The notes beneath the pieces were generated by a model. The model was not told the DNA's origin. It saw only the letters and a list, made by a program, of their open reading frames with translations, and did no database searches. Positions 1 through 38,332 of a stretch of DNA of 38,332 nucleotides are shown piece by piece (position 1 is the first letter of the stretch; every line of letters starts with the position of its first letter). The position numbers were made by a program, and so were the translations under genes. The DNA is from an uncultured Burkholderiales bacterium (GTDB lineage: Bacteria > Pseudomonadota > Gammaproteobacteria > Burkholderiales > Burkholderiaceae_C): assembly GCA_903961095.1 (NCBI GenBank), contig CAJCDH010000128.1:1-38332 (forward strand), given 5' to 3'.

Positions 1-165
1 AATGCCTGCGGTTCGACGATCTAAAGCCACTTTGCCAGCCAAAGCCGCACCACCTAATACAAGGGGGGCACAGCCAGTTAATTGAGTTGCCCAACAAATG
101 CTCAACACGGAAATCAACAATGGCATCGAAAAGTGAAAAGGGACTCTTTTTTGATCTAATGACAT
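1..165 (-). CDS. N-terminus of a small lipoprotein, likely BON-domain/DolP (YraP)-like; truncated by window edge
   Basis: Reverse-strand reading from ATG at 165: MSLDQKRVPFHFSMPLLISVLSICWATQLTGCAPLVLGGAALAGKVALDRRTAGI; lipobox LTGC and 'A..GK.A.DRRT.G' typical of DolP-like lipoproteins. The C-terminal domains are not visible. Confidence 0.55.
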   Translation of the reverse strand, partial: MSLDQKRVPFHFSMPLLISVLSICWATQLTGCAPLVLGGAALAGKVALDRRTAGI

Positions 166-186
166 ATTTAAAATCCTGACTCAGAT

Positions 187-2040
187 TCAAGTTGAAGAAA
201 AAATAAATTGCGGTAAGCCCATGACCAGAAAGGGAAACCAAGAAATGATGACTGTGCCAATGAAGATGGCCAGCAACGCTGGCAATACAGATTGAATAAC
301 CTCCTTGAGCGGCTTCTTAAAGACAGCGCTTGCAAAGTAAATATTCATCCCTGCAGGAGGGCATAAAAACCCCATTTCCAAATTGGCTAGGAAAATAATA
401 CCGAAGTGAATTGGATCAATGCCATAACTCATGGCCAAGGGAAGTAACAGTGGCACCAACACAATAATGGCTGCGTATATTTCCATCAAGGCCCCAGCAA
501 AGAATAAAAATACATTGAGGGCTAACAAAAATAGATAAGGATTGGTCGTGATGCCTTGAACCCAGTCTGATGCCAAGTCTGGTATGCCAACATCAATCAA
601 ATAGTTGGTCAATCCCAAAGCCATGCCCATGATGAGCAAAATGCCACCAATCACCTGCGCTGATTGCTTGAGGCAGTGATGAAAAGTGGACAGTGACAAT
701 TCTTTGTGAAACCATGCTTGCGTGATGATGGCATAGGCCACAGTCATGGCGGCACCTTCGGTTGGCGTTGCAATACCCGAAATTAATGAACCAATGGCAA
801 CCAAAGGCGCAAGCAATTCCCATTTGGCATTCCACAAAACCAATTTCAATGGCTCGGATTCAGTTTGTGCATGCTGTATAGACACGGTACTGTTTAAAGC
901 AGACATTTTGGATGGACTTCTATTTAAAAATCCACCAAATACAAGCAAGCAAAAAATCATCAAGATGGCAGGTATCAAGCCGGCTACAAACATGGTGTTA
1001 ATTGGTACTCTGGCCATGATGGCGTACATGATGAGCGGGACCGACGGCGCTAACAAAACACCGAGTGAACTGGCACTGGTAATTAAGCCAATGCTCTTTG
1101 ACTCTGGGTAACCTACTTTGAGAAGCAATGGCAGAAGCAAACCGCCAAGCGCCAAAATCGTCACACCACTTCCGCCTGTCAATGCCGTGAAGCAGCTGCA
1201 TAGGCAAGCAACAGCCAAAATGCTGCCAATTTGTCCAGATCCGAATAGACTCGTAAACAGAATGCTTAGACGTTGCGCTGCCTTGGTGTTTGCAAAAATA
1301 AGACCAGCCAAGGTAAATAGCGGTAATGCTGGCAATGATGGATTGACCGTGATTTGATAGTGTGAAAGTGCAAGGGAGGCCATGGGAATGTTTTCAGATG
1401 AGAACAATATCCATGACAACCCGCCCAATACCAAAAAGATAGAGCCACCCAAAGCTAAAAACAAAAATAAGAGCAAACACAGAAACAGCATGGGTACTGT
1501 CATTGACTCAAGCCATTGCCCAGCATGCCAAGAAATGACAAAAGCAGCAACAATTCCTACCCATTGAGATAGCCAATGATCGTGCCATTTGAGGCCTAAC
1601 TTTAGGCCTAAGATGGAAAATCCGATGGGCATGGCACACAGAAAAACCCAAGTCGGAAGCCCGTAGGCAATGGTTTGACCAGACTCAAATTCTGTAACCA
1701 CAAGTTCGTAACATGCTTTCGCCAACAGGCCGCAAATGAAAGTTGAAAGCAAAAAGACAAAGGCCTGAGCCATCTTTTGAAAGATGGGGTTTGGGATTTC
1801 TCGCCACAATGCGCCAATACTTGTGAGGTGCCCGGTGCGCTCTGCATACACGGCCCCTGCCAGTGAAAATATCAAACCCAGGTGTTGAACAAGGACGGGT
1901 GCATTTTCGATGCCACTGCCTTGAATGGGTCGAATCAAAACTTCTAAAACTGGAATTAGTACCATGCCGCACAAGGCCAAGGCTGCAATGGCTGCGTCCC
2001 ATTGCATCCAGCCTTGCCATATTTTTCTGGGGAACTTCAT
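187..2040 (-). CDS. TRAP transporter, fused small/large permease (DctQM / TatQM-type)
   Basis: 617 aa, about 16 hydrophobic segments; N-terminal DctQ-like part followed by DctM-like 'LFTLAGLIFANT', 'GGSGVTILALGGLLLPLLLKVGYPE', 'EMGFLCPPAGMNIYFAS'. Confidence 0.9.
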   Translation of the reverse strand: MKFPRKIWQGWMQWDAAIAALALCGMVLIPVLEVLIRPIQGSGIENAPVLVQHLGLIFSLAGAVYAERTGHLTSIGALWREIPNPIFQKMAQAFVFLLSTFICGLLAKACYELVVTEFESGQTIAYGLPTWVFLCAMPIGFSILGLKLGLKWHDHWLSQWVGIVAAFVISWHAGQWLESMTVPMLFLCLLLFLFLALGGSIFLVLGGLSWILFSSENIPMASLALSHYQITVNPSLPALPLFTLAGLIFANTKAAQRLSILFTSLFGSGQIGSILAVACLCSCFTALTGGSGVTILALGGLLLPLLLKVGYPESKSIGLITSASSLGVLLAPSVPLIMYAIMARVPINTMFVAGLIPAILMIFCLLVFGGFLNRSPSKMSALNSTVSIQHAQTESEPLKLVLWNAKWELLAPLVAIGSLISGIATPTEGAAMTVAYAIITQAWFHKELSLSTFHHCLKQSAQVIGGILLIMGMALGLTNYLIDVGIPDLASDWVQGITTNPYLFLLALNVFLFFAGALMEIYAAIIVLVPLLLPLAMSYGIDPIHFGIIFLANLEMGFLCPPAGMNIYFASAVFKKPLKEVIQSVLPALLAIFIGTVIISWFPFLVMGLPQFIFSST

Positions 2041-3059
2041 TGGTTCTTGGAAGCTCTGTAGGTTTTGAGGTGTGCAAATACTTCATCAAAAGTTTCTGCT
2101 GGAACCATTTTTCCTCGAATCCGTGGGTAAAGCGCTTCGCTCAGAGCACGCCATTCTTTCAGTTGCTCAGCATTTGGTTGATTGACTTGCAGGCCACGTT
2201 TTTTCATAGCATCTACGGCCTCGTCAACCTCTTTGCGAGCTTGAGCGCGAATCACAACGCCCGCTTTGTCGGAGGCCATTTTCAATGCCGCCTGACTTTC
2301 TGGCGACATACTATCCCAGGTTTTTTTTGTCACGATAAATGCGCCCACAATAGGCGCCCAATTTATTTCCAACATGTTGGGCGCTGTGTTGTAGATTTGA
2401 GTGGCCAGCGCAAAGTAGGGCGTTGACGGCACGACATTGATCATGCCAGTTTGGATAGAGGGCAAAATATCGGTAGGTTCTAATGGAACTGGCGTGTAGC
2501 CCAAACTTTTCATAATTTCTTGTTGCTCTGCCTCAGCGCCCCATGCAAAAAACTTCATTTTTTTGAAGTCATCTGGACTGAACGCCGCTTGCTTAGAAAA
2601 GAAACGCACCCATCCTGCATCACCCCATGCCAAAACCACGTAGCCTTTATCTAAAAACTTCTTTTCCATACTGGGGCGCATTTTTTCGCGGACGTAGTCC
2701 AATTCATCCCAAGAGCGAAATGCCAAAGGAAGGTTTTGAAGGGCAGCGATAGAAGGCTCAATTTCTCTCAAACCCACCACTGACAAAAGCGCTGCCTGCA
2801 ATTGGCCAATGCGCATCCTGCGAACCATCTCAGCTTCACCGCCTTGGCTGCCATCTGTAAACACATTAAATCTGGCCGTGCCAGACTGACTTTTTTTCCA
2901 CGCGTCACCTACCTCCATGAGTTGTCGGTGATAGAGAGAATTTTTGGGTACCAAAGAGCCAATCTTCAATTGTGGATCGGCTGCGACAGCGGCACCCGCA
3001 AAGGCAGAAGTCAGCGATAAAACTAAGCAAATTCGCAACAAAAAATATCGTGTCATCAT
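2037..3059 (-). CDS. TRAP transporter substrate-binding protein (DctP/TatP-type)
   Basis: 340 aa with signal peptide; 'KIGSLVPKNSLYHRQLMEVGDAWKKSQSG', 'VPSTPYFALATQIY', 'VTKKTWDSMSPESQAALK'. ATGA overlap with the permease gene. Confidence 0.9.
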   Translation of the reverse strand: MMTRYFLLRICLVLSLTSAFAGAAVAADPQLKIGSLVPKNSLYHRQLMEVGDAWKKSQSGTARFNVFTDGSQGGEAEMVRRMRIGQLQAALLSVVGLREIEPSIAALQNLPLAFRSWDELDYVREKMRPSMEKKFLDKGYVVLAWGDAGWVRFFSKQAAFSPDDFKKMKFFAWGAEAEQQEIMKSLGYTPVPLEPTDILPSIQTGMINVVPSTPYFALATQIYNTAPNMLEINWAPIVGAFIVTKKTWDSMSPESQAALKMASDKAGVVIRAQARKEVDEAVDAMKKRGLQVNQPNAEQLKEWRALSEALYPRIRGKMVPAETFDEVFAHLKTYRASKNQ

Positions 3060-3076
3060 GAGCGGCTTTGAAGAAG

Positions 3077-4039
3077 TTAAAAAAGGTTGTCAGTACTATC
3101 GAGTAACCAGCGAGCTCTTCGAATCATGACGGTATTGATCAGGTCTGACTTGTTGTTTCCTGAATCAATCGCTTGTTTCAGCAGTTGTTCAAAAGCCGTA
3201 CGGTTTTGGGTTGCGACAGCCCAGTTTTCTGCCTTTGAAATAAGGGGTGAAATCTGACTGCCACGCCATTCAATGGCCAAGTCAAAATACTTTTCAGCAT
3301 TGACGTTTTGACCTCCTGGTTTTGCCAATTCAAGCGTTCCCATCATGCTAGCCAAAGACCCTTGGTCGTATTCAGGCTCGGCTTGCCATGCCAGCTCTGC
3401 CAAGCGCAGGACTTGGGGTAAATCGGCCACCACATCAGGCGAATCCTTGGACAAGGAAATGCCACCCGCCCAAGCCGTCATGGTCCAATATACCAAGCCT
3501 GTATCTTCAGTTTTGATTTTAAAAGCTAAACTTTTGGAGGGGTTATTGAGGTGTGCGCCCAATTGTGGGTAAAGCAAATTCAATGTTTTGAGGCCATTTG
3601 ATTTGGCCCGCATTAGGATCTTGGCAGCACGCGTTCTTAATTGAATGGCTTTTTGAAGATTGTCCGATTCAATTCTGTCGGCCTCGTCCATTAGAAAAAC
3701 AAAGGTGTATTGGGTATATCCACGAGCAACTGATTCGGCGAGCTTGGCATGGTCTGGAATTTCTTGTAACAAAGATTCCGACAATTTCAAGTGGTATGCA
3801 CTGGCGTGCATCAATAATTCGAGGTCTTCGTCTGATGCGTTTGTTTCTTTGGACAGAATATCGCCTGCATTGCGAAGCAGTAAATTTTGGACAGAACAAG
3901 CGGATAGCAAACTGAATAAAAAGATGCCAGTGATCAGGCGTTTCGCAAAATACAAGATTTGTTTGATCAACATGGCACCTTTGGACACATCATGTGTTTT
4001 GATTTGACATTTCAAGCAATGCCAATTTAGTTTCATCAC
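3077..4039 (-). CDS. TRAP transporter TatT-component family lipoprotein (TPR-like)
   Basis: Lipobox 'LLSACSVQNLLLRNAGDIL', 'SLLQEIPDHAKLAESVARGYTQYTFVFL', 'YWTMTAWAGGISLSKDSPDVVADLP', 'MMGTLELAKPGG' resemble Treponema Tp0956 (TatT). Sits directly before the TRAP binding protein. Confidence 0.8.
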   Translation of the reverse strand: MMKLNWHCLKCQIKTHDVSKGAMLIKQILYFAKRLITGIFLFSLLSACSVQNLLLRNAGDILSKETNASDEDLELLMHASAYHLKLSESLLQEIPDHAKLAESVARGYTQYTFVFLMDEADRIESDNLQKAIQLRTRAAKILMRAKSNGLKTLNLLYPQLGAHLNNPSKSLAFKIKTEDTGLVYWTMTAWAGGISLSKDSPDVVADLPQVLRLAELAWQAEPEYDQGSLASMMGTLELAKPGGQNVNAEKYFDLAIEWRGSQISPLISKAENWAVATQNRTAFEQLLKQAIDSGNNKSDLINTVMIRRARWLLDSTDNLF

Positions 4040-4562
4040 CCAGCCGCTCTACTTTGGCTAAGAAAGCGTTGTAGACAATGAGGCAAATTAACGCTGTACC
4101 AATGCCAATGGCGGTGGCCAACAATGCTGTGCCAATGCCAGCACTCACACCCTGTGGATCTGAGATGCCAGATTTTGCCAAAGCAGTGAATGTGTCAAAA
4201 ATACCCAAAATCGTACCGAGCAAACCCAGCAAGGGGGCGGCAGTCACAATGGTATCTAAGACCCAAAGATGTTGGTTCAATTGATGTTGGACACGTATGA
4301 ATGCCTGTTCAGCAACATCGTCGGCCACTTTTTGGGAGGCCTTTGGGTGCAGTCCATTTGCAAATGCATGCGCCACAACCTCGCCCACATCGCCTGATTT
4401 GAATTCAGGCAATGGGGACTTGGTTTTCAGCGCTTGAAGCAGGCTTTTAATTTGCCGGTTTGCGTGCGTGTAAAAGATCGTTCGTTCAATGGCTAGAAAA
4501 ACAGCCAGACCTAAAGCCACATATAGCAAATACAAAGACGCATCGTGCAAAAAAACCATCAT
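3990..4562 (-). CDS. exbB: MotA/TolQ/ExbB proton channel family protein
   Basis: 190 aa; 'LDTIVTAAPLLGLLGTILGIFDTFTALAKSG...VSAGIGTALLATAIGIGTALICLIVYNAFLAKVERL' is diagnostic. Confidence 0.92.
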   Translation of the reverse strand: MMVFLHDASLYLLYVALGLAVFLAIERTIFYTHANRQIKSLLQALKTKSPLPEFKSGDVGEVVAHAFANGLHPKASQKVADDVAEQAFIRVQHQLNQHLWVLDTIVTAAPLLGLLGTILGIFDTFTALAKSGISDPQGVSAGIGTALLATAIGIGTALICLIVYNAFLAKVERLGDETKLALLEMSNQNT

Positions 4563-4571
4563 GCTATTACC

Positions 4572-6947
4572 TTAGAAGTCAGAGCGCAGTGTCACGCTTG
4601 CAAAGCGAGGTGCGCCGATGTTGTAGCTGGGGTTAGAGCCAGACAAAGTGCCCAAGGGCAAGGCGCGTGCAGTGAAGCTTGAACCACTGGGTGAGTTAAT
4701 GCGCTTGTATTCGGCATTGGTCACGTTGTCCACATTCAAGCGAACTTCAGGTGACTTGAAAAAGCCTGACTCAGGCAATTTGTAACCCACTGACAAGTTC
4801 CACAATGTGTAAGGATCCATCGACTGATCGTTGACCAGCGTAGAGAATGCTTTGCCAGTGTGCTTGGCTGTGATCAGACCAGACCATGGACCTTCTTTGT
4901 AACTCAAAGCCAACGCAGCCATGATTTTGGGTGTGTCAGGCATTTGTTTGCCCGCTGTCGCTTCGGTCAAAGTGGTGCTCACTTTCAAGTCTTTTTCCAT
5001 GCGACTTTCTGTGTAAGTCAGTGAGGCGTATACAGAGAAGTTATTGTTCAACTTCTGACCCAATTCAACTTCTGCTCCCTTGAGGGTGACATCGCCCACG
5101 TTGTAATCCAAAGAAGTCAAGCTGACGGGATCCCAGGATGCAGCAATGCGGTCTTTGAAGTTCACGAGGAACAATGAGCCAGAAAATGTAGTGTCTTTGT
5201 TTTGTAAACGGTAGCCAAGATCAAAGTTGGTTGAGGTTTCGATACCAACCACTGGGTTTCTGAGGGTTGCATTGGTCAAGGTGCCGTTGACTACCGAGCC
5301 GCCAGTCCATAAATTGGAAAGCACGAAGTTGGAAGGTGCGCGGAAGTTTTCTGCCACATTGAAGAACACCGATTTCTCTACATCCAAGTTGTACTTGGCG
5401 CCAAAGCTGGGTAATACTTTGCTGTAGGTGCGCTTGATTTGGTAATCTAAATCGGCACGTCCTACGCCAAAGGTGCCGGCATTGGCATAGTTGGTGAAGT
5501 CGCGATCGATCGCAGAATTGCGAAGACCAAGTTGAATAGACAATTTGTCTTGCATCAAAGAGATACTGTCTTGTAGGTAAAGTGATGTACCTGTACTAAT
5601 TGTTTTCCAGTCTCGCGCTTGATAAGGATTGCCATCACTGCGCAGCAAATAGGCGGATTCTCTGTCTAGCCACAAATTGGAGGGGTTGCCAGCATTGTCA
5701 AAAGTAACTCGTGGGCCAGTTTGACGGTGAACTGCGCGCTCGGTCCAGTAACCCACATTGATGTTGTGATTGTCAACACGGTAATTGGCTTTGAAAGTAA
5801 CGCCGGGACGGTTGGTTTCGGTCAAGCTGCTGCCGTAGGTGAGCACTCTGTCCAGTGTGTCGCCATCGCCATTGATATCTCGCACGCGTGTGGCCATGGT
5901 GCCTGTGCCGCCTTCAGACAGCAATTGCAGCTGGCTACCACCAGTGCCGTAGCCATACCAAAAGTAGGGCTCTGCACTCAATGTCAAATCTTTATTGATT
6001 TTAAATTCTGCCTTGCTGGTAAACAAATAATTGCGGAATGGATTGATGTTAAATTGGTAAAAGCCATCAGCTGGCGAGACCTCTGTTTGTGCAGTACCAG
6101 CGACTGGCGTCAAGTGTTGTGGCACCACACTGCTAAAGTCAAAATTACGGCCATTCAGAGCAATTTGTGAGTTGCTCAATGAGCGAATGTTGTTGTTGAT
6201 CGCGTTGTTGTACAACAAACTGGCGCTCAAAAATACATCGGCATTGGGTCTAACTTCTGCAGCCAAATCAATGTGTTCGCGGTCAGCGCCACCGGGTCCT
6301 TTGAATTTATTGGCAGAGGTTTTAGAGTAAGACACAAATGCTTTTGCGTTACTGGGACCAAACTTGCCTGTATCGACACGCACAAAAGCACGCTGGTATT
6401 TCAATTGTCCGGCAGACATTGCTGCGCGCATAGAAAACTTGTCTTTCGGAGCGCATGTCACCATACCCAGATTGCCGCCTGATGCGCCTACATGGGGTGC
6501 GTCTGTATCGGCTGATCCTTGTGTCACAAATACTTCGCAAAGGTTTTCAGAGTCTGTGTATTCCTGGGGGTAGACGGCAAAGTTACCTGAGTCATTCACG
6601 GGAGCACCATTGATGGTCAAGCCCATTTGATCGCCAGCAAAGCCACGCACTCGAATGCCGCCACCAAACAAACCCGTAGCATCTGAGCTAAAAGTGTTGA
6701 CGCCAGGAAGTAAGTCAATGACTTGGAATGAATTGGCAGACGGATTCAATTTGTCCAAATAGGCACGATTGACAGCACTGCGTGCCTTGGCAGATTCTTC
6801 TTGAGCAATTAAGCCAGAATCAGTTGCACCTGCAAGGCCCTCGACATTAATTTTGCCCACATCTGTAGACTGTTGGGCCATGATGATGGGGGATGCAAAT
6901 GCCAAGCTGATGAGCAAGGCAAGTGGGGTGGGCTTGAACTTTTGCAT
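4572..6947 (-). CDS. TonB-dependent outer-membrane receptor
   Basis: Plug 'LDKLNPSANSFQVIDLLPGVNTFSSDATGLFGGGIRVRGFAGDQMGLTINGAPVNDSG', C-terminal barrel ending SVTLRSDF. Start moved to MQKFKPTPLALLISLAFASPIIMAQ at 6947 (upstream AGGAG) rather than track start 7043. Confidence 0.93.
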   Translation of the reverse strand: MQKFKPTPLALLISLAFASPIIMAQQSTDVGKINVEGLAGATDSGLIAQEESAKARSAVNRAYLDKLNPSANSFQVIDLLPGVNTFSSDATGLFGGGIRVRGFAGDQMGLTINGAPVNDSGNFAVYPQEYTDSENLCEVFVTQGSADTDAPHVGASGGNLGMVTCAPKDKFSMRAAMSAGQLKYQRAFVRVDTGKFGPSNAKAFVSYSKTSANKFKGPGGADREHIDLAAEVRPNADVFLSASLLYNNAINNNIRSLSNSQIALNGRNFDFSSVVPQHLTPVAGTAQTEVSPADGFYQFNINPFRNYLFTSKAEFKINKDLTLSAEPYFWYGYGTGGSQLQLLSEGGTGTMATRVRDINGDGDTLDRVLTYGSSLTETNRPGVTFKANYRVDNHNINVGYWTERAVHRQTGPRVTFDNAGNPSNLWLDRESAYLLRSDGNPYQARDWKTISTGTSLYLQDSISLMQDKLSIQLGLRNSAIDRDFTNYANAGTFGVGRADLDYQIKRTYSKVLPSFGAKYNLDVEKSVFFNVAENFRAPSNFVLSNLWTGGSVVNGTLTNATLRNPVVGIETSTNFDLGYRLQNKDTTFSGSLFLVNFKDRIAASWDPVSLTSLDYNVGDVTLKGAEVELGQKLNNNFSVYASLTYTESRMEKDLKVSTTLTEATAGKQMPDTPKIMAALALSYKEGPWSGLITAKHTGKAFSTLVNDQSMDPYTLWNLSVGYKLPESGFFKSPEVRLNVDNVTNAEYKRINSPSGSSFTARALPLGTLSGSNPSYNIGAPRFASVTLRSDF

Positions 6948-6967
6948 AAATAACTCCTGATTGAAAA

Positions 6968-7693
6968 TTAATTGAGAGGGAAAAAATCTAGGGTGACTGT
7001 GAATTTGTGCTGACTTTGAGCAGGCCAACTTCCCTCTGGCCAAGCCAAATAGGAGGTTCTTCTAACCGTTGCCAATGCGGCGTTATCCAGAATGATCGAG
7101 TTGCTCGACTCGTCAATGCCTGCTTCTTGCAGCAAACCGTTTCGATTCAAGACGAACCAAAGCTTCACTTTGCCGGATGGTCTTTGCAAACTGGCCTCTC
7201 TGCCAGTCGGATAACGTTTGTTGCTGTTCAATGTGGCCCTGATGCTGGCGATGTAGTTGTTCTCAAGACTGAGTGATGCGGGCGCTTGTGGGGGCGACGG
7301 TTTTGGTGCTTCCTGAGCCTGCACCACGCTAGCTGCGGGTTGAGCGGGGGGCGGGGGTAAAGCTTGTGGCGGGGCGGGGGGTAGTGGTGCTGGTGCTGGT
7401 TTCACGGCATCTACAGGGCTAATTTCCTTGATTGGCTCTGAAGGTGCTGGCGCCACTGATGGCGTTGCGGTTTTGGGTTGTGCAACAGCTTTAGGCTCAG
7501 GTGGAACGGGTTGCTTTTGCTTGATGAGTGGCTCGATAAGCGTTGTTGTGAGTTCTATGGCTTCTCTGGCTATTAACTCAGCGGGCCTTTGAAGTGACTC
7601 TGCCATTGAAAAAACCACAAACACCAACAACAAGGAACCCAAACCTGAAAGCTTGTGTCGTTCGTTGTTCAGTCGATCGATCAGGGAAATCAT
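6968..7693 (-). CDS. tonB: Energy transducer TonB
   Basis: 241 aa: N-terminal TM, Pro/Ala-rich linker, C-terminal 'YPTGREASLQRPSGKVKLWFVLNRNGLLQEAGIDESS...LDNAALATVRRTSY'. Confidence 0.9.
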   Translation of the reverse strand: MISLIDRLNNERHKLSGLGSLLLVFVVFSMAESLQRPAELIAREAIELTTTLIEPLIKQKQPVPPEPKAVAQPKTATPSVAPAPSEPIKEISPVDAVKPAPAPLPPAPPQALPPPPAQPAASVVQAQEAPKPSPPQAPASLSLENNYIASIRATLNSNKRYPTGREASLQRPSGKVKLWFVLNRNGLLQEAGIDESSNSIILDNAALATVRRTSYLAWPEGSWPAQSQHKFTVTLDFFPLN

Positions 7694-8103
7694 TTTCGTT
7701 CTCGAGCTGCCAATGAAACTTTGGCTAGGCCAGATTTTTTCAACTCGTCCATCACATCGACCAAGGTTTGAACCTCAGCGCCTTTGTCGCTGTTGACAAT
7801 GATGGCAATTTGATCGGCTTGTCCGGCTTTTAAACGGACCGCACTCGCTAAGTTACTTAATTCAATGTCTTTGCCGTCAACTTGAATGACATTTTCCTTG
7901 CCCAAGGTAATGACAACCTGAATGTCTTTGGTCTTCAGTTGTTGAACCTGTGAGGAGTTGGGTTGCTCCGTCTTGATTCCCAAAGCTGGAATCACATTGA
8001 CACTGATTAACACGAAAAAAACCAACAAAAACATCATCACATCAATCATTGGAATGATTTCAATGCGTGCCTTTTTTCTTTGAGTTTGCTGCCATTGGCG
8101 CAT
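7690..8103 (-). CDS. exbD: Biopolymer transport protein ExbD/TolR
   Basis: 137 aa; 'KARIEIIPMIDVMMFLLVFFVLISVNVIPALGI'; ATGA overlap with tonB. Confidence 0.92.
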   Translation of the reverse strand: MRQWQQTQRKKARIEIIPMIDVMMFLLVFFVLISVNVIPALGIKTEQPNSSQVQQLKTKDIQVVITLGKENVIQVDGKDIELSNLASAVRLKAGQADQIAIIVNSDKGAEVQTLVDVMDELKKSGLAKVSLAARERK

Positions 8104-8148
8104 GTGACTTAGCCGTTAAAGAATAAAGGCTGAGCATAGGAAACAAGT

Positions 8149-8166
8149 GTGACAGCAGTGTTACTT
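8149..8166 (-). promoter_or_regulatory. Candidate Pho box upstream of exbD operon (AAGTAAC-ACTG-CTGTCAC on minus strand)
   Basis: Two 7-mers at 11-bp spacing, one matching CTGTCAC exactly and one degenerate, ~46 bp before exbD start. Confidence 0.4.
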
Positions 8167-8185
8167 ATGCAGACGATGTGTCATT

Positions 8186-9946
8186 TCACAACATTCGAAT
8201 TCTTTGCAGAGAAGGCGTTTTGATACCCGGATTTTTGCGCAAATAATCTGAAAGAGCATCTACATCGAGTTCGCCGCCAGCAATTGTGGGTGCTTGGTTA
8301 AATTGCTGAAATCCATCACCGCCACTTGCTAAAAAACTGTTCATGGTCACGTTATAAGATTGATTCATCTCTATGGGCTGCTGCCGTATTCGAATATTGA
8401 GAATCCGTTGACCTAAGCTCTGCTTAAGGTCTACTTCATAGCGCAGATTGTCAGATGGAAATAAGACTCTTGGGCGCGCCATGTTGACAAATTGATGCTC
8501 TAACAATTCTTTAATCTGTCGTCCTGTCATTCTCTTCACAACCAAGGTGTTGCCAAAAGGCTGCACCTTGAACAATTGCCCAAAATTGACAGTGCCACCG
8601 CCAAGAGGAATGCTCAGGTCAGCTCTCACTCCGCCCGGATTCATCAGTGCAAAGTCTGATTGGCCACGTGCTTCAGTTGAAGTGGAATGCCACTGCGCAT
8701 CGGCTATCAAGTTGCCCAACGCTGATTCGCCCGATGCAGAGCTGGTTCGAGTGAATGAATGAGGGAGGTGACTGACCACCTTCAAAACTTGAACCTGAGA
8801 CGCTAAGCGATATTCATTGACAATTTTTTCAACTGCCGGCTCCTTGATAAAACTGGGCAAAGTTGATTCAACTTGAACTTGCACGCCTGCAGTGTTCGTA
8901 AACGATTCGCTTTGAACGATGGTGTTGTGCGCAGACTTAGTGAGTACTTTTTGGCTAAGTGGGTCAATGCTTAATTGAATATGAGTGAGAAGTGTTCCGT
9001 ATTGACCTGCACTGGTTAGTAAAAACGGTTTAGCAGGGTTAATGTGTTGGAACTGGCACGCATAGGCACGGTGTGTATGTCCTGAAACAACCACGTCGTA
9101 AGCGGTGTCTAGTTTGTTGAGGACAGACACAATATCGCCTGAAAGACCGGGGCAAGTGGCGTCATTGTGACTCCCTTGAATCAAACCTCCCTCGTGAATA
9201 ACCAAGACAAGGGCAGAAACACCTTGCGCCTTGAGCACGGGGACCAAGGCATTGGCCGTATTCGCTTCGTCTTCAAATCTCAAACCTTGGATGCCTTCGG
9301 GCGTTACCAAGTTAGGTGTGGCTTTGAGCGTCATGCCCACAAAGCCTACTTTGACAGTGTGCTGGCCTTGTTGAAAAGTTTTGACACCGTAGGCAGGAAA
9401 CAAGGTTTGGTTATTTTCCTGCTTCACATTGGCCGCTAAAAACTCAAAATTAGCACCAGAAAACTGACGATTCACCTGGCAAGGATCGAGGCGAGTGTGC
9501 TTTTCACAGCCGCCATTGCGCATTCTTTGAAGTTCAGCTGTACCCTTGTCGAACTCGTGGTTGCCAACGGCATTGAAATCTATGCCCATTGCATTGACCG
9601 CTTCAATGGTGGGCTCGTCTAGAAACAGCGCAGATGTAAGCGGTGAAGCCCCAATCATGTCGCCAGCCGAAACCACCGCATGCAGTGGATTGAGTTTCTT
9701 AAAGTGTTGAATGGCTGCCGCAAGATAGGCCAGGCCACCAGCTGGAATTTCTTTCAACTGACCCTCTACCCGTTCCCTGACACTGAGGCCTGGCGGTTCA
9801 AGGTGGCCATGCAAGTCATTGAACGCCAAAATAGAAATATTGATGGGTTTGTTAGATGCTTTTGGAAACTCATTCAGTGGCGCGCATGCGCTCAGGGCAA
9901 TGGCTGATACAGCAAGTAACTTGTGCAGAGATGAAGTAGTTTTCAC
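8186..9946 (-). CDS. Bifunctional metallophosphatase/5'-nucleotidase (lipoprotein)
   Basis: 586 aa, lipobox LSACAPLN; 'ILAFNDLHGHLEPPG', 'SAGDMIGASPLTSALFLDEPTIEAVNAMGIDFNAVGNHEFDKG', 'VVSGHTHRAYAC', 'ALMNPGGVRADL', 'NSFLASGGDGF'. Confidence 0.93.
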   Translation of the reverse strand: MKTTSSLHKLLAVSAIALSACAPLNEFPKASNKPINISILAFNDLHGHLEPPGLSVRERVEGQLKEIPAGGLAYLAAAIQHFKKLNPLHAVVSAGDMIGASPLTSALFLDEPTIEAVNAMGIDFNAVGNHEFDKGTAELQRMRNGGCEKHTRLDPCQVNRQFSGANFEFLAANVKQENNQTLFPAYGVKTFQQGQHTVKVGFVGMTLKATPNLVTPEGIQGLRFEDEANTANALVPVLKAQGVSALVLVIHEGGLIQGSHNDATCPGLSGDIVSVLNKLDTAYDVVVSGHTHRAYACQFQHINPAKPFLLTSAGQYGTLLTHIQLSIDPLSQKVLTKSAHNTIVQSESFTNTAGVQVQVESTLPSFIKEPAVEKIVNEYRLASQVQVLKVVSHLPHSFTRTSSASGESALGNLIADAQWHSTSTEARGQSDFALMNPGGVRADLSIPLGGGTVNFGQLFKVQPFGNTLVVKRMTGRQIKELLEHQFVNMARPRVLFPSDNLRYEVDLKQSLGQRILNIRIRQQPIEMNQSYNVTMNSFLASGGDGFQQFNQAPTIAGGELDVDALSDYLRKNPGIKTPSLQRIRML

Positions 9947-10821
9947 GTGATTTTCTCCAGCAAAGCTTGACCCATTTTGATGCGTTGACCCGTTTCAATA
10001 CCTTCGGCAAGTTTGAATCCTTTAGGCACAAAGACCAAAATGGTTGAGCCATGCTGAAACCAGCCTAACTCTTGCCCTTTGTAGGCTTCAATAGAGCAGG
10101 GAATTTCGTTGGGACCTTCGTAATCAACATGAAACAACAAATTGACGGCGTGCAAACGCAAGCTTGCAACCAAAATGGCTGCCACAGGCACCATGATCAG
10201 AGGCGTGCCGTCGGCCATTTTGAAGTTAAGTACAGCGCGCTCATTTTTACAAAAGAGTTGTTCGACTCTTTTTAAGGCAATGGGATTGACATTCCAAGTA
10301 TCGCCAGCAATGTGGGTCACATGCGTCAAAGTGGCATTGGCCGGCGCATGAAAACGGTGATACATGCTTGAAGTTAGGCGCAGAGTGACGTAAGTTCCAT
10401 TCTTAATTGACTCAACCAACTCGCCAGTTCTGGGGGTGAATCCCATTAGACTAGAAAGACTGTAAGGAAAACCTTTGGCTTGAAAAACTTGGGTGTGATC
10501 TATAGGGCCACATTCGCCCACGATGGCATCGCAAGGACTGCTCAAAATGTGATCGCGCATGTCAATCGATCGGGCACCAGGAATGAGCTCGCGGATGAAG
10601 CAATCATGCATGCTGTCAAACTTTGATTTTCGCGCTTCACTCAAATCAAGATCCGAGAACAGCTTCCAAACGCCAATAGAAAGATCTCGAATAATAGGGT
10701 TTTTGATTTGACTCCACCACCCAATGAAACGAGTCAATGTAATTCGAGGGATGCGATTTGTTAATAAAAAGTTCAAGTCCTCTTGTGTCGTGATTCTTTG
10801 AATTAATTGTTTCATTTTCAT
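9943..10821 (-). CDS. psd: Phosphatidylserine decarboxylase family protein
   Basis: 'MYHRFHAPANATLTHVTHIAGDTWNVNP', 'ELGWFQHGSTILVFVPKG' (GST pyruvoyl cleavage site). Start taken at MKMKQL (10821 or 10815) rather than track 10863. Confidence 0.85.
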   Translation of the reverse strand: MKMKQLIQRITTQEDLNFLLTNRIPRITLTRFIGWWSQIKNPIIRDLSIGVWKLFSDLDLSEARKSKFDSMHDCFIRELIPGARSIDMRDHILSSPCDAIVGECGPIDHTQVFQAKGFPYSLSSLMGFTPRTGELVESIKNGTYVTLRLTSSMYHRFHAPANATLTHVTHIAGDTWNVNPIALKRVEQLFCKNERAVLNFKMADGTPLIMVPVAAILVASLRLHAVNLLFHVDYEGPNEIPCSIEAYKGQELGWFQHGSTILVFVPKGFKLAEGIETGQRIKMGQALLEKIT

Positions 10822-10832
10822 TTTCCTGTCAC
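10815..10832 (+). promoter_or_regulatory. Candidate Pho box for the divergent aminotransferase (TTTTCAT-TTTC-CTGTCAC)
   Basis: Two 7-mers 11 bp apart, ending ~48 bp upstream of ATG at 10881; overlaps the predicted 5' end of psd. Confidence 0.6.
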
Positions 10833-10880
10833 GAAATTTAAATAAAAAGATGACTTCAACCACTCATCTTCGGATTCAAC

Positions 10881-12530
10881 GTGTCTGTTCAACTAGCTTT
10901 ATCCCTTGGTGCTATTGCCATTTCAATTCCATACCTTAAGCGCAGACTAGAACTGTCTCGTGCGAAGCACCCCTCCCTTACGGGACACTCCAGAATGGCC
11001 AAGCGAGTTGTGTCTTTTTTACCAGGCTACGAATTCAACGAGGAACAATTCTTTTCATGTGATGGCGCACCAGAGTCGGTTGCAAGTACGAGACGTGCTG
11101 CTTTCTATCAGTTAGCGAATGAGTTGCAAACTCGCCACCCTCAAAGCATTGAGATGACGGCCGAAGCTCGTGAAATCATTTCGGATTTGCAATTCACTGG
11201 CGCCTATCGCGTTCCATTCCAGTTCAGTCCCTTGGTACGACAACACTTGAAAGTTGGTGCATTTATACAGTCTGCAGATGGCGTATTTGTGACAGACCAA
11301 GATGGGCAAAAATTTTATGACCTGACCGGCTCGTATGGGGTGAATGTATTTGGTGCAGATTTTTACAAAGCCTGCATGAAGGAAGGCTCTGAAAGAGTCC
11401 AAGAGGTAGGTGCAACTTTGGGTGCTTACCACCCATGTGTTGCCTACAACGTCAAAAGGCTTAAAGAAATTTCTGGACTTGATCAGGTTTCATTCCACAT
11501 GTCTGGAACGGAGGCTGTCATGCAAGCTGTTCGACTTGCCAGATACCATACGGGCCGGAAAAACTTAGTGAGATTTTGTGGTGCTTACCATGGATGGTGG
11601 GAAGATGTGCAACCCGGGCCTGGCAATCCTATGCCACCCAGAGAAACTTACACTTTACGGGACATGCATGAAAACTCATTGAGAGTTTTGCGAACTAGGA
11701 ATGACATTGCATGCGTTCTGATAAACCCCTTGCAAGCGCTTCATTTGAACCAAGGCGCGCCAGGCGATTCATCATTGGTCGATAGCAGTCGAAGAGCCTC
11801 CTACGACAGGGAGGCTTATACGACATGGTTAAAACAATTGCGCCAAGTTTGTACTGAGCGCAATATCGTGCTTATTTTTGATGAAGTATTTTTAGGCTTC
11901 AGGCTGGCAAAGGGGGGAGCACAAGCCTATTTTGGTGTCAAGGCAGACATGGTCACCTATGGCAAGACTTTGGGAGGTGGGTACCCTGTAGGAGTGGTGT
12001 GTGGGCGAGCTGACTTAATGAAACGATACCGCTCTGAGCGGCCAGCCGATATTTGTTTTGCACGGGGAACTTTCAATGCACACCCCCATGTGATGGGCGC
12101 TATGTCGGTATTCTTAGAAAGAATTGAAAGGCCTGAAATTTCAGCAATTTATGACAATCTTGATCAAACATGGGATCAAAGACGTCAAAAATTCAACACA
12201 GTCATGACCGATAAAGGCCTTCCATTGCGGGCTGCCAACATGTCCAGTGTCTGGAGTTTGTATTACACAGAGCCGAGCCGATACAACTGGATGCTTCAGT
12301 ATTATTTGCGTTCCGAAGGCTTGGCATTAAGCTGGGTAGGAACTGGTCGATTGATTTTCAGTCTCAATTACAGTGATGCAGAATTTGAAGAAGTTCTTGT
12401 GCGATTTGCGAAAGCTTGTGAAGCAATGAAAACAGCCCAGTGGTTTTGGGCACCGGTCGCGTTGACCAACAAACTCATCCGCAGAAGCATTTTGAAAGAG
12501 ATGTTTTTTAAGAAAAATACAACGATATAA
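10881..12530 (+). CDS. Class III PLP-dependent aminotransferase with N-terminal hydrophobic segment
   Basis: 549 aa; 'LTGSYGVNVFGADFY', 'HMSGTEAVMQAVRLARYHTGRKNLVRFCGAYHGWWEDVQ', 'LIFDEVFLGFRLAKGGAQAYFGVKADMVTYGKTLGGGYPVGVVCGR' (Lys in GKTLGGG); N-term 'LALSLGAIAISIPYLKRR'. Confidence 0.88.
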   Translation: MSVQLALSLGAIAISIPYLKRRLELSRAKHPSLTGHSRMAKRVVSFLPGYEFNEEQFFSCDGAPESVASTRRAAFYQLANELQTRHPQSIEMTAEAREIISDLQFTGAYRVPFQFSPLVRQHLKVGAFIQSADGVFVTDQDGQKFYDLTGSYGVNVFGADFYKACMKEGSERVQEVGATLGAYHPCVAYNVKRLKEISGLDQVSFHMSGTEAVMQAVRLARYHTGRKNLVRFCGAYHGWWEDVQPGPGNPMPPRETYTLRDMHENSLRVLRTRNDIACVLINPLQALHLNQGAPGDSSLVDSSRRASYDREAYTTWLKQLRQVCTERNIVLIFDEVFLGFRLAKGGAQAYFGVKADMVTYGKTLGGGYPVGVVCGRADLMKRYRSERPADICFARGTFNAHPHVMGAMSVFLERIERPEISAIYDNLDQTWDQRRQKFNTVMTDKGLPLRAANMSSVWSLYYTEPSRYNWMLQYYLRSEGLALSWVGTGRLIFSLNYSDAEFEEVLVRFAKACEAMKTAQWFWAPVALTNKLIRRSILKEMFFKKNTTI

Positions 12531-12538
12531 AACAAAGG

Positions 12539-12578
12539 GCAGTGAGTTGTTGTTTTTTAAATAAAATCAATTCACTGC
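12539..12578. terminator. Inverted repeat between convergent genes, probable bidirectional terminator
   Basis: GCAGTGAGTTG ... CAATTCACTGC with T/A-rich loop (TTGTTTTTTAAATAAAAT) between stops at 12530 and 12582. Confidence 0.5.
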
Positions 12579-12581
12579 GAG

Positions 12582-13076
12582 TTAAGAGGCTTTCTTAATT
12601 TTGATCACTGGATAGTGATTGAACACGTAGCCAGGACATTCATACCTTTCAATGTCTTCGCTTGATATCGGAAATGCTCCGCAATTAGATAATTTTCGAA
12701 AAGGCGAATTGTAGACGCCACATTGAAACTTATCGTCTTCAATGGGTTCCAGAAAAACGCATTGCTTGTTAAGGCAACAGTTACCACATTGAGTGCATTC
12801 GCCTGAAATATGAGTGGTCTGATTGATGCGAGCCTTGAAGAAGGTTTCGACATATCTTTTGACAGGCCCTTGAGAAAGTGCAGTGTGGTGGATGCGCAAT
12901 TTACGGAGAGTTTCTTTGTAATTCAAAACAAACTGAGGTTTGATAAATATGATTGCAAAGAAAATTGGCATCACCCACATGAACGCTCTTGCAATTAAGA
13001 GAATGAAGAAAGTTATAAATCTAATGAGTTGGTCATTGAGTGGCAGCGAGTGATTTATTTTTTTGATAAATTGCAT
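12582..13076 (-). CDS. YkgJ-family cysteine-cluster protein with N-terminal membrane segment
   Basis: 'ECTQCGNCCLNKQCVFLEPIEDDKFQCGVYNSPFRKLSNCGAFP' Cys-cluster pattern. Confidence 0.75.
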   Translation of the reverse strand: MQFIKKINHSLPLNDQLIRFITFFILLIARAFMWVMPIFFAIIFIKPQFVLNYKETLRKLRIHHTALSQGPVKRYVETFFKARINQTTHISGECTQCGNCCLNKQCVFLEPIEDDKFQCGVYNSPFRKLSNCGAFPISSEDIERYECPGYVFNHYPVIKIKKAS

Positions 13077-13112
13077 GGCTTGATAGGTATGGCAGATGAT
13101 TTAAAAATAGAG

Positions 13113-13952
13113 TTAGCGTTGAAAATACAAGATGCCAACTTGACCCGATACAAACTCGCGATTTCCCGTTATTTTGGCTAAATCAGCGATTGGGCGGCAT
13201 ACGCCAAATGAAGAATACCAAGCCCACTGGCGTGAAATAGCTTGTTTGAAAGCCAGCCCCGCATTGATTTTTTCAAATCCTGTCTTGAAGGGCATGCTTG
13301 AATTTGAATTCATCCGGGCTTCGGAATTGCGCCAATGCTCTGCAGTTGCCCACGTTGTTCCCATGCTCAAAACAAATTCACTCTGCTTGAAGACAGGCCA
13401 AGAATATGACAAATCAAAGTGAAGTGTGGTGCTGTCACCCTGATTCAAAATATCTTGTGTCCAATCCATACTCGCACGCCAGTGGCGATTTATTCTGTGC
13501 TTAAGCATAACTCTGGATCGAAGCGTTTTTTGACCACCTTCAAAAACATCAAAGGACTCACCCGTACTGATGTTATGGACCCTCATTGACACCCCAACAT
13601 CCAAATTAGCATCGTCTAACAATTGGTAACTAAGTGCTGGCTCGCTGCCAAACTGGGTTGACCCCTGCCATGACTGTCCGTCTCCAATGCCAAGTTGCCA
13701 TTTGCCATATTTCAAACCAATGACAGGCCGAATCTTGGCTGAATGTTGCCATTCAGCGATGTCATTGGATTTCAAGCGCATTCCGATTGTGTAGGTGACT
13801 TTGTTTGAATCGGACAGTGCTGCTGTTTGATCAGATGAATCAACTTCAGCGTGTGTTTGATGGGCATACAGCGCTAGGATCAAAAAGATACATGCAAGAA
13901 CAAAAGTTTGAATTTTTGCTTGATAGTCAATATCAATTTGTTTGAAACACAT
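13113..13952 (-). CDS. MipA/OmpV-like outer-membrane beta-barrel protein
   Basis: 279 aa; hydrophobic N-terminus, then alternating beta-strand pattern ('KIRPVIGLKYGKWQLGIGDG', 'LSMGTTWATAEHW', 'AWYSSFGVCRPIADLAKITGNREFVSGQVGILYFQR'). Confidence 0.65.
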   Translation of the reverse strand: MCFKQIDIDYQAKIQTFVLACIFLILALYAHQTHAEVDSSDQTAALSDSNKVTYTIGMRLKSNDIAEWQHSAKIRPVIGLKYGKWQLGIGDGQSWQGSTQFGSEPALSYQLLDDANLDVGVSMRVHNISTGESFDVFEGGQKTLRSRVMLKHRINRHWRASMDWTQDILNQGDSTTLHFDLSYSWPVFKQSEFVLSMGTTWATAEHWRNSEARMNSNSSMPFKTGFEKINAGLAFKQAISRQWAWYSSFGVCRPIADLAKITGNREFVSGQVGILYFQR

Positions 13953-13976
13953 GAACTCTGTTTATACAGCTGGGTT

Positions 13977-13994
13977 GTGAACGGCTGATGACAG
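13977..13994 (-). promoter_or_regulatory. Candidate Pho box for MipA-like gene (CTGTCAT-CAGC-CGTTCAC on minus strand)
   Basis: Two 7-mers 11 bp apart, ~25 bp upstream of the start at 13952. Confidence 0.6.
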
Positions 13995-14010
13995 TTGATA
14001 TCATTTCAAT

Positions 14011-14028
14011 TTTTCATGGGCTTGTCAT
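14011..14028 (+). promoter_or_regulatory. Candidate Pho box for phoD (TTTTCAT-GGGC-TTGTCAT)
   Basis: Two 7-mers at 11-bp spacing, ~48 bp upstream of phoD ATG (14077). Confidence 0.65.
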
Positions 14029-14076
14029 TTAATCTACTAAGAATGTCGCCTGTATCAATCATTAAAGGTGACTACT

Positions 14077-15762
14077 ATGAAAAACAACCAAGCTCGTCGT
14101 GACTTTCTTATTCGAGTGAGCTCCATCTCTGCAGCTCTCACAGCAGGCGGCATACTCAGTGCATGCGGGGGCAATGAGACCCTCATGGTGAACTTCGATT
14201 ATGGTGTCGCAAGTGGTGACCCCTTAAGTGACAAAGTCATTTTGTGGACGCATGCCAAATACCAAGACCTATCAGACGCTGTCGTCTTAACATGGCAAGT
14301 TGCTTCCGATATTGAGTTCTCTAAAATCGTATCGTCAGGATCCGCTCAAGCCAGCCCTGATTCGGGTTACACCTGCAAGGTAGATGCAACTGGCTTATCG
14401 CCCAATCAAACTTACTTCTACCGTTTTAAGGCTGGCCAACACACTTCGCCCATTGGTAAAACAAAAACTTTGCCAATAGGTTCCGTCAGTGAAGTGAAGC
14501 TTGCTGTTTTGTCGTGCTCAAACTATCCAGCTGGGTTCTTCAATGTGTACTCAGAAGTTGGTCGTTCCGATGTTGATGTTGCAGTTCATCTGGGTGATTA
14601 CATTTATGAATATGCTGCTACGGGCTATGCCTCTGATACCGCTGCTAGCTTGGGCCGTACCTCGGTACCAGCCAACGAAATTTTGACGCTCAGTGACTAT
14701 CGCATGCGTCATGCCCAATACAAATCTGATGCAGATTCAAAGCAGTTTCATGCAAACAAACCCATCATTGCCGTTTGGGATGATCATGAATTTACAAATG
14801 ACACATACAAAGATGGTGCCGAGAATCACACGCCAGCAACAGAAGGTAGTTTTTCAGTCCGCAAGGCAGCTGCAATTCAGGCATATCATGAGTGGATGCC
14901 TATCCGGTCTGGCTCAGACAAGGCCAAAATTTACAGAAGTTTTAACTTTGGAAACTTAATAAGCTTGCACATGCTTGACACACGTAGCATTGGTCGCGAT
15001 CTGCAAATTGAAATTACAGACTTGATCAATCCTGCCAAGCAAGCAGCAGCAGTGGCTGCTTTGTCCTCACCTACAAGACAACTTCTAGGTACTGAGCAAT
15101 TGCAATGGGTTCAAACACAAATGGCCACATCACAGGCCACTTGGCAGGTTTTGGGTCAACAAGTGCTAATGGCAAGAATGGAGTTTCCAGTCAGCATACT
15201 TCAGGCTCTGAATTCTTCTGATACCAGTCCTCAAGCGCTAGCTGCTGGAGAAAAAGCAATTTCAGATTACTTGACTGCAAAGACCAAAAAAGGACTAGGC
15301 ATGCAATTGTCGGATTCTGAAACAGCTTTGTTGAATCAAGCCAAATTGGGCTACAACTTGGATGCTTGGGATGGCTATCCTGCAGCCCGTGAAATTTTAT
15401 TGTCAACAGCAGCACAATTGAAAAAGCGCTTGGTCGTTTTGGCCGGTGACACTCACAATGCTTGGCACAGTAACTTGACGCTTATGTCTGGACAAAAAGT
15501 CGGTGAGGAATTTGCTACTTCCAGTGTCAGCTCACCGGGTTTAGAAGCATATTTGGCATTGCCACCTGCGCAAGTGAAAGCTATTTTTGAAGGTGTTGTC
15601 AACGACCTCAAATGGATGGATTCATCACGTCGTGGTTATTTGAAATTAAGCATCACGCCAGCTCAGGTTCAAGGTGAGTGGTTGTTCATTGACACCATTT
15701 CAAGCAGAACCTACAAGGTCGTTACGCCAACTGCAAATGAAAAGCGAATCTACAGTGCTTAA
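14077..15762 (+). CDS. phoD: PhoD-family alkaline phosphatase/phosphodiesterase, Tat-exported
   Basis: Twin-arginine leader 'QARRDFLIRVSSISAALTAGGILSACGG'; 'FDYGVASGDPLSDKVILWT', 'VHLGDYIYEYAA', 'IAVWDDHEFTNDTYKDGAENH', 'VVLAGDTHNAWHSNL'. Start moved 9 bp from the track GTG to ATG. Confidence 0.94.
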   Translation: MKNNQARRDFLIRVSSISAALTAGGILSACGGNETLMVNFDYGVASGDPLSDKVILWTHAKYQDLSDAVVLTWQVASDIEFSKIVSSGSAQASPDSGYTCKVDATGLSPNQTYFYRFKAGQHTSPIGKTKTLPIGSVSEVKLAVLSCSNYPAGFFNVYSEVGRSDVDVAVHLGDYIYEYAATGYASDTAASLGRTSVPANEILTLSDYRMRHAQYKSDADSKQFHANKPIIAVWDDHEFTNDTYKDGAENHTPATEGSFSVRKAAAIQAYHEWMPIRSGSDKAKIYRSFNFGNLISLHMLDTRSIGRDLQIEITDLINPAKQAAAVAALSSPTRQLLGTEQLQWVQTQMATSQATWQVLGQQVLMARMEFPVSILQALNSSDTSPQALAAGEKAISDYLTAKTKKGLGMQLSDSETALLNQAKLGYNLDAWDGYPAAREILLSTAAQLKKRLVVLAGDTHNAWHSNLTLMSGQKVGEEFATSSVSSPGLEAYLALPPAQVKAIFEGVVNDLKWMDSSRRGYLKLSITPAQVQGEWLFIDTISSRTYKVVTPTANEKRIYSA

Positions 15763-15791
15763 TTGAAAGAAAATTGCCCTTTAACTGGCAC

Positions 15792-15825
15792 AAAAAAACC
15801 CGCTCCAATGAGAGCGGGTTTTTTT
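15792..15825. terminator. Bidirectional rho-independent terminator
   Basis: AAAAAAACCCGCTC-CAATGA-GAGCGGGTTTTTTT between convergent genes. Confidence 0.92.
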
Positions 15826-15837
15826 CGTCTATCTGTT

Positions 15838-16446
15838 TCAGTGATACATCTGCTTGGGATTGGTGTCAATCATTTCACCCTTCATCAAATACAGAGGGGC
15901 CTTGTGGTACAAAATAATGTCATGGAATGGGTCGGTCAGGATCTTCGTCATCCAAACCAAGCCTGTTTGTACATCTTTCAAAAAGAAAAGGTGAATCGTT
16001 CTGAAAAGCAAACCACCAGCACCTAAGATGAGCCAAGATGCGCCCACTTGTCTAACCCATTCTGTCAAAGTTTCCCAGGGTTCAATCATGCCAAAAAGGC
16101 CCGGTTGTATATAAAGCATCATTGGCAAAATTGCCCAGATACTCAGTAATACAATTTTTCTGTTTAAGTTGTAGCCAACTTTAATTTCTTCTTTGTATTC
16201 GTGGGTCGCTTGATTGACTTCATCGTAACCCAAGGGCTCAAAAAAGAAGTGTCCTGATTGGCGCGTTGTCATGGAGATCAGCCAAGCAATAAGTGCCGAG
16301 ATGACTGGGTCTATCAGCAGGAATGCATAGGCAACCACAAAACTGATGGCACTGATGAGGTGCAAGGTTTGGTTGATGCGGCTATGGTGGTAATAGCGGT
16401 GGTCATCAAATCGTTGAATTCTCAAGGCTTCAAAAAATGTAGTCAC
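15838..16446 (-). CDS. Uncharacterised His-containing multi-pass membrane protein (weak DUF962/Mpo1-like resemblance)
   Basis: 'DDHRYYHHSRINQTLHLI', 'RQSGHFFFEPLGYDEVNQATHEYKEEIKVGYNLNRK', three or four TM segments. GTG start at 16446 (MTTFFEALRIQRF) preferred over track ATG at 16500 because the Pho box lies at 16512-16529. Confidence 0.65.
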   Translation of the reverse strand: MTTFFEALRIQRFDDHRYYHHSRINQTLHLISAISFVVAYAFLLIDPVISALIAWLISMTTRQSGHFFFEPLGYDEVNQATHEYKEEIKVGYNLNRKIVLLSIWAILPMMLYIQPGLFGMIEPWETLTEWVRQVGASWLILGAGGLLFRTIHLFFLKDVQTGLVWMTKILTDPFHDIILYHKAPLYLMKGEMIDTNPKQMYH

Positions 16447-16511
16447 AAAGTCTCCTGGCGGCAAATTTGAGGCAGCACGGATTGTGCATGAAGTGATCAT
16501 TCTTTAAAACG

Positions 16512-16529
16512 ATGAAATTTCCATGACAA
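16512..16529 (-). promoter_or_regulatory. Candidate Pho box (TTGTCAT-GGAA-ATTTCAT on minus strand)
   Basis: Two 7-mers at 11-bp spacing upstream of the membrane-protein gene. Confidence 0.68.
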
Positions 16530-16536
16530 CTTTGAT

Positions 16537-16554
16537 TTGTCATAGAAATTTCAT
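16537..16554 (+). promoter_or_regulatory. Candidate Pho box (TTGTCAT-AGAA-ATTTCAT)
   Basis: Two 7-mers at 11-bp spacing upstream of GT4 gene; nearly identical to the minus-strand box 8 bp away. Confidence 0.68.
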
Positions 16555-16576
16555 CAAATATTTTTTCTTAACCTGA

Positions 16577-16594
16577 TTGTCATCAAGTTGTTAA
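16577..16594 (+). promoter_or_regulatory. Second candidate Pho box for GT4 (TTGTCAT-CAAG-TTGTTAA)
   Basis: Two 7-mers at 11-bp spacing; 40 bp downstream of the first plus-strand box. Confidence 0.5.
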
Positions 16595-16616
16595 ATCTTG
16601 CGTTGAAGATAGGGGG

Positions 16617-17810
16617 ATGGAAAACACAGTTGATTCTCCCATCGTGCTGGAAGATTATCCAGCAAGCCGTCCTTCCCTTCGAATTGCGGTTGTCACAGAA
16701 ACATGGCCACCTGAAGTCAATGGTGTTGCGGTTACTTTGGCCAAGCTGGTTCAAGGTTTGAGCCATCGCAATCATGATGTCCAATTGATACGGCCTCGTC
16801 AAACAAAAAATGATGGCAACTTGAACGATTCCAATCTTGAAGAAGTTTTGATGCGAGGCATGCCTATTCCGCGCTATCCAGAATTAAAACTAGGTTTACC
16901 CAGTAAAAAAACGCTGGTCAAAACTTGGACTTCGCGCCGTCCTGATGTGGTTCATATTGCAACCGAAGGGCCACTGGGCTGGTCTGCACTTCAAGCGGCA
17001 AAGGTACTAAAATTGCCTGTGACATCCGATTTTCGAACCAATTTTCAAAGCTATTCAAAGCATTACGGCGTGGGGTGGTTGCGCAAGCCAATTGTTGCCT
17101 ATTTGCGTAAATTTCACAACGCAACAGCATGTACCATGGTTCCCACTAAGGAGCTTCAAAGAACACTCATTGACAATGGTTTTATAAACCTCAAAGTGGT
17201 TTCCAGAGGTGTTGATACCAAGTTGTTCAATATGCTTAAACGCGACAATGGGCTTCGAAAATCTTGGGGTGCTAACGAGAATTCCAAAGTCATGATTTCA
17301 GTGGGCCGGATGGCGCCTGAAAAAAACTTAGAACAGGTTCTCAAATGCTTCGATGCTCTGCGTTTTATGGGAACGCAATTGAAGTTGGTCATGGTGGGGG
17401 ATGGCCCGCTGCGTGAACAATTCCAACTTCGATATCCAGACATCATTTTTCCTGGCATGTTGTCGCAAGCTGATTTGGCAGTTTATTACGCAAGCTCTGA
17501 TCTGTTTGTATTTCCAAGTCAAACAGAAACCTTCGGAAATGTCACTTTAGAAGCACTTGCCAGTGGAATTCCTGTTTTGGCTTTTGATTGTGCTGCAGCG
17601 CGTGACTGGGTCCAGCAGGGTGTCAATGGATGGTTGGTACCTGAGAATTATCCAACGGGCTTTGCTGAACAAGCCATGGCTATTTTCAAAACTCCTAACT
17701 TGTTAGAACAGGTCACTGCGAGTACCCGTCAGCAAGTGGTCCACCTAGATTGGGATCAAATTGCTGAGCAAGTTGAATCGGTTTTATGGGATGCCATTCG
17801 CATGAGGTAA
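16617..17810 (+). CDS. GT4 glycosyltransferase, likely lipid (diacylglycerol) glycosyltransferase of the Agt/SqdX/MgtA type
   Basis: 'IAVVTETWPPEVNGVAVTLAKLVQGLSHRNHDVQLIRPRQ', 'TSDFRTNFQSYSKHYGVGWL', 'VSRGVDTKLFN', 'SVGRMAPEKNLEQVLKCFD', 'FVFPSQTETFGNVTLEALASGIPVLAFDCAA'. Confidence 0.85.
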   Translation: MENTVDSPIVLEDYPASRPSLRIAVVTETWPPEVNGVAVTLAKLVQGLSHRNHDVQLIRPRQTKNDGNLNDSNLEEVLMRGMPIPRYPELKLGLPSKKTLVKTWTSRRPDVVHIATEGPLGWSALQAAKVLKLPVTSDFRTNFQSYSKHYGVGWLRKPIVAYLRKFHNATACTMVPTKELQRTLIDNGFINLKVVSRGVDTKLFNMLKRDNGLRKSWGANENSKVMISVGRMAPEKNLEQVLKCFDALRFMGTQLKLVMVGDGPLREQFQLRYPDIIFPGMLSQADLAVYYASSDLFVFPSQTETFGNVTLEALASGIPVLAFDCAAARDWVQQGVNGWLVPENYPTGFAEQAMAIFKTPNLLEQVTASTRQQVVHLDWDQIAEQVESVLWDAIRMR

Positions 17811-19033
17811 AGGATGCCTAGGGTCATGAAGATGCCCATCAATGTCATCACCCATTTCAGTGGAAACTCCAAGGCCAGGAGCCCACTGTAAACGCCTAAC
17901 ATGATCATGACACTGGCATTCTCATTGAAGCCTTGAACGGCAATAGAGCGGCCCGCTGTCAGCAACTTATAGCCTCTATTTTGCAAAAGTGCATTCATAG
18001 GGACCATCAACATGCCGCCAGCAAAGCCTGTTAAAAGCATCAATGGAATGGCAATCCAGAGTGATGTTGAAAATACCAAGGCAGGCAAAGAGATGCCTAA
18101 CCAGAGACCCAGTGGCAAAACCCTGTAAGCCTGGTGAAGCGCCACCATATGTCCAGCCATACCTGCACCAAAAATAACACCAAATGCAACTACCGCTTGT
18201 AGCAAGCTGGCTTGTTCTAATGGCATGTCAAGTGCTTCCTTGGCCCATAGCAATACCGCAAATTGCACAACTGCGCCTACACCCCAAAAAAGTGTGGTCA
18301 CAGCCAATGACAATTTACCGACGGCGTCTTTCCAAAGTATTCGGTTGCTTTGTAAAAAATTCTTAAAAAGTGCAATGGGCTTCATGCTTTGCTGCACATA
18401 TTTGATATCAACATGGGGAATGCCAAAGTTGAGCATGGCTGCTGCGATGTAGATCACAATCAAAGACAGAAGAGGACCCGCATATTGGGTTTGAATAGGC
18501 AGATTCAAATGCTGAATAAAACCCTGATTGAGCAATGCCATGTGCTCGAAGTTCTTAGAAGCAACAAGCAGTCCCCCGCAAGCCGTACCCAAAATGACCG
18601 ACATGACCACGGTGACTTCTAACCAACCGTTGGCTTTGACCAAATGCTCTGCAGGAACTGTCTCAGTCACTAGACCATATTTGGCGGGTGCGTAGGCAGA
18701 CGCAGCCATCCCCACAATGGCAAAAGCAAGCATGGGATGAAAACTGGTGAAGATAAACGCTACGCCTACTACTTTCAATGCATTCATACAAGCCATCAGT
18801 TTGGCTTTGGCGTAAGCATCGGCAAGCGGCCCCATCAGGGGTGCTAAAAATACATAAGAAAGTGTGAAAGAAAACTTGAGAAGAGGTGCCCACCATCCAG
18901 CATAGCCTTGCTCACTGAGAAAGGCGATTCCCAAAATTAGAAAAGCATTGTCAGCCAGACCTGATGCAAATTGAGCGCTGATCAGGTAGAAGAAACCCTT
19001 TGGCATATTTGACTTATGCCGATGCTTCCTCAA
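17756..19033 (-). CDS. lplT: LplT-like MFS lysophospholipid transporter
   Basis: 425 aa, 12 TM-like; 'FFYLISAQFASGLADNAFLILGIAFL', 'FLAPLMGPLADAYAKAKLMACMNALKVVG', 'YAPAKYGLVTETVPAEHLVKANGWLEVTVVMSVILGTACGGLL'. Confidence 0.85.
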   Translation of the reverse strand: MRKHRHKSNMPKGFFYLISAQFASGLADNAFLILGIAFLSEQGYAGWWAPLLKFSFTLSYVFLAPLMGPLADAYAKAKLMACMNALKVVGVAFIFTSFHPMLAFAIVGMAASAYAPAKYGLVTETVPAEHLVKANGWLEVTVVMSVILGTACGGLLVASKNFEHMALLNQGFIQHLNLPIQTQYAGPLLSLIVIYIAAAMLNFGIPHVDIKYVQQSMKPIALFKNFLQSNRILWKDAVGKLSLAVTTLFWGVGAVVQFAVLLWAKEALDMPLEQASLLQAVVAFGVIFGAGMAGHMVALHQAYRVLPLGLWLGISLPALVFSTSLWIAIPLMLLTGFAGGMLMVPMNALLQNRGYKLLTAGRSIAVQGFNENASVMIMLGVYSGLLALEFPLKWVMTLMGIFMTLGILYLMRMASHKTDSTCSAI

Positions 19034-20435
19034 CGTTTTGCTGAGTTCGGCCTGCCTTGAAATTCAAAGCCAACTGATTGCGCCTGCCAATACCTTGGTA
19101 GGCAATTCCCAAATCTTCAAGCAATTGAGGGTCATACAAATTGCGACCATCTAAAATGAAAGCTTGATTCATGCAAGCTTTAAGCGCTTCAAAATCGGGA
19201 TGATGGAATGTCTTCCATTCTGTGACGACCAAAAGCGCATCTGCATTGTTGGCAGCTTCGTAGGCTGAGTCGGCCATATGAAAACGGCTTAAATCAGCTT
19301 TGTTTGGGATGTCGTGGGCCACAGCTTCAGATCCTTCTTTAGAAACAAGAGGATCAAAAGCGCTAACTTGTGCGCCACGTCGAAGCAGTTCTTGAATGAT
19401 GACGCGGCTAGGAGCTTCTCGCATGTCATCTGTATTGGGCTTGAATGCCAAACCCCAAATTGCAAACTTGAGACCACTGAAATTGTCTCCAAAATGCTGA
19501 ATCAAACGTGAGACAAGTAAAGTTTTTTGCTGATCATTGACATTTTCAACGGCGGTGACAACCTTCATCTGACTGCCGCAATCTAAGGCCGTTTGAATCA
19601 GTGCGCGTGTGTCTTTTGGAAAACAGCTGCCACCATAGCCAGTACCCGCATACAAGAAGTCGTGCCCAATGCGTTGATCTGCTCCGATGCCCCTGCGAAT
19701 GCTGTCGATGTCTGCTCCCAGTAAATCGGACAGGTTGGCAATTTCATTCATGAAAGAAATTCGTGTTGCCAACATGGCATTGGCAGCATATTTTGTGAGC
19801 TCGGCACTTCGAACCCCCATCCAGATAGTGCGCGCATGGTGTCTGTTGAAGCTGGAGTAAAGAAGCTCCATTTTTTGGTGGACAGTCTTGTAATTAGGAC
19901 CTTCATCCAAACCAATCACAATACGGTCAGGGTGCATGAAGTCTTTAATTGCTGCACCTTCTTTCAAGAATTCTGGATTAGAGATAACTTCAAATAATGA
20001 GTCTGTAATGCCTCGTTTGTTCAATTCATCTTGCAGACATTTTTGAACGCGATAGGCGGTACCCACTGGCACCGTGGATTTATTCACAATGACTTTGAAT
20101 TTTTTCAAATGACGGCCTATTTGGCTGGCTACTGCCAAGACATGCTGCAAATCAGCAGAGCCATCTTCTTTAGACGGGGTGCCAACTGCAATAAATATGA
20201 CTTCACCATGTTCAACGGCCTGCGCCATGTCTGTGGTGAAGTGAATTCGACCTTCAGCCCTGTTCCGAGCCATGAGTTCTTGGAGACCAGGCTCATAAAT
20301 GGGTAAGCCAGCAGCGTTGAGTGTGGCCACTTTTTGGGTATCACTGTCAATGCAAATAACTTGGTGGCCTAGGTCTGCCAAACATCCGCCCGTAACCAAG
20401 CCTACGTAACCAGCGCCAACGATTGAAATTTTCAT
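19014..20435 (-). CDS. ugd: UDP-glucose 6-dehydrogenase
   Basis: 473 aa; 'MKISIVGAGYVGLVTGGCLADLGHQVICIDSD', 'NKSTVPVGTAYRV', 'SNPEFLKEGAAIKDFMHPDRIVIG', 'GTGYGGSCFPKDTRAL', 'WGLAFKPNTDDMREAPS'. Confidence 0.97.
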   Translation of the reverse strand: MKISIVGAGYVGLVTGGCLADLGHQVICIDSDTQKVATLNAAGLPIYEPGLQELMARNRAEGRIHFTTDMAQAVEHGEVIFIAVGTPSKEDGSADLQHVLAVASQIGRHLKKFKVIVNKSTVPVGTAYRVQKCLQDELNKRGITDSLFEVISNPEFLKEGAAIKDFMHPDRIVIGLDEGPNYKTVHQKMELLYSSFNRHHARTIWMGVRSAELTKYAANAMLATRISFMNEIANLSDLLGADIDSIRRGIGADQRIGHDFLYAGTGYGGSCFPKDTRALIQTALDCGSQMKVVTAVENVNDQQKTLLVSRLIQHFGDNFSGLKFAIWGLAFKPNTDDMREAPSRVIIQELLRRGAQVSAFDPLVSKEGSEAVAHDIPNKADLSRFHMADSAYEAANNADALLVVTEWKTFHHPDFEALKACMNQAFILDGRNLYDPQLLEDLGIAYQGIGRRNQLALNFKAGRTQQNVEEASA

Positions 20436-20484
20436 GGTGATCTCCTTGAATGAACTTATTTTGGAGATTGAAAATTTCTGTGTC

Positions 20485-20513
20485 GTGACTAATTCGTGTA
20501 TTTTTCGTGACGG
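20485..20513 (-). promoter_or_regulatory. Candidate three-unit Pho box for ugd-lplT
   Basis: Minus strand CCGTCAC-GAAA-AATACAC-GAAT-TAGTCAC: three related 7-mers at 11-bp period, ~50-80 bp upstream of ugd. Confidence 0.55.
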
Positions 20514-20543
20514 TTATGTGCTTTGAAAAATGTCATCAAGGGC

Positions 20544-21632
20544 CTATTTGCTAGGAATAAGTCTTCTCCAATGCAAATTGAATTCAGTGTGTAAGTACCA
20601 AATCAACACAATCAGCGTACTTGTGCCATGGACAATTAGCATCATGCCGCCAAAAGTTACGGTGCCATCTGCAATCAAGCGTTTACCAATGGTCAGCATG
20701 TTGTAGTAGCCTACAAAACACAGGAGGGCCATGCCCAATGAATAGCTTCTCCCAATCCGTGGATTGACGCTTGCAATTTGAACAGCTAGAAGAGCTAAGT
20801 TGATGGCGGCTATAAACAACCCAATTCTCCAGAAAAGTTCTCCTTGGTTGATGCGATCCTTGCTTTTAAAAAGCTCAGCTGTGCCCAGCATTTGGCTCTG
20901 CATGCCAGATAAAACTTGACGACTTGTGGGGTCTAACCAATACTTGAATTGATTAAATTCAGTCGACCGCACTTCACCAGTTTGGTGGTCTATGACTGTT
21001 TGTTGCCCTTGACTCAAAGCTAAAAACTTGTCTTTATTCAGCCACTCGATGCTGCCTGCTTTGGCCGTCGTAATGGTCTCGAGGTGAGCATCTATGTTTG
21101 AAATAAACACACTGCTGGCCTCGTCATCACTTTTCTGTTTCTTTTCAATGAAAAAGACCATTTGTTTAGATTTTGATTCTTGAAACTGACCTGGGCTGAC
21201 CCTTTCTATGTCGCTTCTCTTTTCAAAGTTATCTTTCAAATACTGCGTTTGTTCATTGCTCCAAGGCCAAGCAAAAAGTGCCAGTATTGCAATGGTCAAT
21301 ACGATGGGCCAAGAAAAATAGAAGAGCGGTTTTAGAAATTTGGTAAGACTTACGCCACTTGAAAACCAGATCACCATTTCACTGTCGAGGTACATTCGTG
21401 AAAATGTGTAGACCACCGATACAAACAAACTCAAGGTCAAAATGGGGCCTGCATTGCCAATACCATTGAGGCCGATCAGCAAGATCACCTCGGAGGGATC
21501 GACTTTGCCCTTTGACGCCTGGCCCAAAATTCGAATGAGCATGATGGTCATGACAATGGTAAATAGGATGACCGTTGCCCCCCCAAAATTCCGAAGCAAA
21601 TCTTTTTGAATACTTTTTTGAAATAGATTCAT
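20544..21632 (-). CDS. lptF: LptF-type LPS-export ABC permease, no adjacent lptG
   Basis: 362 aa; 'MTIMLIRILGQASKGKVDPSEVILLIGLNGIGNAGPILTLSLFVSVVYTFSRMYLDSEMVIWFSSGVSLTKFLKPLFYFSWPIV', 'WPWSNEQTQYLKDNFEKRSDIERVSPGQFQES'. Confidence 0.9.
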   Translation of the reverse strand: MNLFQKSIQKDLLRNFGGATVILFTIVMTIMLIRILGQASKGKVDPSEVILLIGLNGIGNAGPILTLSLFVSVVYTFSRMYLDSEMVIWFSSGVSLTKFLKPLFYFSWPIVLTIAILALFAWPWSNEQTQYLKDNFEKRSDIERVSPGQFQESKSKQMVFFIEKKQKSDDEASSVFISNIDAHLETITTAKAGSIEWLNKDKFLALSQGQQTVIDHQTGEVRSTEFNQFKYWLDPTSRQVLSGMQSQMLGTAELFKSKDRINQGELFWRIGLFIAAINLALLAVQIASVNPRIGRSYSLGMALLCFVGYYNMLTIGKRLIADGTVTFGGMMLIVHGTSTLIVLIWYLHTEFNLHWRRLIPSK

Positions 21633-21665
21633 CTCATCACTGATCCATTTGTGTCAACTTTGAGC

Positions 21666-22670
21666 TTACACCGGATTCCATTTTCCCAACCACTCAACCA
21701 TCTCAAGCAAGCCATCTTCAAGGCTTGTATGAGGCCAGTCACCAATCAGTTGTCTCAGTTTCTCTTCACTGGCGCAGGTAAGCGGCACGTCAGAAACTTG
21801 CATTGGCAATAACTCAATCACTGGTTCAAGCTTTAAAACCTTTGCCAGTGTTTGCACAAACTCAGTGACTTGAACAGGATTTGAATGCCCAACGTTCACC
21901 ACATCTGCATAAGTTTGATTGATGCCGCGCTCAATGAGACGGCCAATTGCGAATACGGTGTCACCTACAAACGTGAAATCGCGCTGCAATAAGCCGCTCC
22001 CAAACAATTGAATGGCTTGTTGTTTGCGCATTTTCTGGGCAAAGATAAATGGCGCCATGTCTAGCCGACCCCAAGGCCCGTAGACTGTGAAAAATCTCAG
22101 ACCCAATGAAGGTGTTTGGTATTGTGCGAAATATGCTTTGGCCATCTGCTCATTGGCGATCTTGGTGGCAGCGTAGAAAGATTCAGGCGTGTCACATCGA
22201 TCGGTCTCTTTAAATGGCGCCTCTGTTCTTGCGCCATACACGCTGGAGGAGCTGGCGTATAAGAATTGCTTAATGCCATGCGTGTTACAAGCGTCAAGGA
22301 CATTCGCAAACCCATTCAAATTCGATTTAACGAAGTCCATCGGTGATTTGACTGAGTGTCTGACTCCTGCTTGAGCCGCTAGGTGGACGACGACATCAGG
22401 TTCTATTTTTTGAAACAATTTGGAAACAGAAGCGTGATCAGAAATGTCTATCGATTGGTATTCAATGTCATTTCTCTTTAAAAAATGTGCAATTCGATCA
22501 GATCTGAGGCGCTGGAGAGCTAGGTGGTGTAAATCGCCCACATCGAAAAACTGATTTCTAAAGTTGAAAATATCACAAGCCACAACTTCGTAGCCAAGTT
22601 CGCTCAAGTGCTCGGCCAGCTTAGATCCAATAAATCCTGCAGCACCTGTGATCAGAACTTTTCTTGTCAT
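21666..22670 (-). CDS. NAD-dependent UDP-glucuronate 4-epimerase family protein (LpsL/Cap1J-like; product UDP-GalA)
   Basis: 334 aa SDR; 'VLITGAAGFIGSKLAEHL', 'VVHLAAQAGVRHSVKSPMDFVKSNLNGFANVLDAC', 'LYASSSSVYGARTEAPFKE', 'FYAATKIANEQMAKAY', 'GLRFFTVYGPWGRLDMAPFIF' match the GlcA 4-epimerase subfamily. Confidence 0.88.
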   Translation of the reverse strand: MTRKVLITGAAGFIGSKLAEHLSELGYEVVACDIFNFRNQFFDVGDLHHLALQRLRSDRIAHFLKRNDIEYQSIDISDHASVSKLFQKIEPDVVVHLAAQAGVRHSVKSPMDFVKSNLNGFANVLDACNTHGIKQFLYASSSSVYGARTEAPFKETDRCDTPESFYAATKIANEQMAKAYFAQYQTPSLGLRFFTVYGPWGRLDMAPFIFAQKMRKQQAIQLFGSGLLQRDFTFVGDTVFAIGRLIERGINQTYADVVNVGHSNPVQVTEFVQTLAKVLKLEPVIELLPMQVSDVPLTCASEEKLRQLIGDWPHTSLEDGLLEMVEWLGKWNPV

Positions 22671-22687
22671 TCAATCAATTTAGAAAA

Positions 22688-22727
22688 GTTTCATGACATT
22701 GTCATGAAACTTGGTTGAAATATTCAT
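22688..22727. promoter_or_regulatory. Bidirectional palindromic Pho box cluster
   Basis: GTTTCATGACA-T-TGTCATGAAAC is a perfect 23-bp inverted repeat (22688-22710). Plus strand has four units at 11-bp period: GTTTCAT-GACA-TTGTCAT-GAAA-CTTGGTT-GAAA-TATTCAT; minus strand has GTTTCAT-GACA-ATGTCAT. Confidence 0.75.
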
Positions 22728-22763
22728 GTAGCAAAAGGCCTTTGGCCTGATGCCGACTCATTT

Positions 22764-23576
22764 ATGAATACTTCTGTCACACACGACGCTTCTTCCAAAT
22801 TAATCCTACTTTCAGTTGGAATGCTTCTGTGCTTGAGTGTTTCTTTGAGTTTTTTACTCATTTCTTTTGAGCTCAATCAACTCTGGATGTTGAGCATTCA
22901 TGCCGCGCCCATACTGCCAACTTGGGTTTGGTCATTCATCAACATTGGCGGTGATGCATGGGTTGTTTTGCTCATTTTGCTGCTGGCTGAAAGGCGGCCT
23001 GGAGAAATAACTTCCTGGGTCCTTAAAACCTGGTTGACCGGTGCAGTGTTAGTTCAATTCTTCAAAATCTTCTTTCCCATGCCTAGACCTGCCAATGTCT
23101 TAGGCAAAGAGATGTTGTCATTGATTGACCACCCACCTATGTTCAGTGGGTCAATGCCTTCTGGGCACGCATTGGCTGCAGTTTCATGTGCACTCATTTT
23201 GTGCACGGTATTAAGACAAAGAGGCATTTCTCGTTCAATATTGTTGCTGATCTCGGTCTTTGCAGGTCTTGTTGCATGGGCCAGGGTGGCTGTGGGTGCA
23301 CATTGGCCGTCCGATGTCATTGCCGGCGTTGGATTGGCATTTTTTGTAGTCACTCTGACGCATTTTTGGGAGAGTAAGCACACCTGGAATCACTGGTTGA
23401 AGTCACAACATGGCACTTTGCTGCTTGCTTTGATTCACATTCTGATTGCACTGCATCTGCTTTCACCTCAATCCGACTTTTTCTTTGTCTACCTTTTTCA
23501 ATTGAGCTTGGCATGTCTTTCTTTGTTCAAGGCTATGTCACTCATCAAAGAATTTCTGAGGCTTAGAGCCTACTGA
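22764..23576 (+). CDS. PAP2-family membrane phosphatase
   Basis: 270 aa; KxxxxxxRP 'KIFFPMPRP', 'SGSMPSGHALAAVS', 'ARVAVGAHWPSDVIAGVGLAFF'. Confidence 0.9.
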   Translation: MNTSVTHDASSKLILLSVGMLLCLSVSLSFLLISFELNQLWMLSIHAAPILPTWVWSFINIGGDAWVVLLILLLAERRPGEITSWVLKTWLTGAVLVQFFKIFFPMPRPANVLGKEMLSLIDHPPMFSGSMPSGHALAAVSCALILCTVLRQRGISRSILLLISVFAGLVAWARVAVGAHWPSDVIAGVGLAFFVVTLTHFWESKHTWNHWLKSQHGTLLLALIHILIALHLLSPQSDFFFVYLFQLSLACLSLFKAMSLIKEFLRLRAY

Positions 23577-23587
23577 CCAGTCAAACG

Positions 23588-24544
23588 GTGATGCAACACT
23601 TAATCTCTGAAAACCATTTTGATTCACACATCCGCTTGAGGAAGTGGTTTTATCGAATTGCATTCTGGTTGCTTTCGATGGTTTTGCTCTTGGTTTTGGT
23701 TCGTCATTCCAACTGGGAGTTAACTTACACCCGCTTTCTAGATCTACCTGCATCTGTGAATTTCGTTTGCGTTTTAGGTTGGCTCTTGAGTTTTATTTTT
23801 CGAGCCCTTCGTTTTCGATTGGAATGGCAGTTCTTAGGCCCTGTCAATTTATGCCAAGCACTGCATGTCACCTTTCTTCACAATGCTGCCGTCGTTTTGG
23901 TCCCTTTCCGAGTAGGTGAGTTAGGGTATCCCGTCTTGGTTAGAAAATTATTTGATGTTTCTTGGCAAAAATGTATTCGAAGTTTGCTTTGGCTAAGATT
24001 TCAAGACGGCATTGTTCTCCTTGTCATCGCTTTTTTAATTTTGCCATTCTTCAGCCCTGAAGTCAGATTGCTGGTCTTGCTCTTGTGCGTTGCGCTGATG
24101 ATGTTGACCCAAAAGCATTGGTTTCGACTTTTGCGGTCAAGGCATTTCCTCATGCGTCAATTAAGAGCATTTCTCCATCAGCGGTCTAATGCCTGGGGCT
24201 GGTTTTGGTCTGCTGCCAACTGGATTTGCAAAATAAGCGTTGTTGCCATCATGCTCCAAAGTCTGACAGGGCTGCCTATCCTTCAAACTCTCAACGGTGC
24301 CTTGACTGGAGAGCTTTCAGCCATGCTACCCATCACGGGGCCAGCTGGTTTAGGAACCTACGAGGCTGCGGTGTGGTCGGGCCTTGGATTGCCTTGGACC
24401 GATATGAGAAATCTCATGGCCTGCGTCTTGTTTTCTCATTTATTTTTCCTTTTTATTTCCTTGTTAGGTGCTTTTATTTCCTTGTTACTTCATGGTTTAT
24501 GGTCGAACTCGATAAGTTCAAAAAGAGACAATGCGCATGTCTGA
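23588..24544 (+). CDS. Flippase-like integral membrane protein (LPG-synthase TM domain / UPF0104, AglD/YbhN/HpnL type)
   Basis: 318 aa; 'ALRFRLEWQFLGPVNLCQALHVTFLHNAAVVLVPFRVGELGYPVLVRKLFDVSW', 'GALTGELSAMLPITGPAGLGTYEAAVWSGLGLP'. Confidence 0.82.
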   Translation: MMQHLISENHFDSHIRLRKWFYRIAFWLLSMVLLLVLVRHSNWELTYTRFLDLPASVNFVCVLGWLLSFIFRALRFRLEWQFLGPVNLCQALHVTFLHNAAVVLVPFRVGELGYPVLVRKLFDVSWQKCIRSLLWLRFQDGIVLLVIAFLILPFFSPEVRLLVLLLCVALMMLTQKHWFRLLRSRHFLMRQLRAFLHQRSNAWGWFWSAANWICKISVVAIMLQSLTGLPILQTLNGALTGELSAMLPITGPAGLGTYEAAVWSGLGLPWTDMRNLMACVLFSHLFFLFISLLGAFISLLLHGLWSNSISSKRDNAHV

Positions 24545-25565
24545 TATGTCGACTGTGAAGGATGCATCAAAGGGTGCTGTGGCACACACACTTTCTGTGG
24601 TGGTGCCCATGTTCAATGAGGAAGAACTGGCAGTTGATTTGATTCAAGCGGTTCACAACGCATTGTCAAACTATGCTTTTCCTTGGGAATTGATCGTCGT
24701 CGATGATGGCAGTAGTGATGCAACTTGGGATCAACTCAGCATGGGTGCTAAGCATGTAGGGCCACATGTTCGCTTGATTCGGCTTCTCCGAAATTTTAAG
24801 CAGACTGCAGCCATGCAGGCTGGTATTGATGCGGCAAGAGGCGATGTGATTGTCACCATGGATGGAGATCTGCAAAACGATCCGCGTGATATTCCCTCAT
24901 TGGTTCACAAGTTATTGTCTGAAGACCTCGACATGGTGGCCGGCTGGCGTCAGAAGCGACAAGATGGCTTTTGGCTTCGCAAAGTACCTTCCAAAATTGC
25001 CAATCGCTTAATTCGAAATGTGAGTGGGCTTCATTTTCAAGATTTGGGTTGTAGCTTGAAGGCTTTCAGGGCATCTGTGCTTCGTCAAGTTCGCCTGTAT
25101 GGTGAGATGCACCGATTCATTCCTGCATGGCTTGCGACTGTGACTTCGCCCCAACGCATGGCAGAGGTGCCTGTCGCACATTTCCCTAGAACCAAAGGAC
25201 AGTCTAAATATGGCTTGTCTAGAACCTTTAGGGTCTTGCTTGATTTGCTTTCAATTCATTATTTTTTGCGATTTGGCTCGCGACCAGGTCACTTCTTTGG
25301 GGGCCTTGGCAGCATCGTGACGGGCATTGGACTTCTCATACTCACCTACTTGGGTATTTTGAAGTTTTTGGGCGAGTCTATTGGCAATCGACCCTTGATG
25401 TTCTTGGGATTTTTTGCGGTCGTGAGCGGTCTTCAACTGCTTACCACTGGCGTGATTGCAGAGATTTTGATGCGCACTTATTACGACGCTGGTAAGTTCA
25501 ATTCTTATCACACCTTGCATACTTCCAATCTGAATATGAATGAGGGATGGCATGCTGCCAACTGA
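24531..25565 (+). CDS. GT2 polyprenyl-phosphate glycosyltransferase (ArnC/GtrB/RgtE-like)
   Basis: 344 aa; 'SVVVPMFNEEELAVDLIQAV', 'LIVVDDGSSDATWDQL', 'TMDGDLQNDPRDIPSLV', 'AGWRQKRQDGFWLRKVPSKIANRLI', two C-terminal TM segments. Confidence 0.9.
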   Translation: MRMSDMSTVKDASKGAVAHTLSVVVPMFNEEELAVDLIQAVHNALSNYAFPWELIVVDDGSSDATWDQLSMGAKHVGPHVRLIRLLRNFKQTAAMQAGIDAARGDVIVTMDGDLQNDPRDIPSLVHKLLSEDLDMVAGWRQKRQDGFWLRKVPSKIANRLIRNVSGLHFQDLGCSLKAFRASVLRQVRLYGEMHRFIPAWLATVTSPQRMAEVPVAHFPRTKGQSKYGLSRTFRVLLDLLSIHYFLRFGSRPGHFFGGLGSIVTGIGLLILTYLGILKFLGESIGNRPLMFLGFFAVVSGLQLLTTGVIAEILMRTYYDAGKFNSYHTLHTSNLNMNEGWHAAN

Positions 25566-27150
25566 TTCAATTCACCCTCACCGCATGGCGTGGCTAATTG
25601 GCGCTATTGCTTTGTTGGGTTTGTTTCTTCTTGGTTTAGATCAGTCGCTTTTTTTTGATGTCGACGAAGGCGCATTCACAGAGGCAAGCCGAGAAATGTT
25701 GATCTCCCAAGATTGGGGTCACACCACCTTGAATGGTATCGATCGTTTCGACAAACCCATCGGTGTTTATTGGTTTCAAGTTATCAGTGTTTCAATTTTT
25801 GGATTGAATGAGTTTGCATTCCGTTTGCCCTCTGCCTTGTCTGGCTGGCTTGCAAGTTTGGCCTTGGCTTGGTTCTCTCAAAAAGAGTGGGGTCGTCGAG
25901 CTGCGGTCATCACAGCCATCATTTCTGCAACCAGTTTAGGGCCATGGGCCATGGCCAGAACAGCCACTGCCGATGCACTTCTGGGGCTATTTTTTGTTTT
26001 GATCTTTTTAGATCTTTGGCGCTCGCTCCACAATCAAGAAGTTTGGGCAGGGCGACGCGTTGCACTTTGGGTGGGCTTGGGATTTTTGGTGAAAGGGCCA
26101 GTTGCATTGGTTCTACCGCTGGGTACGCTCTTGGTTTATGGGCTTGTGGCGCCTTCTTACCGCACCCAAATTCGACTTCTTATAAGCGACTTCAGGTCTT
26201 GGCTCATCTTTGCTTTTGTTGCTTTGCCTTGGTACATCTATGCATATTTAAGACATGGGAAGCTATTTATTGAAGGCTTCTTGCTCAAGCACAACGTTGA
26301 ACGTTTTATGGGAAGCATGGAGGGTCACTCTGGGCACTGGGCTTATTTTCTAATTGCGTTGCCTTTGCTTTGGCTACCTTGGTCAGCTTTGTGGTTTAGA
26401 GCACTTGGAAATTTTAGATCGCACTGGCAAAACCCGTTTTTAAAATACTGTTGGATTTGGTTTCTGTTTGTATTTTGTTTTTTTACGCTAGCCAACACCA
26501 AGCTACCTCACTATTTGTTGTATGCAGGTCCTGCAATGTGTTTAATCATTGCCTACACTTCTTTGCATGCAACTCGTTTAACCTGGATACTGACTTGGCT
26601 GATTGCCATATTGGGCCTGACTATTTTGATCATGGCCCCCGCTTATTTGCAGGCGAATTCCCAATGGGTGACTGATCCCTTTTACAAAGCTTTGCTGGAA
26701 GGCTCCCCCAAAACACAAATGACGGTATGGCTTTTTGCCATACCCCTGATCATTTATGTGGCGCATGCATTTGTCACGTTGCTTCGAATGACCAAGATAG
26801 CGAATTTAAAAGTCACGCCAAGCTTTTCCTTCCTTTTGCTCGCACTTTACCAATCCATTGTGTTGTCGATGGTCACGCTGCCTTGGTGGTCGCGCACCTT
26901 GCAATCTGATGTGCACGCATTGGCGATGAAATTCAAAGGTGACACTCGCACAGTGGTTCAGTGGGGCGTTCACTTACCTTCGTTTGCCAGCTATCGTCAT
27001 CAAGAGGCAGCAAGACGCGAGCCGAAGCCAGGTGAATTGGCCTTGGTCAAAAATGTAAAGCCCTTTTGGCCCTCTGATTGGGAAATTTTGGCAAGCAGCG
27101 GACCTCTAGCAATCGTTAAGTCGCCAGAAATTGGGGGGCCTAAGCCATGA
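25540..27150 (+). CDS. GT39/ArnT-like membrane glycosyltransferase
   Basis: 536 aa; 'DVDEGAFTEASREMLISQDWGHTTLNGIDRFDKPIGVYWFQVISVSIFGLNEFAFRLPSALSGW' ArnT/PMT signature and many TM segments. Confidence 0.9.
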   Translation: MRDGMLPTDSIHPHRMAWLIGAIALLGLFLLGLDQSLFFDVDEGAFTEASREMLISQDWGHTTLNGIDRFDKPIGVYWFQVISVSIFGLNEFAFRLPSALSGWLASLALAWFSQKEWGRRAAVITAIISATSLGPWAMARTATADALLGLFFVLIFLDLWRSLHNQEVWAGRRVALWVGLGFLVKGPVALVLPLGTLLVYGLVAPSYRTQIRLLISDFRSWLIFAFVALPWYIYAYLRHGKLFIEGFLLKHNVERFMGSMEGHSGHWAYFLIALPLLWLPWSALWFRALGNFRSHWQNPFLKYCWIWFLFVFCFFTLANTKLPHYLLYAGPAMCLIIAYTSLHATRLTWILTWLIAILGLTILIMAPAYLQANSQWVTDPFYKALLEGSPKTQMTVWLFAIPLIIYVAHAFVTLLRMTKIANLKVTPSFSFLLLALYQSIVLSMVTLPWWSRTLQSDVHALAMKFKGDTRTVVQWGVHLPSFASYRHQEAARREPKPGELALVKNVKPFWPSDWEILASSGPLAIVKSPEIGGPKP

Positions 27151-27878
27151 AAAGTCGGATCCTAAAAAAATGGCACTGCGCACCCGGTTGCCTCGTGCTG
27201 TTTGCCGTTGCAGCTATTTTGTTCAGCCTCTATCCACAAGCAGATTTGGAATTTTCAAACTTATTTTATGCGGGCCATGGCTATTTCCCAGCCAATGATT
27301 GGTGGATTGTGAAAGCGGTCTACCATGGAACGCCATGGCTTGGCCGCTTATTTTTCTTCATAGCCATAGCTGCTAGCTTGTTGGCCATCGTCAAGCCTAC
27401 AATGATTTCAAGGCGACACTGGCGTAGAGCTGCTGCTGTATTTTCAATTGTGATACTGGGCATTGGTTTGGTGGTTCATGTATTCTTAAAAGACGGTATG
27501 GGACGTCCTCGGCCGCGTGATGTTCAAATTTTTGCGGGCAGCACTGCTTATGTGCCCGTCTTCTCACCAAGTGAGTTTTGTCAAAAAAACTGTTCTTTCG
27601 TCAGTGGGCACGCAGCTGTAGGATTTGCTTTGATGTCTGTTGGTTTGTTGGGTATCCGCAGGCGGCGTCAGTTTTGGTTTTTAGTGGGTCTCACAGCCGG
27701 TGGACTGATTGGCTTGGTTCGAATCATGCAAGGTGGACATTTTTTAAGTGATGTTGTTTTTTCCTTGGTTTCAATTTGGGCGTGTCATTTGTTTGTGCGC
27801 TTCACCTGGATCAGGTTCAGGGCTTGGCAGCTTCAAAGAGCCCTTGTTCTTGTGAGTCAGAACCCTTCTTCCGTTTAG
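27147..27878 (+). CDS. PAP2-family phosphatase, LpxE/LpxF-like
   Basis: 243 aa; 'LKDGMGRPRPRDVQIFAGSTAYVPVFSPSEFCQKNCSFVSGHAAVGFA', 'RIMQGGHFLSDVVFS'. The 'C..NCSFVSG' segment recalls lipid A phosphatases. Confidence 0.85.
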   Translation: MKSRILKKWHCAPGCLVLFAVAAILFSLYPQADLEFSNLFYAGHGYFPANDWWIVKAVYHGTPWLGRLFFFIAIAASLLAIVKPTMISRRHWRRAAAVFSIVILGIGLVVHVFLKDGMGRPRPRDVQIFAGSTAYVPVFSPSEFCQKNCSFVSGHAAVGFALMSVGLLGIRRRRQFWFLVGLTAGGLIGLVRIMQGGHFLSDVVFSLVSIWACHLFVRFTWIRFRAWQLQRALVLVSQNPSSV

Positions 27879-27899
27879 GGCAGCACCAATTTGGGCGAA

Positions 27900-27917
27900 T
27901 TATCATTAATTTGTCAC
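27900..27917 (+). promoter_or_regulatory. Candidate Pho box for ppk (TTATCAT-TAAT-TTGTCAC)
   Basis: Two 7-mers at 11-bp spacing upstream of ppk. Confidence 0.65.
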
Positions 27918-27968
27918 AAATATGACATGATGTAAGGCAAGAATGCGCATAACAGTCTTGACCCCCGT

Positions 27969-30095
27969 TTGAGACTCAATTTTTCAAATGGATGCCAGCA
28001 AGTGAATTCTTCTAACCAACACCCCCTTGGCAAAATAAGCCCAGACATCGAGTTGCTCGATCGCGATGGCAGCATCTTGGCGTTCAATGAGCGGGTCTTG
28101 GATTGGGCTAAAAGGCCAGAAGTGCCACTGCTAGAAAGACTCAGATATTTGTGCATCGTATCTTCTAATTTAGATGAGTTTTTTGAGGTTCGTGCTGACC
28201 TGCACATGTCAGCCTTTAGAAATCAAGACACCAAAGGCAGTTACAACACCCTTACTTTTGAGAAGATCTATGAAGCAGCGAGGAGCTTGGTGACCGAGCA
28301 ATACAAGCTGTACAACGATGTTTTGTTACCTAGTTTAGAGAAACAAAAAATACACATTCTTTCCCATGCGCAACGCAATATTGCCCAAAAGAAATGGGTT
28401 CAAGAATACTTTAGGCGTGAGGTTAAGCCGCTTCTGGTTCCTGTTGGCTTAGACCCTGCACACCCCTTTCCTCAAGTTGCCAACAAATCTTTGAACTTCA
28501 TTGTGCAATTGTCGGGCAAGGATGCATTTGGTCGTTCTAATGACATTGCCATTGTCAAAGTGCCTCGTGTGTTACCCAGGGTGATTCCATTGCCAAGCAA
28601 GGTGGCTGGCAGTGGTAAGGCATTTGTGCTGCTCTCGAGTGTCATTCGGGCACACTTGAATGATCTGTTCCCGGGACGCGACGTGGGGCAGTTCTCGCAG
28701 TTTAGAGTCACGCGAAATTCCGACTTATCGGTTGACGAAGAGGAAGTTAAAAATTTGCGAACTGCGCTTCGCAAGGGGCTTCAGCATCGACAATATGGTG
28801 AAGCATTGCGCCTAGAAGTTTCTGACAGTTGTTCAGATCACTTATCAGATTTTCTGCTTAAGCAATTTAGTTTGCCAACAACGGCCCTCTTTCGGGCTGC
28901 AGGGCCCGTCAATTTGGTCCGCCTGACACAACTCATTGATTTGGTAGCAGACCCAGCTTTGTTGTTTCCACCTTACCAGCCGAGCTTTCCCAAAAAGCTC
29001 ACTCAAGGAGGGTCAATTTTTGCACGCATGCAGCAAGGTGATGTTTTGATTCATCAGCCTTTTGAAAGCTTTGATGGTGTGTTGGCCTTCTTGAAAGAAG
29101 CTGTCGAAGATCCCAATGTCTTGGCCATTAAGCAAACCATTTACCGAACCGGTAGTGATCCCGCCATGATGAATTTGTTGCGCGAGGCTGTGAGGCGAGG
29201 CAAAGAAGTGACGGCGGTTGTTGAACTCAAAGCGCGCTTTGATGAAGAGGCCAACATCAACTGGGCAGAGCAGTTGGAGTCGGTTGGGGCGCAGGTGGTT
29301 TATGGCGTGGTGGGCCTGAAAACACACGCCAAAATGCTACTGGTTACACGGCGCGAGGGGCGTGTGCTTAAGCGCTACGGACACTTGTCTACTGGAAACT
29401 ACAACCCCCGTACCGCCAAGCTGTACACAGACTTAAGCTACCTGACTTGCGATGCGCGCATGACTGCAGACATGGACACTTTGTTTGTTCATCTGGCCAG
29501 TCCCAGTAGGCTGGGGCGCATGAACAAGTTGTGGGCTGCACCTTTTTTATTGCAAAAGAAAATGGTTGAGAAGATTGCATCCGTTGGGGCTGCTGCTGAA
29601 AAAGGACTGCCAGCCCGAATCGTTGCAAAAATGAACTCCCTCACCGATCCTGTTCTGATTCATGCCCTGATATTGGCTGGACAAAAGGGGGCACAAATTG
29701 ATTTGATTGTTCGAGGTGCATGCATGTTGCCTGCTGGGTTGCCAGGCAAGACTGACAATATCAGAGTGCGATCTATCATTGGTAGATTCTTAGAACACTC
29801 GCGTGTATTTTTCTTTGAAGCAGGTGAAGACCAAGACATTTATTTGTCGAGTGCAGACTGGATGTCACGAAACATGACACGGCGCATAGAACTCGCATGG
29901 CCTGTTTTGGATTTGGATCTGCGCCAAAGAATTGTGGATGAATGTTTATTGGCCTATTTACACGATACGCGCAATGCTTGGACCTTGGGAGTTGACGGAA
30001 AGTATGCGCGCGTTGATAAAAAAGGGCAGAAAAAACAAAGTGCACAGGCATTGCTCATGCAAAAATATTCGCCTAGCAACGTCAAAGCGCAGTAG
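27969..30095 (+). CDS. ppk: Polyphosphate kinase 1 (alternative GTG start near 28003 possible)
   Basis: 'LDEFFEVRADLHMSAFRNQ', 'LLVPVGLDPAHPFPQVANKSLNF', 'AIKQTIYRTGSDPAMMNLLREAVRRGKEVTAVVELKARFDEEANINWAEQLESVGAQVVYGVVGLKTHAKMLLVTRREG', 'HLSTGNYNPRTAKLYTDLSYLT'. Confidence 0.97.
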   Translation: MRLNFSNGCQQVNSSNQHPLGKISPDIELLDRDGSILAFNERVLDWAKRPEVPLLERLRYLCIVSSNLDEFFEVRADLHMSAFRNQDTKGSYNTLTFEKIYEAARSLVTEQYKLYNDVLLPSLEKQKIHILSHAQRNIAQKKWVQEYFRREVKPLLVPVGLDPAHPFPQVANKSLNFIVQLSGKDAFGRSNDIAIVKVPRVLPRVIPLPSKVAGSGKAFVLLSSVIRAHLNDLFPGRDVGQFSQFRVTRNSDLSVDEEEVKNLRTALRKGLQHRQYGEALRLEVSDSCSDHLSDFLLKQFSLPTTALFRAAGPVNLVRLTQLIDLVADPALLFPPYQPSFPKKLTQGGSIFARMQQGDVLIHQPFESFDGVLAFLKEAVEDPNVLAIKQTIYRTGSDPAMMNLLREAVRRGKEVTAVVELKARFDEEANINWAEQLESVGAQVVYGVVGLKTHAKMLLVTRREGRVLKRYGHLSTGNYNPRTAKLYTDLSYLTCDARMTADMDTLFVHLASPSRLGRMNKLWAAPFLLQKKMVEKIASVGAAAEKGLPARIVAKMNSLTDPVLIHALILAGQKGAQIDLIVRGACMLPAGLPGKTDNIRVRSIIGRFLEHSRVFFFEAGEDQDIYLSSADWMSRNMTRRIELAWPVLDLDLRQRIVDECLLAYLHDTRNAWTLGVDGKYARVDKKGQKKQSAQALLMQKYSPSNVKAQ

Positions 30096-30121
30096 TTGCC
30101 ATTCAATCAACAACCGACATC

Positions 30122-30583
30122 ATGGACCTCATCTTTTGGCGACACGCTGAAGCATTTGAAGCTTTAGAGGGGCAGGATGATTTGTCGCGAACCTTGACAC
30201 CCAAGGGCGAGAAGCAAGCCTTGCGAATGAGCCAGTGGCTTGACCGTCAATTGCCTGAAGGTGTGCGTGTCATTTCCAGCCCTGCTGTTCGCTGTGAGCA
30301 AACAGTCAAACACTTAGGCCGAAAAGTGAAATACAAATCTGAGCTATTACCAGGTGGCAGCTTAGATGATTTGTTGGTCACAGCCGGTTGGCCAGACTCC
30401 AAAATGTCGGTGTTGATAGCGGGCCATCAGCCTGTATTGGGACAAGCCATTGCCTACCTGCTTGGGCTCCCTGGGGGCGATTGCTCAGTGCGCAAGGGCT
30501 CCCTTTGGTGGTTGAGAAGTCGGGTGCGAGACGGAGCAACACAAACTGTGTTGGTGAGCGTTCAAACACCCGAACTGCTCTGA
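30122..30583 (+). CDS. sixA: Phosphohistidine phosphatase SixA
   Basis: 'MDLIFWRHAEAFE...DLSRTLTPKGEKQALRMSQWLDRQLPEGVRVISSPAVRCEQTV', 'IAGHQPVLGQAIAYLLG'. Confidence 0.9.
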   Translation: MDLIFWRHAEAFEALEGQDDLSRTLTPKGEKQALRMSQWLDRQLPEGVRVISSPAVRCEQTVKHLGRKVKYKSELLPGGSLDDLLVTAGWPDSKMSVLIAGHQPVLGQAIAYLLGLPGGDCSVRKGSLWWLRSRVRDGATQTVLVSVQTPELL

Positions 30584-31129
30584 CTAAGACTTGGCGGGTC
30601 TGCCTGTTTTCAAGGCTGGCACCTTGGCCAATGCAGCCAAAAAAGCTTTGTCGTTCAAAGCATTTAAAAGCATGAGGCCGGCGCGCAATATTTCGCTTTT
30701 CTTGGCACTGTGCTTGAGGCCTAAAGCCTTTTGTTTTAACCCCGCAATGGCTTGGTACTCATCTTTCGGAAAAGTAAAGCTGTCGCGAACCAATTTGGGT
30801 TTTTTCAATTTCAGATCACCAGCGGCTTGCTCCACAGGCTTGGCTTTTGGTTTGGCAGCAGGCTTTGAGGCAGGCTTTGAGGCAGGCTTGGCCGCGCTCT
30901 TGGGTGCTGATTGGGTAACTGCTTTTTGAACTGGCTTTTTGGCAGCAGGCTTGGTTGGGCTATTCTTTTTGGCTGCTGGAGAGTTGCCGGTAGCTTTTTT
31001 GGCAGCTTTGCGGACTGGTTTTTTAGCGGGTGCAGCAGGCAGTTTGGCCGGTGCTGGCACCGCGGCACTGTTGGCTGTGGCATTGTTGGTAGGTGCAGCA
31101 ACCGTAGAGGTTTCAGTTGACATGGTCAA
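30584..31129 (-). CDS. Lys/Ala/Pro-rich histone H1-like (AlgP/PhaF-like tail) protein with folded C-terminal domain
   Basis: KPAA/KPAS/AKKP repeats followed by 'LVRDSFTFPKDEYQAIAGLKQKALGLKHSAKKSEILRAGLMLLNAL'. Likely start MSTETS two codons in. Confidence 0.8.
   Translation of the reverse strand: MTMSTETSTVAAPTNNATANSAAVPAPAKLPAAPAKKPVRKAAKKATGNSPAAKKNSPTKPAAKKPVQKAVTQSAPKSAAKPASKPASKPAAKPKAKPVEQAAGDLKLKKPKLVRDSFTFPKDEYQAIAGLKQKALGLKHSAKKSEILRAGLMLLNALNDKAFLAALAKVPALKTGRPAKS
30857..30892. repeat. 12-bp tandem repeat (~3 copies of GGCAGGCTTTGA) in the KPAS repeat region
   Basis: agcaggctttga / ggcaggctttga / ggcaggcttggc. Confidence 0.85.
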
Positions 31130-31158
31130 TAAAGGAGTGGGTTGAACATGAAAATAGT

Positions 31159-32676
31159 TTATACCGTTTTCCCATTAATTTCAAGAAACTCTAATTGCCA
31201 ATTTGATTTTTGCCAAGCAATGCATTCCTCGCGTAACAAATGCGCCGATTGCGGCCATTGTTGAATCCAAGTCTTTTTGCACTGAATGACAAAGCCTGTT
31301 TTGTTGCCTTCCATTGGTTTGAGGCTGACGCCCTTGAGGTCGGGGTCTCTTCTGGCATGACACAAAATAGCAGCAATGCGCAAGCTGAGAAGCTGAATCA
31401 TGAATTCAGGATTTTTAAGTTCAATCTCTAATTTTTTAAGCTTTCCGCGGTGTCCCAAAATGAGTTGGCTCAAGCGGTGCAGCTCCGACATTGAAAATCC
31501 TGGTAGGTCTGCGTTGTCAAGGATGTAGGCGCCGTGTTTGTGAAAATCGCTGTGAGAGATGCGCGTGCCAATTTCTAACAAATGCGATGCCCAACAAAGT
31601 TTTCTCTCTAGCCGAATGGCATGGTCTGCTTCAATGCTGTATTGGTCAAGAATGCCTTTGAACAATGCCTGTGCAGTTCGCTGAACTCTTTCTGCTTGCA
31701 TCAGGTCAACGGCAAAACGATTGCCCAAAGCCACGACCATCGCGCTTCTGAGGTCTGAGTTTTCTTCGCGTTGCAGCAGGTCGTACAAAACACCATGTCG
31801 CAAAGCGCCTTGCGCGGCATGCATGGTGTCAATTTGCATCAGATCAAACAGTGCAAACAAAACAGCCAAGCCGCCGCCAATCACTGGTTTTCGGTCCTCT
31901 TTGACACCTTCCAAGCGCAGAGCATCCACATGTCCTGCTTTAATCAGTTTTTCTTTGAGCCAGTCCAAACCTTCTCTCGAAATGACCTCCTCAGGCCAGC
32001 CGGCGGCTTGTAATACATCTGCGACAGCGCCAATGGTGCCAGATGAGCCGTAGGCAACATCCCAGCAGCTTTTGGGGTAAAGCGCCATTGCTTCGTCTAA
32101 AACTGCTTTGGCTGCCACTTCTGCCCATTCAAAGGCCATCGGTGTGAACTGGCCATCTGCAAAGTACTTCATCGACCATTTGACACTGCCGACGCGGTAA
32201 GACTCCATGGTCTGTGGCTTGAAGCCTTTGCCAACAATCAGCTCGGTAGATCTTCCGCCAATGTCAATGACCAATCGTTTTTCTTCGGATTGAGGCAGGA
32301 GATTGACAACGCCAGAGTAAATCAATCGAGCTTCCTCTCGACCTGAAATGACCTCGATGGGAAATCCTAAGATCTTTTCAGCTTGAGTGAGAAATTCCTC
32401 TCTATTTTTGGCTTCTCTGAGTGTTTGGGTTGCTACAGCGCGAACAAACTTGGGCCCGAATCCTGACAATCTTTCTGAAAATCGGGCCAGACATTCCCAG
32501 CCTCTGACCATTGCTTCATTTGAAAGCATTCTTTCAGCGTCAAGCCCATTGCCTTGACGGACGGTCTCTTTCAGATATTCAACACGTCGAATGTGGCCAT
32601 GCTCTAAAACGCCAATTTCCAAGCGAAAACTGTTGGAGCCCAAGTCTATGGCTGCTAATAATTGTCCATTTTGCAT
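31159..32676 (-). CDS. ppx: Exopolyphosphatase (Ppx/GppA family)
   Basis: 'LLAAIDLGSNSFRLEIG', 'VRAVATQTLREAKN', 'EVISGREEARLIYSGVVN', 'LVIDIGGRSTELIVGKG', 'YGSSGTIGAVADVL'. Confidence 0.95.
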   Translation of the reverse strand: MQNGQLLAAIDLGSNSFRLEIGVLEHGHIRRVEYLKETVRQGNGLDAERMLSNEAMVRGWECLARFSERLSGFGPKFVRAVATQTLREAKNREEFLTQAEKILGFPIEVISGREEARLIYSGVVNLLPQSEEKRLVIDIGGRSTELIVGKGFKPQTMESYRVGSVKWSMKYFADGQFTPMAFEWAEVAAKAVLDEAMALYPKSCWDVAYGSSGTIGAVADVLQAAGWPEEVISREGLDWLKEKLIKAGHVDALRLEGVKEDRKPVIGGGLAVLFALFDLMQIDTMHAAQGALRHGVLYDLLQREENSDLRSAMVVALGNRFAVDLMQAERVQRTAQALFKGILDQYSIEADHAIRLERKLCWASHLLEIGTRISHSDFHKHGAYILDNADLPGFSMSELHRLSQLILGHRGKLKKLEIELKNPEFMIQLLSLRIAAILCHARRDPDLKGVSLKPMEGNKTGFVIQCKKTWIQQWPQSAHLLREECIAWQKSNWQLEFLEINGKTV

Positions 32677-32707
32677 TTAGTTATTTTGTAAGTACTGATC
32701 GCCAATG

Positions 32708-32736
32708 GTCACTATTTTGTGACTTTTTTATGTCAA
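32708..32736 (-). promoter_or_regulatory. Candidate three-unit Pho box for ppx (TTGACAT-AAAA-AAGTCAC-AAAA-TAGTGAC on minus strand)
   Basis: 11-bp periodic units with A4 spacers, ~35-60 bp upstream of ppx start. Confidence 0.55.
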
Positions 32737-32817
32737 TTTAATGAAGTTTAAAAAAATAAATGTGGCAGCCTCAGGGTCAGATGGTTCTAGCCTGGGTGTC
32801 AATGTTTGAATTTGAAA

Positions 32818-34167
32818 CTAAGCGCTTGTTTGCAAATCGGGCGTAGCGATCTGATTTGATATTCGACTTGCTGGGAAAATTAAGTTAAATGTAGATCCCT
32901 TGCCTAGTTCGCTTTGAATTTGCAGTTCACCCCCATGGCGTTGCATGACGTGTTTAGTGATAGCCAAACCAAGGCCTGTTCCACCTGTTTCTCGAGACCG
33001 GCTCTGATCGATTCGATAAAAACGCTCAGTTAAGCGTGGCAAGTGTTCAGAAGGAATGCCTGGCCCTGTATCTTTCACAGAAATAGTCAACTGATCTTCT
33101 CTTTGTGAAAAAGTTAAGTGCACCAACCCACCCAGTGGTGTGTATCGAATTGCATTACTGACTAAATTGGACAGTGCACTGAACAGTTCTTTTTGGGAAC
33201 CTTTCACACAGAGCAGGGGTACTTTGTCAAAAACCAGCGCATGTTGATTGCCATTTTGTTGCTCAGCAAGTAATGTGGTTAAGGCATTGGCTTCAGACAT
33301 GACTTGATCGACTAAATCAGGAAGGTTGACCAGATCTTGGCCATTAGGTGATTGGCTGACTTCAAGCTGAGACAAAATAAGTAAATCTGCAACCAAGGAT
33401 TGCATGCGGTCAGATTGAACGGACATCAGTTGAAGGTATTTCTGTGTTTCCTCTGCGTCAAGTGGCACAGATTGCAAGGTCTCTACAAAACCGCCTAAAA
33501 CAGTCAGTGGTGTTCTAATTTCGTGCGAAACATTGGCTACAAAATCTCTTCTCATGGCTTCTGCTTTGACCACTTCGGTGACATCTCGCGACAGCAAAAG
33601 CAAACGACCGTCACCGTATTTGTGTAGTTGTACAGATAGCTTGCGAAGGCTTGAGACGGCAGCAGATCTGCCGTCTATCAATACTTCACTTGGATGGTTT
33701 TCTTGAGCAAAATATCGGGTGAAAACAGGATCACGGACCAAATGAACGATGTGTTGCAAACGATCTTTTTTGACATCTAATCCCAAATGAGAAGCAGCGG
33801 TAACGTTACACCAGTCGATTCTTGCCTCATCGTCTAGCAATATCACACCATTGGGCGAAGCTTGTATGGCCAGTAGAAAATCTTGCAAGCGTCTTTCATG
33901 AAGCTTGGTACTATTTTCAGCCAAAAGAAATTGACGCTGAATGCGTGTTGCAACATCTAGCCAAGCACCACTCCAAGGTGGGTTAGCTTGAAGATATGTT
34001 GAATTGAGCCAGTTTTGAAAACGTGTAAATTTCCAATCTTGAATCAGTATGTGCACTACCAGATAAGCCAACGCAGCCAAAAGTGCGGCCACAGCATCGA
34101 GCCAAATCCAAACAGGGAGTGCAACGACAACAAGCCAAAATAACAATTCAAACACTACATAGAACAT
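32818..34167 (-). CDS. phoR: Phosphate regulon sensor histidine kinase PhoR
   Basis: PAS-like region then 'DFVANVSHEIRTPLTVLGGFVETLQ', 'ALSNLVSNAIRYTPLGG', 'VKDTGPGIPSEHLPRLTERFYRIDQSRSRETGGTGLGLAITKHVMQRHGG'; adjacent to phoB. Confidence 0.96.
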   Translation of the reverse strand: MFYVVFELLFWLVVVALPVWIWLDAVAALLAALAYLVVHILIQDWKFTRFQNWLNSTYLQANPPWSGAWLDVATRIQRQFLLAENSTKLHERRLQDFLLAIQASPNGVILLDDEARIDWCNVTAASHLGLDVKKDRLQHIVHLVRDPVFTRYFAQENHPSEVLIDGRSAAVSSLRKLSVQLHKYGDGRLLLLSRDVTEVVKAEAMRRDFVANVSHEIRTPLTVLGGFVETLQSVPLDAEETQKYLQLMSVQSDRMQSLVADLLILSQLEVSQSPNGQDLVNLPDLVDQVMSEANALTTLLAEQQNGNQHALVFDKVPLLCVKGSQKELFSALSNLVSNAIRYTPLGGLVHLTFSQREDQLTISVKDTGPGIPSEHLPRLTERFYRIDQSRSRETGGTGLGLAITKHVMQRHGGELQIQSELGKGSTFNLIFPASRISNQIATPDLQTSA

Positions 34168-34179
34168 TCAGTTTCAGGC

Positions 34180-34875
34180 TCAAACATTGACTTGCTTCGT
34201 CATACGGTAGCCAGCACCTCTCACTGTTTCTATCATGTCTGCGGCCTCTCCTAAGGCTTCACGCAGGCGTTTGATGTGAACGTCAACGGTACGCTCCTCG
34301 ATGTAAACATGATCGCCCCAAACTTTGTCAAGCAAGGCGCCGCGGCTGTGCACTCGCTCGGGGTGGTGCATGAGATGGTGCAGAAGCTTGAATTCGGTGG
34401 GCCCCACTTTAATTTGCTTGCCTGCAAAGCTAACCCGGTGAGTTTCTGCATCAAGTTGCAGCTCACCCATTTTGACGACGCCTACGACTGATTCAGGGAC
34501 GCGTCGACGCAATACGGCCCGAATTCTAGCCAACAGCTCACGAGGTGAAAAGGGCTTGACAATGTAATCGTCTGCGCCTGCGTCGAGACCAGCAACTCGA
34601 TCGGCTTCATCGCCTCTGGCAGTGAGCATCAAGATGGGCACAGTCTTGGTTCTTGCGGCGCTTCTCCAGCGTCTTGCTAATGTTAAACCGCTCTCTCCAG
34701 GTAGCATCCAGTCGAGCAAAATGACATCTGGCAGAACATCATCAAGTTCGCGTTGTGCCGTTGCGGAGTCGATGGCCCAAATTGGTTGAAAACCGTTATG
34801 CCGCAGGTTCACAGCAATCAGTTCTGCAATGGATGACTCATCTTCAACAATTAGAATGCGTGGCAGTGTTTTCAT
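34180..34875 (-). CDS. phoB: Phosphate regulon response regulator PhoB
   Basis: 'ILIVEDESSIAELIAVNLRHNGF', 'LDWMLPGESGLTLARRWR', 'MLTARGDEADRVAGLDAGADDYIVKPFSPRELLARIRAVLRR', 'TEFKLLHHLMHHPERVHSRGALLDKVWG'. Confidence 0.97.
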   Translation of the reverse strand: MKTLPRILIVEDESSIAELIAVNLRHNGFQPIWAIDSATAQRELDDVLPDVILLDWMLPGESGLTLARRWRSAARTKTVPILMLTARGDEADRVAGLDAGADDYIVKPFSPRELLARIRAVLRRRVPESVVGVVKMGELQLDAETHRVSFAGKQIKVGPTEFKLLHHLMHHPERVHSRGALLDKVWGDHVYIEERTVDVHIKRLREALGEAADMIETVRGAGYRMTKQVNV

Positions 34876-35570
34876 TGCACAGCTTTTTCAATCTCGGTTA
34901 AGGCCGTATGACGAACATCAGCGCCCTTGACAACGTAAATTACAAATTCAGCGATGTTCTTGGCATGATCACCAATTCGCTCAATGGCTTTGGCGACAAA
35001 CAGCAAATCTAAACTCGCTGAGATGGTGCGTGGATCTTCCATCATGTAAGTGATTAATTTGCGAACAAAGCCATTGAACTCGGCATCGATCAAATCGTCT
35101 TCTTTCAAAATGGTGACAGCCATGTTGACATCTAGGCGGGCAAATGCATCCAGCGCTTTTCGCAATAAGCCGGTGGCTAAATCTGCTGCGATGCGCAATT
35201 CGGATGAAGGCAAATTGCGAGGCGTGCCTCCTTCTAGTATTTGTTTGACCATGCGCGCAATGCGCTCGGCTTCATCACCTGCACGTTCAAGGTTGCCTGT
35301 TATTTTTGAAATGGCCATCAGCAAGCGAAGATCGCGGGCGGTCGGCTGACGGCGGGCAATGATGGATGCCAATTCGCGATCAATTTCGATTTCCAACTGG
35401 TTGACTTGTTTTTCAGATGCAATGACTTGCTCAGCAACTTCAGAGCTGAACTGTGCCAATGCATAAACAGCATGACGAGTTTGCGACTCAACCAGCCCAC
35501 CTAACTCAAGAACCCGTGTGGAAACACCCGTAAGTTCGTTGTCGAATTGGCTTGAAATGTGTTTGTCCAT
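34872..35570 (-). CDS. phoU: Phosphate signalling protein PhoU
   Basis: 'HISSQFDNELTGVSTRVLELGGLVESQTRHAVYAL', 'RQPTARDLRLLMAISKITGNLERAGDEAERIARMV', 'AIERIGDHAKNIAEFVIYVVKG'. Confidence 0.97.
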   Translation of the reverse strand: MDKHISSQFDNELTGVSTRVLELGGLVESQTRHAVYALAQFSSEVAEQVIASEKQVNQLEIEIDRELASIIARRQPTARDLRLLMAISKITGNLERAGDEAERIARMVKQILEGGTPRNLPSSELRIAADLATGLLRKALDAFARLDVNMAVTILKEDDLIDAEFNGFVRKLITYMMEDPRTISASLDLLFVAKAIERIGDHAKNIAEFVIYVVKGADVRHTALTEIEKAVQ

Positions 35571-35583
35571 GTTGTGCTCCTGA

Positions 35584-36357
35584 TTAGCCGAAACGGCCAG
35601 TGATGTAATCTTCAGTTTCTTGACGCGAAGGCTTCAAGAAAATTTGCTCAGTGACGCCAAATTCCATCAATTCGCCAAGGTACATGTAAGCTGTGAAGTC
35701 TGAGACCCTCGCGGCTTGTTGCATATTGTGAGTCACGATAGCCACTGTATATTCTTTTTTCAGCTCACTCACCAATTCTTCCACTTTGGCTGTCGAGATA
35801 GGGTCTAGCGCTGAGGTGGGTTCATCAAGAAGAATAACTTTGGGTTTGACTGCTACTGTGCGTGCTATGCAAAGACGCTGTTGTTGTCCACCCGATAGGG
35901 ACAATCCACTTTGCCCCAATTTGTCTTTTACTTCGTTCCAAATGGCGGCCTTGGTCAAGGCTGACTCAACGCGATCGTCCATATCTGAACGGCTGAGGTT
36001 TTCGTACAAACGAACACCAAAAGCAATGTTGTCATAGATAGACATTGGGAAAGGGGTTGGTTTTTGAAACACCATGCCAATTTGTGCACGGAGTAAGTTC
36101 AAGTCTTGCCCTTTGTTGAGAATATTTTGACCGTAGAAGTTGATTTCGCCTTCTGCGCGTTGCCCTGGATAAAGGCTGTACATGCGATTGAGTGTGCGGA
36201 GCAAAGTTGATTTGCCGCAGCCCGACGGTCCAATGAAGGCAGTGACTCGATGCTCAGCGATATCGAGGTTGACATTTTTCAGTCCTTTAAATTTGCCGTA
36301 GTAAAAGTCGAGATTGCGCACTTCGATGGCGTTTTGTGTTGGCTTATTTTCAGGCAT
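35584..36357 (-). CDS. pstB: Phosphate ABC transporter ATP-binding protein PstB
   Basis: '[32 protein letters not shown]', '[38 protein letters not shown]', '[27 protein letters not shown]'. Confidence 0.98.
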
Positions 36358-36401
36358 ATGGTTTCCTGTGAATTCAAAAAAATGTCTATTGAGGGGGTAA
36401 A

Positions 36402-37262
36402 TTAGCTTGTCGTTTTGTCTCTAAAAAAGACACGAGCAAGAATATTTAGAACCAGCACAGTCAAGGTAATCAGCAATGCGCCGCCCCAAGCCAGTCGAAT
36501 CCAGTTCTCATAGGGGCTCATCGCAAACTGGAATATGACCACAGGCAGGTTGGCCATGGGCTTGCTCATGTCATCATTGAAGAACTGGTTGTTCAAAGCG
36601 GTGAACAGCAGGGGTGCAGTCTCTCCACTGATTCGCGCAATGGCCAATAAAACACCCGTGATCACGCCACTTTTGGCGGCACGCAAGGTGACGGACAAAG
36701 ACACTTTCCAGCGAGGCGCACCCAACGCAAAGGCTGCTTCTCGCAGACTTCCAGGAACGAGACGAAGCATATTTTCAGTGGTGCGCATGACGACAGGCAC
36801 CGCGATGAGCGTCAAGGCCAGGCTGCCTGCATAACCAGAAAACCGACCGAATGTGGCGACGGCAATTGCGTATACAAACAAACCAATCGTGATGGAGGGC
36901 GCTGACAACATGATGTCAGTGACAAAACGCGTAAGAGCTGCAGTTTTGCTCTGATCTCCAAATTCGGTGAGATAGATGCCAGCCAAAATACCAACTGGCG
37001 TAGCAACCAAGACTGACAGTCCGACCATGAGTACGCTGCCCACGATGGCGTTGCGCAGTCCGCCGCCTTCAGTTCCGGGGGCAGGTGTGTCTTTGCTCAA
37101 AATGTTCCAGTCGAGTGCTGCAAACCCATTGGAAAACAAGACAAACAAAATCCAGAGTAAAACGACCAAACCTAAAGTCATGGCAAACATCGAGGTCATC
37201 ATGCCCCAGAGGTTGGCCAAGCGACGCCGACGGTAAAGTGCGTGATTCATGTTCATTGCCAT
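36402..37262 (-). CDS. pstA: Phosphate ABC transporter permease PstA
   Basis: '[27 protein letters not shown]', '[14 protein letters not shown]', '[18 protein letters not shown]', '[51 protein letters not shown]'. Confidence 0.97.
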
Positions 37263-37263
37263 T

Positions 37264-38253
37264 TCAGAACCCCTTGGCTTTTTCAGCTCTGCTGATCATG
37301 ATTTTGGCGAGCGCTAGAACCATGAAAGTGATAATAAACAATAAGAAACCAAGCGCAAACAAGGATGACATGTGAAAGTCGGCGGCCTCTCCAAATTCAT
37401 TGGCCAGTGTCGATGCGATGGACGTCCCAGGTGAAAAAAGTGAAGTGGGCATGCGATTCGCATTGCCAATCACAAATGTGACGGCCATGGTCTCGCCAAG
37501 CGCGCGACCCAAGCCCAACATGATTCCCCCAATGACACCTTTTTGTGTGTAAGGCAAAACAATTTTTCTCACCACTTCCCATGTGGTGCAGCCAAGCCCG
37601 TAAGCAGACTCTCTCAAAATGGGGGGCGTGATTTCAAACACATCGCGCATGACTGAAGCAACAAAGGGCAAAACCATGAAAGCCAGTACAATGCCAGCCG
37701 CCAAGATGCCCATGCCGTTGGGGGCACCGCCAAACAAAAATCCAATGAGAGGCATGCCGCCTAAAATTTCGCGAAGCGGCACTTGAACAAAATCTGCAAA
37801 CAAGGGGGCAAAGACAAACAAGCCAAACATGCCGTAAATGATCGAAGGCACGGCAGCCAACAATTCAATGGCAGTGCCTAAGGGGCGACGTAGCCAAACA
37901 GGGCATGTTTCCGTTAAAAAAACAGCAATTCCAAATGAAAGAGGAACTGCAATCAGCATCGCCAATCCGGCACTCGCAACCGTTCCAACAATGGCAATGG
38001 CGGCGCCAAACTCTTCATTGATGATGTCCCACTCAACATACCAAATAAAACGTGCGCCAAACTTAGCAAAGGTTGGCCACGCGTTCATGAACAAGGAGAC
38101 AATAATTCCGGCCAGTGCTAAAAGAACCAAGAGCGAAAAAGCTTGTGTGAGTCGATGGAACAGCCAATCTTGGGTGCGTTGGCGCTCGGCTGTTTTGAGC
38201 AAGTGAGCGGCTTGAGCCGAACTGGGCAGAGGATTTGACATGTCTTGGTTCAC
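37264..38253 (-). CDS. pstC: Phosphate ABC transporter permease PstC
   Basis: 'FIWYVEWDIINEEFGAAIAIVGTVASAGLAMLIAVPLSFGIAVFLTE', 'AAVPSIIYGMFGLFVFAP', 'LRESAYGLGCTTWEVVRKIVLPYTQKGVIGGIMLGLGRALGETMAVTFVIGN'. Confidence 0.97.
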   Translation of the reverse strand: MNQDMSNPLPSSAQAAHLLKTAERQRTQDWLFHRLTQAFSLLVLLALAGIIVSLFMNAWPTFAKFGARFIWYVEWDIINEEFGAAIAIVGTVASAGLAMLIAVPLSFGIAVFLTETCPVWLRRPLGTAIELLAAVPSIIYGMFGLFVFAPLFADFVQVPLREILGGMPLIGFLFGGAPNGMGILAAGIVLAFMVLPFVASVMRDVFEITPPILRESAYGLGCTTWEVVRKIVLPYTQKGVIGGIMLGLGRALGETMAVTFVIGNANRMPTSLFSPGTSIASTLANEFGEAADFHMSSLFALGFLLFIITFMVLALAKIMISRAEKAKGF

Positions 38254-38283
38254 TCAACAAGGAAATCAATTTAGAAAGAAAGA

Positions 38284-38315
38284 ATCCGTTGATTGCGCAA
38301 GGGCAACCAACGGAT
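38284..38315 (-). terminator. Intergenic hairpin upstream of pstC, possible attenuator/partial terminator after a pstS expected outside the window
   Basis: Minus strand ATCCGTTGGTTGC...GCAATCAACGGAT stem followed by TTCTTTCTTTCT. Confidence 0.55.
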
Positions 38316-38332
38316 GAAACAGCAAGCTTGAA

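Follow-up and report, generated by a model that had tools for sequence, protein, structure and literature searches.

A Pho-linked gene cassette with a putative role in lipid A dephosphorylation and galacturonic acid addition in a Limnohabitans-type betaproteobacterium

A 38,332-nt contig from a Limnohabitans-type freshwater bacterium (here called the window) carries among its Pho genes a divergent cassette, gae opposite PAP2a-flippase-GT2-GT39-PAP2b, that is probably a phosphate (Pi) starvation system for lipid A remodelling, in which PhoB-induced removal of phosphate would be combined with galacturonic acid (GalA) addition of the RgtF type. The original prediction was of a system that replaces the lipid A phosphates with GalA under Pi starvation. 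A module for dephosphorylation and GalA addition fits the co-inheritance, gene families, promoter and Pho linkage described below; replacement of both phosphates by GalA is not supported, the window's genome having one PMT_2/GT39 transferase gene.

Each of the genes named in that prediction is a complete ORF with a family assignment backed by Pfam and NCBIfam, and the predicted overlaps within divergent operons are present in the ORF coordinates: 14 bp for flip/GT2, 26 bp for GT2/GT39, 4 bp for GT39/PAP2b, and 20 bp for ugd/lplT. The range first proposed, 19014-27878, contains these genes, but the neighbourhood is larger. On one side are a phoD-type alkaline phosphatase gene (14068..15762, + strand; PF09423, 8.7e-108) with a matrix-detected Pho box upstream; GT4 (16617..17810, + strand; family profiles), also with upstream Pho boxes, a candidate glycolipid glycosyltransferase that may be Agt-like; and lplT (17756..19033, - strand; NF008397, 440 bits against a cut-off of 297), a lysophospholipid transporter gene belonging to a neighbouring Pho lipid module. 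On the other is a Pho block at 27969..38253, ppk-sixA-ppx-phoR-phoB-phoU-pstB-pstA-pstC; ppk, sixA, and ppx were identified by HMM, and phoR-phoB-phoU-pstBAC were named from sequence and conserved order.

Matches to the PhoB consensus CTGTCATNNNNCTGTCAT with at most three mismatches are in excess in the window (10, compared to 4.05 +/- 1.74 in shuffled sequences, with 0 of 100 shuffles giving 10), and six of the 10 fall within three divergent intergenic regions, those at phoD, GT4, and gae/PAP2a. With a matrix for known-type Pho promoters, trained only on sites from outside the window, the gae/PAP2a boxes rank 6th and 7th among all window positions on both strands. The gae/PAP2a element (22686..22712), in the 93-bp region between the two genes, is a 27-bp perfect palindrome, a 13-nt inverted repeat with a 1-nt spacer, made up of PhoB-type half-sites that form overlapping boxes on both strands, with three mismatches to the PhoB consensus. 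It is nearly identical among orthologues, in which box-like elements are kept. The divergent operons of the original prediction have PhoB-like boxes here, and PhoB may control both operons from this shared box; the ugd/lptF2 gap has no Pho box, its best match having six mismatches. The usual targets of PhoB are direct repeats, so that a perfect palindrome at this position could also be the site of a different regulator.

The cassette is not peculiar to this contig; Limnohabitans sp. MMS-10A-178 is one isolate that bears it. Among 90 genomes of the window's genus, GT39 and PAP2b are found in an identical set of 24 (Fisher p about 2e-22, a statistic that ignores phylogeny). At all loci of the genus where the contig extends far enough, gae adjoins GT39, PAP2a, and PAP2b, and gae, PAP2a, flip, and GT2 accompany GT39/PAP2b in nearly all loci that are long enough; flip was not detected at the G319 locus. 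The full gene set recurs in other Burkholderiaceae genera (G284, G206, G216, G209, and G098), and linkage of the cassette to Pho genes takes at least three forms, those of the window, G297, and G329. No Pho genes are present in the stretch of the locus examined in G319, G338, G321, and G341. In some genomes (G055 and G207) GT39 and PAP2a are found with neither gae nor PAP2b at the locus, and it may be that the core works with a different sugar or serves a different role. In a phylum-wide sample, GT39 relatives elsewhere are paired with GT2; no complete cassette with gae was found outside the family among the loci examined.

By homology, the gae product (21666..22670, - strand; Pfam Epimerase, 5e-57) is a UDP-glucuronate 4-epimerase-like SDR enzyme, which would provide the UDP-GalA expected of an Rgt/Lpx-type system. 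Its PDB matches by phmmer are 5U4Q (1.8e-69), MoeE5 6KV9 (4e-34), and 6ZL6 (2.7e-33), and no NCBIfam equivalog scores at or above its cut-off. The UDP-glucose 6-dehydrogenase gene ugd (19014..20435, - strand; Pfam/NCBIfam) is present, as predicted, but is not dedicated to the cassette, since it also stands beside lplT-GT4, in a Pho glycolipid module, in relatives that have no cassette (G008 and G014).

The remaining steps of sugar transfer have candidates in the forward operon. The flip gene (23588..24544, + strand) encodes an LPG_synthase_TM membrane protein (PF03706, 8e-13), a putative flippase for a polyprenyl-phosphate-linked sugar; its position between PAP2a and GT2 is conserved across loci. 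GT2 (24531..25565, + strand; Pfam/NCBIfam) is a polyprenyl-phosphate glycosyltransferase of ArnC/RgtE type, and GT39 (25540..27150, + strand; PMT_2, 3e-14; 5EZM, 4e-25) is a GT-C lipid-linked sugar transferase, a candidate RgtF-like enzyme and the only PMT_2/GT39 gene in the window's genome. ArnC and ArnT are their nearest curated models. In trees, GT2 (32-33% identical to ArnC) lies outside the ArnC group, and GT39, whose phylogeny relative to ArnT had been called for, branches outside the ArnT group; a tblastn search of plasmids gave only distant ArnT/GT39 and PAP2 matches, which served as ArnT references. GT39 also has no Arnt_C domain, a soft criterion, as the Pantoea ArnT likewise lacks it. 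GT2 and GT39 are thus placed as relatives of ArnC and ArnT, and the transferase is not ArnT itself.

Only one of the two PAP2 phosphatases had been thought to resemble LpxE or LpxF; both do. The closest structural match of PAP2a (22764..23576, + strand) is Aquifex LpxE (PDB 6EBU; E=1.5e-8, profile 7e-11), with YodM and PgpB also among its profile matches. It belongs to the PAP2 fold family and has the KX6RP / PSGH / (S)RX5HX3D motif of LpxE; K101, R108, P109, P132-H135, R174, H180, and D184 are invariant among orthologues, with A or S preceding R174. For PAP2b (27147..27878, + strand) the best NCBIfam model is LpxF (NF045633, E=1.2e-30), though at 107 bits against a cut-off of 400 it can be called LpxF-like and not LpxF; its catalytic residues (K115, R122, P123, S153-H155, R192, H198, and D202) are likewise invariant. 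These matches make both proteins lipid A phosphatase-like, candidates for the 1-phosphatase and the 4'-phosphatase respectively. AlphaFold2 models were poor for both (pLDDT 41 for PAP2a and 46 for PAP2b).

The LptF assigned to the cluster (lptF2; 20544..21632, - strand) is a full-length member of that family, above the curated cut-off (TIGR04407, 321 bits against 230), but is not the ordinary exporter subunit. It is the third LptF/G gene of the genome, an accessory paralogue with no lptG partner and 52% identity to the canonical LptF, which is encoded with LptG on another contig. In the genus survey lptF2 is confined to genomes with the cassette, to which it is tied in one lineage; it may have a role in LPS export for an altered lipid A.

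Taken from the gene families, the proposed pathway would run as follows. Ugd would make UDP-GlcA, which gae would epimerise to UDP-GalA; GT2, as an RgtE/ArnC-type enzyme, would place GalA on polyprenyl phosphate, and the LPG_synthase_TM protein would flip the product. On the periplasmic side PAP2a would take off the lipid A 1-phosphate and PAP2b the 4'-phosphate, the phosphate so freed being Pi for the Pst system. GT39 would then move GalA to a freed position, probably C-1, keeping the negative charge, and the 4' position would stay bare. In one lineage, LptF2 may serve to adjust the export of LPS to the altered lipid A. Both operons would be turned on by PhoB via the shared box. GalA at one position is predicted because there is a single transferase: with one PMT_2/GT39 gene in the genome, a double replacement is unsupported, and two phosphatases with one transferase are an imperfect fit to the word "replacement." The fullest form of the proposal, PhoB-run salvage of lipid A phosphate with a GalA swap and, in one lineage, a dedicated LptF that re-tools the LPS exporter, is tentative, and we lean against all of it being correct.

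The nearest known system is rhizobial. In Mesorhizobium loti and Oligotropha, rgtE, rgtF, and lpxE are clustered, for alpha-(1,1)-GalA on lipid A (PMC5644692; PMC7663294), and the RgtE-RgtF-LpxE system (with RgtD-LpxF) has the same polyprenyl-P-GalA synthase, GT-C transferase, and LpxE and LpxF phosphatases; as in an Rgt/Lpx system, GT2, a GT-C transferase, and an LpxE-type PAP2 are encoded together here. The window differs in having a single divergent cassette that includes the epimerase, flippase-like, and LpxF-like genes, in its location at a Pho locus of a betaproteobacterium, and in its one transferase, two phosphatases, and extra LptF. In the open-licence literature, no paper was found that ties the rhizobial system to Pho control or lpxE, lpxF, or rgt genes to Pi starvation. 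Aquifex, Caulobacter, and Oligotropha have GalA in place of both lipid A phosphates (PMC7663294; PMC6581854): the proposed end product here is similar, GalA for phosphate on the lipid A backbone, but theirs has GalA at both positions and no Pi-starvation control reported in these papers, compared to one transferase gene here. In Agrobacterium, MGDG and a glucuronosyl lipid are products of Agt (as cited in PMC5193443); Pho-controlled glycolipid replacement of this type shares the Pi-starvation setting, the use of Ugd and a UDP-uronate, and the adjoining GT4, but its target is diacylglycerol, in replacement of phospholipids, and not lipid A. Like the LptF of the LPS exporter, lptF2 encodes a full-length LptF; it differs as a cassette-linked second copy without lptG.

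Other readings of the same genes can be considered. GalA or GlcA might go to another acceptor (Kdo or inner core, as with RgtA-C, a glycolipid, or a protein), with the PAP2 proteins recycling undecaprenyl pyrophosphate or dephosphorylating phospholipids for Pi. LpxE enzymes also dephosphorylate C55-PP (PMC6581854), so PAP2a need not target lipid A; its YodM and PgpB matches, the adjoining phospholipid-replacement genes (GT4 and lplT), and the genera with PAP2a and GT39 but no gae point the same way. We regard this as rather unlikely: LpxE and LpxF remain the top matches of PAP2a (structural) and PAP2b (NCBIfam), an LptF paralogue is linked to the cassette, and a polyprenyl-P-sugar donor leaves no diphosphate carrier in need of a dedicated C55-PP phosphatase. 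A lipid A-GalA pathway that does not save phosphate, either constitutive or responding to another envelope stress (cationic peptides, grazers, or phage), with the Pho setting incidental or the palindrome serving another regulator, would agree with the perfect palindrome in place of a plain direct repeat, with its three departures from the PhoB consensus, with the four loci lacking Pho genes in the stretch examined, and with GalA lipid A in Caulobacter and Oligotropha, reported with no mention of Pi starvation (PMC7663294). It seems improbable, given Pho linkage in three arrangements, the retention of box-like elements, and the high rank of the gae/PAP2a site by the Pho promoter matrix.

A pathway of the Arn type, in which 4-amino-4-deoxy-arabinose is attached to the phosphates of lipid A, shares with the cassette a nucleotide-sugar enzyme (ugd is present), a GT2, a flippase, and a GT-C transferase, and supplies the nearest curated models for the two transferases. 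It was rejected on the placement of GT2 and GT39 outside the Arn groups and the missing Arnt_C, and we give it almost no weight: profiles, and comparison with the Pantoea and Variovorax clusters, revealed no arnA-, arnB-, or arnD-type gene in the cassette, the genome has a single PMT gene, and where ArnBCADTEF has ArnA/B/D this locus has a UDP-GlcA 4-epimerase, together with phosphatases that would delete the attachment point of ArnT.

The preferred reading, Pi-responsive dephosphorylation of lipid A with GalA addition, draws on chemistry already known from Rhizobium, Mesorhizobium, Oligotropha, Caulobacter, and Aquifex; the Pho-linked betaproteobacterial locus, a putative variant of these systems that includes an accessory LptF, seems not to have been described before, and its regulatory and taxonomic setting is apparently unreported. 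Pi-starved bacteria exchange phospholipids for sugar lipids. Lipid A, an abundant surface lipid with two phosphates per molecule, has to our knowledge not generally been described as a starvation-responsive phosphate reserve. The lptF2 paralogue offers a handle on the question if the LPS exporter has to adjust to lipid A that has lost its phosphates. As Limnohabitans is common in fresh waters poor in phosphate, a lipid A swap linked to Pho would matter for the phosphorus economy of such waters and for phage and antibiotic sensitivity there.

The genes of the original prediction are all complete open reading frames where it placed them, with families confirmed by HMM, on a contig (C128, all 38,332 bases) from a 3.03 Mb assembly of 350 contigs; among named relatives, Limnohabitans sp. 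MMS-10A-178 is the closest (GT39, 76% identity). To the left of these genes lie lplT, GT4 and phoD, with psd, a hemL-like gene and a 5′-nucleotidase gene farther out; to the right are ppk, sixA and ppx, then phoR-phoB-phoU-pstBAC (the names of phoR to pstC rest on sequence and conserved order rather than on a family library).

The cassette is one unit. GT39 (E ≤ 1e-60) was found in 24 of 90 genus genomes and PAP2b (E ≤ 1e-50) in the identical 24, one additional genome having a distant PAP2b only; Fisher p-values for this co-inheritance ignore phylogeny and are descriptive. The epimerase-like gae, PAP2a, the flippase-like flip and GT2 go with this pair, in the order gae (minus strand), then PAP2a-flip-GT2-GT39-(second GT39)-PAP2b (plus strand). 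An alternative order, with gae behind PAP2b, is found in genomes G321, G330 and G341, and G319, where flip was not detected, shows the only omission observed. Beyond the genus, the same gene set is present elsewhere in the family (other genera: G284, G206, G216, G209, G098). In genome G287 (locus L109, 8122-18099), gae and PAP2b adjoin lplT-GT4-g15838-hemL-psd, and no GT39 match at E ≤ 1e-60 was found in the genome; this is possibly a dephosphorylation-only variant.

Among the genus loci fetched, the cassette sits amid Pho genes in at least three arrangements: ugd-[cassette]-ppk, as in the window; cassette-psd-hemL-GT4-lplT-ugd-phoR (G297, G323 and, as far as fetched, G303); and phoD-cassette-lptF2-GT4 (G329). 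This linkage is not universal, since the stretches fetched from G319, G338, G321 and G341 contain no Pho genes. The gae/PAP2a intergenic region has a perfect 13-nt inverted repeat, and the sequence TTTCATGACAyTGTCATGAAACTTGGTTGAAATA is nearly constant in orthologues despite diverged flanks, even in the differently arranged G329. Half-site spacing is 11 bp, matching PhoB boxes, and the two sites rank 6th and 7th in the window by a Pho matrix trained on out-of-window sites only (the pstS/phoX intergenic region of MMS-10A-178 and ppk orthologues). The element has 3 mismatches to the E. coli PhoB consensus and is palindromic, unlike the usual PhoB form; a different yet similar element of 11-bp period can be read by eye 5′ of PAP2a in G321, G330 and G341. 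We infer that PhoB controls the cassette.

Only one PAP2 protein had been proposed as LpxE/LpxF-like; the likeness to lipid A phosphatases holds, but for both. PAP2a (22764-23576) has LpxE of Aquifex as its sole structural match in a single-sequence search (6EBU, 1.5e-8), and a profile search places LpxE (7e-11) ahead of YodM and PgpB. For PAP2b (27147-27878), LpxF is the top NCBIfam model (1.2e-30), yet far below the equivalog cut-off. Catalytic motifs are invariant among orthologues of each. Caution about PAP2a function is due mainly to the action of LpxE enzymes on C55-PP as well (PMC6581854).

The closest described chemistry is the rgtE-rgtF-lpxE system of Mesorhizobium and Oligotropha, which adds GalA to lipid A C-1, the 4′ side being served by rgtD and lpxF (PMC5644692, PMC7663294). 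By analogy, PAP2a, GT2 and GT39 would yield 1-GalA on lipid A, UDP-GalA being the presumed sugar and lipid A the probable acceptor, and PAP2b would remove the 4′-phosphate. Several relatives (G007, G284; G206 and others by spacing) have a second GT39 between GT39 and PAP2b; this PMT_2 gene lies at L040:15874-17430 and L091:5245-6792, beside the LpxF-like PAP2b. BLAST shows no useful similarity between it and the first GT39, and it is a candidate 4′-position transferase. Neither a second PMT_2 gene nor a PF02366 match was found in the window's genome (90% complete), and the 4′ position is therefore predicted to be bare there, which would narrow the proposed replacement of lipid A phosphates by galacturonic acid to C-1. 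The claims to novelty depend on an open-licence literature search of limited extent: among the matching papers listed (12 of 17), none had "phosphate starvation" alongside lipid A phosphatase or LpxF. The reduced lipid A 1-pyrophosphate of E. coli pst mutants (reviewed in PMC12351708) is a known Pho-LPS link of a different kind.

The predicted LptF (lptF2, 20544-21632, minus strand) qualifies by score as a genuine LptF (321 bits against a cut-off of 230), but is an additional copy: the genome has three LptF/LptG-type genes, including neighboring lptF-lptG on contig C34, and the lptF2 product shares 52% identity with the canonical LptF. It occurs in 10 genomes, every one cassette-bearing (in G307 the contig stops within GT2, so that GT39 is missing from the assembly). 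Since it is absent from MMS-10A-178 and most other carriers it is accessory, and its role in the pathway is a presumed one. Some relatives have alkaline phosphatase-like and small secreted protein genes between ugd and lptF2 (L009:2298-4970, L010:2379-4966, L038:12249-14837).

As ugd accompanies lplT-GT4 in the cassette-less relatives G008 and G014, it also serves this neighboring glycolipid branch. The small gene g15838 (15838-16500, minus strand; its only match, an Mpo1-like one, is weak at E = 0.001 and does not reach the cut-off) is divergent from GT4 over a two-box Pho promoter and adjoins it in nearly all relatives; its product is a candidate partner in Pho lipid remodeling. Throughout the genus and in G287, psd and the hemL-like PLP enzyme gene (together 9943-12530; the enzyme has 549 aa, with a profile match beginning near residue 127) adjoin g15838-GT4 as part of the Pho lipid neighborhood. 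A single run at 3990-9946 (ExbB-like, TonB-dependent receptor, TonB and ExbD genes, these four named from sequence only, and the 5′-nucleotidase gene) looks like organophosphate (nucleotide) acquisition.

An Arn identity for GT39 and GT2 was rejected, as in trees GT39 lies outside the ArnT group (support 93/98) and GT2 outside the ArnC group; identities are 26-29% to ArnT and 32-33% to ArnC. Arnt_C, present in the betaproteobacterial ArnT-group sequences tested, is lacking in GT39, a soft point, since Pantoea ArnT lacks it likewise. In genome G037 (L044:12931-19224 and beyond), an Arn-type cluster directly adjoins a GT2-GT39-PAP2 set related to that of the window, a natural setting for comparing two envelope pathways side by side.
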